A DNA stretch of 64,000 bases from Romanomermis culicivorax (lineage: Eukaryota; Nematoda; Enoplea; Mermithida; Mermithidae). The notes under the pieces are model-generated. The model saw nothing but the letters and a program-made list of their open reading frames with translations, did no database searches and was not told the origin of the DNA. This document shows positions 1-64,000 of the stretch, in pieces (the first letter of the stretch is position 1; each line of letters starts with the position of its first letter). The DNA is taken from the NCBI GenBank assembly GCA_963922205.1, contig CAWUHX010000142.1, forward strand, positions 372,001 to 436,000, written 5' to 3'. The translations under genes were made by a program, and so were the position numbers.

Positions 1-1134
1 CTGTCCAGGCTCATCGCTGTAATTGGAGCACAACGTGCACCTCTCATCAGTAAAAACTAGTGACGTTTTGCAATGTGAAACGCCTAGTTGGAAATTCTCA
101 CTAGATGACGTTCCTATGCTAAGCATGGAGAGTAAAAACTCGCCCCAATGCTTAACGTAGTGAACTGGAAAATGTCTATGTGACCATAGGCATCTTCTAC
201 AGGGATTTCCGCTACAGAAGTTAGCTCCACCCAAGGCATACTGTAGATTATGGGGCTCTTTAAAAGGGCTTGTTTCGTTAATTTTACACTCATTTTTGGG
301 CCTAAACTGTCTTCTGCGTTTTTAGCTTACAACTCCGCGTTCATCAACCTCGTTTATTATAATTTGCATATTGTACCTGCGTCCGCCGCCCTTCATTAAT
401 AAATTTGCATATTCGCCTTCGGTCTCCCTTGCATTGCCAGTTTCTGTAACCCAACTTTAGGAGTTTACCCCGTCGCCTGTTGATCGAGAACTCCCGTCAC
501 CTCCCCGAGGAACGCTTTGATACCGTCGCCTGCCGACTCGCACCCGCCTACCCTCCACGCCAAATCGCTTTTGGATTATTGGACCCCCCTTTGACCCTTG
601 AACCCGTCACCCCGCGCCGAGTACTTTGAGAAGAGGATTTAGTGAGTCTTCTCAGGGGTTATTATTGTTGAGGGTATATTTGTGGGAATCCTCCTTAAGC
701 TAGTTTCCCTTGAGAGTACCCTCAGTTGAGAAAGCCCTCAGACCCTTAAGGTCAGGGCCGATTCGGGGATTTAGGTTGACAATCGGGTCCCCTACAGTAG
801 CCATTCCACGAATGGCACAGTCCCTCATTCTCAATGAATGAGGACTAGGGATTGCCACCCCTGACCCGGCCGCGTTGTCCATTATTCTACAGCTGAACCC
901 TAGGACAAGGCCGAGGTACACCATAGGTTTTCCTGTGGTAGTACCAGCTGGGTTAGGTTCCCGAACTAAATATATTAACAGAGCCACCCAACGGGGTCAC
1001 AGCATGTCACCTAAAGTGGCATGGCTGTATCTTTTACGACATATGGTATGGGTTTTGCCCATCAATGTGGTTGATCACGGGATCTACTTAATGTGACATG
1101 GCTCCCAATTCAGTTAATGTGACAACTTTCTCAA
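1..1134 (-). mobile_element. GC-richer mobile-element end, LTR-like, cut by the window edge
   Basis: This stretch has a clearly higher GC content than everything to its right and shows no similarity to the other repeats here. Read on the minus strand it begins TGTCACATTAACTG near 1134, with TGTCACATTAA repeated about 40 bp further in. A TG start and an AATAAA-type signal further along are typical of a long terminal repeat, but no PBS, polypurine tract or coding domain is visible because the element runs off the left edge. A 95-codon ORF on the minus strand (700-987) has no recognisable domain and is not called as a gene. The LTR reading is an inference; a promoter-rich or satellite segment is the alternative. 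Confidence 0.3.
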
Positions 1135-1284
1135 AAAATGCTGCCGCATCAAAAATTAATTTAGCGTGTGAACTGAGCGCAGATTTGAATTTATATGCAT
1201 AAAAACCTGCGTAGCTATTGACTAAGTCAAAGAATGTAGTGCAAAACATCACTAAAAACTTTAAAATTCTACAATAATCAACCT

Positions 1285-1290
1285 TTTATT
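1285..1290 (-). other. Probable NELFB polyadenylation signal AATAAA
   Basis: On the minus strand AATAAA lies about 65 nt after the NELFB stop codon at 1353-1355, in an AT-rich context. Position and orientation fit a 3' UTR signal. The region 1135-1352 holds otherwise only this short 3' UTR and no other feature I can see. Confidence 0.5.
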
Positions 1291-1352
1291 CTACTTCTAT
1301 GCACAATTTACGTACCGGAATGCATCTTTACAAAGTAATAGACCTATTAGAA

Positions 1353-1577
1353 TTAGAAATGTGGCGTCATCGGCGTCGGCACTTCCGGGAAATCGTCACT
1401 CAACGATCTAGCGTTCAGAATATGCGCGGGTGCCAATGTTTCGGTCGTTGCGGTCCCAGGTGTGCCATGGGCTAGAATTTCATTTTCATGAACGTCAATA
1501 TCGTCAAATTTATTTTCGACTGCTTCAAAAATTCTTTCAAATGTGTGTGTATCTTCCAAAGAATTTTGATCGACAAT
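1353..1577 (-). CDS. NELFB: NELFB exon 6, C terminus and stop
   Basis: The exon starts at ATTGTCGATC after the pyrimidine-rich acceptor TATTTTCCGTAG, in phase with exon 5. It encodes an acidic helix (THTFERIFEAVENKFDDIDV) and a threonine/proline-rich tail ending MTPHF and TAA. The low-complexity proline tail mirrors the vertebrate C terminus. Confidence 0.87.
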   Translation of the reverse strand: MVDQNSLEDTHTFERIFEAVENKFDDIDVHENEILAHGTPGTATTETLAPAHILNARSLSDDFPEVPTPMTPHF

Positions 1578-4500
1578 CTACGGAAAATAAAGAATAAGAT
1601 TAATGCGCGAATACGCGCTGAAAAGCTGAAAATTAAATTTAGAATGCAATACATATCGAAAAAAATCTGAGAATTTTCACATAGACTGCAGTAGTATTCC
1701 GAAATTTTTTTTATTCGCAGACTGAAGAATCCTTGAAAATTTTGAAATCCATTAAAGATAAATATGATTTTTTGAGTGGAATGGTTTGCCACATTTATCA
1801 GTACATTATTTCTTACTTCCGCATCGCCAACATTTTCTTTCGCTGTTTTGAAGCATTCGAGCAAATAATCTCTTTTAATTTTTGGAAATTTCGACGCGCA
1901 AAAAAACGCTAATTTTGCTGTTTGATATTTAACGCAAGGAACTGAAATTTTCTTCAATAGAAATTTGCCGAAAACTGCATCAAAAGCGTCGTCTTCCGAT
2001 CCCAGGCGTTCAGCAAGCGACAAAAGATGGTAGACTAGCAAATGTAGGAATGTTTCAGAGTATGGTCCACCTAAAAACAGTAAATTTGAAGATATTAGCC
2101 AAAAGTTATTCACGAATCAAGTGTTTCAGAAGATCTTGATCTTTAATTCTAGGAGTTACAGCAGGAGAACGATCTTACCAGTTCCACAATGAGAACGTGA
2201 TAAGTAGAACCATGCTTTCGATAAAATAACTTCCAAGTATCGACGTTTCAACATTTCCAATATATAATACATGATCAATCGACAACATAATGGATCCGAA
2301 ATTATAAACGGTTCAATAATAGATTCTGGAAGTTGATTTTGTATCAAAATATCCTCATCGCTGTTGAAAGCATCCTGGCCTTCATCGGTAACCAAATCTG
2401 AAAATAAAAATTGTAATCGTAAGTAAACAACGAACATGGACAGGTATTTTAAACCCACCATTTGCTTTCCAGTCATTGTCGATGATTCAAAGTTGGCAGG
2501 ACTTTGATTTCAATTTAACATGGTGTTCCACCCAATTTAGTACATAATTTTTTACGCGGAAACAACAATACAATGGAAAAAATATTTAATTCTACCTGGA
2601 CGCCAAGAAACGTGAAGAGAAAAAACTTCAGGCTATCTCATATGGACACGCGATGCACCGGCTACTCACCGATGGATGTTGATCAATATTGATCAATAGC
2701 CTATACCGTCAGTCTGAATACGTACAAACCATACAACTATTTAAATGAAACAACATTTTGTGGTGACTAGGCCGAAAGTTTTTGTCAGCAGAAAACCATT
2801 ACAAAATGCCACTTTGCATCAATGGAATTTAATCATTAACATCGGAGAATTCACTTCAATTAATATATATATCCTTCGTACAGCTTTTTCGTAAACTATT
2901 GTAAAGGTTGCTAGTATGTCTAATGTCTTCTTGGACACCTCGATATTTTGCTTCTCTGAAAATCAAATTTTTTCCAATTCTAACTGACAACTGATCTCAG
3001 ACTGTCATAATGGGTAAGCCAGGTTGAAAGAAATGATTAAGTGGGCACTCTTAGACGGACTGCTATTGACTGTTTTTTAGGGTGCGTGGTCCGTATGGGA
3101 AAAATACGTTTACGGTGTCCACAGGTTTGAAAATGTATATACTGCATAAATGATTTTGATGTATGACAGCGGGAAAATTTGCAGCTGTACAGAACCACTG
3201 GTCTTTGTAGAGGACACACATTTTTGGCCCCGTACCAAGATTTTTGTGGTATGTTTGTAAAAAGTGGAAATACATTTCGTCAAGATTACAGTTTTCTGGC
3301 GCCTCGCGCAGGAGTCTACGTTGTAATTTTTGGAATCAATTCACCGTTTTCTCCCAAACAGAGCTTCTTTTGGAAAAATGTTCCGAAAAGAGAACATATT
3401 GATTATTTAACGTGAAAAAACGCTTTTATTGCGTCTTATAAGGCGAACCGTGACCAGACATTAGAGCGTGGACATTGGAGCGCAAGATAATAGAGCCCAG
3501 AGACATTAGAGCGCAGGAGAGTAGAGCACAGGGACACTAGAGCCCAGGTACATTAGAGCGCAGGACAATAGAGCGCGGACATTAGGGCGCAGGACAATAG
3601 AGCGCGGACATTAGGGCGCAGGACAATAGGGCGCGAACATTAGAGCGCATCTTTTGGTTCGAAAAAATTTCAGCCAACGTTCCGAAAACGAATTTTAAAT
3701 TGTTTTTGAACATGCATAAAGAATACCAAGCAACTAACTTTATTCCAAAAGCTGACAAAGTTTTCCAAAGCTGGCATATAACTGCGTGTGATTAAATAAC
3801 AAAATGAAACAATTTTATTCAAAGATTCAAAGGTCAAATATTTGCGATTTTTTGTGTCTTTCGCAACTTTTGACAAAATACTCTATGGTGGGAAAATGCT
3901 TTGACCTGAACTTCTTCAGAGACACGAAAGAATTTTAAGAAACCATTTTGGGGCTGAAATGTAGTCATTTTTTACATTATTTTATTTTCGGGTTTTTTTA
4001 TTTTTCCTTGATCTAATTTTTCTGTGCTCTATTGTTCTGCGCTGTAATGTTTCTGTGCTCTACTGCGCATGCTCTATCATCCTGCGCTCTAATATCCTTT
4101 CGCTCTATTTCGTCTATGCGTCATTATCCTGCGCTCTATTGTCCCAGTGGTCGACGCAGGAGTTTTTTTTCGGGGGAGGGACGGAAATTTTTCCTTTACA
4201 ATTTTCAAATTTTGGTTAAATTATTTGCATCGACATACAAACGATTTTTTCTTTTTTTCTTATTTTTATATTTTTCTTATTTTTCCTCAGAATTTTTCCA
4301 AAAAACAAAACGAAAAAAGAACGAAACAATGGGGCAACTGGCAAGAAAATAGACGATAGATGAAAGAAGGAGAAATTCGAAAAAAGTTAATTTTGGCTAC
4401 AGTATTTAATTGAATTTTGCAGATTTCTCATAATTAGCGCTTAGCCATTATTTTCTAATTTTAATTTTTAGAACATAAGTTCAGGAAGCGTGGCCGCCCG

Positions 4501-7500
4501 GCCACCTGCATCCTCCACAGTATTGTCTGTGATGTCCGCGCTCTATTGTCTTGTGCTCTATTGTTCCTGCACTTTATTGTCCGCGCTCTAACGTCCGCGC
4601 TCTATTGTCCTGCGCTCTTTTGTCCTTGCGCTCAATGGTCTCTGTGCGCTATTCTCCCGCGCTTTAATGTCCCTGCGCTCTATTGTCCTGCGCTCTAATG
4701 TCTCTGTGCTCTAATTTCCGCGCTCTAATGTCTTGGTACCAAGGTAAACATGTGAAATTGGCCACTGGCGAATAAGTAATTTATAGTTTCTGAATTTCAG
4801 TACACCTACTAAATTCAGGGTGCCACAAAAATATATACTTTCCGGCAGGCCTGTAGCCAGGAATTTTTTTCGTGGGAACCACACATTTTTTTCACTTAAT
4901 TTACTGTAAAATTGGCATTTCTGACTTGCCTTTTCCTTGAAGAAAAAAATTTTAACACTTGAAACATTCCGGGGGGCATGCTCCGCCCCCCCCCCCCAAC
5001 CCGCCTGCCTATAGGCCTGCCATCGAGAATCTCATACAGCGAGCAAAAAAGTCACGACGCGGCATGGGAAGTACTAGCTTTACCATACCATATATGATTT
5101 TACCCCTATCTATATTTTCAACCTTGGGGACGCCTGATATAAATTATCATTGGTTTTTAATGTCAAGCTCGAAACTGATCATCTCTCAATATCGTAAAAT
5201 GGTCCACAGCACAAGGAATGAAGTTTATGTCATAACGAACTGAAGAAAAAAATTCTTTACACAATATTTTAATTCACAAATGATTAACTCTGCCCTAAGA
5301 TTTACATTGGTCTAGAAAATAAACGTCATAAAACAACGCCAGGACATGCAATAATTGCTATGAAAAATCGGATATTATCGACCATCAGCCGGCAATCTGC
5401 TGATGATGCAATACACTATCGGTCCACGGCCGATAATCAAACGAAGTTTAATTGCCGGTCGACGCGAAATATCAATTTTTATGGCGCGATGAGCCCAAAT
5501 AGAAACTTTTGGATTATTAGAACACAAGAGGTATTCATTGAATTATTTTTCAAGCTCTCAAGTTAAAAAATGGAATTCTTCCCTTTGATGATCAAGTCTG
5601 CAAATTTTGAGCAAAATATGACTCCATCCACTGTAAAAAGACCGTTAACTCGTTAGATGTCCGAGCTCTGTTACACGCAATGTGAAATTAATGTCCTGAA
5701 TGGTCGATTTTTGAAAAAAACTTATAGGACAGCAGGGTTTTCTTTTTTAGCCCAGTGAAAACAAAATTGGACCTGTGCTAATGAAAATTTCAGTCGTGCT
5801 AAGAAACAGTAATATAAATTAAGGAAAGTTAGCGACTGTGTTAATGGGACTCGTGCTAAAAAAAAGAAACCTGCTGGACAGTCAATCTTGAGGAAAGAGT
5901 GAAAGTTGAGGTACGACTTCCTGTAAGCTTTGAACGTTATTCCTTCATTGAGCAGAACTTGTGAACCTGTGAATTTGTAAACGCTGTTCATCTATATATT
6001 TCGCCTTACTTTGCTTCCCTATTCTAAACAGATCTCGACAGGTCAAACACATCAACGAACTCAAAAACTTCGTATAAATAATCGCATCGATTTTAGGTTC
6101 TTTGATATCGTCGATCGAATCAAGTGTGGAGATTGACGACGACGAGAGATATTTCTCGAGAATTTCTTTTGCATGAACGCCCAAATTCAACAAACGTAAA
6201 ATCAAATTGAAGGACGTGTTATCGCGTGGCAAACTTTCGTTATTAATGCATGAAGTAATCAATTTGGATATTAATTGATTCAAAAAATGTAAGACGTATG
6301 GATCGGCGACGATCATAGCAAGATCAGCGAGGAGATATCTGTCCTTTTCGGATTCTGAGAGAAAAAGAAGCTGCACAACGAAATCTACACAGAGAAAATT
6401 TTTCCGCAGGAAACGAAACTGTCTGAAGTCTTAATTTATCATGGAATGAGGAGCAAAACTATCTTTCTGTTATTTACTGAACTAACCAATTAGGGCCCGG
6501 TTTCATCAAAGAGACTTAAGCTCGAGCTGTAGCTAACTCTTATATTATATAATATTACTGTTAACGAGCAGCTCAACTCACACAAGCAAAACATATCGAG
6601 AAAGTTAAGCTGCAGCTGATCTGTATGTACCTTTAAGGCAATATTATAATATGCAGAGTTAATCTACATCTCAGTTACAGTTTAACTTTACCGATATGTT
6701 TTGTGTGTACGAATCATGTTTTTTTCAGAACCGTGCTGATGAAACCAGAGCTGTGCTTTCAGATATTAGCATGCGCTCTAATGACGCGAAGTGAACAATT
6801 TTTAAGAAGAGTTCGAGGAGAAAATGAATAAAAGATATCGAAAAATTGTGGTAAAAAAATCAAAAATCATCATTTTATAAAATGTATTCCATAAATTCCA
6901 CAAGATAAAAAATTTATTCTAAATGCTTTGTTTTTCGTTCGAATTTCTTTTGAAAGTATCAACATCAAACATGATTTTATTAATCGATAATGCAATAAAA
7001 ACAGGTAATTAGAATCGACAAACTCGCACATTACTTTCAGACCAACGAGGTATCGTTTGTCAACAGTGTTGATAAAATATTTTTTTATTAACACGAGTGC
7101 TAATGGGACTCCTGCGAAAAAAAGCCTGGTATGATTTACTATACCTGAGTTTCACTTTAGCGACAATGGTATAACATATAGAATTAAGCTAAAGCTGCAG
7201 CTCAAGTCTCTTTGATGAAATCGGCCCCAGTTCCCCGAATTTACATTTCTCATTTTATGAATAGCAGATTTCGTGAGCATTTTAAACTAAATTATTAATC
7301 ACTAATCAAGAAGAAATGAGTTTCAGACGTATCTTATTTTTTTCCTTTCCCTTTCTTACTACTTTTCTTGGCAGTAGAGTCCAGAACGCTTTTCAATTCA
7401 GATGCGTGCTTTGGATCCAAATGTTTGTCTTTCAAACAGGCGTCCAAACACCATGCGAATTTGTGGCAAGAATCGACGGCCAATAACTCTTGTATATCGC

Positions 7501-9993
7501 GATCGCGCAACGCCATCAATAGCTCCGATCGCAAACTACAAAAATGTTCGTTCGACGATGACAGGAAAAACTGTCTCAAATGACCGAGCAAACGATCGTA
7601 TAGAACAGTGGATTTTCCAACCATTAAACACAACGTTGAAATATGGACATTTTTCCGACGCAATTTGCTCGACTCGGCATAATAATTGGGGAAACAACTA
7701 TCGATGTCGAGAAAATATGTTCTTTTTGATTCCAAGTAAAGGTGGAAAACTGGTGTTAACTATAAGAGTAAAAAGCCGCGATTTGAAAAAGAAACTTCGG
7801 GTTCAAGCAAACATAACTATTTGAGCATTTATTAGATTTTGGTGATTAAAAAATTCAGACATTTAGCGAATTTTCAAAATTGTTCAATTTTTATCATAAA
7901 AATATATTTGGTACCTTGATGGCAAAGAATACTAATTTCTCTGATACTTATAGCGTTCAAGAAGATGAACACATTTCGATACCGATAGCATTAAAGTTGT
8001 ATAGAATTTTTGTAGATGAACTGAAAAGGAAACTATAACGGATTAATATCGATATGAGAACAATATAAAATAGGTCGTCTTTCCGTTTTGACATTTCAGC
8101 TGGAGAAAACGTTCTCGAGGCTCAACGATTTATCTCAACGGCGTATTCCTAAAACAGCGTTTCCTAAAACAGCGGATTCCTAAAACAGCGTTTTCCTACA
8201 TTAAAAAGATATGCGTTAAATCACAATGATGTGTTTCCCACGGTATGCGTTGCAAAGCTACCTCCAGAAGTGCTGTAAAGTGAAGTGTGTACGTATTGTG
8301 CGAGTGTTAGTCACTTTTTCATTTATTAATAACTGAATGTTATTGTTATGTGCTCTCATTTTGCGCCAAATTGTTGTAATAAAAAATTGAATGTTATTGT
8401 TTTCTCATTTTGCGTCGAATTGTTGTAGTACAAAATAGAATGTTATCGTTATGTGCTCTCATTTTGCGCCGAAAACCATGCACATAGCTTTTTTGGTGTT
8501 TATTTTAAACGTTTAAGCATCTACAAACGTTTGCATTTGAAAAAACAGTTTTCTTTCAAAAGTCTACAAAAATCTGCATTTTTTGCCCAAAAAAATAAAA
8601 AGCTACTAAAATTTTGCTTCGCATCAATTGACACTTTTTCCATTTTGAATGAAAAATAGCGAATTTTGCAATGATTAAACCCCCATGCATTTGCATACGG
8701 ATAAAACACGTCGTTGGAGAACAATTGCAAAGATAGTGGATATACGCCAATGACTACATATTTACTAAGTTAATGGTTAGTCAATGTTCGTTCATTATGT
8801 AAAAAAACAGACACTCTTCATTTATAAAAGCACGATCTGAGCAAAATAAACTTTTTCAACAGCGATCTAGTGTAAAGAAACTGAATGACAAATTGTGCCC
8901 ATATATCATATACTAGGAACCGCTGTTTTAGGAAAACGCTGTTTTAGGAAACGCTGTTTTAGGAAAACGCTGTTTTAGGAAACGCTGTTTTAGGAATCCG
9001 CTGTTTTAGGAAACGCTGTTTTAGGAATCCGCGTTTTAGGAATCCGCTGTTTTAGGAATCCGCTGTTTTAGGAAACGCTGTTTTAGGAAACCGCTGTTTT
9101 AGGAAACGCTGTTTTAGGAATCCGCTGTTTTAGGAAACGCTGTTTTAGGAAACGCTGTTTTAGGAACCGCTGTTTTAGACCTAAACCGTACAGCGCAGAT
9201 AACATGAACAAAACTAGTGTACCATAAAATCGACAGTTGGATATGGCTACTCGATAGACAATTTCATACACCAAAATTCGTCTAGTAGTTGAAGCACAAA
9301 TTGCTCGCGTTAGATTTTTGGAGGAAAAAAGTATAGATGGACTAAAGAACTTGGAGAATAATTCGTTTTTGAGCTGGAAACTTGAACATGGCATCTATTG
9401 CTTCTTTTTTACCTGTATGTAATTTAATTTGACCAGAACTAATCTGCAGAGAGTTATTTCCAGACGCATGCACAAAGATTCACCTCCTTCAAAAACAGTT
9501 TTTCATCTTCGATCCAAATCTGTTGTTTAACTTCAACCGCCGCGTCTTCATACAACGTCGAATCGTTTTTCACACGATTCAAGTAGAAATCCGGTAATTT
9601 CGGTAATTGTTTCAACGCTTCCAGTACAACTGGTCGCAAATGCGGTATATTCACGAATGGGAAACCTTTTATGACCAATTCGTTAACTTTCGCCAATGAA
9701 TTAGACTCATTTTTGCACGTCGCCATCGTCGAATCTGTCGATGTCGTGCCGTTGGCCAATTCGCGAATTTTAACGATTAATCGCTCACGCAAATCGTTGG
9801 CGACAATATCGTGGAATTCCGACCGTCGAACATTATGCAAATCCAATAATTTTAAGGCCGGCGATAATGTAGGACATTTGATGGCGTTATTGGTTTGAAA
9901 ATTAGTTATAGCTTCGATGGGGTCGTTACAAGTGGTTAACAAACGTTTCAGGGCGGCTGATCCTTGCTCGCCGATCAGATCTAGCGAAGTCAT
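1353..9993 (-). CDS. NELFB: NELFB, negative elongation factor subunit B (COBRA1), complete six-exon gene
   Basis: NELF-B is a helical-repeat scaffold of the four-subunit NELF complex, which with DSIF holds RNA polymerase II in promoter-proximal pause in the nucleus. Six minus-strand exons join in frame: 9474-9993, 7360-7749, 6010-6354, 2179-2397, 1817-2070 and 1353-1577, totalling 1953 nt and 650 residues, close to the 580-628 of vertebrate forms. Landmarks match the family along its whole length: near the N terminus LKRLLTTC and IEAITNFQTNNA, then VEVKQQIW, MVGKSTVLYD, LRSELLMALRD, CHKFAWCLDACL, LPRDN, LPESI and FLHLLVYHLLSL. The start at 9993 aligns with the human N terminus and lies 3 nt after a splice acceptor. 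All intron phases agree. Introns are swollen by transposons (3448-4740, 6493-7228, 8142-9180). The gene lies 334 bp downstream of GCN2 on the same strand. The least certain junction is the exon 1 donor (GTGCAT). Confidence 0.93.
1817..2070 (-). CDS. NELFB: NELFB exon 5 (residues 492-576)
   Basis: Acceptor CTGTTTTTAG, then GPYSETFLHLLVYHLLSLAE, matching the GDIFLHLL motif region of the family, followed by the C-terminal helices. Donor GTAAGA in phase 0. Confidence 0.9.
2179..2397 (-). CDS. NELFB: NELFB exon 4 (residues 419-491)
   Basis: Acceptor TTATTTTCAG, then LVTDEGQDAFNSDEDI and LPESIIEPF, corresponding to the LPESFTKFL segment of vertebrate NELF-B. Donor GTAAGA in phase 1. Confidence 0.9.
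3448..4740. mobile_element. Foldback element with minisatellite arms (TTAGAGCGCAGGACA type)
   Basis: The left arm (3448-3660) is a run of about 15-17 bp units of the form ACATTAGAGCGCAGG. The right arm is the same array inverted (CCTGCGCTCTAATGT) at 4020-4150 and 4530-4740, with about 370-400 bp of AT-rich sequence between blocks. The termini CCAGACATTAGAGCG and its inverse CGCTCTAATGTCTTGG bound the element. Flanks AAGGCGAA (3440-3447) and AAGGTAAA (4741-4748) agree in 6 of 8 positions and may be a decayed 8-bp target duplication. It lies in NELFB intron 3. No coding capacity is seen. Confidence 0.7.
4846..5019 (+). mobile_element. hAT-like MITE, family A (CAGGCCTGTAG ends)
   Basis: About 174 bp beginning CAGGCCTGTAGCCAGG and ending with the inverse CCTATAGGCCTG, with an internal C-homopolymer. 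Two other copies (48507, 49129) carry 8-bp target duplications; none is clear here. It sits in NELFB intron 3. Confidence 0.7.
5020..6009. other. NELFB intron sequence, mostly unassigned
   Basis: No gene is supported here. A short stretch around 5730-5890 (GTGCTAATGGGACT-like wording, reading GTGTTAATGGGACTCGTGC) resembles the end of the dispersed family N copy near 7090-7130. The rest shows no recognisable structure. Confidence 0.4.
6010..6354 (-). CDS. NELFB: NELFB exon 3 (residues 303-418)
   Basis: After the acceptor TTTCTCTCAG the exon reads SEKDRYLLADLAMIVADPY and continues through LPRDN, LILRLLNLGVHA and EPKIDAII, all matching NELF-B in order. It ends at the strong donor GTAAGG in phase 1. 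Serine-rich SSSSISTLDS is a local lineage feature. Confidence 0.92.
6493..7228. mobile_element. TIR element, family F (GGGCCCGGTTTCATCAAAG ends)
   Basis: The left end GGGCCCGGTTTCATCAAAG followed by AGACTTAAGCT is repeated inverted at 7180-7228 (AGTCTCTTTGATGAAATCGG), giving terminal inverted repeats of about 40 bp. The first half also contains alternating AGCTGCAGCT words. Family N (6735-7130) appears nested inside. No target duplication was found. It lies in NELFB intron 2. Confidence 0.65.
6735..7130 (+). repeat. Dispersed repeat family N, copy 1
   Basis: This segment aligns along most of its length with 51340-51660: CTGATGAAACCAGAGC, GAAAGTATCAACATC, AATCGATAATGCAATAAA and GAATCGACAAACTC recur in order. 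It sits inside the family F element, so it probably inserted later. No protein is recognisable. Confidence 0.6.
7360..7749 (-). CDS. NELFB: NELFB exon 2 (residues 174-303)
   Basis: Acceptor CACCAG, then FHLYLESKRTYFLDIDS, MVGKSTVLYD, LRSELLMALRD and CHKFAWCLDACLKDK, the best conserved NELF-B segment. The exon ends in a lysine-rich stretch with two donors 3 bp apart (GTAGTA and GTAAGA), both phase 1, so a one-residue splice variant is possible. Confidence 0.93.
8142..9180. mobile_element. Foldback element with minisatellite arms (TCCTAAAACAGCG type)
   Basis: The short left arm (8142-8198) has three to four units of TTCCTAAAACAGCG. The long right arm (8915-9180) has about 17 inverted units of CGCTGTTTTAGGAA with spacers of one to four bases. 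The interior (8200-8910) is AT-rich and includes three imperfect copies of a roughly 50-60 bp unit (GAATGTTATTGTTATGTGCT) at 8333-8470. Flanks CTCAACGG and CTAAACCG match 6 of 8. The element lies in NELFB intron 1. The unit core ACAGCG is shared with the element at 57369. Confidence 0.72.
9474..9993 (-). CDS. NELFB: NELFB exon 1 (residues 1-173)
   Basis: The exon begins with MTSLDLIGEQG three bases after the acceptor TTTTACAG and covers the conserved N-terminal helices, including CNDPIEAITNFQTNNA and VEVKQQIW. I place the donor at GTGCAT because this gives phase 1 to match exon 2 and the expected family length (EVNL continuing into FHLYLESK). A donor a few codons earlier, GTGAAT after LKE, is possible but breaks the phase. 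Confidence 0.88.
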
Positions 9994-9996
9994 GAG

Positions 9997-10330
9997 CTGT
10001 AAAACACGAAAAATCATCTATTACGTACATATACACCAATAAAAATGTAAAAATAATGAATGAAATACCGTCGATTTGATAGAAAAAGCAGATTATTATA
10101 AAAACGTTTACTGTACTCGTACACTACCACATAATTGAATGATCACATATGTACACATCAATCGCCATAGGACTTACTTTACTTGAAAATGAATGAACTT
10201 TCACATTAACATATCCGCTGAAGGTATGGAGATTGAATCTTCGAGACTATAACCCTATTCAAATCAAAAAATAAATTATGAAAATTTTGAGAGACCCAAT
10301 TTGATTACTTATCAATCAATCTGTAAAAAA
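9997..10330. other. 334-bp interval between GCN2 stop and NELFB exon 1
   Basis: AT-rich sequence with no gene. On the minus strand it begins right after the GCN2 TAA and ends in the acceptor GTGTTTTACAG next to the NELFB start codon. I see no canonical AATAAA for GCN2 here and no obvious promoter, so this interval must hold the GCN2 3' UTR and whatever directs NELFB 5' end formation. Confidence 0.6.
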
Positions 10331-10701
10331 TTACAATAGGACTTTATAAAAATCATCCAAATAGCTATAAAGTAAAATTATGCCGTTTTCCAATTTCCAT
10401 TTCCAAATTTCGTCAATCAATAGCAGAATCGATTGTTTTTGTTTATTGAACTTAACTGTTATTTCTTTCGTACTTTTCTGGTAATTGATTTCGCTGGACA
10501 AATCGATTGTACCAATAAAATATTGCAAAACCGACGCCGGTAAATTGGTCAAAATTACGTCCAACGTTTCACGACTGGAAAAACGTCGGATAACCGAACC
10601 GATGGCGGCAGACATTTGGAATTCGTAACGTTTTTTGGAAGGAATGGTCAATTTTTCGGTCGTAGCAAAGTGAACATTGACGTTGGAGAGATTAGCAACG
10701 C
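10331..10701 (-). CDS. EIF2AK4: GCN2 exon 19 (C-terminal domain, stop)
   Basis: Begins [18 protein letters not shown] and contains [19 protein letters not shown]. It ends [14 protein letters not shown] and TAA, almost the same as human LFLYSYRDDYYRILF. This is the dimerisation and ribosome-binding domain. Phase 1 acceptor CTGTTCTAG. Confidence 0.94.
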
Positions 10702-13700
10702 CTAGAACAGGTAGGATTCCATAACGAATGAGAATAGAAACGTGGAATGACAACTTAAATTGAAATATTAACAGGGAAAGGTAAAAATGGGGAAAAGCGT
10801 GAAAAGAGACAGGCCTAGTAAATTCAGTAAACATACAGAAATGGAGGGAAACAGGCAGCTATAATGGAGGAATTTTGTACAACGATATTGCAAGACTAAA
10901 ATAAAATATGTATCAAGAAAATGACTCATATTTAAACGAAAATTGCTATACAAAATCCAGAAAAATATATACGTTAATCGAAAACAAAAATAAAAAAATG
11001 AAAAACTTCAAAAAATCAAATTGGAAGGGAAGATATATAGGAAAAAGTATGGAAACAGACCTACACGAAGGAACAAGTAGAAAGAGAACAATAAATGTGC
11101 AAAGGCAACTCAATACGGACCAGAAAAATGGTCAAATAAAACGCAAATGATAAAACAGTAGTAAGAGTACGGCAGTGCAGAAATAAAAAACGAGAATAAA
11201 GTACCAGGTAATACAAAGTGTAAAGTAATAAAATTATTCAGGGCGAAACAGATAGACAATACAAGTTTCCGGAGATTAATTCATTCCAAAAGTATGGAAA
11301 AACAAAAAAATCTTCACTGAAAATTCGTAATCTAAACTTCACTTGCACATTGAACGCTGATCGAACCAGTGCTATCCAAATGCATTCGTGCCTGAGGTAG
11401 GTAGGATCCTTCACTAATGTCGTTTCTCAGCGTCAAGCAAGCTAATTTATCTTGTAGGTAGGATGGAACATCCAGCGCGTTCAACTTCTTTTCGATCATT
11501 TTTTCTTCGCCAAAATTTTTTACTCGAACAGCGTTCAATTCGCCATCTTTGAATATAATGAGATATTCGACGCCATTTTTTCTGCAATATTCCTGAAAGA
11601 CCATAACAGATCTCATCTCACTTTCATATATAATGAATCATTCTTTTAGTGTATTTTTAGCTCCTAAACCAACTAACCTGCAAGTCTTCTAGATTAGCCA
11701 CAGGTTCCTGTATGAAATCTGTTTTGACGTTCATGGCCCATAAACTCTTGGCCAACGATAGTTTTTCCTTCAACAGCAATTTTCGGCCAACCGAACAAAT
11801 CAAAACATCGTATTGGCAATATCTGAACGAGCCGATCATATTGACGATCGTATCGAACGCAATACTGACACCAACGGCCGAAACCATTGACTGCAAACTT
11901 GAAGGTTTACCGGGGATTGATTTCCGGAATTTTTTCAACAGCCGATCGTAGCGGCCGCCGGCGGCCAGAATATTAGCTTTGAACTGCGTCCTACTATTGA
12001 GAGAAAATACAATTTTACAAAAAACTCCTAGTAGAAAAAACATAATTTCATTTTTATGAATTTTCGAATTTCTCCGAAACGTTGGAATTTATGAAATTTT
12101 TGCATATTGTGATCGGATACATTCAACAAAATAGTTTTCAGAAAAGTAATTTACGTATAAAAATTCCAACTGATTACTAATACCTTACCCTGGTCGCTTC
12201 AATTTCTGGTCATACGAAACTTGATATACGATTCCTTTATATTCATGTAAAGCGAAAAGCAATCGCGGACAAACGACTATAGGTAGACGAACTTCTAACG
12301 ATTCACAAAGATTAACCACAACTTCCAATTCGTGTAAGGCATCGCGGCATAACGAGCACGCCTCGGCTTGATTTTTCTTCGAAATAATGCGTAATTTCGA
12401 CGACAATTTACACAAGTGGTCTTCCGTATCCAATAAATCCAGGAAACCGGACATCGATTTGTCGGATAATTTCATTTCAGATTGTAACTTTTGATCGCGA
12501 CGTTGCTTACTAAGCTTGTTGGACGCGAAATCACTAACTATATGCATAATTTTTCGACATTTTTCTTTCTCGTGGACGCCAAAGTGCATAATTATGGCCT
12601 ATAATGGAATAGAGCTCCGAATTTTAATAAACAATTTATAGAGAAAATGAGATTATTTCAGGGATGATTGTCTTTGTTTTGATCTAGTGAAGTATCCAAG
12701 GATCAACATTGACTAATTTTGGAGAATTCGGCAGGTTCGTAAAAATTTCTATTAAATTTCTACACTGAAATGATTCTGTAAAATTTTAAAGTATTTGGTA
12801 TCAGATTTACACAAAAGCAGACAACAACATAGAGGGTATGGGAATAACCCCTACCATACCAGTTTAGAAAAATTTAAATACCCTTGAAAAATTGTGCTAT
12901 GAGTCGGCGGATTACTTGAAACATGATGAGGGAAAAGTTGATTTACTTTGCAGTGCACTGTACTTCAAGGAGTACTCTACACTTTCCCTAGAGAAGAAAT
13001 GATTGGTGAAAAATAAACACAATTTAATGAGCAGGATTCAATGCTGTTATCAAATACTATTTGATAAGAGGTTATTATCATTAAAAAATCGTGTTGGTTA
13101 AAAAACTGAGCTGAGTACAGACGCATTACAAAAGTAATTAGATAAAGGAATCGACCGGAGGACACTAAAGTAGGGTGTAGCGCAGAGAAAATTAAGATTT
13201 TAGACCATTTTTTGCTCAAAAATGGCCCTTTTTCAAGAGAATATTGCCATTCTTCAGTTTTTCCGACTGAAAGCAAAAAGCAACTTAGCAACTGCATGGC
13301 TAGCCGTGTGGCCGACGATTTCTGGGGTTCTTACGGCACTTTCCCTCAATCACATGTATGCTGATAATGTACTAACATACTTTATGCAAGGTTGATGACA
13401 AAGAAATGTCACGGTACCGAAACATGCTAATCAAAATGAAGTTTGTACCTGTCTAGGATGTTATTCAAGACGGGAGTAAAGTATGAACTTACTTTTGTTA
13501 TAGATGTGTGGTTGATTCTAATTGAATAATTTTTTTCTTGTAAAGCAGGAAACTCATAGACAATGTCAGATAGGATAGATAAAATTTCGGCAGTAGAAGC
13601 TGGACAGCAATTTGGCGACGTTACAAAGTCTAGAGCGCATTCGGTAATTTGACGAGGGTGCGATTCTAGTCGACCAGGATGACGATAAACAGTGCCTATA

Positions 13701-16700
13701 AAGTTGAACATTGAAAGTAAGATATATTGTATGTACACTATGCATCGCAATAAAATGCAATTAATTTGGTAATTTTGTCCATATGAAATAAGCTACAGTC
13801 GTATGAGGCTACTATAAGGACAAAATTCTTCATTTGACATTTAGATGGTATCATTCGTTCATAATAATTCTGAGCCAGAGTCTGACGGTTAATATCAATT
13901 TCAAACTGATATTTGAATCACATTGTTACTTCAGTGATGAATCCTTGAGTTTTTACTTTTTTCATATGAAAAAATAGCCAAAAAAACTCACATAGCAACA
14001 AGACGAAAGTTAGAAATTACCGATTTTGTCGATATTCGACAAACACTTCTTTCGACTTTTGCAGGTTTAGTTACGTCAGACGTCGTCTTCTGTAAATTAA
14101 CCTATTATTGGGCGAATGAATGGGCTACAATCTACTGTAGGATTTATGAGTAGAACGGGCATATTAGGAATACAGCGATGCTCGAAACATCAAATTTTGA
14201 GAATTTCCATGCTGAATAAGTTCACGATGTCTTCTAATTGCTGACAAAAAATTATGGCAATTCATGAACTGCTAATGGTCGCAGAACATGGAGTTTACAC
14301 GCCATCTTACAATTGCCTTTTCTTATTATTGCGACCGCCATTGTGGAAGAATCACAATTTGATACATTTCAAAAATGAAACATTAGAACATGTTTCGTAT
14401 GATGAATATTGAGGTTATTTTTATATTGCATAAAAGTGAAACTTGCAAGGCAAAAGTATTCCAAGGTTTGAAATTTTCGCGTATTTTAGTATTTTTCTGT
14501 CTATTTACAAGACTTTAGATGCATTGGTCACAGGGTAGTAGGGGATAAACCCTCCTACCTGAGACCCTGAACAGCCTTCCTGGCCTGAAAAAAATCGTAA
14601 GACGTCATACCTGAACTTCTCCGAAAGCAGTTTTTTGATGATTTTGATGCAGATATTGTATGAAAAACATGCTTGTGGAGCTTTTTTTGTTTTTTCGCTC
14701 ACCCATCCGCTACTTCCCCTTCGATGAAAATTCCAATGACTTTCACCCTGGGAAATTCTTGCCTTGCATGTCAGGGCCTAGGCATCAAATAACTTTACGG
14801 TTGAACATCCATTAGGTTGCGGAGTACAGTGCTCTATAATTTAGTATAAGAATGTTTTTTTCTATTTACATTTTACACTTTTTAGCAAATTTTAAAATGT
14901 AAAAATAAGACGGTAAAAATGGTTAAAGCTTGTTTTTCCACAAAAATGACTGTATCTACTGCTGAAGCTCAGATGAACCGAAAAATTTCCTATGTCGCGG
15001 ATAGTTCACGATGTCTACTAGTTGCAAACAAAAAATGACAAAACTTCATATACTACTGGTTTGTTAAATATACAAAAGACTGCAAACTATTCTAATCGAT
15101 AAATTTTGATTTGCAATTCCAATTTGCTAAGTTTCATCTTTCTCGCATAAATCGTCTGCTTCAGCAGAATAGTAGTAGGGTCCTTGGTCTTCACAAAGGT
15201 GACTTGACTTGTTTTGCATGACCAGGAACATGCTACTCGTTGCACTGCTAGAAATTAATCATTGAAAAACTTTTCATTTTTGCTAACCAGTCTGGATATC
15301 ATTCCAGCAGGAAAATTTTGTTTTGATCGAATTCCTTCATCAAATTTGCTCAGTAGAAACTGCTTCTACTTTGCTGTGAGAATTTTACACTTTGCTTGAC
15401 TTTTGAGTGCTCATCCTCTTCTACAATATTTGTTCTCTCTACAATGTAGAATGCTCGTAACGCTTCTCGAGATTTGAGAGCAATGGCGTCAAATTAACTG
15501 ATTTCAGTTTCCTGCTATATGTACTTATAGCATTGTCTCTCAAGCCGACTCTTGGTGTTATCAGGTGATGATTACCGATTAATAGATGTTTGAGTATTAC
15601 AGCTCCAAAGTTTTGACATATCCGTCTCCTGGACAATAAGAAGGACTGTTCTTGCGTTGTTGATTTTCATCCTCCATATAGATCAAGGAACCTGCTAAGA
15701 TCCTGCTGAAGCAGACGATTTATGCGAAGAAGAAGTATATGCTATGAATGACCCGATTCCAAACAAATAGCTTCGGTGGCTCGTGATGCCTTGTTTTTCT
15801 GTTCATGCCCACACTATCAATACTCTGCTTTATCATCAAATCTGCAACATAAAATTTCGAGAAAATCAACTTTTGTTGATCAAGAGATGAAAATTAAAAT
15901 TTATTGACTAAAATAATTAGCAGTCTTTTGTAGGTTTAACACCTTTTCACTAAATGAAATTTGGTCTTTTTTGTAGGCAACTAGGAGACATTGTGATTTA
16001 TTCACCGCATATGAAAATTGTCGATCCTCTTGAGTTTTAGCAGTAAATATAGTCGTTGTCGTGGAAAGTAGTCAACTTTTTCACCATTTTTACCGTCTCA
16101 TTTTTTACACCTTAAAAGTTCTTAAAAAGTGTAAAATGCAAAATCCAGAAAAAATTATTATACCGCATCATAGACCATTGAATTCCGTATACGGAATTAG
16201 ATACATCTAATAAAGGTCAATAATAAAGTTACATACTCAAGTCGATGACAGAAAAGTTGAAAAATACAGAAATTTCAAGCTTTGGGATAGTAAAGCCCTG
16301 TTAATTTTATTTTTTATGCAGTTTGGGAATTATCTTAATATTCAGCATACGGAACTTGTCCAAATGTCTCAGTTTTGAAATTCATCAAGCCTCGATAGTT
16401 CTACAAAGGAGGTAGCAATTATCAGAGAATGCAATTATAAGATGGTGTTTAAATTCCAAGTCTTGCGACCTCGTAGCTGTGCATAAATTTCCGTAAATTT
16501 TCGTCAGCAAGTAGATGACATCGTGAACTATCTATTCTATGGATAAATTTTTGGTGGTTCTAAGCTTGTTGATTCTTGTGAACAAATGACATTTTTTTCT
16601 CTCAAAATCAGAAGTTTCAAGCGCCGCTGTAAGCACTTTACACTCATAAATCCTACAGTAATTGTAGTCCAATGGTACGCCTAACATTAGGTAAATTTAT

Positions 16701-19700
16701 AGAGTACGATGTCTGACGTATCTAAATTTGCGAAAGTTGAAAGAACAGTATGTCAAAAATAAAAAAAATGAGAAACTTTCAACTTCTGTCTTATTGTAGC
16801 TAAGCGAGTTTTGATTTTCAAACAAAATGAATCATAGCAAATTACACCAAATAAGTGGTTTTTAGATAAGGTTAATTTTTTCTCTTACCACAATTAAGTT
16901 GAATTCTTCCGAAAATCGTGTCTTAATTTTCCATAGTATTATTACAGTGCTAATCTGCCAGCAATTTAATTTCAGCTGCCACATTTTTTCGTTTCAGTAG
17001 CTATCTATTTTTCCTTAAGTAATTATGTTTCAACTCTTTGACAGCCTCTTTGAGCCGAGAACGTCTGTTTTTCGCACAAACTTTTTTCACAATTGTAAAG
17101 CGCCGAAATTTTTTCCCATTAAGGATTGTTTTAAAACAGCTTCTGCTTAAGAAAGCTAACATAGTTGTTGTTTGTGTGCAAGTAAGAGTAATGAATACTT
17201 ATTGCATTGACATTAGCGTTTTGAGTCATGTAGTCATAAGTACTTCAAGGAAGGTTTTAGGACATGGCATGTACGTAGAGTGTTTTATTAATAATCACCA
17301 TACATGACATTTCTTGTTTATTGAAAAACAACATTAATGTTAAAATGCTAATCTTTGCTGATGATGTTAAAATCTTTACAGGGGAATAATCTTGAGCAAA
17401 ATGTACTCTTAATCTAGTGGCCAAACTGTCAGCAGAATTTGAAAAATTATGGATACTTGTGAATCGAAGATTTCAGTCTAATGTATCGAAAAATCGAAAT
17501 TTAATGAAATATCAGAACAATACTGAAAAATGCTTATTACAGACGTCATCATATTTCCGGAAGCCTTGTTAATAACCATGTTTTCCTACCCAACTAAAGA
17601 ATGTGAGACCTTTACTCGAATATGCTACAACTGTATGATCCCACTCACTAGCTTATATAAAACCTTTGAAAAATATAAAATATCTTCTCAAAAACCTGAT
17701 TTGAAGTTGGAAGACTTCTGCGTCATCACGCAGTCGCCCACCCGACCACAAAATAACTTGAAACTAAAAGTAACATCGAAAAATTCTCATTTATGGGCAG
17801 AACAATCAGCATTCGGAACAAATACTCCCAGTGTATAGTTTCCGCCAGTAATAATAGGATATTAAAAGCTTTATTAGAAAGATTTGATATTGGAAAAATG
17901 TAGATCCACTGAACTTTTTGACCATGCACAACGAAATGTGAACTTCTGATAATGACTTTCAAAGTTTATGATTTATTTGTTAACCGCTCACTATTGTTTT
18001 TTTCTATATTTTTATTGATGTTTTTTGTTTTCTCTTATTTAATGCTTCTGCAATTAATATTATTATTCTTATTCATAAACGCATTTTTGCAGTGCACTAT
18101 AACTCACGTGTTAAATTCTTAAAACCGAAGAAAATGAAATTTTCTGGAAGTCATAATAGCAGAAAAGTTGAATTCTCAATTATTCTTCAAAAACCGTTAA
18201 ATATTAATAATTAGAGACGAAATAGAACTAGATGCGCTAAAACAGTCAAATATTAATTGAGTAATGGAACCAGACTTCCTAAGAACTTCACTTTAGCCAA
18301 ATCCAGATAAATAATGATACTAATGCTTAAAATCCACGCGGAGCAACAGAAAATTTTGAGGTTTTAAACTTCTAAAGCGTAAATTTGGCTCGTCATTCAA
18401 TAATTCTGGGTTATCTTGCAATAAAACAACTACAGAATAACGATCATAATTAAAATGTCCTGGCTTATCCAGGTTTTCAAGGTATAACTTTTTCTCTCCA
18501 ACTTTTCCAGGTTTCCAGGTTGTTGGACACCCTGGATATATCACTGAGTGTCTAATTTTGAAGAAAAGTGGCTGGTTCAGTGGATATATAAGTACACCTC
18601 CCACACAAACTTTAAACTTTACCCATATCAGAAAATCTCACGTTGTGAATCCCGAATATGACATGTTACTACAATCTTCATCACGCAAATTATGAGAGGG
18701 GTCACCATGTGGCTAGTCAAATGACCGACGATTTTTTGCGGGTTTTTATGACACCTCCCCCAATTACACGCACGATTAAAACAATATTACTTTTTTGAAT
18801 CAGGGCGTCCAGCGGTTTTCCAAAATGCAATTTTCAAACTTTTCCAGATTTCTAGGTTATTTTTCTGAATTTTTCAAGTTTTTCAAAGCAAAAATCAACA
18901 ATAATTCTTTTACTTAAAATGGTAAAAAAATGTATACAAGAAGCAGGCCTAAGCAACATGTTGATGCGCTGATGCATTCATTCAGTCACATAACTAAAAA
19001 ATCAGCTACATATCAACCATTTTTTATAAATCGAGACAAAATAGTAGAAATTAAATCAATTTGAACTGAAAAAGGCAACTAAAATTCATAAATCCGGCAA
19101 CTTGTTCGATCAGCACGAGCTTTAATCATAGCCCAGTACTGACCAGAGGCTTTCAACACGAGAAGCATACATGATCATAACAAAATTGTAATTTTTTTAA
19201 TTTTGCGATGTGTTAGCTCAACAAATTTTTTTTCGGAAAATCAATTTTTCCCAAATTTGACGTTCCCCATTTTAAAATAATTTAATTTCAGTCTGCGCAT
19301 TTTTTCGTTTCAGTAACTGTTCATTTTCCTTTAGACAACTCTGTTTCAATTCTTCAACTGCTTCTTTGTACCGAGAATCTCTATTTTTCCCACGATTGCG
19401 TAAATGACGCAAATTTTTTTCCCACGTAAGATGAATTTCTTTTAAAAACATTTTATGTTCCAAAAAAATCAGTGATTGCAGTTCCTGTACATTTTTAAAT
19501 ATTTTCGACGCTGTTACTCACATGAATGAAAATACTAAAAACACAAGGAAAAATAGCATTTTCGAAATCCGTCTCAATTTAAGAGTTTTACGCTTTAGCT
19601 GCTTTTCGGTCAGAATGAAAAATGTCAAAATACATTCGACAAATATCTCGGGTGAAAGTCGTAAAAAGTTTAGAACCTTGAATAAACTTGATGAAAAACT

Positions 19701-22700
19701 GACAAAACGAACGCCTTTCAAAATGATTCTTGATGTTTATCAATCATAACGTTGAGAAAATTGCATATTCAAATTTGCCTGCAGTTATAATAATCATCAA
19801 GCACAAAAAAATAAAATCAGCAGAAAAGTTGAAATACTAAACGTGCTTGAAAATCATTGCATATTAATGGTTGGAGATAAAATAGAACATTACAGATGAA
19901 CGACATAGAAAAATTAAATGTTAATTAAATAATTGTACCAGAATTCTTATGAGAGCCGCACTTCAGAAAATTCAGATAAATAATAATAATCATGCACAAA
20001 AAGGGTCGGAAAATTTTGAAATTTCGGCTTTATAAAACAAAAATTTAGCATATCGTACAATAATTCGAGCTTATCTTGTAATAAAAATAACTATATCATA
20101 AGAAACCCCCTGATTTTTAGGTTTTCCAGGCTTTCCCTCAACTTTTCCAGGTTCGCCGGACACCTTGAATGAATGATAATGACTGTCTTACCGATACAGT
20201 ATCTTTTCAAATGAGCAATATCACACCGTATTACGTATCTCCCGAAGGGTATACGGAGATCATAAGGTAGATGGAGCACCAAACCACTTTCGTCCATTAG
20301 ATCCACGCGACTTTCCAAATTTTCCGCCAAAACTTTATTCTTAGGTAAAAGTAGGGGAGTGTCGACTTCAACGATGCCATGTGTAGAGAACAATCTCTTC
20401 AATTTGTTAGCAACCAAACGTGTGTTTAACGTTGATTTGACCGAAAAAATTTTCTGATAAAAATTAGAATGCGAAAAATTTAAAGAAAACACATTAAAGA
20501 GACCAAATTACTTCTTGAGGGGTTTATTTCATACATGTAATTGGGGGGAAGTGCTATGGGAACCCCCCCCCCCAGAAATCGTCGACCATATGGCTAGCCA
20601 TTGGGCGACCCCCCCCCCAGGATTTTCCAATCCTATGGCTAGCCATATGGTAGCCCTAGGGACCCCCATAGTTTTAGTCGGAAAAATACTGAAAAATGTC
20701 AATTTTTGAACAAAAAATGGTCAAAAAAAACGTCAATTTTCTCGGCGCTTCGCGCCATAAGTACATATTTTATCATTTTTTCGACAAAAATTACATTTTT
20801 TAAACCGTTTTTCGGACATTTTTCATGGAAAAAATCGAATTTTTTTTTCCTTCAGGAACCCCTCCCCCCAAAATTTTGGGAATTACTGACCCCCGGCCCC
20901 AAAAAAGTGCTCCAACCCCCCCCTAGACCTCGTAGCTCCGTTACATGTATGGTTTATTTATGTACAAAAACATACGTTTAGATTTCCATGCTTTCAGAAT
21001 GTCTACAGTTAAACTTTTAATGAGTTTTAATGCGAACCCCCTAATTTGAAACTTACCGGGTAGATATCATCATCGTAAACATAATCCTGAACCGTACTAG
21101 GTTTTTGCTCCATTATAGCGTTGATCAACCACCTATATTGTCTCGTTTGCGTCCTGCTCAACGTGTTATTTATGGCCAACTCAAAATCATTCTTTTGCAT
21201 TTCTACCGGCGGTAAAAGTTCGCTGTGTAACAATTCGTCGGCTAAAGGTCTTTTTTCGGCTTCGTGTTGCAACATCCATTGCAACAATTTAACGAGATTT
21301 TTTGTCGATGGGCATTGTCGACCGAAATCGTCTGGAATTCGGATTTCCGGGAGTCGAAGTTCGGATAAAATTTTCACCCTCTCCATTCCAGTTCCCAATG
21401 GTCGATAAAACATTTCGAAAAGAATGACCCCAAGACTATAAATGTCTACATGCTAAAAAAGGCGAGGAATACTTTTTTGAAAGATAACTCGTGATTTCTA
21501 AACCAAAATGATCAATAACAATAATGTTTGACTTTCTCGAACGATAAACAGTGGAAGAATTCTCAGGGGTAACCGTACGTACTTGAGTGTAAAGCTTTTT
21601 ACCACCGGTGGATAACTCAGGTGATATATAAAGCGCAGTACCAATCATGGTCGTAAATTCGATTTTCGCGGCTTCGTTACTGTCGTTGAGAAAATCAGCA
21701 GACATAGCAATAGGAGCGAAATCGGCGTTCGTTGCTTGATTGTAGTAGGTTAAGCCGTGAGTCGCGAGACCAAAATCTCCAATTTTGGCATGATCGTTAG
21801 AGTCGAGAAAAATATTAACAGGTTTCAAATCGCGATGTATGCACCCCTGCATACGAAGAAACAAGAAAAAGTCGCGATCATTCCGTTGACCAAAAAGTTC
21901 ATCAATATCAAATCCAGATTAAGGAATACAGTATAGAATGAAGATCAATTTCCGTCATCGTTGCAGAAACATAGTCGTAACGTGATTTTTTGTATGGATC
22001 TAGAGTTTTTGAAAAATGTATTGTCAACTTCCAAACCATTAAAAAACTTCAAGTATGATATAATATCGAAGACGAAGGGGTTCACGCAAGCGTTACTGAC
22101 TCAAAGTGACAAAAAAATGGCAAATTTTATGGTTGAGCTTTTTCTCAATTTTCTGGCGCTTCAACGAACATAGCCATCTATGAAACCCCACAACCTTACT
22201 TTTCTATGAATATAAGTCAATCCTTCGCATATTTCTCTAAACAGCCGCCAAGTCTTCTGGACGTCAGTGAATAATTCACCGTCATCAATAGCTTGTCTCA
22301 ATGTAGATTTTTCACAGAATTCCATCTGAATATATAGAATTTGAATAAATGATTCTTCTTGAGCGTCGATTTTTTTCTGGTTTTCACTATTGTTCACAAA
22401 CTTGGAGGAATCGTAAGGTATTTCTAAAGCTGTTTCATCGAGCTTGGTTTGCTTAAACAAAATTCTCTCATCATATCTACAAGTTAATGCGTACATGAAT
22501 AATTTGATACAACCGAAGAAAATCTTGGGCAATAAAATAAAAGTACGAAATATTTCTACCTGCACTTCGTCCTTTTCAGCGAAAACTATGCTGTCGAGAT
22601 CACTAGCATCGCTGCACGATGTTGAACGACATTTTGGATCGAAGAATAGATTCCCCAATGATGCGGCGATATTCTGCACACAATCATCTCCGCTCCCTGC

Positions 22701-25700
22701 GCTGCTTTCCTCATCATCAACGTCGATATTCGTTTTTCTTCTGTTGAGACAATCAAGGGAATACGAAACGCTCCACTCGACAGAATCACTGACCGGAGGA
22801 GGTGCCAAACGTTCGATATCATCGTAATCGGAGCCTAGTAATTCGTGCGAAGACTGAAAAAAATGACTTATTTGAACAAGGAAATCAGCTGCATACGATC
22901 TTTTTCGATTGTCGTTACATCGTGAATGTTCATAAATGTACATACACTGTACGTGTACCCGTATTCTTGTACGTTTTTTCTCAATTCTTACAACATATAC
23001 ATAAGAGTAGGTAGGTTGAAAACTAAATATTCAAGACGTTGTTAAACAAGTTGGATTAAAAAAAATTGCGATTAAATTAGTTTGGAAAGTTAATTGAAGG
23101 TAAAAAATGGGCATCCGTTCGTTCCTGTTTGATCAGGACATAAGTTATACGACTTTCGCAGAACCTGGTTAAATGGTTGGCCCTCGACATAAAAGAAAAA
23201 CATTGTGCTGCTTCTCGCAGAAAGTAGTTTTATGTTCGATAAATGTAACTTTCCGTTGCATCCTGGGCCCGGTTTCACCACAACATTACGAGTCTTACGA
23301 GTATTACGACTGTCGAGTTCTAGGAGTAAATCAGTTTCACCAGCCTCACTCGTGCTACGGATGACGAGCTACAACTTACGGGCGATGGACAACAAATTAG
23401 GAGTGACCAAAGTCGTTCTACGGGTTTGAGCTTTGAGCTACGAGTCCGTAGTAAGAGTGTTTCACCATGTTTTCCGTACGACTCGTAAAATGATCATTTT
23501 ACGGGGTGTTTTTTGGCACTCGTTATACGGGAATTCTTAATGTTTTTATAATTGGATGTTGTAATTGGATTGGGAAATTTGTTCTGAAAATTATTAATTT
23601 CTAAGTTATTCTGAAATTTCATCAAATCTTGAAGAAATTTTCTCAATTCTTGTAAAAATTTGTTAGATTTTGTTGAAACATATAATTTCGAAAATTTTTT
23701 CAATCTCTACGGAAAATTATTTTCATCCCTTTTTTGAAAATTCGTCAATTTTACAGAAACTTTCTAAATTATTGTGAAGGTTGATTTTATTAAAAACATC
23801 CAAAAAATGCAAAAAAAATCTAGATCTTTGCAGATTATTCATTTTTGTTAATTATTTGTACGGAATGAAAGAAGGGCCACTTGAAAAAACTCGTAAATTC
23901 TTGAAAAAATTTGTTACCACCTGAAAAAAATTGTTACCTTCGAACATGATACACAACATGTTTTTAAAGATGTATCACTGAAATTTCAAGATGCTTCGTG
24001 AAAGTTTCCAGATGCATCGCAAAAAAATCAAGATGTGAGAGTTTTTCAATGTTCGACTTTTTTCAAGTGCATGGCATTTTTCTCAAGATAAACTTGGAAA
24101 AAAATCAAGATGGCATGATGGCTTCTAGAAATAAAATAAGATAACATCTTGAAAAAAATATTTCTGAAACTATTTCTGAAACTAGCCAATCGCAGGCGTT
24201 CTTCCACCCCTTTATATATTATATACGGGAACCCTTCAAAGTGGATTTATGAGGTCACGGCTTGCTGGCAGAGGACGCCCTTCGTTATTACCAGAGGGAG
24301 GTGGCAAAGGAGGGATGGTTATTTTGCATGGGCAATCCTATGTAAATATTGGTTTTTCCTAAAAAATTTTATTTTTTGAAAGTTTTTCAGAAAAATGTCA
24401 AAAATGCTTGTTTTTCGCCCAAAATGCGGTAATTTCGAAAAAGTATCCAAATTATCGTTTCTTTGTCGTTTTGACAAAAGAAAACAAATGACAAAAATGC
24501 ACTAATACCACCAACCTACGAGTCCTACGGACCCAGTTTTGGTCCGTGAAAATCTCATCAAATTTACGAGTCCTTTCATCATCATAGTGATGGGTAACTC
24601 ATTTGGTGAAACTGAACAGTCGTAAATTATGAAAACCCGTCGCTCGTAATACTCATAACTCGTGGGACCGTACTCATAAACTTTATTTTGTTGTGAAACG
24701 GCCATTCGTAGCCGGCCCAGGGCCCGGTTTCACCACAAAACTCCGTATTAAGAGTAAAATGTCACGAGTTACGAGTCCCGTGTTAAGAGAGCTACGAATG
24801 GCCGTCTCACCAAAAATCAGAGTTTACGGGCAAGGAATTACGAATCTAGGAGCGCTACGAGTGGCCGTTTCACCAAAAAATAAAGTTTATGAGTACGGGC
24901 CCACGAGTTATGAATATTACGAGCGACGGTTTTTTATAATTTACGACCGTTCAGTTTCACCAAATGAGTTACCCATCACTATGAGGATGAAAGGACTCGT
25001 AAATTTGATGAGGTATTCACGGACCAAAATTGGGTCCGTAGGACTCGTAGCTTAGTGGTATTTGAGCATTTTTGTCATTTGTTTTTTGTCAACCCGACAA
25101 AGAAACAATAATTTGGATCCTTTTCCGAAATTATCACATTTTGAGTGAAAAACAAGCCTTTTTGACATTTGCCTGAAAAACCTCAAAAAATTTTTTTTCA
25201 AGAAAAACCAATATGTCCATCGGATTGTCCGTGCAAAATAAAGAGAAATAACCATAACAAATAAATTTCAAAAAAAAATTCGATGCTCTTGAAAAAAAGT
25301 CGTACATCAGAAAACTCTCACATCTTGATTTTTTTGCCATACATCTTGAAATTCTAGCGATGCATCTTGAAAAAATGTTGTGCATCATGTTCGAAGGTAA
25401 CGATTTTTTTCGATGGTAACAAATTTTTTCAAGTGGTAACACATTTTTCCAAGCATTAACGAGTTCTTTCAAGTGGTCCTTCTTGTATTCCGTACGAATA
25501 ACTAACAAAAACGAGTAATCTGCAAAGATCCAAAAAATTTTTGCGATTTTTCTCTGATGTTTTTAATAAAATTAACTTATCTTCACAATGAATTCAGAAA
25601 ATATCTGTAAAATTAGCGAATTTACAAAAATGTGAGGAAAATGATTTTCCGTAGAGATTGAAAATTTTTTGAAATTTTTATATGTTTCAACAAAATCTAA

Positions 25701-28700
25701 CAAATTTTTACAAGAATTGAGAAAATTTCTTCGAAGTTTGATGAAATTTCAGAATATCTTAGAAATTAATAATTTTCAGAACAAATTTCCCAATCCGATT
25801 GCACCATCCGATTATAAAAACATTACGAATTCCCGTATGACGAGTGCGAAAAAACACAAATAAAATGCTCATTTTACGAGTCCTACGAAAAACATGGTGA
25901 AACACTCTTACTACGGACTCGTAACTCAAAGCACATCACTCGTAGATTGCAGTCAGTCACCCGTAGCACGAGTGAAGCTGGTGAAACTCAGTTACTCCTA
26001 GAATTCGACACTCGTAGTACTCGTAAGACTCGTAACGTTGTGGTGAAACCGTGCCCTGGATGTGTGTGAACAACAAGCAGAAATTTTTGTGCACAGCGTG
26101 GTGTGCATGGTGCAAAAACTGGGTAAAAAACTTTGTTCACTGTCAGAAAGAAAATCTGCACCTCCATAACATGAAATCACGTGGTGCTATATCACTGTTA
26201 CTGACATAGGCTGCGCGACTGGAAACTGCGCTAAAGTCTGCAGCTTTAAAAAAACTAAACAGATTTTTCCCCGTGACATTTAGGAATATATTAAATATAC
26301 AACTTTAACATAAAACCAAACAATGAATTCATTTAACAACAAAAACAATTATAAAACAGCATGTGGTAGGAGAAACACCATTGTTGCCAAATTTTGACTG
26401 CGAAAAATCCCGGAAAACCCCGGCACTTTTCAGACCGCAAAAAACTAACAAAAAACATTTCGTTAAATTCAAATGAAGTTACGGCATTGTTTTTTCGGGC
26501 ATATTTTTTTGTCATTTGACAGGAGCGGTCAAAATTTGTTCAGCCAAATAGTTTGATGTATACACACAAATGCCTTATTTATGCTTTTTTGAGCTCATTG
26601 GAACACCATCATGCTTCTGCAGTCGCGAATTTATCATACTTGAAGACACGAAATTTTCGAGTTTTAATAACAATATAACGGTGTCGCGACAAAATGTCTC
26701 CAACAAAATATCCCCAACATATGATCACCACGCAAAATGTCTCCATACAAAATACCCCCAACATAATGTCTCCAACATAATATGTCCAGCAAAATGTCTC
26801 CAACAAAATATCCCCAACAAATGACCTCCGAACAAAATGTTCCGGTGCAAAATGTCTCCTACACAAAATGTCTCCAACAAAACGTCTCTAACAAATATCC
26901 CCAACAAAATATCCCCAACCTATGGTCCCCAAACAACAAAAGTATTTCCGTGGTCTCATTGGGGAAGGGGTTGTCGACTATTGGGAATTCAATGGATGTG
27001 GTCACTTCATACAAAACATTATTCCAAGTGTAAACAAGCGTATTTTCGGGATTCTTTGGTGGGAGGGACCTCGACTGCAGGGAATTTGATGGACGCGATC
27101 AATTTACACAAAAAATTATTTCGAGTGTAAAGAAGCGTATTTTCGTGATTTCTCAGTGGAAGGAGTTTCCGACCTGTAAAATGTGTATGTGAACAAAAAA
27201 CAGATAGTTCACATACACATTTTACACTTACTTTAGTAAATACATTATTTTTTTTGTGAAAATGGTTGTTTCAATGTCTAGCATATTTGCCCTGTGTTGC
27301 CATTGATGAACTAGATAACAAGAATTTGACAAGCTATGAATGGAATATTTTAGCTGCGGCGATAAGAATATACATGTATAATGTATCCACACCTCAGATA
27401 ATTATAATTTTGCAGCTTGTCAATTTGTTAAAATCTTTTGCAGAAACTGTAAAAATCTATGAATCTAAAAACGCCTGTATTTCGGAGGAAATAGCTGGAG
27501 AAACGTAAGCTAGATTTTGTGCCTAAATTTTTCTGAAAAACATAGATTAAAGAATCGTATGATTAAGAATTTTACGCCACTCAATCCACAATTTCAACTT
27601 TCCTGGATTGGGTTCATTAAAGGAGGAATTGTCGGGGAAAATGAATCAATATTTTTATAGAAATGATAATCGAGTCCACTTTAAACCCATTGAAGACAAT
27701 AGACTTCATGCTTTGGCATCTTTACTAGATCCTGGATTTAAAAAGGATGGATTGAAATTTGAAATATATCACATATTGATCATACAAATCAAAATTAAAT
27801 AATTTAGGCTTTCTGTGATCCTCAAGCAGAAGACAAAGATGAACTAAAGTCTGTTTTCTATAAAATGCTTCCGAATAGAAAAGTGACACAAATCAGTATC
27901 GTTGTCAAAATCGTTTACATAAAGCCCTTATTAACAATTTTTCGAGTGAAAAATTTACAAGGGTTAGGTCAGTATGCTCACCAATTTCCATTTCTATATA
28001 ATATATTGTTTATCAAAAAATCGTGAAAATCTAAAATACTACTTACTTTTCACTTTCATTATTTAGAAGCATTTCAAGAAAAAACGACTATAGCTTTGGC
28101 TAGAATGGTTGTCGATCAAAAATAACAAAATCAACGCTTTTCTGAAAATATGGTTCAAAAATTTGAATGAATCTTCAAACTCATTCTCCAAACTTTCTCA
28201 GTAAGCCACAATTAATACTAATGTAAGTAATTCAAGCATTTACACAAAACTGACCAATTTCAGGCCCTATTTGGCCATTGCAAGTTCATCTGAAGATGAG
28301 CTGTAGCCCGAAAAATATGCAATGTCAACATTTGAGCAAGCAAAATCCATTGTTTTGGAATACATTACTAGAATAATGGAAGAAAAATGCTGCAACAAAA
28401 CCAGAATTAGCTAATGGGAGTCACAATAGTGTGCAGTTGAAAATAAGTTTCATTGTGGAAAAAATTTCTTTAGCTTGCCATGAAATTTTTATCAGCTCCA
28501 ATTGGGTCAGTAGCTAGTGAATGATCATTTTAAAAAGCAAAAGATGCTAGAAGTGTAAAAAGATCCCGTTTATTGCTGAGATTGGATCCAATAGTGCAAA
28601 CTGGAAAAACAAGCTGAAGTTGAAGAAGCTTCTAGTGAACCCAGCAATCAAAGTGAAGGTAGTACAACAGATGCCGTTGTTGATGACAAATTGGATGAAT

Positions 28701-31700
28701 GAAATGTTGTTAATTATTGAATGTTGAAAATATCAGTAAAACTTTGTGAATAATTCATAATAATTTTAAATTTATTACAGTGTAACAACTTCAGGTTGCA
28801 TTTTGTACATGTTACAGCCGATACATCGGCAATCGGCCATCGGCCGATGCCATCAGTGACCCTGGCCGATGCATCGGCATCGGCCGATGGCAAATTTTTG
28901 GCCATCGGTCCATCACTATTTACACCCGGGTAATTTTTTTTTTGTTTAAAGTGGCGGCATTCATTGAATTCCCAATAGTCGAAAACCCTTTCCCCAATAA
29001 GCCACGGAAATATCTTTGTTGTTTGGGGACCATAAGTTGGGGATATTTCGTGGGAGATATTTCGTGTAGGAGACATTACGTTGGAGACATTATGTTGGGG
29101 ATATTTTGTATGGAGACATTTTGCGTGGTGATTATATGTTGGGGATATTTTGTTGGAGACGTTTTGTTGGAGACATTTTGTCGTGGATCCATATAACCAA
29201 AGTGATTAGAAAGGCAACCAACGTAAAGCAAAAAATCCTAAACTGCCTAGAAATTCTACCATCTCTGTGATCAGCCAAAGTAAAAAATTATAGACTGCAG
29301 TTGACCTAGAGTCGAAAAAATTTTTGAAGTTTCATACTCTAGGATGCTGGTAAATGAACTTTTTCAAAACTCATTCCATGACTCAAGATTTAATTTTTCG
29401 GTCTAGAATGATGTTCAGACTTGAGTAATGAGATGATGTATTCAAAAGGCTAATCTGCTAGATCAGCGATGTTCAATAAACTCGGGTGAAACAGCAAGAA
29501 GGATAAAAAAGTTCCGGCGCGAAGCGCCAAAATTTTTGATGGATTTTGATATTAGAACGCTGAAAACTAAATTCTGTCAACAATTATTTTCAGGATAAGC
29601 TTTCTAATTCTGCAGTCAATTAAATTATTTTCCATACAAGAACAAAATGTAAAAATCATATTGAAAGCATGCAACTTGAAAACCCGCATGATTGACTTCC
29701 GCATTGTGCACAAAACGCCTTAAGAATTTGTGCACGGGCTCCAAAAACTGTGCTCAGTGCACAAGAAGCCTTGTATGCAAGCAATCGTCTTTCAGTGATA
29801 ACGAAGTAAAAAATAGTCTACAACGCCGAAGTAAGCATACTGCGCCATGTTTCTTCAATGTGGAGTAATAATGCTTAGAAGCCAAATACTGAAAATTGAT
29901 TGAAAATCCTGAAATTTGGATTTTCTAGTTATTGCAACGGTGCGAAATATCGCATTTTTGAAATAAATGCAGTCACCGTTGTGATTAGCGCCTGACAACA
30001 TATGTCACTTCCAGGTAGAATGATTAATTTCTGACTTGGCAAAGTTAAGGTCGGGCTTCGCAGAGCTTAATAAAAACTGTCTTCTACTTTCTACTGGAAT
30101 TATTTGGCGGATACTGAATACATTATTTTACTTTTTTATTTTGTTTATCCGCCGAGCTGCTCTTTTTTTGAGACGTTACATAATTGGATGCTTTTGTTGA
30201 CGCCCTTTCGATCCACGAATTGTAATAACGAACAACGTTTTCATGATTCAACCGCGACAATAGTTTCACTTCGCGAGTGATTTTCCTAATCTCAGTTTTA
30301 TTGTTTGGCTGTAAGACTATCCGCTTAATGGCATAAATTCCGTTATCCAACTTATTGCGAACTTTTACTACGTCACCGAATCCACCCCGACCCAAAAATT
30401 TTAGGATATCGAATTCATTTTCCAGGCGATTTGACTGCAGGTTTAACGGCAATGATAAAAATGCATTTGTCTCCATAGTCTGCAATTCACCTTCTTCGTT
30501 CTCTATGTTTTCAATCTGATCAGGGCGCATATAGTCTGAAAAATAAAATTTTGTAAGTGATATCACATGAAAAATGTAAGAACTTATTCTGCTGAAAGAA
30601 TAATAATTTTCACACTTACCAGCATCTAATTCAGCCTGATTCCTCAGAAATGAGTGTTTCAATAACTGCGACGCTGTCCATCGATTTTCTTCGTTGAAGG
30701 CAACCATTTTACGGATAAAATTTTTGAAACTGGATGGCAAAGTGTTGGGTATTTTAAACACATCGTTATCCTCAATAGATTGACCAGATGCAAGGGCGGT
30801 TAGAGAAACTCCAAGCAAGAAAACATCTAATTTCTGAGAAATTTTTCCCATTCCTGCAAAAAAATTAATCAAATTAAATAAAAATTAAATTTTCATGTAC
30901 ATAGTAGATACTTGTATAATAAATATTTCTACACTTTTAACGAATTAACCCTAGAAACATCTCGTACCGTAGAAATTTCTGCTGCTGCTAACTTTTTCGT
31001 CGTAATCAGCTCCGAATTTACAGTCATTTTTGAAAAAATGGCATAAACCTTTCATGCGTTTCCTGACAGAAAAATCGCTCAATAGAAACTTCGCCCCGCA
31101 ATCGAATATACAATCTAAATCTATTTCTTTGTGCAACACGCCTTTGGAGTGTAGATATTCTAAAGCAGACAAAATGTCGCGGCTCGATCTCTTTACGTAC
31201 GCCATACAAACGGCTATGTGTCGTTCGTAAATGACGTTTAATGGTAAGACATTGATTTGAGCTGATTTAATAATGTAAAACGAGCAAGATTCTTGATTTT
31301 GACGAACGAAGAGCGATATATAAGATACTAAATTTGGATGATCAAGTTTAACTAGACTCTGAAATTCTTTGTCGAAGGCTTGAATCTGTGAAAAGAATAA
31401 AATTTTTAACACGAGTACTTATGGCGAGAGCAACATACAAAATTCTAAGCAATTATTTGAAATGACAAGACTCTTATTATTTTTCGAATTATATGTACCA
31501 TCACGATTTGCGCAAGATTTTGTAGCCTCTGTACAAATTGAACTTAGAATAACGCAGATTGCAACAAATTCGTATGTGAAGGAGGACAGAAGTCCGTTTC
31601 TGAACAGTACCTGATGACATGTAAGTAGCTGTGTCATAAAGGTATAGAACTTTCCCATAACAAAGCTCTTAGGACCGTACATGTAGGAATGGGAATGGAA

Positions 31701-34700
31701 CGATACCACCCACTCAAGGTCCGTCTACTACCAAGCCGGGCCTTGGGGTCTTGGCCTGCAAAAGCCCATGAATAGGCTACATTTAAAATTAATTTATGGT
31801 CAGATACATATTTACTGTATGTTAAATTGCTTAATCAAATTTTGATTCACTTTGGTCGCCTACCCTGCACTACGAATATGATAAGACAGTCAATAAGAAT
31901 TCATTGTCGGCTATTATTAGTCCTACAATCGCATAAAAATGTTAAACACCACTATTACAATAATACAATATAACACACAACAATACAGTGGTGAGTAACG
32001 TTTCAATAGTGTACCAACTACCTTCTTCAGACTATGACAATTAGAATAATTTTCAATAAATCCTTGCTTGCAATGGGGTTTGATCCTTGAACTTTGCGAT
32101 TGTGAGTCGAGAGCTGTAACCACTGGGCCGTCAGGGGCCAATATTGGTTAGATCTTCCATTTAAGCTGGTGGACCATTGCGTTCCTTAAGGAACTTCCTC
32201 AAGGAGGTTCTATTCCATATGTAGCCTATTTCAATGCCTTTTTTCCTACATTGCAGTAACCTGCTACTTCCATTTCCATGGTCCCTAATTTTTTTCTTGA
32301 AGGTGTTGCTTTCATGGACCAGTATACTGGTGTTATCAAAGCTTGGCCTACACCCACACTTTAGACAATGTTCTGCCACTCCATTTCTTTCTTTATTCAA
32401 GTTCTTCAATGCATTTCTATGTTCTGAGATTCTAGTCTAGAGTGTTCTACCTGTTTCTACAAGTCTACATAGGAGAAACAGGTAGAACACTCAACACTAG
32501 AGTCTCATAACATAAAAATGCATTGAAGAACTTGGATGAAGAAAGAAGTGGAGTGGCAGAACATTGTCCAAAGTGTGGATGCAAGCCAAGCTTTCATAAC
32601 ACCAGCATACTGGCCCATGAAAGCAACACCTTCAAGAGAAAAATTAGGGGGACAATGGAAATGGAAGTAGCAGGTTCCAGCAATGTAGGAACAAAAAGCA
32701 TAGAAATAGGCTACACATGGAATAGAACCTTCTTGAGAAAGTTCCTTAAGGGATGCAATCGCCCACCAGCTTAAATGGAAGATCTAACCAGGCAAATAAT
32801 GGCCCTGATGGCCCGATGGTTACAACTCAATACTCACAATCTCAAAGTTCAAGCATCAAACCCCATTGCAAGCAAGGATTTATTCAATATTAATCCAATT
32901 CTCATAGCCTGAAGAAGGTAGTAGGTACATTACCGAAACGTCGCTCACCACAGTATATATTGTGTGTTATATTGTGTTATTCTAATAAAGGTGTTTCACA
33001 TTTTTATGCGATTGTAAGGCCAATAATAGCCGACAATGTTTTCTTATTATAACCAATCGCAAACATCATTTCGCAAATTGTTATAAGACAGTCAATAGAT
33101 GCTTCCAATCTGAATTTTCAATTTCAGTTCTATCTTTGTCCCGAATTTGTTGACTTTTCATATAAGACAAGACTGCGTTTGTCGAATTGATAGACTTTCA
33201 AGTTACGTCTGAAAATATATATACAGCATCGTTGATCTTCCACAAATTTGAAATTTGTTGTGCTATAAAATTTAATGCCTGTTTTAGACACTGTTTTTGT
33301 TGTGAAACTGAATAACTCAATTTAATGATCTGTTTTTGCTTGTATCTATTTTTTTACTGCATATTTTTCACGTGCCAAAGGGAAGATGCCTTGTTTTTAG
33401 GTGTGGTGCAACTCTTCCTACCATTAATAATGATAGACCAGCATATAAAATGTACCGCTCATCATCGAAATCACTTGGAACAAATCTGCAGCATCATATA
33501 AATGATATTGACAAACACTTGCTTGGAGGCAATTACCTTCTTGTCTCCTTTTTTGGATGCAATCGCAGCAGGAAAAATACCAACACTGCTCTCAGTGTCA
33601 ATATAATTTCTTTCAATGATCGATAATTATAGTGGCTATCCTTCTGGTCAGAGTTTGCAACAATTGCAATTGCTCAAAAAAAATTTTAATTTTCTGCATC
33701 AGAAATTAAAAATTGCCAACCTTCATAAAGCATCGTTGTTATTAAAGCCGAAAAATAAAAAATTCTAGAAGATGAGAAGACTTATCAGTTTGTTCAGGAT
33801 TTCAATAGAACTGCTGTTGGAAGCTCAGATGTTCAAAAAAGTCAAAAAACTACTCAGCTGCCGGAGAAACAGTCGCTTATGCTAGTCAATTGGAAAAATG
33901 TTTATACCCTGCCTGCAGACATGCACGGCAAGAATTTTTCAGGGGGAGGATCCTTGGAAATTTTATGCAGGAGGTAGGAGGTGGCACACATGTAACGGGG
34001 CCCAGAGTCTGAGGGGGCGACTTTTTTAGGGCCGGGGGGTCAGTAATTACAAAAATTTTGGGAGGAGGGGTCTCTCAAGCAAAAAAAATTAGATTTTTTC
34101 ACGAAAAAAGTCCGAAAAATAGTTCAAAAAAAGTAATTTTTTCTAAAAAGACCGGGAAAATATATTCATGGCGCGAAGCGCCCAGAAAATTCACATTTTT
34201 CACCATTTTTTGTTCAAAAATTTACATTTTTCATCAAAAAATTAACATTTCTCAGTATTTTTCCGACCAAAAGTATCGAGGTCCCTAGGTCTACCATATG
34301 GCTAGCCATAGGATTGGAAAATCCTGGGGGCGGGCGGTCGCCCAATGGTTAGCCATACGGCCGAAGATTTCTGGGGGGTCCTATAGCACTTCCCCACAAT
34401 TACATGCATGGGGGTTGGGCGAGCAAAAAAAGAAAAAAAAGTTCTGCAAGCTTGTTTTTCATGCAAAATATACACAAAAATCATCAAAAAAGCTGTTTTG
34501 GAAAAAGTTCAGGGTGGTGTTAGACGAATTTTTTTGGGCCAGCGGGGAGTGGCCAGGGTCTCAGACAAGGTGGGTTTACCCATACATGCACATAGGGAGG
34601 GTAGGGGAGGTAAGCCCCCTTACCTGAGTCCCTGGCCACCCCCCCCCCTTACCCGAAAAATCGTCAAACACCCCCGTGAACCATTTTCAAGACAGCTTTT

Positions 34701-37700
34701 TTGATGATTTTTGTACATACCTTGTATGAGCTTTCAGAACTTTTTTTTGTTTGTTTTTGCTCAGCCACCGCCCCTAACCCCCGGATAGAAAGTCCCAGGA
34801 CCCTTCCCTTGGAAAATTTTTGCCGTGCATGTCTGGTTCACCCCCCTACCTTCCTACCCTCCTATGTGCATGCATGCCTGCCTGTCAAAAAATTCGAAAT
34901 TGGTGAGGCGGAAGAGGAATCAAATAAATTTCATTAAGTGGCGATTGCTGTGTAAAGAATTTTATTGGTTCCAGGTTCAGGTACTACCATTTGAAACAAT
35001 CGGTGCAGCGATCCCGTTGAAGTATACTCAATATTGAAAAAATCCAGTAAGCTTATTACTGTAATCAACATAAGCGGCAAACAGGACATCTGAAAATTTC
35101 CTTCAATAACCTGGTTAAGTGGTCAAAATTTCTTGAGTAGCCCGAAAGTATCGATGCAGTTAAGCACAAGTCGACAGTGGACAAGCATGGTGTTTTTCAA
35201 TGATTTTGACCTTTCTCATTGTCATTAAGAAATTTAGCTTTTTCCTACAGCATAAAGTTTCCACCAAGTGAAAATTGCGTATCAAATTGAACTTACTTTT
35301 TTGATTATTGCTGCGCCTATCATCTTAAATTGAATAAGCTATAGTGAATGCAGTTTCAGTACAGGTGGACATATTGTCACGGATCACACCAAATAATCAA
35401 TCTTGGAAAACTTGATGACCTGATATTGTTATACTGTAATTTTGAATGGCTATGATTCTACGATGTTTTTTCATTTTTTGAATTTTTAACCATGCAGTAT
35501 TTATATTTTGGAATGTGGGCTTTTACGGGCTGGGCCAGGGCTTTTTTCTCGGTCCGTTGATGGGCCGGGCGGGGTTCGGGCTTTGACTATGAACCCAGTG
35601 TTTTTTCTGCACAGTGCAGACTTTTTAGGCTCCGTGGAGAATTTTTTTTGTGACTTCTGCACTGGTGCAGAATTTTTTGGGTCATGTGTCTGCTCACATA
35701 TATTCTTCTATAATGTGTCAGTCATTGATTCTGAACTTTTAAAGTCGATTATTTTTCTTAATTTAGGACTTTAAAATGTCTAGTCAGAAAACTATAAATT
35801 TGTTTGAATTTAATCTTGAATTAGCCACTTAATTGCTTTTTTCCTATATTCAGAATTGTAGTGTTCTAACAGGCACTATTTTTTCCTCAAATCGTGCTTT
35901 TTGGGGGAAAAATTCGGAAAAGGGAAAAAAATTTTGGGATCGGATAAAGAAATATGCCTTTTGGTGCATTTTAGAAGGTCATAATTTCAAAATTTTCCAG
36001 CGCATCGCGCTGGTTATAACTTTAATGATTATTATTATGTATTACCCAGCGCAGGCGCGGCTTTTAGCATGTCTACCTTCACATATCACTTAATCTACAA
36101 TAGTTTTTATCATTTTAAACGTATTTTCTCATGTTTTAATTGGTGATCTCCAATATTTTATCTTGATATTTAATGAAGATTCATTTTTTCCTTGACACAT
36201 TTTTTGAGAAAGATCAATACGTCAAGTCCCTAAACTTTTTGAAGCGATTATTCCTCTCTTAACGTAAAATCAATTCAAAAGCTTCAGTCTTCGAAAATTT
36301 TTACTCTCCTTACTCATATCTTTTCGGCCAAGTTCATGAGAGTTGACGAATAAATTACTGGTTTTAAAAATTTTTCAAATAATATAATTCTAGGAATCAC
36401 GACTTTTGAACAAAATTCGAATCTAATTCTTGAAATAAATGTTCGAGAAATTTATTTCTCAGCGTCGCAGATTGTCAATACCCAAAAAAAATTTTCTAGG
36501 GCTTCGCGCCGGAAAGATTAATATCCTTTTTTGTTCTCACTTGTCATCATAGAGGACTTAACCGTCGATTTCTCATGTAATTCAAAGTCATTATACTCTT
36601 GGATAGTTTGCTGAAAGATTTGTTCCGCAATGCTTGTATATTAGACTTGGATCAAGCTCAAAAACACATAAATAAAGCGTCTATGAGCATTTTTAAGCGA
36701 AAAAACGACTTCGGAAAAATGAGGAGAAAATTTTGACCCCTTGCCATATTTGGGGAAAGGGCCCAAGAAAAAACAGTGGTAACAACAGGAGAAAACGGCA
36801 ATGCAGAAACTTTGTTCGGCTTTTCTACACTGTATAGAAAAAACACTGGATGGACCGGACCGCGTAAGGACTGCTTTCGCCGGGCCGACCACCACTTTTC
36901 CAGCCCATGCAGGTCCCTACCCCCACACCCGGATATTTTGACAGGCTTCACTACCCCCTGCTCATACAATTAAATAGTGAAATGACATTGAGGAAGACTA
37001 TTTTATTGAAGCAGCAAAACACAAAAGTAAGCTATATTGAATAGATACTAATTGAAAACACTAGATTCGTCGGCTATCTCACATAATCGATTCAGTACAT
37101 CAAAAAACACTAAAATATTCATTTTTGTAGCTTGACTAAGACATACTGGTTTTTGCTTAAACGACTCTTCCCCCCTCCGCATTTTTATGGCTTCTCTCTT
37201 ATCCACACCCAAATGTTGTAGCCGTTACATGTATGCTTAGAACATAGCTATGTCTTAAGATACTGTTCAGCAACGGGCCTCTGAAATCATCTTTAATACG
37301 TTTATTTTACATAAAAACTTACTTCCCTACTTAAATGAGCCAAATTGGGGCATTTTCTCAACCACCTTAATGTCCACTCAGAAATGGACACATTATCGTT
37401 GGCACTTTGATCGTAACAGTCGTATGATAAATTGAATGGATGGCAGGATCCTGGAAAAATAAGGATCATTTACATATATTATCAAAAATCTCCAGTTAAA
37501 ATTATGTTTGAACGAGTGCGAACCTCTGAAGCCGCTGATAACCAGTGTTTTTTCTGTCGTAGTATCAAGTGACTTCAAATATAATTTTGAACCCGGAATG
37601 CTGGAACAAAAATAGGCAAAGTAAAGTAGTTTTCGTTTACCTCTAGAACCAGCAAATACTCAAGACTCACAAAAAAGAAGTTCCTACTTTTAGGAAATAT

Positions 37701-40700
37701 ATGGTAATGCATGAACCGCATTGTTCATTCATGGTAAACTCAAACCCCTGCTTTTCATGTCAAGTTCTTACTATTAATTTCAAAGTGGGGTATTGATCAG
37801 CTGCTATGACAATGTAGGCTGACTGCAAAAATGCTTCAACGTCAATAACAACTATACAAATTAAGCAGTAAACGTATGATTTCTGAATCCAGGGTAAAAG
37901 CACCCAAGAATATAGGCTATTTACCAAAATTTTCAATACTTCTTCGATTGAGAGTTGCAGAACGATCCGAAATTAGTTTTCAAGCAAATTGAAATCATAT
38001 TTTCATTGATTAGGATCTCCTTGAGCATTTTTTCTTTTAGAACTGGTCTTTTCAGCGACTTTTTCCCGTTGAATTTTTTCTTATTTTTATTTTTCAAAAT
38101 TGTTTATTTTTCTGGAATCTAGCATAACCAATAAATCCGTGATTTTCGAACATGCATGAAATTGTAGAATGATTACTAGAGGGATTTTAATCTCGAACGC
38201 AAAAACAGGAACCTTAAATCTACTCTGGTTGTAACAGGCAAGCTATTTTCTTGGTGACCATGAATGCATTTACATATGCACTCATAATTGAAAAAATAGA
38301 AATTTTGGTTGGCCACTTGATACTGTCAGTTTTTAGCTTAAAGTGGATTCAATTTCAATTCAATTCAAAATTTTTGTAGTTTTACTCAAATTTGTCAAAA
38401 ATGATTAATTTTTGGTTTTCTTTGCGGTGATATTCACTTATATGCATTTTTTTAGCGACATACCCATCAGACATTCACAGCAAGAATTTTCCAGGAGGGA
38501 GTGTCCTTGAACTTTTGATTGAGTGGGAGTGTGGGGGTGGGTGAGTAGAGTAATAAAGAGAGATCCCCGGGCATGTTTATCATATATAATCCGCAGAAAG
38601 TAATAAAAAAAATTGTCCTCAAAAAAGTTCACAGGGGCGTGTTTGGCGATTTTTTTGGGTATGAGTGGGGGTATCCAGGCTCTCAGGTAAGAGGGCTTAT
38701 CCATTCCTGACCATTCTTGATACCCATTAGCGTAACCGCTAATTTTCCTTAATCTGTATCAATTTTTTCTTCGCACGACTAAAATTCCCATTAGCACATG
38801 CTCAACTTTGCGCTAAAAAAAGTGGTTATACGGCAGTAAAAACAAAACAAAATAACGCAAAACACGTACGCAAAACGGAAGAAATATTTTGGCACAAGGT
38901 CAAAAAGAAAATTGCACTATAGCTATGTTTAATTTTTTCAAAAACTACACTATATTTTCAGAATTAAGATGTTGTATTTTCCAGGAACTGGAATGATTCT
39001 TTATTTAGGAATGGTTTCGCTTCCTTACTTTGGTACTATAAAACTGTCTTGAATGCGTTATAGTTTAAATAGATTACCAGTTAAGACTTTTGGTTTTCTA
39101 GATGATTGAAGACATCACCCTGCCAGTTGGAAACATCAGCATATTAGCAGATTGTCCTGGTAGTGGTTTATAGGCATGTCCGGGTATCCGGAACCGGAAA
39201 GAATCAAGTCATTTTTCAAAAACCGGATACGGAACCGAATCTCCAAATGTCACAGGAACTGGATATGGAACCAACTGACTTCTCTTACAATTTTGTGTGC
39301 ACACATGAAATGTTCAGACATCAAAGTGGCCAGCAGTTTCCCAAAATGAAATTACCAGTTTTTTAAAGGTTTTCATCGCCAATTTTTCCCGGTTTTTAAG
39401 TACATATACAGGTTTTTTTGTTTCGAAAATCATGAGTCAAATGACTCCTAGGCCTTAACCTTTTGGAAGCCAAATTTAAATTTTGAGAGGCCAAACATTT
39501 GTTATTGAAGCATATCGAAAAAATAAAAATATGTGACACGCTGTGGAATGTATATAATAATATCATATCGATATTCAATCAGTTGATACGTATCCAAAAA
39601 AATACTGTTAAAGGTTTTATACCCAATCGGTGTTTTTCTGATACAGGCCTCTTCCTACATGTACAAAAATCGGCCAAAAAGTCGTGTACAAAAAAAATCT
39701 TTTCTATGCAAAAAACCACGATATTTCGTGTATTTTTGCAGAAACCTTCTCCGGAAGTAGATTGACACTAAAGTATATTTAGTTGGAAAATGCAGCTTCT
39801 GTTCTTATTCTCTAATTCCTTCCATTGTTTCCTATCTTTCTGGCGCGTTTGTGGCCGAAATATTTTCAGATTCTGGCATTCTGAAATGCTGAGAAATGAA
39901 TTTAAGGATGACTTATTCAATAAGCTTCAAGATCAAATTTTCTGTGCTAAAACATGTCCTTATTATTATACAATTAAAAAAATTCATTTTCACGTTTGAA
40001 AAACTACAACTTGTTTCTGGAAATCACCTCCATGATGGATATAAATTCAAACTCGGCTCCATGTTTGAAATTAAGGCCCTGTCATACTTCACCGCGCGGC
40101 GTCGCGGAATATGAATAGGTTTTTGTAATGCTTGCGGCGCCGGGCGGCGCCGCCATCAAGTTTCAACTGAAACGAAATTTTCGAACAAGCTATGTGTTGT
40201 AAAGTTGCAGCACATTGTTGTTGTAACATATTGTTGCATACTGTGACATCTATACACGTAGTCGAATCATATTTTTCACTTGAATGGTGAATTCTGACAC
40301 TTGTCAAATTATTTTACCAAATTGATTACTTAATTTCCAATGAAGATTTACTAAGAAGTTGATCACTTGATTTGCAATGAAGACATTAATGTGTAAAAAT
40401 TATGGATATGCAAAGTAGGTGTAAACATGTTCCTACAGCAAGTTTACTCGCACATTTTGATTGTGTCTTTATTCCCCCAACGTCCCTTTTCCGCAAATAT
40501 CCCGATTGTTCGAAAGTCCATATTCCCCGTAGGTCCCTATTCCCCGAATAATAAATAAATTTCCTATTTCCCCGAAAAATGCATTAGTCCCTATTCCCTG
40601 AACGTCCCGATTTCCCGAATACTAGGGAACGGACGGATACACTTTGAATCTGGGTCCTAAACAGCAGGTCTGACCGGACCCAGATCAGATCTGGATCCTG

Positions 40701-43700
40701 TATATAGCACATACGTGAATGAATAATCGTGTATATATATTCAATTTTTCAAAATCAATTTATATAAATTGATATTTCTTAGCAGTTCAAGAGCTATTAA
40801 TCGCTGGAATGAGAAGCAAATTGAAGCAAGAACCCAAAATCTTTAGACTAGGCTTTTTGCAAGCTTTTATGTGCACCGTGCAGGGCCGCTTGTTAGTATG
40901 AATAGGACAACCGGCGCCGCGCGGTACCGCGCAGTACCTCGCGGCGAAGTATGACACCTTTATAATAACAAAAAAGTTGGAAAAGATTGGGATTTGTATC
41001 CTGAAATGCACTAAAATTCATCCGATATTTTTCCACTTTTTTAAAATTAATTTTAAAAATTAATAAATAATAAAAAATTAATAATTAAAATTATTAAAAT
41101 TAAAAAATTAATAAAATTAAAGATTAAATTAAAAAAAAACGATGGAAAGACCAATCCAAAAAATTACATAATAAAATCCGGCGCGCAGCGCTGGAAAATT
41201 TTCTGCGTTTTCTGATTTTAGAGCCTGCAAAACACTTACTTTAAATCTAAATTTAAATGAAATAACTATAATTCACTAAAAGTAAATCAAAACCTTAGGC
41301 GACAAAATGTCTCCTAGATGTAAATTTTTAGGAGCCATTGCCAAATTTTTTGCAGCCCAGACCCCTAAAATGTTTGAAAAAAGGCCGCGTATGCATAATA
41401 TGTATCATTTTACGAACAGCGTTGTACGGTAAGAAATTGGAAGCTTTTCAACAAAATCTTTATCCAAATTTTTATATTTCTTTATCCACCTGGAAAACAT
41501 GGAAATCTTGGAAAAGTCAGGGAAGTTCAATTACGATTATTATGCTGCATAGTTGTTTATATTGAAAAATAAGCCGAATTGTTGAATGATAAGCCATATC
41601 TTCATGTTAAGACCATCCGAATTTTCCGGCGCTTTGCGCCGACTTATAATCTGGATTTGACTGAAGTGCGGTTCTTGCCATTACTCAATTAACATGTTTT
41701 GGTGCATCTGCAGTTATATTTTGTCTCTCTCTAACTATTAATATTTAATGGTTTTTGAAGAGTAATTAGAATTTCATTGCCAACGCGATGATAGCTACGA
41801 CCTTCCCATCAGTGGAAATCGAGAAAACGCTTTACAAGTTTGCTTTTAATAACGATTTCCAGATATTGAGGGCTAGTAATGCAGTGAGATTGCTCTGATC
41901 AAATAACAGCTAAACCATAATACTCTAAACGAGAGATGCTTTGCGCAACCTTTATTTTGTCGAACAAGTGAGTAACAATGCACTGCAAAAATAATAATAA
42001 CATTAATTGCTGCAGCATTACGAAAGAAAAAACAGGAAACATGTTTCATGGCTTGAAACTGAATCGGCTTCGACTCTAACCGAAGCAACGGTTGTTTTGA
42101 TATATGCCGAAGTTTACGCAAATCCAAACTGGTGAATAATAACAGGCCTTTAGGCAGGGGGGTTGGGGGGCCATGTCCCCCCCCCCAAATTTTTGAAGTG
42201 TTAAAAAAAGACAAACCTTCGGTTTTTTTCAAGTCAAGTCAGAAATGCCAATTTCAAAGTTAGTTGTGTGAAAAAAATGTGTGCCCCCTCTGAAAAAAAT
42301 TGCTGGCTACAGGCTTGAATATAGTTGTACGTTTTCTGAAAAAATGCATAAAGAACCTATGTTGACGTTGTAGCACGGTTCCAGATACGATGAAAACATG
42401 TTAGCTTTTATTCAAAGAACGTAAGTTTAATGATTCCCAAAAGCATTGTTGTGAAACTTGTCACTTAATTTTTGCTTGAGTCGGTTAACTAACGAAGTCC
42501 ATGATGTAATAATGAGCCAATTCAATCTGAGTCATTATGAGAGCCTAGTTCTTTTTGAGAGTATCAACCAAAAATGCTTTCATGAGTTGATAATACAATG
42601 AAAACAGTTTATTAGAACTGCCAAACTCAGTTTCAGATCAACAGAATATTATTTGCCAACAGTGCTAACTGTGGTATCTTTTTTTTGGAATTCCTGATTA
42701 TTTCCCGGATTTCATGGTTTTCCAGGTTCGATAACAAATATCCCAGTTATTTCCAGGTTTTACTAATTCATGGCCATCCTGAAACTGTTGAGGCGACTTT
42801 TTCCCGCTACTCGGGGCTTCAGTAAAAGTTAGGCTCGGTCCGGGACTTGAACCCACCTACCTGTTGCTCGAAGGGGGGAGGGATGTTGTATGGTAACATA
42901 CAACATTCCACCCGTAGGATTGATGTTTCAGCCAATCCACGGGTCCCGAACCCAGCCAATTTTGGTGAGCCCTAGTCGGGATGGTTACACCTACACCGAC
43001 ATTGGCCAATGGTGGAACAGCTGCGGCGCCACCCAGGAAGCCCTTCAACAAGACATGCACACTAAGGGAAGGGGGTAAATCCTCCTACCTGAGACCCCGG
43101 ACACCCCCCTTGCCTAAAAAAATTGTTTTTTGACTAATACTTGAGAAGTTCTGTTTTTCGTTGACTTATCCCTACCGCGCTTCGATGAAAATTCCGAGGA
43201 CCTCCATGGAAATTCTTGCTATGCATGTCTAGAACTGAGGATAATAATCCTGCAGAATATGTTTCAATAATAGGGCAAGTTGACATCATTTTTTATAATC
43301 AAAAAGTAATTAGTCAAAGTTAAATTGAGTCAAATTAAACTTTAAGAATAACAATTTTTCTGTGGTTCCATCTTTCAACCTTTGCCATTGTGGCTAGCAT
43401 ATGAGACTTGCTCCACTAAAACGCCATTCAGACGGCACGGTGGTAGAGGGCCACTCAAATCGGTCTTTGAAAAAATGGCCAAATTTGAATTATCTTCAGC
43501 TTTTAGTAAGCAAAAAAGCTTTAGCTGAGCTAACCGAACAACCACCAAATGCACATCCCTTGGATCCAAACAGCTTTTTCAAGCCAAATCCAATGATTTC
43601 TTGTATAGTTGTCATTTGGCTAGTAGGAATTTTTACCTTCAAGCTGATTCGGCTAATGAAAAAATACGTTGTTTGGCAGTCAAACGCTGAGAAGTTGCAT

Positions 43701-46700
43701 TGTGCTGCATTTAAAATGTTAAAAAACTGCAAATATATTGTTGGAAATTTATCGGATCACTTGCTTCGCAAGTCGTTTCTTAGACTTGACTATACTTTGA
43801 CCTCATTATGAGACACCTCGACAATATTTCAGGTACCTGTTTGTTCATGGAGCTTTTGATTTGTATTTTCAGGTATGGAAAGCTTCAGTGCGTTCAGCTG
43901 CTGCGAGGATTGAACAAAAAAATTGTGTGTACAGTTTTTCAAACTCATGAAGCAGAATGAAACTAACCGTTGTTTGTTCACTTAAAATTCGAGGCAAAGT
44001 CGGTAAATTCTTTGCAATCAATAATGTATGTAATTTTTTTCGTATACGTCGAAAACATCAAATTAGCCGTAGTTAAGCTCATGCTATACTCCGCTGGTAG
44101 ACGGTAGACGTTAGCCGGCGCCGGATAAAAATTTTGTTGGCTGCTATATTTAAGCCGGCGCTGTCCGGCAAGTGGGAGGTTCTAATTGAATTTTTTTCCT
44201 TATTCAATTTTTGTGATTTTTAATATTCCGGTTTTTTTCCGAATGTTTTGATGCAAAAACTAAGAAATTTTTGAAATTTATTCTACGAACATGTGCAAAA
44301 ATGTGTGGTTTTTGATGTAAAAATTTATATTTTTGGTTAAAATCTCCTCAATTATAGTCAAAATCAAGTCTAGCAATCAATATTTTTTTGCATCCTATTC
44401 TATAACATTAGCGCCATATTGCACCGGTTCAGAAAATTTCGATTGTTGAAACTTCCCAACCGGTACAAGCCGGCGAGCGAAAGACAAATTATAACAGCCC
44501 GCGACTGGCGCCGGTTGTGAGCGCTATACTAACGCCACGGCCGACCGGCGATGTATAGCAGGGCATTTAGAGTGCCGAAATAGAAAAATTTTCGCTTTTA
44601 CACATATCAGAGTATATTTAATATTCATACAAAAAATATGTAAGTGCCAACATTTTTACGGTTCTAGGACGATTCGCCTCCGGCAATCCGTCCCCCAGTA
44701 ATTCCCCCCACTGCAGCTCGCACCCGGGAAATTCGCCACTGGTACGTATCTTACCTACGTTTTAGATTTAAAAGCACCTTCATGCTGTTATGTAATATAT
44801 TTCCAGACATTTTCGACATCAGGTAACCATGTTTTATGTGAAGCACAAAGGAGATTAAAAGATTATTTTTCACTTCAACTTCAGGAACTTCAACTGTCTC
44901 CTCAGTTTTCCTTTTTATTCTGTTTTCACATTGTCTTTTTTCTTTTCCTTTCTGGTTTCATACATATTTTCTTTTTCCAACTTCATTTCTAGTAGTTTTT
45001 TATCCGGATCTATGTTGAGGAATAAAGAGTATTACAAAAGATAACAATTATTCTATGTGACTATCGTGTTCTTTACTATCTTTTTAATGACAACTTTGCA
45101 GTGTATCAGAAGCAAAAAAATAAAAGAAAAATATTGAACAGAAGAAAGATATAAGGAAAAAAGAAGAAAACGAAAATGAGTAAAAAAATCAAAAACAATA
45201 TAGAAGAAGAAACTAAACAAGGAGGAGGAAAGGGAAAAAAGGGGAATACAAATAAGAGAAGTAAACGAAAAAAGAAACAAAAACAGATGCAGATAGAAGA
45301 ACATGAATGAATCACAATTCTGCTTATGATATCCGTGTAACACATTAAAATTCTGTGTAAATCCTTCCAGGTATTCACGCCATCAGACTAAAATCACGCA
45401 TGTTTACTGGGGACTGGGACGCCATCAGTAAAAACTTACAAAAAATATGAATTTGTCAAGTGCCAGTGTTGACATTTTTTACATATTTTTAGTGGAAATT
45501 GATCACTTTCAGCCAGTTAAACTTTGGATACCTGCAAGCCTCGACGCGACACATTTTGTGTCAAGCGGAAAAAACAACCGGTTACTACAATTCCAGATAA
45601 CTACTGCTCGAATGCATGTATTGCTGACTACGAGTAAAAAAGGCACAGACTTAGTACTGATTGTGCGCGTAAAAAATCTTATAACCAGTGCAAATTTTAA
45701 AAAATTTCTTTGTAGACTTTTATTTGGAACATTGCTGTGTAGGTCATCTTGTTCTTGTACATAATACTTGCACTCTGCATGCAGAATTCATGAAAATTAA
45801 ACAGGCTATTACGGCTGGGAAAAATCTCTTACCAGTTTTTGTGTACGGATATCTAGAAATGTGTATTACATAACTGCTAACAACCTAGTAGAATTATTTT
45901 TAAACCTGATTTTTAATTTAAAAAACAGTGAATGGGGCGTATAGTCCAGGAGCGAATTACTGGTGGCGGATTGTGGGGGGCGAATAGTCCGCCCACAATT
46001 GTTTACAGCCTAAAGTTTGTGCTAGTACAAGTAGGAGTAGTACAAAAAACAACAATGCAAGTAGCACATATCATTGAGCATTTTCACATTCAAAAATTAA
46101 TTTTTGCATTTTGCCTATAAGCCAATTTGCTTGTGGCTGAATAATCAAAAAAGCCAGATCCAAAAGAACTTGAATTTGGTTGGCTTTTGTCTTAACGAAT
46201 AACTTTGGTGAACTGAAAATGAGTAGGCAGAAATTTTCTTGCTGATGAAACCAAATGGCGAACTGTTTGCTGTGGATCCATGGCTGAAAAAATATTGAAA
46301 CTTCCGGATTCTCATTAGAATTGGGCCTCGCTTTAAATCTTTTCGAAACTATGAGTTGAAAAATTAGTTGGATGATGCACTACCTGAACGTCGTCAACTG
46401 TGTTTGACCAGTTATGAGTCGCCAGTGAAATATTTGAGTGTATATTTTCATCAATTTCGGATGACATTTTTACTTTCAATCTTTTGAATAATTATTTTAT
46501 TCTCCTCTTTAAAAGTTACGCGTTTCTAAATTGTAATGCGGGGCAATTGGAAAGAGAAAATTCTGAAGCTGGTTGCCTACCCAAGTTCACTATAGATTAT
46601 TTCCCACTTCCCACATTTATCTTAAAAGACCCAGATCTTCAACGAAACTAAAGGGCATATATTAAACGACATTATAATCTGTAACATTAGACTAGATGAT

Positions 46701-49520
46701 TCTATATCTGTGAGGCAATTAGAACCGGTTTTCTTAATTTTCTCGCTAATAATGAAAAGACTATCTCACATTTTTTCAAAAGCAATATGCTGCAACGATT
46801 TGGTGGAATTTCTATCAGCCGGAACACTGCTACCCCGAATAGTTCTCAATTGATCTTGAACTTTAGACTGTGGTGATCGTAAATTGACTGAATTTTCGGC
46901 CGCGTTTACTGCATCACGCACGTTCGTACCGCTTTCGCTTTGTTTACGTTTCAATAAAGCCTGACGTTTTTCTTCCTCGCGGCGTTTAATTTCTTGTTCG
47001 ATTTGTTGCCAATCGGTATTCTGCTGCTGTAATTGAGCGGCTTTTTGTTTTTCCAACGAGTCTTTGATAATCTTGGATACAGAGAAGATCGAATAATAAT
47101 TTCAGGGCCGTCTTGGTCTAGTGGTTACCGCCTCTGGCTATTTAGTCTCAAGAACCAGGTTCGATTCCTGATGTAACCCGATATTGAATTTCTGGTAGCT
47201 GGCCCAGGTAGACACAGCCCGGGCAGATAATTTGTGTAGGCAGACTTGGAACGCTGCATGTCAGGGTCTACTCAGCTAAGCTAATCTCTTGGCGATGGTG
47301 CGATAAATAAGGAGCTGGCATTCCGTTTAGCTTAGATTAGCCGAACAAATCCAGCTAGTCAAGCAGAAGCCAACCTTCGAAATGTGACCTCCATTATGCG
47401 GAAAAAGCACCCAAAGCACTCTAATATAGGGTGGGCACTTAGATGATAGTATAATCCTGTATATAAAGCCTGTCATTCCGGCTATAGGAAAAATGGGTAA
47501 ATGTAACCGCAAAATTAAAAAAAATGGTGAAATAATAATTTCACTAATCAAACATCTTCCAAGCATATGGACAATACAAAGCTCTTTCTGGCTAGAAAGT
47601 AACGTTATACGCACAGCATCAAAATTCCGTTAGAGGTCAGCCAGGAAAGAGGGTGGGATGGAAATTTTGCTGAGAAAAATCGGTAAAGTACAGCATTCTT
47701 TCAATTCTCATGACGACTGTCTCTTCATTTTTTCTCATTATCCTTCACTTATTGATCAATGATGGTGGGCTGAACCAGCTGAGGGTCGGCAAATATGCCG
47801 ATAAAAATGAAATGCTTTTTTTAATTTGCTCCAGGTCCAGACTCACCAAACCCCTCCATGTGCATTTATGGTCAACATACTGTTTCTTGTTCCTTTTGAT
47901 GCGTAAGCATTCCTTCGTGGAATGATTTGAAGCGTAAATCGCTCTTTTTCCTTTCATTTACCATATCGCGCAAGAATTCTTGAACACTCTGGCAAATTTC
48001 CATAATCATGACCTGAAAATAAAGCTTGAAAGAATTGTATGCATATGCAGTCATTATTTTCATTTCATGTAATCTGCCAATGATGAACTTTATTTCATAA
48101 AGTTATATCGATAGCATTCTACCAAAGCTGCGCAATGTCATAAGTTCTTGCTGGTTAAAGAATTTAAATTTTCAGTTAGGGCCTGACTTTTAAATGTTGG
48201 TAAACCTGTTTTCAGATCGAAAACCGTATGATTTTTTCTGTTTATTTGGATTTTTTGGAGCACCTGTAGAGATATAAACGGGAGATGTATCCCAAATTAC
48301 CTGACCGACGAGACTTTGAGCTAGTAAATCGATGCGTTTAGACAGCAAGGCGACGTGCTTATCGGAAACTTGGCGAGGTTGAGCAAAATTTATACATGGC
48401 GGTCTAAAATCCAAATTTTTCCTTACACTAACTTTTTATATTTTGAGTGCACGACAAAACAACTGGATAATTAGAGGATCATCAACTGAAAATGCTTACT
48501 TTCATTCAAGCCTGTAGCCAGAAATTTTTTTCGGGGGAGAGGCACAAATTTTTTTCACTCAATTTAAGTAAAATTTGCATTTCTGACTTGACTTTTTCTT
48601 AAAGAAAAAAAACCACACCTTTGATTTTCTTAACACTTCACATTTCGGAGGCTCATGGCCCTCCAACTCCCCCTACCTACGGGCCTGCTTTCATTCTCTT
48701 TATTCCAAATGAATTGGATAATTAATGTGAAATTTACATGCGTCAGACGTTTAGTGAAATTTTTTTTACTATATTCAGCGTTTTCTATAATTTGAACGAA
48801 TGTTCGTTCTCGAATTCCAAATTGTTACAAGTAAAGAAGAAAGATTGTTATGCAAGAAAAGGATTGTTCAGTTTCAGCAAATTAAATTTTGTATTGGCCC
48901 AACTGAAGAGTAGCAGAAATATGATGACAGCAAATTCAAAAAGATCAAAATTACTTATGCGGATATTCATTGGTCAGTTTGACGTGGAGATCTATTGAAA
49001 CTTCCCCGGAGTTGGCGCTACTTTCAGTGTTGGATGGATGCAAAGTTATGAAAAATTCTGGCGGCCGCCATACCTGAAAAATGACTGTTTAGAAAGATAA
49101 ATAGCGCCACTAGGTATATGCTCGCATGCAGGCCTGTAGCCAGGAATTTTTTCCGGGGGAGCACACATTTTTTTCACTTAATTTACTGTAAAATTGGCAT
49201 TTCTGACTTGACTTTTTCCTGAAAGAAAAACACCAAAGGTTCCACCTTTGCCTTTTTTAGCACTTGAAACATTTGGAGGCATGGCCCCCAACCCCCTTGC
49301 CTACAGGCCTGCTCGCATCTATGATTTTTTTAATCTATAGCGTCCAGAAAATGATGTATTTTCACCAATTCTTAAGCGTCAAACTCGATTGATTGTTGGA
49401 AGTGCAAACTCCGAAACGGAAACTCACTTTCCAAGCGTCTTTAGTTCTTAAATCTATAAAATCGTCCACGTATAAAGCTTGTAGAACTTGCACTTCATTG
49501 TCTTGTTCTTCTCTATTCAT
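10331..49520 (-). CDS. EIF2AK4: GCN2 (EIF2AK4), eIF-2alpha kinase, nineteen exons over 39 kb
   Basis: GCN2 senses uncharged tRNA and stalled ribosomes and phosphorylates eIF2alpha in the cytosol. Phase-matched exons give about 1654 residues (human 1649). The domains in order are RWD (1-140), charged coiled-coil linker (150-245), pseudokinase (about 255-505), kinase (about 545-1010), HisRS-like domain (about 1055-1530) and C-terminal domain (1535-1654). Visible kinase features are [25 protein letters not shown] and the activation loop [13 protein letters not shown], which keeps both threonines phosphorylated in vertebrates. The pseudokinase has LHKEIDLD where an active kinase has HRDLKPxN. The HisRS-like part retains TPLLLPKN and GGRYD. 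The start is the ATG 6 nt after a splice acceptor; it could be slightly further upstream. Introns up to 9 kb are full of transposons. The pseudokinase N lobe is shorter than in human by about 40 residues, so a small exon may be missing between 31386 and 37473. Confidence 0.94.
10740..11260. repeat. A/G-rich strand-asymmetric tract in GCN2 intron 18
   Basis: The plus strand is dominated by A with G, with few T runs, over about 500 bp; this opens an 80-codon lysine-rich frame on the plus strand (10908-11150) that I regard as compositional. Similar tracts lie at 45090-45310 and 57660-58040. Confidence 0.45.
11343..11592 (-). CDS. EIF2AK4: GCN2 exon 18 (anticodon-binding-like region)
   Basis: Reads [20 protein letters not shown], then [16 protein letters not shown], matching human EYCRHHEITYVALVSDKEG and VKSFEKERQTEKRV. 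Donor GTGAAG, phase 1. Confidence 0.92.
11678..11993 (-). CDS. EIF2AK4: GCN2 exon 17 (HisRS-like GGRYD motif)
   Basis: Contains [13 protein letters not shown], the conserved HisRS/GCN2 motif, then [14 protein letters not shown] and an anticodon-binding-like strand YDVLICSVG. Donor GTTAGT, phase 0. Confidence 0.94.
12189..12598 (-). CDS. EIF2AK4: GCN2 exon 16 (HisRS-like insertion)
   Basis: Reads [20 protein letters not shown] and, after a variable helical stretch, [20 protein letters not shown] (human QQHNGIIFQFVAFIKRR). Donor GTAAGG, phase 2. Confidence 0.92.
13190..13360 (-). mobile_element. Fragment of hAT-like MITE family B
   Basis: GGCTAGCCGTGTGGCCGACG and the following words up to CAATCACATGTATG match the minus orientation of family B (20530-20951, which has CATATGGCTAGCC and CATACATGTAATTG). 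Only one end is recognisable. It lies just downstream of GCN2 exon 15. Confidence 0.5.
13493..13695 (-). CDS. EIF2AK4: GCN2 exon 15 (HisRS-like domain)
   Basis: Reads [20 protein letters not shown], then [20 protein letters not shown], matching human FHPKELLECAFD and EFPALQERNYSIYLNHT. Acceptor CTTTATAG, donor GTAAGT, phase 1 to 0. Confidence 0.94.
13970..16815. mobile_element. 2.8-kb long inverted repeat (foldback element, family H)
   Basis: The left arm (about 13970-15190) and right arm (about 15680-16815) match in inverted orientation over most of their length. Examples are CTGTAGGATTTATGAGT at 14133 against its inverse near 16640, and CATAAATCGTCTGCTTCAGC at about 15147 against its inverse near 15710. 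Outer ends are TAGCAACAAGACGAAAG and its inverse near 16780. The left arm carries an extra insertion, 14515-14775, absent from the right arm. No protein is visible. Located in the 6.5-kb GCN2 intron 14. Confidence 0.75.
14515..14775 (-). mobile_element. Family M element nested in the left arm of the 13970 inverted repeat
   Basis: It ends in TTGCATGTCAGGG and contains CCTCCTACCTGAGACCC and GATGAAAATTCC, shared in order with 43050-43240 and more loosely with 34411-34835 and 38458-38720. Its absence from the other palindrome arm marks it as a later insertion. Confidence 0.6.
16950..17170 (-). pseudogene. Degenerate copy of a coiled-coil ORF (duplicate of 19272-19463)
   Basis: The sequence aligns to 19285-19470 (shared TTTTTTCGTTTCAGTA and the following words), but the minus-strand frame is broken. 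See the intact copy. The pair and the flanking family L segments suggest a local duplication inside GCN2 intron 14. Confidence 0.45.
18110..18440 (+). repeat. Dispersed repeat family L, copy 1
   Basis: Aligns with 19790-20110 in the same orientation and with 41560-41790 inverted. Shared words include TTAAATATTAATAATTAGAG, ATTAATTGAGTAATGG and CAAATCCAGAT. Function unknown. Confidence 0.55.
18687..18790 (-). mobile_element. Fragment of MITE family B
   Basis: ATGTGGCTAGTCAAATGACC followed by CGACGATTTTTTGCGGG and CCCCCAATTACACG match the terminal part of family B in minus orientation. The far end is missing. Confidence 0.5.
19272..19463 (-). CDS. Short coiled-coil ORF of unknown origin in GCN2 intron 14
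   Basis: A 63-codon minus-strand frame reads [20 protein letters not shown], then [20 protein letters not shown] and ends EIKLF. It is strongly charged with heptad-like leucines, so a coiled coil is likely. I cannot assign a family. A diverged duplicate lies at 16950-17170. It may be an exon remnant or part of an old transposon; there is no sign that it belongs to GCN2. Confidence 0.25.
   Translation of the reverse strand: MEHKMFLKEIHLTWEKNLRHLRNRGKNRDSRYKEAVEELKQSCLKENEQLLKRKNAQTEIKLF
19790..20110 (+). repeat. Dispersed repeat family L, copy 2
   Basis: Matches 18110-18440: CAGCAGAAAAGTTGAA, GTTAATTAAATAATTG and AATTCAGATAAATAATAATA occur in the same order. Lies just 3' of GCN2 exon 14 on the minus strand. 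Confidence 0.5.
20192..20453 (-). CDS. EIF2AK4: GCN2 exon 14 (HisRS-like domain start)
   Basis: Reads [20 protein letters not shown], then [15 protein letters not shown] and LKRYCIG, the HisRS-like motifs that bind tRNA. Acceptor TTTTTATCAG, donor GTAAGA, phase 1. Confidence 0.94.
20530..20951 (+). mobile_element. hAT-like MITE family B, full copy with 8-bp target duplication
   Basis: Perfect 11-bp terminal inverted repeats CATACATGTAA and TTACATGTATG, flanked by GTTTATTT at 20522-20529 and 20952-20959. The interior holds C-homopolymers, CATATGGCTAGCC and, near the centre, the hairpin GGCGCTTCGCGCC. The 8-bp duplication suggests hAT superfamily mobilisation. In GCN2 intron 13, directly upstream of exon 14. 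Confidence 0.85.
21057..21452 (-). CDS. EIF2AK4: GCN2 exon 13 (kinase C lobe)
   Basis: Reads [20 protein letters not shown], then [19 protein letters not shown], matching human VDLFSLGIIFFEM and AKRPTATELLKSELLPP. It closes the kinase domain and reaches the linker [10 protein letters not shown]. Acceptor TTTTTAG, donor GTAAGT, phase 0. Confidence 0.95.
21583..21846 (-). CDS. EIF2AK4: GCN2 exon 12 (catalytic and activation loops)
   Basis: Begins [15 protein letters not shown] with catalytic Asp and Asn, then KIGDFGLA. The activation segment ends [14 protein letters not shown], preserving the two regulatory threonines. Acceptor CGTATGCAG, donor GTACGT, phase 0. Confidence 0.95.
22200..22466 (-). 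CDS. EIF2AK4: GCN2 exon 11 (end of insert, hinge, alphaE)
   Basis: Contains [18 protein letters not shown], the hinge and alphaD region that is hallmark GCN2 sequence, and [17 protein letters not shown] before the catalytic loop. Donor GTAAGG, phase 0. The 5' boundary is uncertain: the best acceptor by position (CTTGTAG at about 22477) breaks the frame, while GATGAG at 22466 keeps it. Confidence 0.88.
22560..22853 (-). CDS. EIF2AK4: GCN2 exon 10 (acidic kinase insert)
   Basis: Acceptor TTTTTTTCAG. Contains [12 protein letters not shown], matching human APPPILSSSVEWS, then an acidic, serine-rich stretch and [12 protein letters not shown] (human ESDIIFDNEDEN). I end it at donor GTAGAA, phase 0. 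The frame stays open through the following 93 bases into exon 11, so retention is possible. Confidence 0.87.
23265..26056. mobile_element. 2.8-kb long inverted repeat, family G (GGGCCCGGTTTCACCA ends)
   Basis: The left end GGGCCCGGTTTCACCACAAC, then TTACGAGTCTTACGAG, is mirrored at 25960-26056. Further matched pairs are GGTAACAA-type blocks near 23920 and 25430, and TTTACAAGAATTGAGAAAAT-type blocks near 23650 and 25710. The centre (24500-25060) repeats the phrase GGCCGTTTCACCA with CTACGAGT several times. A 24190-24330 stretch in the left arm lacks a partner. In GCN2 intron 9. The terminal word GGGCCCGGTTTCA is shared with the element at 6493. Confidence 0.78.
27177..27231. repeat. Short perfect inverted repeat
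   Basis: GTAAAATGTGTATGTGAAC and its exact inverse are separated by about 14 bp, giving a strong potential hairpin at the left margin of the hAT remnant. Confidence 0.7.
27266..28640 (+). pseudogene. Degenerate hAT-superfamily transposase
   Basis: Plus-strand pieces appear in family order. First comes a region with [19 protein letters not shown] (the hAT LLxPFxxAT-like helix). Next is [20 protein letters not shown], which matches the typical hAT ALATLLDPRFK motif. Last is [12 protein letters not shown], stop, SF, stop, [15 protein letters not shown], the C-terminal dimerisation segment (APxSSxxSERxFSxAGxxxxxxRxxL in active members). Several in-frame stops and frame changes show it is dead. 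A possible intron ends near 28068. No N-terminal BED finger was seen. Confidence 0.75.
27850..28100 (+). repeat. hAT-internal repeat, copy 1 of 3
   Basis: TATAAAATGCTTCCGAATAG to AGAAGCATTTCAAGAAAAA is repeated, diverged, at 58480-58720 and 59865-60110, in each case without the rest of the transposase. It spans coding FYKMLPN and the following probable intron. Confidence 0.6.
28806..28920. repeat. Probable hAT 3' terminal region with CATCGGCCGATG words
   Basis: Clustered CATCGGCCGATG words end in CCATCGGTCCATCACTA; the inverse TAGTGATGGACCGATGG resembles known animal hAT termini. The partner end to the left of the transposase was not found, so the hAT copy looks 5'-truncated. Confidence 0.5.
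29191..30131. other. GCN2 intron 9 sequence without recognised features
   Basis: No gene is supported. A GGCGCGAAGCGCC hairpin lies at 29516-29528 inside a region with no terminal repeats I can identify. Confidence 0.4.
30132..30535 (-). CDS. EIF2AK4: GCN2 exon 9 (kinase N lobe)
   Basis: After a short acidic linker the kinase domain opens with [18 protein letters not shown], then YAIKRI with the ATP-binding lysine, the alphaC segment [20 protein letters not shown] and RYYNSWIER. It runs into the kinase insert (KKSSSADK) and ends at donor GTAAAA, phase 0. Confidence 0.95.
30620..30853 (-). CDS. EIF2AK4: GCN2 exon 8 (pseudokinase C lobe)
   Basis: Reads [18 protein letters not shown], then [20 protein letters not shown] and [10 protein letters not shown], matching the vertebrate segment GDVWRLGLLLLSLSQGQ to LLKHSFI. 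Acceptor TTTTTTTGCAG, strong donor GTAAGTG, phase 1 at both ends. Confidence 0.93.
30968..31385 (-). CDS. EIF2AK4: GCN2 exon 7 (pseudokinase domain)
   Basis: Acceptor TCTTTTCACAG, then [21 protein letters not shown] degenerate catalytic loop [17 protein letters not shown] lacks the HRD aspartate and the loop lysine, and LSDFS replaces DFG, as expected for the regulatory pseudokinase. Ends at RNFYG, donor GTACGA, phase 1. Confidence 0.93.
32073..32139 (-). repeat. tRNA-like segment in left palindrome arm
   Basis: The minus strand reads GACGGCCCAGTGGTTACAGC, a near match to a tRNA A box; the B-box-like part (AAAGTTCAAGGATCAAACCC) is weaker. The diverged right-arm equivalent is 32806-32870. It suggests a tRNA-derived module, not a working tRNA gene. 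Confidence 0.45.
32161..32409 (-). pseudogene. Retroelement GIY-YIG-like C-terminal fragment, left arm
   Basis: Reads [36 protein letters not shown] and [16 protein letters not shown], the pattern seen at the endonuclease tail of reverse-transcribing elements (AEH, HES, KRKIRE). No reverse transcriptase domain lies nearby, so it is a 5'-truncated remnant. Confidence 0.55.
32523..32774 (+). pseudogene. Retroelement GIY-YIG-like C-terminal fragment, right arm
   Basis: Inverted partner of 32161-32409: [33 protein letters not shown] and [16 protein letters not shown]. The two differ at many sites, so they are not a recent perfect palindrome. Confidence 0.55.
33046..33915. other. GCN2 intron 6 sequence, unassigned
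   Basis: A plus-strand open frame at 33336-33626 (containing [18 protein letters not shown]) has no recognised domain. No inverted repeats were seen. Probably an old repeat. Confidence 0.35.
33916..34835. mobile_element. Family M foldback element with nested family B copy
   Basis: The ends CAGACATGCACGG and CCGTGCATGTCTG are inverted. The right part is itself an imperfect palindrome (AAAATCATCAAAAAAGCTG near 34475 against AGCTTTTTTGATGATTTTTG near 34695). A full family B MITE sits at 33985-34410. The solo forms at 14515, 38458 and 43050 are about 190-260 bp. Confidence 0.65.
33985..34410 (-). mobile_element. hAT-like MITE family B, minus orientation, nested
   Basis: The ends CACACATGTAA and TTACATGCATG, CCATATGGCTAGCC and the hairpin GGCGCGAAGCGCC (34170-34182) match the copy at 20530 in inverse. 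Flanks GGAGGTGG and GGGGTTGG agree in 6 of 8, consistent with a decayed 8-bp target duplication. Confidence 0.75.
35866..36780 (+). mobile_element. Family D element (about 0.9 kb), copy 1
   Basis: Aligns over almost its whole length with 53066-53967: AAATCGTGCTTT, TTTTAGCATGTCTACCTTCA, GAAAGATCAATACGTCAAGT and AACGTAAAATCAATTCAAAA recur in order. The ends approximate CACTGTTTTTTCC and GGAAAAAACAGTG. It contains hairpins of the GGCGC type at 35999-36011 and 36499-36510. No ORF. Confidence 0.65.
36781..37473. other. GCN2 intron 6 sequence without recognised features
   Basis: Nothing gene-like was found; I looked here for a missing pseudokinase exon on the minus strand and found none. Confidence 0.4.
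37474..37600 (-). CDS. EIF2AK4: Probable GCN2 exon 6 (start of pseudokinase N lobe)
   Basis: Acceptor TTTTGTTCCAG; the first base completes the phase-2 codon from exon 5 and the reading frame then gives [20 protein letters not shown] followed by ISGFRG. This resembles human SPGSCEILYFN and LMVHKGKCIG. The frame continues to FLIIY (human FVLLYEW) and the donor GTAAAT, phase 0. The exon is isolated, 9.2 kb from exon 5 and 6.1 kb from exon 7, so the call rests on phase, order and moderate similarity. Confidence 0.6.
37601..38457. other. GCN2 intron 5 sequence without recognised features
   Basis: AT-rich intron sequence lacking inverted ends, tandem repeats or coding signals that I can recognise. 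Confidence 0.4.
38458..38720. mobile_element. Family M solo copy
   Basis: GACATTCACAGCAAGAATTT and CCAGGAGGGAGTGTCC correspond to CAGACATGCACGGCAAGAAT and the following part of 33916. Further in, AAAAAAGTTCACAGGGGCGT and GGCTCTCAGGTAAG match the family interior. Confidence 0.5.
39410..41280 (+). repeat. Dispersed repeat family K, copy 1, split by an insertion
   Basis: Aligns with 50160-51240 and partly with 63665-64000: ATGACTCCTAGG, ACACGCTGTGGAATGTATAT, GATCGGCCAAAAA-type words, AAATGCAGCTTCTG and CTGAAATGCAC appear in order. The element at 40077-40958 interrupts it. The tail 41222-41280 provides an unoccupied version of the family B insertion site at 50913. Function unknown; no ORF. Confidence 0.6.
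40077..40958. mobile_element. TIR element with GC-rich ends inserted in family K
   Basis: The left end CCCTGTCATACTTCACCGCG faces the inverse of GGTGTCATACTTCGCCGCG at the right end. Both ends contain dense GGCGCCG and CGCGGTACCGCG words in an otherwise AT-rich context. A family K copy without it at 50690 confirms insertion. Confidence 0.65.
41560..41790 (-). repeat. Dispersed repeat family L, inverted copy
   Basis: The minus strand carries AACCATTAAATATTAATAGT, ATTGAGTAATGGCAAGAACC and CAAATCCAGATTATAAG, matching 18110-18440. It contains the hairpin GGCGCTTTGCGCC at 41628-41640, which the copies at 18110 and 19790 lack. A weaker match lies at 49660-49765, also with the hairpin. Confidence 0.5.
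42143..42317 (-). mobile_element. hAT-like MITE family A, minus orientation
   Basis: The ends CAGGCCTTTAGGCAGG and GGCTACAGGCTTG mirror the copies at 4846, 48507 and 49129. A C-homopolymer and AATGCCAATTTCA occur inside. The flanks AATAATAA and AATATAGT match only in part. Confidence 0.65.
42881..42913. repeat. Short perfect hairpin
   Basis: GGATGTTGTATG and its inverse are separated by only a few bases. The surroundings, 42830-43050, are unassigned. Confidence 0.5.
43050..43240. mobile_element. Family M solo copy
   Basis: AGACATGCACACTAAGGG to TTGCTATGCATGTCT, with CCTCCTACCTGAGACCC inside, shared with 14515-14775. Confidence 0.55.
44079..44563. mobile_element. About 485-bp TIR element with GC-rich ends
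   Basis: CATGCTATACTCCGCTGG at the left faces the inverse of CCCTGCTATACATCGCCGG at the right. Inner GCCGGCGCCGG words echo the element at 40077, whose ends (CCCTGTCATAC) are also similar, so the two may belong to one superfamily. In GCN2 intron 5. Confidence 0.55.
44930..45310. repeat. Pyrimidine tract followed by purine tract
   Basis: 44930-45010 is almost all T and C on the plus strand, and 45105-45305 almost all A and G, giving long phenylalanine-rich minus-strand frames that are compositional. The two could pair as a loose foldback. In GCN2 intron 5. Confidence 0.45.
45320..46769. other. GCN2 intron 5 sequence, unassigned
   Basis: A 105-codon plus-strand frame (45447-45764) has no recognisable domain. 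No terminal repeats were found. Confidence 0.35.
46770..47071 (-). CDS. EIF2AK4: GCN2 exon 5 (charged coiled-coil linker)
   Basis: Starts [17 protein letters not shown] and continues [20 protein letters not shown], the highly charged linker that follows RWD in GCN2. The second half is serine/asparagine-rich and low in conservation. Donor GTGAGA in phase 2. A SINE lies 33 bp upstream of its acceptor. Confidence 0.85.
47104..47330 (+). mobile_element. tRNA-derived SINE
   Basis: The head has a textbook A box (TTGGTCTAGTGGTTACC) and a perfect B box (GGTTCGATTCC) at tRNA-like spacing. The outer stem does not pair (GGGCCGT against ATGTAACCC), so this is a pol III SINE head, not a tRNA gene. The body continues through GTAGACACAGCCC and CTTGGCGATGGTGCG. 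It is antisense to GCN2 and ends 33 bp upstream of the exon 5 acceptor. Confidence 0.7.
47881..48012 (-). CDS. EIF2AK4: GCN2 exon 4 (end of RWD, start of linker)
   Basis: Reads [16 protein letters not shown] and then [16 protein letters not shown], matching human IFELAYHVQSFLSE and KSFHEEMLERRAQEEQ. Acceptor TTATTTTCAG, strong donor GTATGT, phase 0 on both sides. Confidence 0.91.
48301..48403 (-). CDS. EIF2AK4: GCN2 exon 3 (RWD C-terminal helices)
   Basis: Reads [20 protein letters not shown] and [12 protein letters not shown], corresponding to human PEIELKNAKGLSNESVNLL and onward. Donor GTAATT in phase 0. Confidence 0.9.
48507..48689 (+). mobile_element. hAT-like MITE family A with perfect 8-bp target duplication
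   Basis: 183 bp, CAAGCCTGTAGCC to CTACGGGCCTG, flanked by CTTTCATT at 48499-48506 and 48690-48697. In GCN2 intron 2. Confidence 0.85.
48955..49073 (-). CDS. EIF2AK4: GCN2 exon 2 (RWD central strands)
   Basis: This exon has no ATG of its own. Acceptor TTTTTCAG, then [18 protein letters not shown] and [16 protein letters not shown], which is the RWD core ending in the YP motif (human PPEINLVLYP and KCPPTYP). Donor GTAATT; phases are 0 at the start and 2 at the end, matching both neighbours. Confidence 0.88.
49129..49311 (+). mobile_element. hAT-like MITE family A, second copy in adjacent intron
   Basis: Also exactly 183 bp, CAGGCCTGTAGCC to CTACAGGCCTG, flanked by CTCGCATG (49121-49128) and CTCGCATC (49312-49319), 7 of 8 identical. 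In GCN2 intron 1, less than 450 bp from the previous copy. Confidence 0.85.
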
Positions 49521-49526
49521 TTGCCT
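49428..49526 (-). CDS. EIF2AK4: GCN2 exon 1 (start codon, RWD N terminus)
   Basis: Acceptor TGTATTTTCAG, then AGGCAAATG. The ATG at 49518-49520 opens [20 protein letters not shown], matching the first RWD helix (HELQALEAIYGADF in human). Donor GTGAGT in phase 0. Bases 49521-49526 are 5' UTR or the tail of an unseen upstream exon. Confidence 0.88.
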
Positions 49527-50159
49527 CTGAAAATACAACGGTATATAAGCAAGAAAGTCAGATTTTTCTTCGAAAAATAAAGGTTGCATTTATACTAACT
49601 TTTCATTACTCTCAATATGAGAATCAATGATATACGTAAAGTGCAAATTTCATAAGATCGAAAGCTCAATATTTTCCAGCGCTTTGTGCCGGATCATTAT
49701 TGATCTTGCATTTTTAAAGTTCTATTTTGTCTCTATTAATATTTCAGGTCTTTTCAAGAGTTGTTAAGCATTTAAACTTTTTCGCTTATCTTGTTCTTAT
49801 TTCTGCACTAGGTGAATATGATAGTTATAGGCTAATTGAAATGTGGCACTTTCCCTACTTTTCTACTGAGGGACATCAAAAACAAACACTGCGAAACCTT
49901 ATTTTTCAATTTTTTTCTATTTTCAGACGATTAGGTTTTGAGGCACTCGGGGAGTTTAGGTGGAACAAAATTTTTGCTCAAAATTTCCCAGGATTTGCTT
50001 ATGCCTGACTGTAGCTAATTACGAATATGCCTATAATCTTCCACGCTATCAAATATGTGAACCAGAAAGTCTGCATTACTATCAATCTGCAGTGTTTCTG
50101 CGAATCCAAAATTTGCAAACTTCCGACAAAAACGATGATGCTGATTGCGATACAACATT

Positions 50160-51240
50160 AAATAGGATGTCACACGACAATTTTGTTCTTTCGAATTTGA
50201 ATATGTTCAGAACTTTATTTGCAACCAGTGTTTTTTTTGTGCGAGCCTCTTTTCACTTGTAAAGATCGGCCAAAAAAATTTTGGTACGAGAAAAATTATT
50301 TTTGTACGCAAAAAACACGATTTTTCGTGTATTTTCGTACAGACTTTCTTCCAAATAGCACTTGAGTGCATGTCTATCATAAATAGCACAAAAGTACATG
50401 GTATTAAAAAATGCAGCTTCTGCTCTTATTCCTCCTGTTGTGTTCAATCTTTCCGGCGCATAGGGCCAAAAATCTTTTTAGATTCTAACATTTTATAACG
50501 CTAAAAAATAAATTAATGGATAACTGACTTAACAAACATAATGTTCAAATTTCGTGTTCGAAAAACATATCATTTTAGAAATTAAAAAAATATACTGATA
50601 CTTTTTCGAAGAAAAAAAAAGTTAGACTCAATATTTCTAGAAATCACTTCCATGGTGCTTATGAATTCAACGAACTCAACTTCGTGTTAAAAATTATACA
50701 TAGTTACGAAATGGTTGAAAAAATTGAGATTTAGAATTCTGAAATGCACCTAATCCCTCACATTTCTTCCCTTTTTCGAAACAATTTTCCACCAATGTAA
50801 ATTTGTGAAAAAACAGTGGATACACTTATCGGAAGAAATGTGAACAAAATACAGCGCGAAGCGTAGAAAAATTTTAGGGCGCTTTCTGATTTTAAAGGCT
50901 GTGGAACACTTAATTTAAATTATACATGTAATTGGGGGAAGTGCAATAGGAACCCTCACCCCAGAAATCGTCGGCCATATAGCTAGCCATTGGGCGACCC
51001 CGTCCCCAAGATTTTCCAACAGTTTTTTAGACAAATATTACTATTTTTGAATCGTTTCTCCGACTTTATTGATGAAAAAACCCAATTTTTTTCTTCAGAA
51101 CCTCTCCCCCTAAAATTTTGGGAATCAGAGACCCTCGGCCCCAAAAAAGTCGCCCGAACCCCCCAGACCTCAGGGCCCCGTTACATGTATGATTTAAATC
51201 TAAGATTGAATGAAAATAACCATAATTCTAAGTCTCTAAA
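50160..51240 (+). repeat. Dispersed repeat family K, copy 2, interrupted by family B
   Basis: Same order of words as 39410-41280: GATCGGCCAAAAAAATTTTG, AAATGCAGCTTCTGCTCTTA, TTCTGAAATGCAC and GAACACTTAATTTAAAT. It resumes after the MITE with ATTTAAATCTAAGATTG. No ORF. Confidence 0.6.
50921..51191 (+). mobile_element. hAT-like MITE family B, internally deleted, perfect 8-bp duplication
   Basis: TATACATGTAATTGGGGG to TTACATGTATG, flanked by ATTTAAAT at 50913-50920 and 51192-51199. About 150 bp shorter than the copy at 20530; the central hairpin region is missing. Confidence 0.85.
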
Positions 51241-51339
51241 ATGACTAAAAAAGTCTGGCTTGGAATTGGATAGACACCAGTAATTGTCTAGAAGATCGAC
51301 TGATGTGGAAAGTTCCGAGCGATTTGGATAAAAACATAG

Positions 51340-51660
51340 TCATGGTGGCGATGAAACCAAAGCCGTGCTGATAAAAATTTCAGACGTTAGCACGCGTACT
51401 AATGACTGAAAATGAGAAATTTTTAAGACAAGCGCTAGAAAAAAATTAGCGATAGGATATCGACAAATTGTGGTGAAGAGTCAAAAATCGTCATTTTCAA
51501 ACATTCATTTATAATGCTTTATTTTTCGTTCAAATTCCTTTTGAAAGTACCAACATCAAGCATGATTTAATGAATCGATAATACAATAAAATCAAGTTAT
51601 TGGAATCGACAAACTCACACGTTAGTTTCAAACCGACGAATTATCAATTGTCAGCACTGT
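51340..51660 (+). repeat. Dispersed repeat family N, copy 2
   Basis: GATGAAACCAAAGCCGTGCT, GAAAGTACCAACATC, GAATCGATAATACAATAAAA and GGAATCGACAAACTC parallel 6735-7130. Here it is not enclosed by the family F ends. Confidence 0.55.
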
Positions 51661-52296
51661 TTTTACCTCGAATGAAGCCTTTATAAAATTAATTATGAGA
51701 AAAAAATTTGATCATCATGGTTCTTATTGTGGACAAAATTTTGGGATTTCGCATTTTGGTTAACTTTAGAAGGTCAAAATCTCAAAATTTGTCGGCGCTC
51801 CGCGCCAGTCATGACCATAATAGTCATTGTTCAGGCGTGACCCTCAGCAGATCTACTTCCATTCACTGATTATCTTTGAACAGTTTCTATCAGCCGAATT
51901 TAGAGTCAGTATTTTGTCGAAAACTGAGATTTTTTATCGATATACTCAATTTTTTCCTCCCTGGCTTAAAGCTTTTTAAACGTTTTCAACGTGAACTTTT
52001 TGACTTAACGATGGAGATTTAAGAAATCATTCCAGACTGTATAAATTTAGAGCTTCTATTCAGCAACGTTTTCTTGCAGAGATTCACTTTCCAGCATTTT
52101 AAAATATAAAAAGTTGAAAATTTTAAAACAAATTACAATCTATTAGTTTGATTCTAATTTTTTCACATGTTGCGAAGATTTACGAAACCCGAAAATTTTT
52201 CCGGCACTCTGCTAGGGAATTCGATATTTCGAATCCGAATCACGAAAATGTTGATAGCAAATGAAATCATGAAAAATCTATCGTTAATTTGCCTCG

Positions 52297-54226
52297 CTGT
52301 AATTGGGTGGGAGGTTGGGGGGGACACCCATCCCCCAACTTCGTCGAACCCTATATCCAAATGTCGGAACCCCCACCCCCAACGTGGTCAACCCTATACC
52401 CAACTCCGCCCCAAAAAAACTCGGAAAAATAGGAAAAAATTAGAAAAGTGACCTTTTTGGCCTTTTTGGGAAAATTTCCGAAATTTTTTCGACTTTTTAG
52501 GGGGTTTTTCGCATACCCGTCGTATTCAGGATTTTTAAAAAATAGGGGAATTTCCAAAAAAATTTTCGAACTTACTGAATATAAAGAAAATCATTTTTGC
52601 AGTAAAGACGACTTATTTTCAGTTAGTTTACGTGTGCTTGGATTAGTGGCTAAATTTTATGTTTGACGAACAGTATGTAAATATAATAATTTAATTTGGG
52701 AATTGTGACAGTAAAATGACATTGCTGAAAATTTAATTCTAAAAAAATTTAGGGGTGGGCGATTCCCCTCTTCCACACTCTAAATACGGGCCTAGTTTTT
52801 CGACGCCCCACAGCAACAACAGATCAAATTTTTAGAGAATGCCAAATTTTTAGAAAATAGTGCCAGAAAAATGCCAGATCGATTTCAAATAATGCCAGAT
52901 TTTTAATGCTAAACATAACAAGACAAAAACTCTTTCTAAACATAAAAATCACAAAATTGATATCACAATAGAAACTTTATTCAATAATATGCACGCTCTA
53001 AATGTTCAAAAGTCAATAAAATTAATAAAATCGACTTCAGAGCAAGCATCACTATAGTCTATAGCCACTGTTTTTCCCCCAAATCGTGCTTTCTGGGGAA
53101 ATAAATTTGGAAAAGGGAAAAAATTTTGGATTCTTTCCCCATTTGGGGAACAAAATTTTGGGGATCGGATACAGAAAAGATGCATTTTTAGCATTTTAGA
53201 AAATAATCATTATGTATTAATTAGCCCAGGCGGGGCTTTTAGCATGTTTACCTTCACTTATCACTTAATCTATAACAGTTTTCATCATCTAATATATTAT
53301 CTCATGTTTTAATTGGTAATCTTATTGAATGAAGATTCGCATTTTTACCTTGACAGTTTTTGAGAAAGATCAATACGTCAAGTCTCCAAGAAGCGATTAT
53401 TTCTTTCCTAACGTAAAATCAATTCAAAAGCTTCATGGAAGTAGTTTTCGGAAAATTCTACTCTCCTTACTTATATCTTTTCAGCCAAGTTCATGAAAGT
53501 TTACGAATAAATTACTGGTTTTAAAATTAAAAAAAAAACAACTTAGAAATTACGAATTTTGAACAGAAAATTCGAATTCGATTCTAGAAATACCTATGTT
53601 CCGAAAATTGATTTTACAGCGTCGAAGAATGTCAATAGCCAAAAAAATCTCTTTTGAAATCTTACTCCTCATCATAAAGGAATTAACCATCAATTTATTA
53701 TCTAATGCAAAGTCATTATGCTCTTAGTTTTCTGGAAAATTTGTTCCACAATGCTTGTTAATTAGATTTCAAACTCTAAAATTTTAATTTTTTCTCAATT
53801 TTAATGAATCAACGGCTCTAAAAACATAAGACCGTTTGAAAAAGATCAAAAACACTTGAATTAAGCGTCCATGAGCATATTTGAGCAAAATGTCTAGGAG
53901 AAAATTAAAAAGTAAATTTTTGACCCTTTTCACCATTTGGCGAAAAAGTAAAGGGGAAAAAACAGTGACTTATAGCCGGTGAAACTTCATTTTCAAAAAA
54001 TTCCAGAATTATGCCACAAATGAGAACATGATGCCAGAAATATGCCAAAAATCAGAACATTATGCCAGATTTAGTGCCAGATCATTACAAACAGTGCCAG
54101 ATCTGGCATCGAAAATGCCAGTCTGGCAACACTACCACCCCACCCCCAAAATTTCAGAAATGTTGGAACCCCACGCCCAAACTTTGGGTTTAACTTCCCC
54201 CCAACTGGTCGGACCTCTTACAGGCA
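52297..54226. mobile_element. hAT-like MITE family C interrupted by later insertions
   Basis: The left end CTGTAATTGGGTGGGAGG, with ACGTGGTCAACCCTA, and the right end CCCAACTGGTCGGACC followed by CTTACAGGCAT match the ends of the intact copies at 54615 and 55928. The roughly 1.6 kb between includes family D at 53066-53967. Confidence 0.55.
53066..53967 (+). mobile_element. Family D element, copy 2
   Basis: CACTGTTTTTCCC at the left faces GGGGAAAAAACAGTG at the right. Nearly co-linear with 35866-36780 but missing the central hairpin. A 6-bp word TATAGC lies just outside both ends, so a target duplication is possible but not clean. Confidence 0.65.
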
Positions 54227-54614
54227 TACATGCACGTGGGGGCGGGTTTGGGGAGGGGGTCTGGCCGCCAGAAGATTCTTGCTGACTCCCAGCAGATTTA
54301 ACCACCCCGGCAATGATAGAGAAGATGACAAATAAAAATGGGTGAGAGAGAAGAGAAATTCATCATAAAAATGGGAATGATGCATTACATAATTTAACAA
54401 TTTTTCTAAACAAAGCATACTTGATTCCAAAAAAGTAACATTAAAACTTTTTAAAAGTGCAGTCTAAGCAAATGATTTCATATATCTGGTTAATTTTAGT
54501 TAAGGAATATGCTGCTCGAATGTTAAAGACCTATCTTGGACTTTTTTCCGATATCAAGAACGAAAAAATTTTATTCCACCCCCTGTCCTAGCTGACCCAG
54601 TATTTTATTTTGCT

Positions 54615-54848
54615 CATACCTGTAGTTGGGGGGGGGTTGAGGGGGGACCCCCCCCCCCCACAACTTGGTCAACCATGTACCAAACATCACCAACCCCCCC
54701 CCCCCCAGTTTGGCAAAAATTAGAAAAATTTGCAAAAAAGTGTATGTTTTTGGCCTTTTTTGGGAAAAATTTCGATTTTTATCGACCCCCTCCCCCCAAG
54801 TTTCGGATTTACCCCCCTCCCCAACTGGTCGGAGGTCTTACAGGTATG
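54615..54848 (+). mobile_element. hAT-like MITE family C with perfect 8-bp target duplication
   Basis: CATACCTGTA and TACAGGTATG ends are flanked by ATTTTGCT at 54607-54614 and 54849-54856. The interior is alternating G and C homopolymers with CAACTTGGTCAACC and CCAACTGGTCGGAGG. Confidence 0.85.
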
Positions 54849-55927
54849 ATTTTGCTGAAAACTTTTTGCCCCATTTGTATAAAAACCCCAAAAAATTTTT
54901 CCTCACGAGGGAAAATCAATTTTTTTAGTTTCCTTGCATGAAAACCGCTCAAAATCATTTCTGATATGTTTTTTAAACGTTTCTCAATAACCTGCATCCT
55001 ATTCTGACAAAAAACCGACATTTTTTTGGAAAAAAGACTCGAGCTATGACCTGCTTGTGAATAAATGTTTAGGTGAGTTTACATGAGCCAAGCAAGAGAA
55101 TAATTCAACGGCATAAACTTTATTTCTCTTATTTCTTTGACGACAAAAAACAACCTAATTTTGACATAACAAGTAAATCAAACAGTAAACTTCGATAAAA
55201 AGATAACAATTAAAAATAGAAATTTGAAACTGATTCTGAACAGCTGACAATCTGACATAAAGGTGAACTTGACCAGAGGGCTTTTTTTCTGCAAAGCCCA
55301 GGTTCTAATGTGCAACTTGGGGAAAAATTTTGGTTGCACAGATAAATTTTTGGTTGCTCACTCTAAAATCGCTAAATTTGCTTAAATTTATCGGAAAAAC
55401 CATCGTAAACTAGCTTCTTTTTATCTCATTCGATCCACGTCAGTTTTAAGCATTTAAAACCCAATTTTCTGAGTTTTGGGGACAAGGATTTCAATATTCT
55501 AGAACGCTGGAAAACGAATCTTTTCACCTTTTATTTCCCAGACAGAAGGTTTGATTTCTCAGTGAATTTAATAAGTTTTCAGTCGGACAAAGTATAATTC
55601 AAAAACTAGGCAAGCGACTGAGAATTTGGATCTTTCAACCGGCGAAAATTTCTAGCATTATTCACATGAAAGTCAAAATTCAACATTTTTATGAAGATTG
55701 CAAAAAAATTTTGGAAAATTATCGAGAAAAATTTTAGCTTCCATCAAATTCTTCAAAAAACAATACAGCATCTAACTTTTATCCGTAATATGATGATAAT
55801 TAGAACCTATAAGCACTAACTAGAACGACCTTTTCTAACCGCGCACTACAATAATTCAGAAAATTATAAATGAATTGAAAGATGGCGCGAAGCGCCGGAA
55901 AATTTTCACTTTTTTCCATTCTAGAAC

Positions 55928-56142
55928 CATAGGTACCTACAATTGGGGGGACCCCAGCCCCAACCTGGTCAACCCTACACCCCCCCAAACTCGGAAAAAT
56001 TGGAAAAAACGAGGAAAAAAGTGGCTTTTTTGGCCTTTTTTCGACCCCCCTCCCCAAAATTATGGAAAAGTTGGGACCCCCACCCCCAACATTTTGGGTT
56101 TACCCTCCCATCCAACTGGTCGGCGGACTTCTTACAGGTTTG
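55928..56142 (+). mobile_element. hAT-like MITE family C, second copy
   Basis: Starts CATAGGTACC and ends CTTACAGGTTTG, flanked by TCTAGAAC and TTTAGAAC (7 of 8). The interior matches 54615-54848 closely (CAACCTGGTCAACC, CCAACTGGTCGGCGG). Confidence 0.8.
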
Positions 56143-56572
56143 TTTAGAACGCATAAAAATGCATCTCGGGACAGAACACCCTATAACTCAATCAAACTGC
56201 GCAACTTGGCAGAAAAAATTTGGTTGCACAGCCCGAACTTTGGTTGCTGTGTGTGCAAAAAAAAACCTTACTCGGCAAGCAATCACCGTTTCTCTTTCTC
56301 AAATGGGGTCTTTTGAGGAAAAATTTGGGTACGGTTCTCATTGTTAAAAAAATTTTGGGGAACTCTAACCCGAAAGGATGCGTTTTGGTGGACTTTAAAA
56401 GGTCAAAATCTCAAAATTTTACGGCGCTTCGCACAGGTCAGGGGTATAATGATAACTATTTTCTATCACGTGCGGCCGTTAGCATATCTACTTCGACATA
56501 CTAATTAATGCTCAACAGTTTGTATCAATCAAGTTAGCTCGTTTCATTTTCTAATCGTTTACAGTCAATTAT

Positions 56573-56674
56573 CATACCTGTAAGACCTCCGACCAGTTGG
56601 GGGCATACCTGTACTTGGGGGGAGGGGGTTGGGGGGGGGACCCCCCCAACCCCCCCCCTCCAAGTTCAGGTATG
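56573..56674. mobile_element. Compact palindromic derivative of family C
   Basis: CATACCTGTAAGACCTCCG, an end fragment, is joined to a near-perfect small palindrome from CATACCTGTACTTGGGG to CCAAGTTCAGGTATG with G and C homopolymers at the centre. Confidence 0.6.
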
Positions 56675-57368
56675 ATAACCAGAATTTTCTCAATTTTTTT
56701 CCTCATTTTTGCAGGTTTCTGACTACAAATACAACAAAATGCTTGAGTATGCTCCTAAAATGCATAAAAAAGCATCCGTAGCAACATTATAAACGTTTTT
56801 TAAAATGTGGAAAATTTTTGGAAAATGAAGAAAAAAATTTTGGGTTCGGTTCCCATGTGGAAAAAATCTTCGAGGAAAAAAACGGTGCAAGCAATGCTAA
56901 ATTTGTTGGAGGTACATACTACAGTACAGTTCATAGCGCTCAATCATCATAGCAAAATGAACAACGTGTGCGCAAATTAGAGACGCGAAAGTTAGTCGTC
57001 TATAGGAATGTCATGCACATTATTTACCAAAACAGTGACGAGGAGTTCAACTGGAAAAAAACAACGTCTAGAAGGAATATGCTTGGGATCAAGTTGACTA
57101 CAGTAGATAAAAACTTAGATACAAAATATTCCGCAACTTTGCCGATTATTTACAGGCCATAGGACTTGGGGTATTTGCGTTCACATCCCACACCTGGCAT
57201 AAGGAAATCATGTCGGATTAAAATTTATAAATTCAAACTGAAAGATGAATTAAATTTTGCACGTATGGATTTTAAAAATACAATAAAATGATTAAATTTA
57301 CAAGGCACTTAAACAAACGATGAATTTGATCGATGAAAACGCCGGGCTGAGTCCAAATTAGATTTATA
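56675..57368. other. Intergenic sequence without recognised features
   Basis: A 64-codon plus-strand frame at 56968-57162 has no recognisable domain. Nothing else stands out. Confidence 0.35.
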
Positions 57369-58364
57369 GGCGTGTTCCCAAAACAGCGAAGTCTCAATAC
57401 AGCGATTCTCAAAAGAGCCTATCTCAATACAGTGAATACTAAATATCTAAATGCAATAGAGTAAACTCGCGCATCCTTTTATGATAAATATGCAAAATAG
57501 GTAAATTAAAATCGTTCTTGCTAGTTGTGATTGTCTATTTTTAGTTGCATTTGGCCATCTAAATTTCACGTGCTTTCGTGGTGCAGTTGCGGTGGGTATG
57601 CGCGAACGGACCCTCCAAAATCACAAAAAAAAGTTTTCTGAGAAGAGCATTTTTTCGAAACGTTTGAAAAAAAAACAAAAGCAAAACATTATCATAAGGA
57701 TTCTCCATTAGAGTTGTTTAGCAACCAGCTTAATTGCATTTCAAAAAAACTAAATTGATGACATAAATAAAATAAAGTAAACAAATAAGATGAAATGAAT
57801 AAAATAATTAAACAGTGAAGGCAGAACAAAAAATGGATGATAAAGGCATGAGAAGTAAAACAATGTAGTAAAAAGTAAGTAAAAAATAGAACACAAGTAC
57901 ACAATCTGAAAAAATTATAATAGAAGTAGCACAGAATAAGAATATTGAACGAAATAAATCGATAAAGGAAAAAAGGAACATACATGTGGATATGCTTATA
58001 ATAAACAAACCAGAATAAAAAGCTGTAATGTCGTGAAAACACATGCTATAAAGCCATGTCAGAAATTCCAAAATGTGTGACAACCAGCATCCACCAGATC
58101 GAAAAGGAGGATCAAATGGGCCGTGTGCCAAAACGTCTACCCCGCTCAATCTCAATTTTTACATTCTAAAGATAACTGTTTTGAAAATCCCTTATTTTAA
58201 GAATCTGTTATTTTGGATAATCGCTGTATAGAGACTTCGCTGAATTGAAAATTGCTGTATTGAGTCTTCGCTGAATTGAGAATCGCTGTATTGAGACTTC
58301 GCTGGATTGAGAATCGCTGTATTGAGTCCCGCTGTTGTGTGTTTCGCTGAATAGGGGTGAAACC
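57369..58364. mobile_element. Foldback element with minisatellite arms (CAATACAGCGAAGTCT type), perfect 8-bp duplication
   Basis: The short left arm (57369-57440) has units CCCAAAACAGCGAAG and TCTCAATACAGCGATTC. The right arm (58190-58364) has about nine inverted units, CGCTGTATTGAGACTT. It begins GGCGTGTTCCC and ends GGGTGAAACC. GATTTATA flanks both sides (57361-57368 and 58365-58372). The interior is A-rich (57660-58040) and shows no transposase. Confidence 0.85.
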
Positions 58365-58479
58365 GATTTATAGATCAAATTTTTATAATGTTAATGCGCT
58401 TTTTGTCGACTAAAAAATAAACGAGTGAAAATCAGAAATTTCTCAAGTATTTTGTTTGAATTTCAAGCACTTATTGTTT

Positions 58480-58720
58480 GTTTCTTATAAAATGCTTCCC
58501 AATTCTAAAATGTCATTGCTGTTGTCAAATTCGTTTACAGAAAATTTTCATAGTAAGATTTTGACACGAAAAATTCTCTCGACGGTCAGTTGAGTAAGTC
58601 GACAAATTTCAAGTTCTGTGAAACATATGGTTTAGACAGAAACAGTAAAAATAAGTACTTGCTTTCCACTTTTATAATTAAGAAGCGTTTCAAGAAAAAC
58701 AGAGTATAATGTCATTCTAA
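58480..58720 (+). repeat. hAT-internal repeat, copy 2 of 3
   Basis: TTATAAAATGCTTCCCAATT to AAGAAGCGTTTCAAGAAAAA follows 27850-28100 co-linearly, including GTTGTCAAATTCGTTTAC and GTACTTGCTTTCCACTT. Confidence 0.55.
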
Positions 58721-58784
58721 AATACGAAACGGTGAAAGTTGAGCTACACTTGCACATTTCAAGGGCAACGCGGGCCTACTTGAA

Positions 58785-59140
58785 TCAAATGTATAGGTGA
58801 GATGAGTATGCTGTGCTTTTGTGATTTTGATTAACCCGTCGACAAGAAATGGTTTTTCCAATGCAATACGATTTTTTCTGCTCCAAAAAATGTTGGATAG
58901 TTTCTCGAAGACGATTAATCGTCAAGCTCAATGCAGTCTTCACTCGATCTAAAAATTTTTCAGCGTACCAAACGCGGGTTTCTTTCATTTGAGTTTTAGC
59001 CGTTGAACTAAATTTTACAATTGCATGCAACTTGTAGACCTGATCTTCGTTCGGATATGTTTGAGATCATGAACAGCAGGTGAGTTTTCTAACGTTCCAC
59101 TGGACCGATTTGAGGTCATTCTTCTATTGTGGAACATGAA
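58785..59140 (-). other. Possible unassigned minus-strand exon
   Basis: A minus-strand frame reads VYKLHAIVKFSSTAKTQMKE, then WYAEKFLDRVKTALSLTINR and LRETIQHFLEQKKSYC, without low complexity. Possible acceptors are GAAGATCAG just before VYKL and TCTTTTTCACAG near 59149. It lies downstream of the SPRTN stop, so it would belong to another gene or to a transposon. No family recognised. Confidence 0.25.
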
Positions 59141-59359
59141 ATGCTGCTGTGAAAAAGAAAAGGAGTCAGTGAATTAATATGATTTTTGCTTGTGCAACAT
59201 GCATTTTTCGCCAAAAAAAATTTTTTATAGAGTAAACAACTTCAAAAACCGTAAAACCAGCTTCGGAAAACACTTTTCAGATAGCCGTAAAACAGATTTA
59301 TCAGATTCATTTACTCTCTTCGAGAAACTCCCCCCCCCCCCGTGGACAGATGAACCCAC

Positions 59360-59365
59360 TTTAAT
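59360..59365 (-). other. Possible SPRTN polyadenylation signal ATTAAA
   Basis: The minus strand carries ATTAAA about 50 nt after the SPRTN stop codon. Confidence 0.35.
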
Positions 59366-59415
59366 ATTACTGCAATTAAATCTCAAAGAGAACAACGGCA
59401 AGTGGAACTTTCGAT

Positions 59416-59726
59416 TCAGTCGAAGTGAAGACAAACATCCAAATGTTGATTCATCGAACTGATCAATGTTCTCTCATTGCAAACTGGGCATTGAACGAAT
59501 TCACCAGAACTTTTTGTGCTGATAGTGCTGTAAGTATGACTGTTCGTCGTGGCGCTATAGGCTTTAGCTGAAGTTGAATGAGTCAAGACGTGACCGGAAC
59601 CTGGTAATCCCGAGAAGTAATCATCCAAAGTCTTGATCGAAGTATCGCTAACGTTGTTATTGGATTTAATGTCGCTGCCTGCTTTCTTTCGTTTCGCAGG
59701 CTGGCTGGTGCTCGAAGTGGAGGCTT
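59416..59726 (-). CDS. SPRTN: SPRTN last exon with PIP-like box and UBZ4 finger
   Basis: Acceptor GTAAACCTAG, phase 1. Basic patch QPAKRKK, PIP-like IKTLDDYF, then a UBZ4 finger with ligands in CPVCNERT and MNQHLDVC. It stops TGA three codons later, so the finger is at the very C terminus. Confidence 0.92.
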
Positions 59727-61512
59727 CTAGGTTTACAAAAAAATACTCACATAAAATTTCGGCCAAAGATGTGAAATTTTAATGAATTATATATATATAT
59801 ATGTATATATATATTTAATGTGGTCGTAATTTAGAAATGCGAATGTAGAAATCCTACGATCTGCTTTTTTATAAAATGCTTGTGAATGGAAAAATAACCG
59901 AATATTAACATTGTCGTGGATATCATCTGCACAAAGCTTTTACGACATATTTTTTCTGAAAAAAGTGTAACAGGTTAGTTGAGTACGCCCACAAATTTTC
60001 AGTTCTACCTGAAATACAGTTAAGCCGAAATCGAAAATATACAAAACAATACTTGCTTTTAACTGATATTATTTACATGAACTTAAAGAAAAACATCATG
60101 TATTATAGAAGACGAACTTCGTGAGCCTTCGTCTGATTGACTACATGAAAAATGACTCAAATCGACTTGAATACGTCAATACGCCACCTGGTGTCGGGGA
60201 TGGACATAGTCTATCTCCAGGTTGCGAAGAAATAGCCAAAGTCGACGCGATTTGCGTCGACGCCGATTTGCATAGACACCGTGCATAAAAATGCCGGTCG
60301 TCTATGTTTTTGGTCATTCAATGATTTGTTGCTTATTTTGTAATAAAGAAAAATCGGCGGGCCAGTAGGCCAATTTTTATAATATTGTTTATATTATTTT
60401 TGTGGAGAATTTCCGCCCGAAATACAACGACCCCCGGCCCGACATTTACTGGATTACTCGCAGCGGAGGGAACGCAGGTTAGACCCCGGATTCCTGGAGT
60501 GCCACCCAGCGTGCAAGTCTACATTTGCAACTCAATTCTCGGCCTGACTTCTGGGTTTGCCCCTGGTTTGAAGTTACTTGAGCTCAGAGAGTTATTTAAT
60601 CTTCTGCAGTTGTTTGGAACGAAAGCAGGAGATCTTAGTTGATTTTGAGACTGACCGAACTGTTGCAAACTTATTCTACCTAAGGTTTCGGCCTGATTAG
60701 GTGAATTAGCGAGCGACTGATTAGGTCTATTTTTGATACCAATCCATTTATTACATTTCTCAACTTCCACCAAGTCTCATCTCAACACTGGAATCACTTT
60801 TAAAGTTCTACTTTTACGGTGATGAACTGACTTTTAGTCTTTTGTTTCGATTGAAAATTTTCTGGTTCTCGAACTTTTTTGAACGTTCCCCCGCAATTTC
60901 GCTGGTGTTCGTCGTACCACAAATCGTTGGGGCCCGGTGCGCGGTTCATAGACCTTTTGACCCAGCCGTAGAACGGCGGCAAATTTCGGCACGTACCTTC
61001 ACAGCGCCACCAATGTTTCTTATTCTCAGCAACTTCGGCGTGAAAAGTGTGATAAATCTAAAAACAAGAATAAGATAGAGACGAACCTATAGAGAAAAAC
61101 TCACCGTTATATTAGTTTTCGCAATAGAATTGATTCGATTCATATGATACTGAAACTGTGGTCCGTGTCCGTCATGATCCTGAAATACAAAAAATAGGAA
61201 CATATTTGGACTTAATATCTAAGTTAGTTTTCCAATCAAAATGTGAATTATAATTGAATTTGGGAAGTAAAATCAGTTATTCTCAAAAATGCATTTCTTT
61301 TTTTCGATAGCAGATTTTCGAGAACTGTTTTTCAGTCTGTGCAATATTTGACATCTACCCTATTATTGGCGGTCACGAATAGATAAGCATGTATCATTTC
61401 GTGGAGCAAGGTTTCCACAAGATCTTTCCGAGGTCGGAATTTGAGCAAAGGCTGACTCAATCGAACAGAACATAAACCGCCACGTCCTTCATAAGAACAT
61501 ATTCCGGCACAT
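59416..61512 (-). CDS. SPRTN: SPRTN (Spartan) DNA-protein crosslink protease, 3' five exons, 5' end missing
   Basis: SPRTN is a nuclear, DNA-dependent metalloprotease that degrades proteins crosslinked to DNA, working with PCNA, ubiquitin and p97. Five minus-strand exons join in frame: 61359-61512, 61105-61179, 60832-61057, 60578-60775 and 59416-59726 (320 residues). The SprT domain shows ETLLHEMIHAYL (catalytic HExxH), DHDGHGPQF with the third zinc-binding histidine, and a zinc ribbon starting WWRCEGTC and continuing WYDEHQRNCGGTF. The C-terminal part holds a PIP-like box IKTLDDYF, with Ile in place of Gln, and a UBZ4 finger (CPVCNERT and HLDVC). Human SPRTN has 489 residues; about 75 N-terminal residues before CAGICSYEG are not in the window. 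A clear SHP p97-binding box was not seen. Introns here are short (46-180 bp) except the last. Confidence 0.92.
59786..59818. repeat. TA dinucleotide microsatellite
   Basis: A run of TA repeats with one TGTA interruption, in the last SPRTN intron. Confidence 0.7.
59865..60110 (+). repeat. hAT-internal repeat, copy 3 of 3
   Basis: TTTATAAAATGCTTGTGAAT to AAAGAAAAACATCATG is a diverged relative of 27850-28100 and 58480-58720, inside the last SPRTN intron. Confidence 0.5.
60578..60775 (-). CDS. SPRTN: Probable SPRTN linker exon
   Basis: Reads LVEVEKCNKWIGIKNRPNQS, then a Q/N/S-rich stretch with LGRISLQQFGQSQNQ. The phases (1 in, 1 out at GTAACT) fit both neighbours. The acceptor GATGAG has a poor pyrimidine tract and the preceding intron would be only 56 nt, so this exon is less sure. 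Confidence 0.6.
60832..61057 (-). CDS. SPRTN: SPRTN exon with zinc ribbon
   Basis: Acceptor TGTTTTTAG, then IYHTFHAEVAENKKHWWRC, YGWVKRSMNRAPGPNDLWYD and CGGTFKKVREPENF. I place the donor at GTCAGT, phase 1, to match the next exon; the frame stays open only 12 codons further. Confidence 0.92.
61105..61179 (-). CDS. SPRTN: SPRTN exon with third zinc ligand
   Basis: A 25-codon exon, DHDGHGPQFQYHMNRINSIA and KTNIT, between acceptor GTATTTCAG and donor GTGAGT. It has no alternative reading of similar quality. Completes the HExxH...H zinc site. Confidence 0.95.
61359..61512 (-). CDS. SPRTN: SPRTN exon with HExxH active site
   Basis: Acceptor TTTCCTTTTAG, phase 2. Reads CAGICSYEGRGGLCSVRLSQ, then RKDLVETLLHEMIHAYLFVT. 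Donor GTAGAT, phase 0. Near identity to vertebrate SPRTN leaves little doubt. Confidence 0.95.
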
Positions 61513-61676
61513 CTAAAAGGAAACAAAGAGAAAATGAAGTAAATCAAATCATAAACTCTATTGAGTGAATCGAAAGCGTTAAACTGGAAATTGGAACCCG
61601 AAACCGAGATTTAAGGAGCGGGTTATTCTTTGCTTTTGCTCCGATTTTGGGCATTCCGTTTTTTGAGTAATTATAT

Positions 61677-62345
61677 TCGAAAAACGGCATAACTACAGAA
61701 TCGTACTTTCTACAGCAACGGTCAAGCATATAGGCGGTTCGTAAAGGGGGCGTGGTTGAATATCGGCCAGTCTGATTCCATTTTTAGCGTACTCTCTTCT
61801 TTAACGGAAGTAAAAAACAAAAAGTATGGGAAGAAAAGCGTTTGCATAACGTTGAAAATTATTGGAAACATGCTAAAGCTAATTTTAGGAGAATGAATGG
61901 AACAAAAAGTGATTTTGCATAAGGTTATGTGGACGAATTTATGTGGAGGAAACAGTTCAGCCTTATTTTAGATTTGGCTTATGAAAATTTACTGAAACGA
62001 ATAAACGAAAAACAACTGTGTTGATGTGAATTTTGGGGATTAAAATTTTGATTTTGGCGTAAATTTAGTGAACAACGACCTTGCCGGCTATTTTGATTTT
62101 TTTGACTATCTTATTTATATTCTCTTTCGTGTTCCCTTCTTTTATATCAAATTATGTTTACTTTTTCGGTTTCATTTTCCTTCTTTATGCTTTATTCTCT
62201 TTATTTTTCTAATTCCCTTTTGAACCCAAAAGAAAAAAGAACGCTAAAAATAGAAGCAGGCAATTTAGCCGCGCCCCCTTTGCTAACCGCCAATATGCAT
62301 TGTAGGAAGTACGGGTCCCCGATTCTATAGTTATGCCCGAAAAAC
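61677..62345. repeat. Inverted pair of an 80-bp motif
   Basis: CGGCATAACTACAGAATCGT to CGGTTCGTAAAGGGGGCG (61687-61753) is repeated inverted at 62265-62345 (GCCCCCTTTGCTAACCGCC to GAT, then TCTATAGTTATGCCCG). The spacer is T-rich. It may be a decayed TIR element upstream of the first visible SPRTN exon. Confidence 0.5.
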
Positions 62346-62875
62346 TGCAACTTGTAACCAAAACGAACAAACAATGCTTGCCGATTCTGAATCGGAGTCG
62401 AGTTTTTAGTCGACATCTATATATTGTACATCACTGTATATCTGAAAATTAGATGGATTTCTCTCCCTTCATAATCGTATTTGAATTGGTTAGTCGGGAA
62501 TAAAATTTTTGTGGAGGAATAAATGTTTCCAGTCTCATTTAACATCCGTTGCAGAGTGCTAAGGTCCAAAATATGACTAGTCTTAGCATGATTGCGTTAG
62601 TTTCGCAAAATCATCTTTGGGGTCGAAAAATTTCTATCAAATAGTAAAATATAAATATCAAATAGTAAAAGCGAAAAGTTTTTCATCCGTTATCATGCGG
62701 ACATGAGTATTCTATGCTTCCAAAGAATAAGAAACTTCAAAAAAACTTTTCAAGATTCGACTGGCTTGACAAAAATAACACAGCCAATTAATATCTATTT
62801 CTTTCGTGGCTATTGTGTCTTTTTTGTGCCGGGAAAAATTATTACGGCCGTTCAAAAACTTTTTCGATTGCGTCG

Positions 62876-63085
62876 CAACTTGGCGCCCGTCTCACTTTGG
62901 CGCTCATCTCACTTTGGCGCCCATCTCACTTTGGCGTCCGCCTCACCTTGGCGCCCATCTCACTTTGGCGCCCGTCTTACTTTGGCGCCTAGTCTCACTT
63001 TGGCGCCCAAGCTGTGTCTCACTTTGGCGCCCGTCTCACTTTGGCGCCCCCCATCACTTTGGCGCCCGTCCTACTTTGGCGCATT
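62876..63085 (+). repeat. Minisatellite (CTCACTTTGGCGCCCGT units)
   Basis: About 12 units of 16-18 bp, CTCACTTTGGCGCC, some with short insertions. It resembles one arm of the foldback elements described here, but no inverted partner occurs in the window; the partner may lie beyond 64000 or be lost. Confidence 0.8.
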
Positions 63086-63203
63086 GTATGTCCTAATAAA
63101 CAAACAATGTGCCTTCGTCTATGCAAATTTTACGCTTAGTTATACATTACCGTAATGGCTATAAATAGCTCAGGCCATCCTGAATAGCTCTCTCTCTCCC
63201 TGA

Positions 63204-63530
63204 ATGGTGGAAAATAAAATTATCAGTTATCCTCCTAAACTTCACTCAATAAAAAACACTTTTCATAAAACTAAAATGGCTGATTTGGGGGAAGCCCGCT
63301 TTATCCTGTCTTGCATGATCATGTATGCATGTTGGTTTGTGAAAGTAGAGTTAATCCGGATCATTTTTATTTGTTCAAAAAGAAAGAAGTGAAACGATTA
63401 GCCATCGGTAGCGAAGTCATGTACTTCGAATGCGTTTCTTGCAACAGTCATGGGAATCCCATGGGTCGTGCTACAGTTCGTGAAGGCAGGGAGCAATCAA
63501 ATCGGGATCACGGTTTAGAGTATTTGTAAA
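63204..63530 (+). other. Unassigned plus-strand open frame
   Basis: The frame at 63311-63529 contains PDHFYLFKKKEVKRLAIGSE and VMYFECVSCNSHGNPMG, which looks like real coding sequence and loosely like a zinc-finger start of a transposon-derived protein. No splice context or partner exon is clear. Confidence 0.2.
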
Positions 63531-63664
63531 TTTTCGATCTGAATTTTTCCAACATTTTATGAACTTTGTTGTCTAAATCCAATCAGACCACATAATTTCG
63601 TAACTCTAGCATCAAAAATTTGATCTGCTTACCTGGCTGGATAACAGTGTTTCGACCAAGTAAC

Positions 63665-64000
63665 AGCTTTGCAATCAAAGTAGGCTTCTTTGGTTTGAAA
63701 ATCCTGAGCCAAATGGCTCCTAGGCATAAATTTCTAAGAGCCAACTTCAAATTTTGGGAGCAACAAATTTGTAATCGAAGAATATAGAAAAAAGGCTTGC
63801 AGCACACTGTGGAATGTAATTAAAGTATATTGATATTTAATTTGTTGATCGTGTTCAAAAAATGAGCGTTGAAATTTTATTTCAAACCTGTGTTTTTCTT
63901 GAACAGGCTTTTTTGTACATGTACAAGGATCGGTCAAAAATCTCTGTACGAAAAATTTTTTTGTTCGCCAAAAAACAAGATATTTTGTGTATTTTTGCAC
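63665..64000 (+). repeat. Dispersed repeat family K, copy 3, cut by window edge
   Basis: CCAAATGGCTCCTAGGC, CACACTGTGGAATGTAAT, CTGTGTTTTTCTTGAACAGG and TTTTGTGTATTTTTGCA match 39420-39740 in order. Confidence 0.6.

Follow-up and report, generated by a model that had tools for sequence, protein, structure and literature searches.

A minisatellite-armed foldback, very probably a non-autonomous MULE with a nested dead hAT copy, in the nematode Romanomermis culicivorax

Structure of the locus

The window, that is, the whole stretch of 64,000 nucleotides analysed, contains at 26680-29190 a foldback with minisatellite arms that encloses the remains of a hAT transposase gene, and the arms, ends, flanks and internal stops given in the preliminary description are all present. 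From the outside inwards, the foldback consists of a terminal motif, about 240 bp of 14-bp units and repeats of ~97 bp, the right side mirroring the left. The left arm carries 16 units of the type ACAAAATGTCTCCA (26689-26919) and the right arm 10 inverse units, GTTGGAGACATTTT (29036-29181). Positions 26689-26787 and 29069-29167 are 94% complementary across 99 nt and, when used as query, the left arm matched the right arm in inverted orientation over 149 nt (E 1e-47). The second layer, internal to the 14-bp units and absent from the preliminary description, occupies 26937-27174 on the left and 28919-29018 on the right. The element begins with GGTGTCG at 26680 and finishes with GGATCC at 29190, and its flanks have an exact ATATAAC (7 bp) in common; the agreement in 7 of 8 bases given earlier holds if the boundary is shifted by one base. 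The features are:

26673..26679, no strand: target duplication of the foldback, left copy, ATATAAC (identical 7 bp at 29191-29197)
26680..26686, plus strand: terminal motif of the GGTGTCG type (one such end and one GGATCTA-type end in 13 of 13 elements with both ends)
26689..26936, plus strand: outer left arm, made of 14-bp minisatellite units ACAAAATGTCTCCA (the 40 best-scored places include 39 elsewhere)
26937..27174, plus strand: inner left arm, about 2.5 units of the ~97-bp repeat (homology with other foldbacks ends at 27174)
27175..27194, minus strand: 20-nt filler that repeats hAT bases 27207-27226 exactly in inverted orientation
27195..28918, plus strand: non-autonomous hAT copy truncated at its 5' end (39 other copies at 93-97% identity, 32 of them beginning at 27195; shared stops)
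28471..28572, plus strand: probable vestige of the C-terminal dimerisation domain of a hAT transposase, broken up by stops (PF05699 scored below the Pfam cut-off, E 0.0069, when stops were read as X)
28903..28918, minus strand: hAT 3' terminal inverted repeat CATCGGTCCATCACTA, inverse of TAGTGATGGACCGATG (from the sequence of the family ends)
28919..28926, no strand: presumed right copy of the hAT 8-bp target duplication, candidate TTTACACC (position inferred from the family; left copy gone)
28919..29018, minus strand: inner right arm, one ~97-bp repeat, inverted (homology with other foldbacks begins at 28919)
29019..29188, minus strand: outer right arm, inverted 14-bp minisatellite units (unit comparison with the left arm)
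29184..29190, minus strand: second type of terminal motif, reading GGATCCA inwards (motif comparison among elements)
29191..29197, no strand: target duplication of the foldback, right copy, ATATAAC (identical 7 bp at 26673..26679)

The 3' end of the hAT piece abuts the inner array of the foldback at 28918/28919. When the left inner array is aligned to other foldbacks, 53 alignments end at 27174, 2 run beyond it and the rest end earlier, while those of the right inner array start at 28919 in 42 cases, at 28920 in 4 and up to seven bases earlier in another 4; a T-rich stretch precedes the start of 71 further alignments, at 28938-28939. None of 39 other places (best 40 of 301 candidates) crosses the left junction, and none continues beyond 27174. 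At the right junction (best 40 of 497), the match breaks off at most 9 bases from the hAT end in 38 of 39 other places, the sole exception being C137:35605-35681 (86% identity), which runs 30 bases past it. The 20 nt between 27174 and 27195, compared by eye, are the exact reverse complement of 27207-27226, and twelve bases separate this filler from its inverted source copy. The filler is read as a snap-back junction, in which a broken hAT end folded, served as its own template for extension and then became attached to the left arm. Missing from the window copy are the first 129-154 bp of the hAT element and the core of the foldback.

A separate family of dead hAT elements

Members of the hAT superfamily have TAGTGATGG ends, exact 8-bp target duplications and a dimerisation domain. 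With 27180-28800 as query, 39 other places were found among the best 40 of 3929 candidates, all 93-97% identical, and 32 of these 39 begin at the same base, 27195. Twenty other copies were read together with their flanks, ~1 kb in each case. In 18 of them the longest BLAST piece stops at 28917-28922, the flanks beyond being unlike one another, and 14 of the 20 extend upstream to TAGTGATGGACCGATG, 129-154 bp before the base equal to 27195; in L049 this end has one variant base. Since the copies reach upstream to TAGTGATGGACCGATG and end at the same place downstream, the window copy lacks its 5' end and has its natural 3' end at 28918, which fixes to the base the terminus previously put near 28920.

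Among the 14 copies with both ends located by motif (L045, L047, L050, L052, L053 and L054, where the 5' motif was not found, were left out of the 20), 13 are flanked by an exact 8-bp duplication, and exact flank matches of 4-7 or 9-12 bp occur in none of the 14. The family thus combines TAGTGATGG-type ends with 8-bp duplications as hAT elements do, and it also retains a probable remnant of a dimerisation domain; it differs from the superfamily in its decayed gene. The Pfam match to Dimer_Tnp_hAT at about 28471-28572, with stops read as X, is weak (E 0.0069; 16.6 bits, cut-off 21.4) and rises to 22.0 bits, against the same cut-off, when residues are substituted at the stops; neither the whole hAT stretch read with X nor the LLDPGFKK stretch gave a Pfam match. 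The hAT identity rests more on the family's ends and duplications. Some of the gaps between the hAT signatures may be introns.

The interruption of the dimerisation motif by stops, already described, extends to the whole sample: the two stops inside the motif and one farther upstream are common to all 20 other copies, and other stops seen in the window copy are again stops in 17 to 20 of them. Identity averages 96% among the copies and to the window copy, and none of the 21 aligned copies has an open stretch of more than 87 codons. Since the stops are common to 20 of 20 copies, the family was already dead when it spread, and its spread would have had to use transposase made elsewhere. Moreover, no arm or inner-repeat sequence was found at E 1e-5 in the 20 copies, including ~1 kb of flank on each side, and none of the 39 other copies starts less than 47 kb from any of 88 listed arm or inner-repeat places (start-to-start distances among places from the best 40 of each search, additional rows of one element being mostly omitted). 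What lies at 27195-28918 is one truncated member of a hAT family that is separate, abundant and non-autonomous.

Other armed foldbacks and their MULE remnants

The genome searched comprises 359 Mb, and the DNA searches scored the best 40 of 279, 3929, 2759, 266, 995, 301 and 497 candidates. Of 20 loci chosen for their similarity to the arms, 17 have both arms, layered as in the window. The core between their inner arrays is longest in L024, at 1.8 kb, and measures about 200-620 bp in the other 16. None of these 17 other two-armed foldbacks contains hAT sequence inside the element. At L020, a hAT-like piece (78% to 27844-28093) lies ~2.75 kb outside the foldback.

Ends were sought by motif in 18 foldbacks including that of the window, leaving out L012, L020, L021, L024 and L028, and in all 13 elements with both ends located one end is of the GGTGTCG type and the other of the GGATCTA type. 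Together with the element on C378 described below (n = 14), 11 own pairs of flanks show duplications of 8 or 9 bp, one mismatch at most being allowed, against 1 of 182 cross pairs, and the armed family falls in this respect within the 8-11 bp expected of MULEs. Three elements, the window copy, L014 and L025, show no duplication of 8-10 bp at that tolerance; with the boundaries set by motif, the window copy has 7 exact bp, or 7 of 8 once the boundary is shifted by one base.

In L019, the core contains an open stretch at 3217-3471 that aligns with the C-terminal end of a MULE transposase. Pfam gave no match for this 95-aa peptide, and its MULE link therefore comes from alignment to longer reading frames: it aligns with the end of an open 371-aa frame in L057, which has a Pfam MULE domain (E 5.8e-16) and, just upstream, a FLYWCH domain (E 1.2e-12). 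The L019 peptide is matched at E <0.001 in 18 of the 20 loci, namely all 17 with two arms (L019 included) and L018, which has a single arm, while the 371-aa frame itself is directly matched at the same threshold in 5 of 20.

Longer remnants occur at two further loci. In L058 (C135), an arm and inner repeats are followed by C-terminal, middle and N-terminal MULE pieces, in that order and with 38-50% identity to L057; Pfam found no match for two of these pieces, though both align to the L057 MULE, and no significant FLYWCH match was found in L058. The element at C378:153527-161705 (8.2 kb) has arms at both ends in opposite orientation and, between them, three MULE pieces in order on one strand (156600-157246, 158633-158972 and 159386-159700). 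It ends in GGATCTACG and AGTGTTGCG, inside GTTTTTTTG and GTTTTGTTG, with an imperfect 9-bp duplication (8 of 9 matching). The MULE genes of C378 and C135 consist of separate pieces, some with stops, and a fully intact MULE with these arms was not among the copies found. Another element with paired arms, C255:77469-82626, was rejected as a MULE with arms, no MULE match in the 3.3 kb read improving on E 0.04.

Because the 17 two-armed foldbacks hold the C-terminal part of a MULE transposase and C378 has three pieces of it, the arms can be assigned to a MULE. This places MULE transposase sequence between paired arms for the family; the place of the window copy in it rests on its arms, since its own core is deleted and no MULE remnant of its own is visible. 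The coding strand, compared by eye, faces the GGATCTA end in C378 and L058 (C135) and runs the opposite way in 12 of 12 short copies, and the two sets may therefore be different subfamilies.

Origin of the composite element

The locus is very probably a non-autonomous MULE foldback in which an unrelated, dead hAT copy became nested by chance, with a later deletion. A foldback of the Mutator-like (MULE) superfamily, with outer arms of 14-bp units, inner arms of ~97-bp repeats and a short core holding a transposase remnant, would have inserted and duplicated ATATAAC. An already non-coding hAT copy would then have transposed into its right inner arm, and a subsequent deletion would have cost both inner arms part of their length, along with the core and the 5' end of the hAT copy. 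The broken hAT end could finally have folded back, copied 20 nt and been joined to the left arm. The MULE transposase would be what moves the armed elements, perhaps through binding to the arm units.

The preliminary description had proposed instead that the hAT frame might be the foldback's own transposase gene, which would make the armed elements hAT elements, and it is true that the hAT piece stands between the arms and that the flanks match in 7 of 8 bases. This idea was rejected and its probability is negligible, since the hAT frame, expected at the same internal position in other copies, is in none of the 17 other two-armed foldbacks, whose interior is occupied by MULE pieces, no arm sequence lies in the ~1 kb flanks of any of the 20 hAT copies, the armed family makes duplications of 8 or 9 bp and the hAT family has its own ends with 8-bp duplications. 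Intact hAT versions, which had been proposed as a check, did not appear among the aligned copies, and the best-scored places included both arms without hAT and hAT copies bounded by their own ends, the combination named beforehand as evidence against the proposal. The alternative offered at the same time, insertion into the foldback of a separate hAT element that has its own 3' end, is upheld, the hAT end lying at 28918 and inner-arm homology beginning at 28919.

That the hAT piece did not transpose but was captured as filler DNA when a break in the foldback was repaired is quite unlikely. Its truncated 5' end and the 20-nt inverted copy at the left junction are what break repair can leave, and with the left end gone a hAT duplication cannot be shown in the window, but the right end is an exact terminus beside intact inner-arm sequence, which random filler would rarely give. 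A similarly low, slightly smaller probability is given to the MULE pieces being passengers in elements moved by another transposase. The short armed copies contain fragments only, and in the parts of C255 that were read the arms are not accompanied by a clear MULE match; against this, one and the same transposase end is common to all 17 two-armed copies, C378 has three pieces in order, L057, another MULE, has the same plan with a different 15-bp unit, and duplications of 8-9 bp fit MULEs (PMC6446971, as far as consulted).

With nesting and deletion as the preferred reading, a false link between minisatellite-armed foldbacks and hAT is stopped and a MULE link is given in its place, for which the 8.2-kb element on C378 is the witness. 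The locus also illustrates the multiplication of a dead hAT family in trans, and it probably preserves a snap-back scar inside a long inverted repeat.

Relation to known foldback elements

The armed elements of the window are most like Tm1 of root-knot nematodes and the Phantom elements of aphids. In the sections consulted, Tm1 is described as a Mutator/Foldback element whose arms repeat a ~14-bp motif in tandem and whose two ends carry different 7-bp terminal motifs, A1 and A2; its duplications measure 8-10 bp, most often 9, and its transposase has MULE and FLYWCH domains; its copies are mostly non-coding, nested insertions are noted, and 39 and 22 elements are listed for two species (PMC3169594). 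The window family is like Tm1, so described, in its ~14-bp arm units, two different 7-bp terminal motifs (13 of 13), duplication size, MULE transposase, non-coding copies and nested insertion. It differs in the sequence of units and termini (CGATTCAGTATCCGC in Tm1); moreover, Tm1 has a motif D, and ~97-bp inner arrays do not figure in those sections of its description (PMC3169594).

For the Phantom MULEs of aphids, a minisatellite after the transposase ORF is given (PMC6446971, Table 1). The window family shares with them, by the parts of that account consulted, the MULE domain, the FLYWCH zinc finger (in the relative L057, with no significant match in L058), 8-10-bp duplications and a minisatellite beside the ORF, whereas inverted minisatellite arms do not appear in the same parts; this comparison is by description (PMC6446971). 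Tetris, a foldback of Drosophila virilis, is likewise similar, according to the portion consulted, in its internal tandem repeats in the arms, 8-10 bp duplications, variable middle and lack of a transposase in its known copies, and differs in its unit of ~220 bp and in that its transposase is given as unknown; this comparison too is by description (PMC4079207). A literature search with the letters CAAAATGTCTCC gave, judged by title, nothing on transposons. The locus is a case of ordinary nesting with a deletion scar, the foldback concerned being of a known kind, and the gain for the specialist is modest, the plan being known from Tm1 (PMC3169594) and the minisatellite noted for aphid Phantoms (PMC6446971), as far as these sources were consulted.

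Other armed MULE lineages

The minisatellite-armed foldbacks of this genome might conceivably be parallel MULE families, whose arm units would be putative transposase-binding arrays diverging with the transposase, although this wider reading is somewhat doubtful. It rests on L057 and, weakly, on L060, where a MULE end lies beside a 14-bp array, because the second arm family of the window (3456-3650) has no MULE place nearer than ~20 kb (best 40 of 995, by eye). Pfam gave no match for window positions 58000-58900 in one frame. At least two MULE lineages of this genome have inverted arms with a 14-15-bp unit of their own: on either side of the MULE of L057 stand inverted 15-bp arrays of the unit ACGACAATTGGGTGA, the unit in the arms of C378 and C135 being CAAAATGTCTCCAA. 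The left arm of L057 exceeds the stretch read; its right array ends, read inwards, in GGATCCCGACAA, similar to GGATCTACGACAA of the window family. The outer ends of both MULE lineages, that of L057 being putative, are similar, GGATC..CGACAA.

Orientation and Interior of the Related Foldbacks

In the twelve short foldbacks in which both ends could be located (loci L009–L026 of the same genome), the MULE remnant is directed, without exception (12/12), to the end carrying the terminal motif GGTGTCG. On contigs C135 and C378 (loci L058/L064 and L062/L063, respectively), the MULE is directed to the GGATCTA end, opposite to the short foldbacks, as if the interior had been flipped between the arms. 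At positions 1–2184 of locus L057 (C9:626400–628583), a MULE with a FLYWCH domain and an open reading frame of 371 aa is enclosed by inverted 15-bp minisatellite arms, the left of which extends past the stretch read.

At C281:32364–34464, the ~97-bp inner repeat was matched five times among the scored matches, over 2.1 kb and on a single strand. This cluster may represent a satellite-like array expanded from the inner arm of the foldback, a kind of growth reported for Tetris (PMC4079207). In one foldback, 5.3 kb separate the inner and outer right arms (L022 3751–9036); this segment contains an open frame of 297 aa and showed no matches to the arm or the inner repeat.

Other Repeats in the Window

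Besides the main foldback, a further minisatellite-armed foldback lies at 3457–4735, and the inverted arrays at 8137–9178 are probably another armed element.

Minisatellite arrays outside the main foldback (window coordinates)
3457–3649 and 4533–4735, opposite orientations: inverted arrays, 15-bp unit GACATTAGAGCGCAG
8137–8198 and 8914–9178: inverted arrays, 15-bp unit AACAGCGTTTCCTAA / TAGGAAACGCTGTTT
58219–58335: single array, 15-bp unit TCGCTGTATTGAGAC
62880–63082: single array, 17-bp unit TTGGCGCCCGTCTCACT

A genome-wide search with the arm of the 3457–4735 foldback returned 995 first-look candidates, and no located MULE place was found within about 20 kb of the best 40, which were scored. 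Two fragments in the same orientation, spaced 1.38 kb apart (58476–58708 and 59860–60093), share 68–69% identity with bases 27849–28092 of the hAT copy inside the main foldback; Pfam gave no match on 58000–58900 in one frame. Long inverted structures with plain arms are also present at 13983–16812, 23259–26062, and 31892–33048, including a nested one (24319–25241 inside 23259–26062) and a 1.16-kb palindrome (87%).
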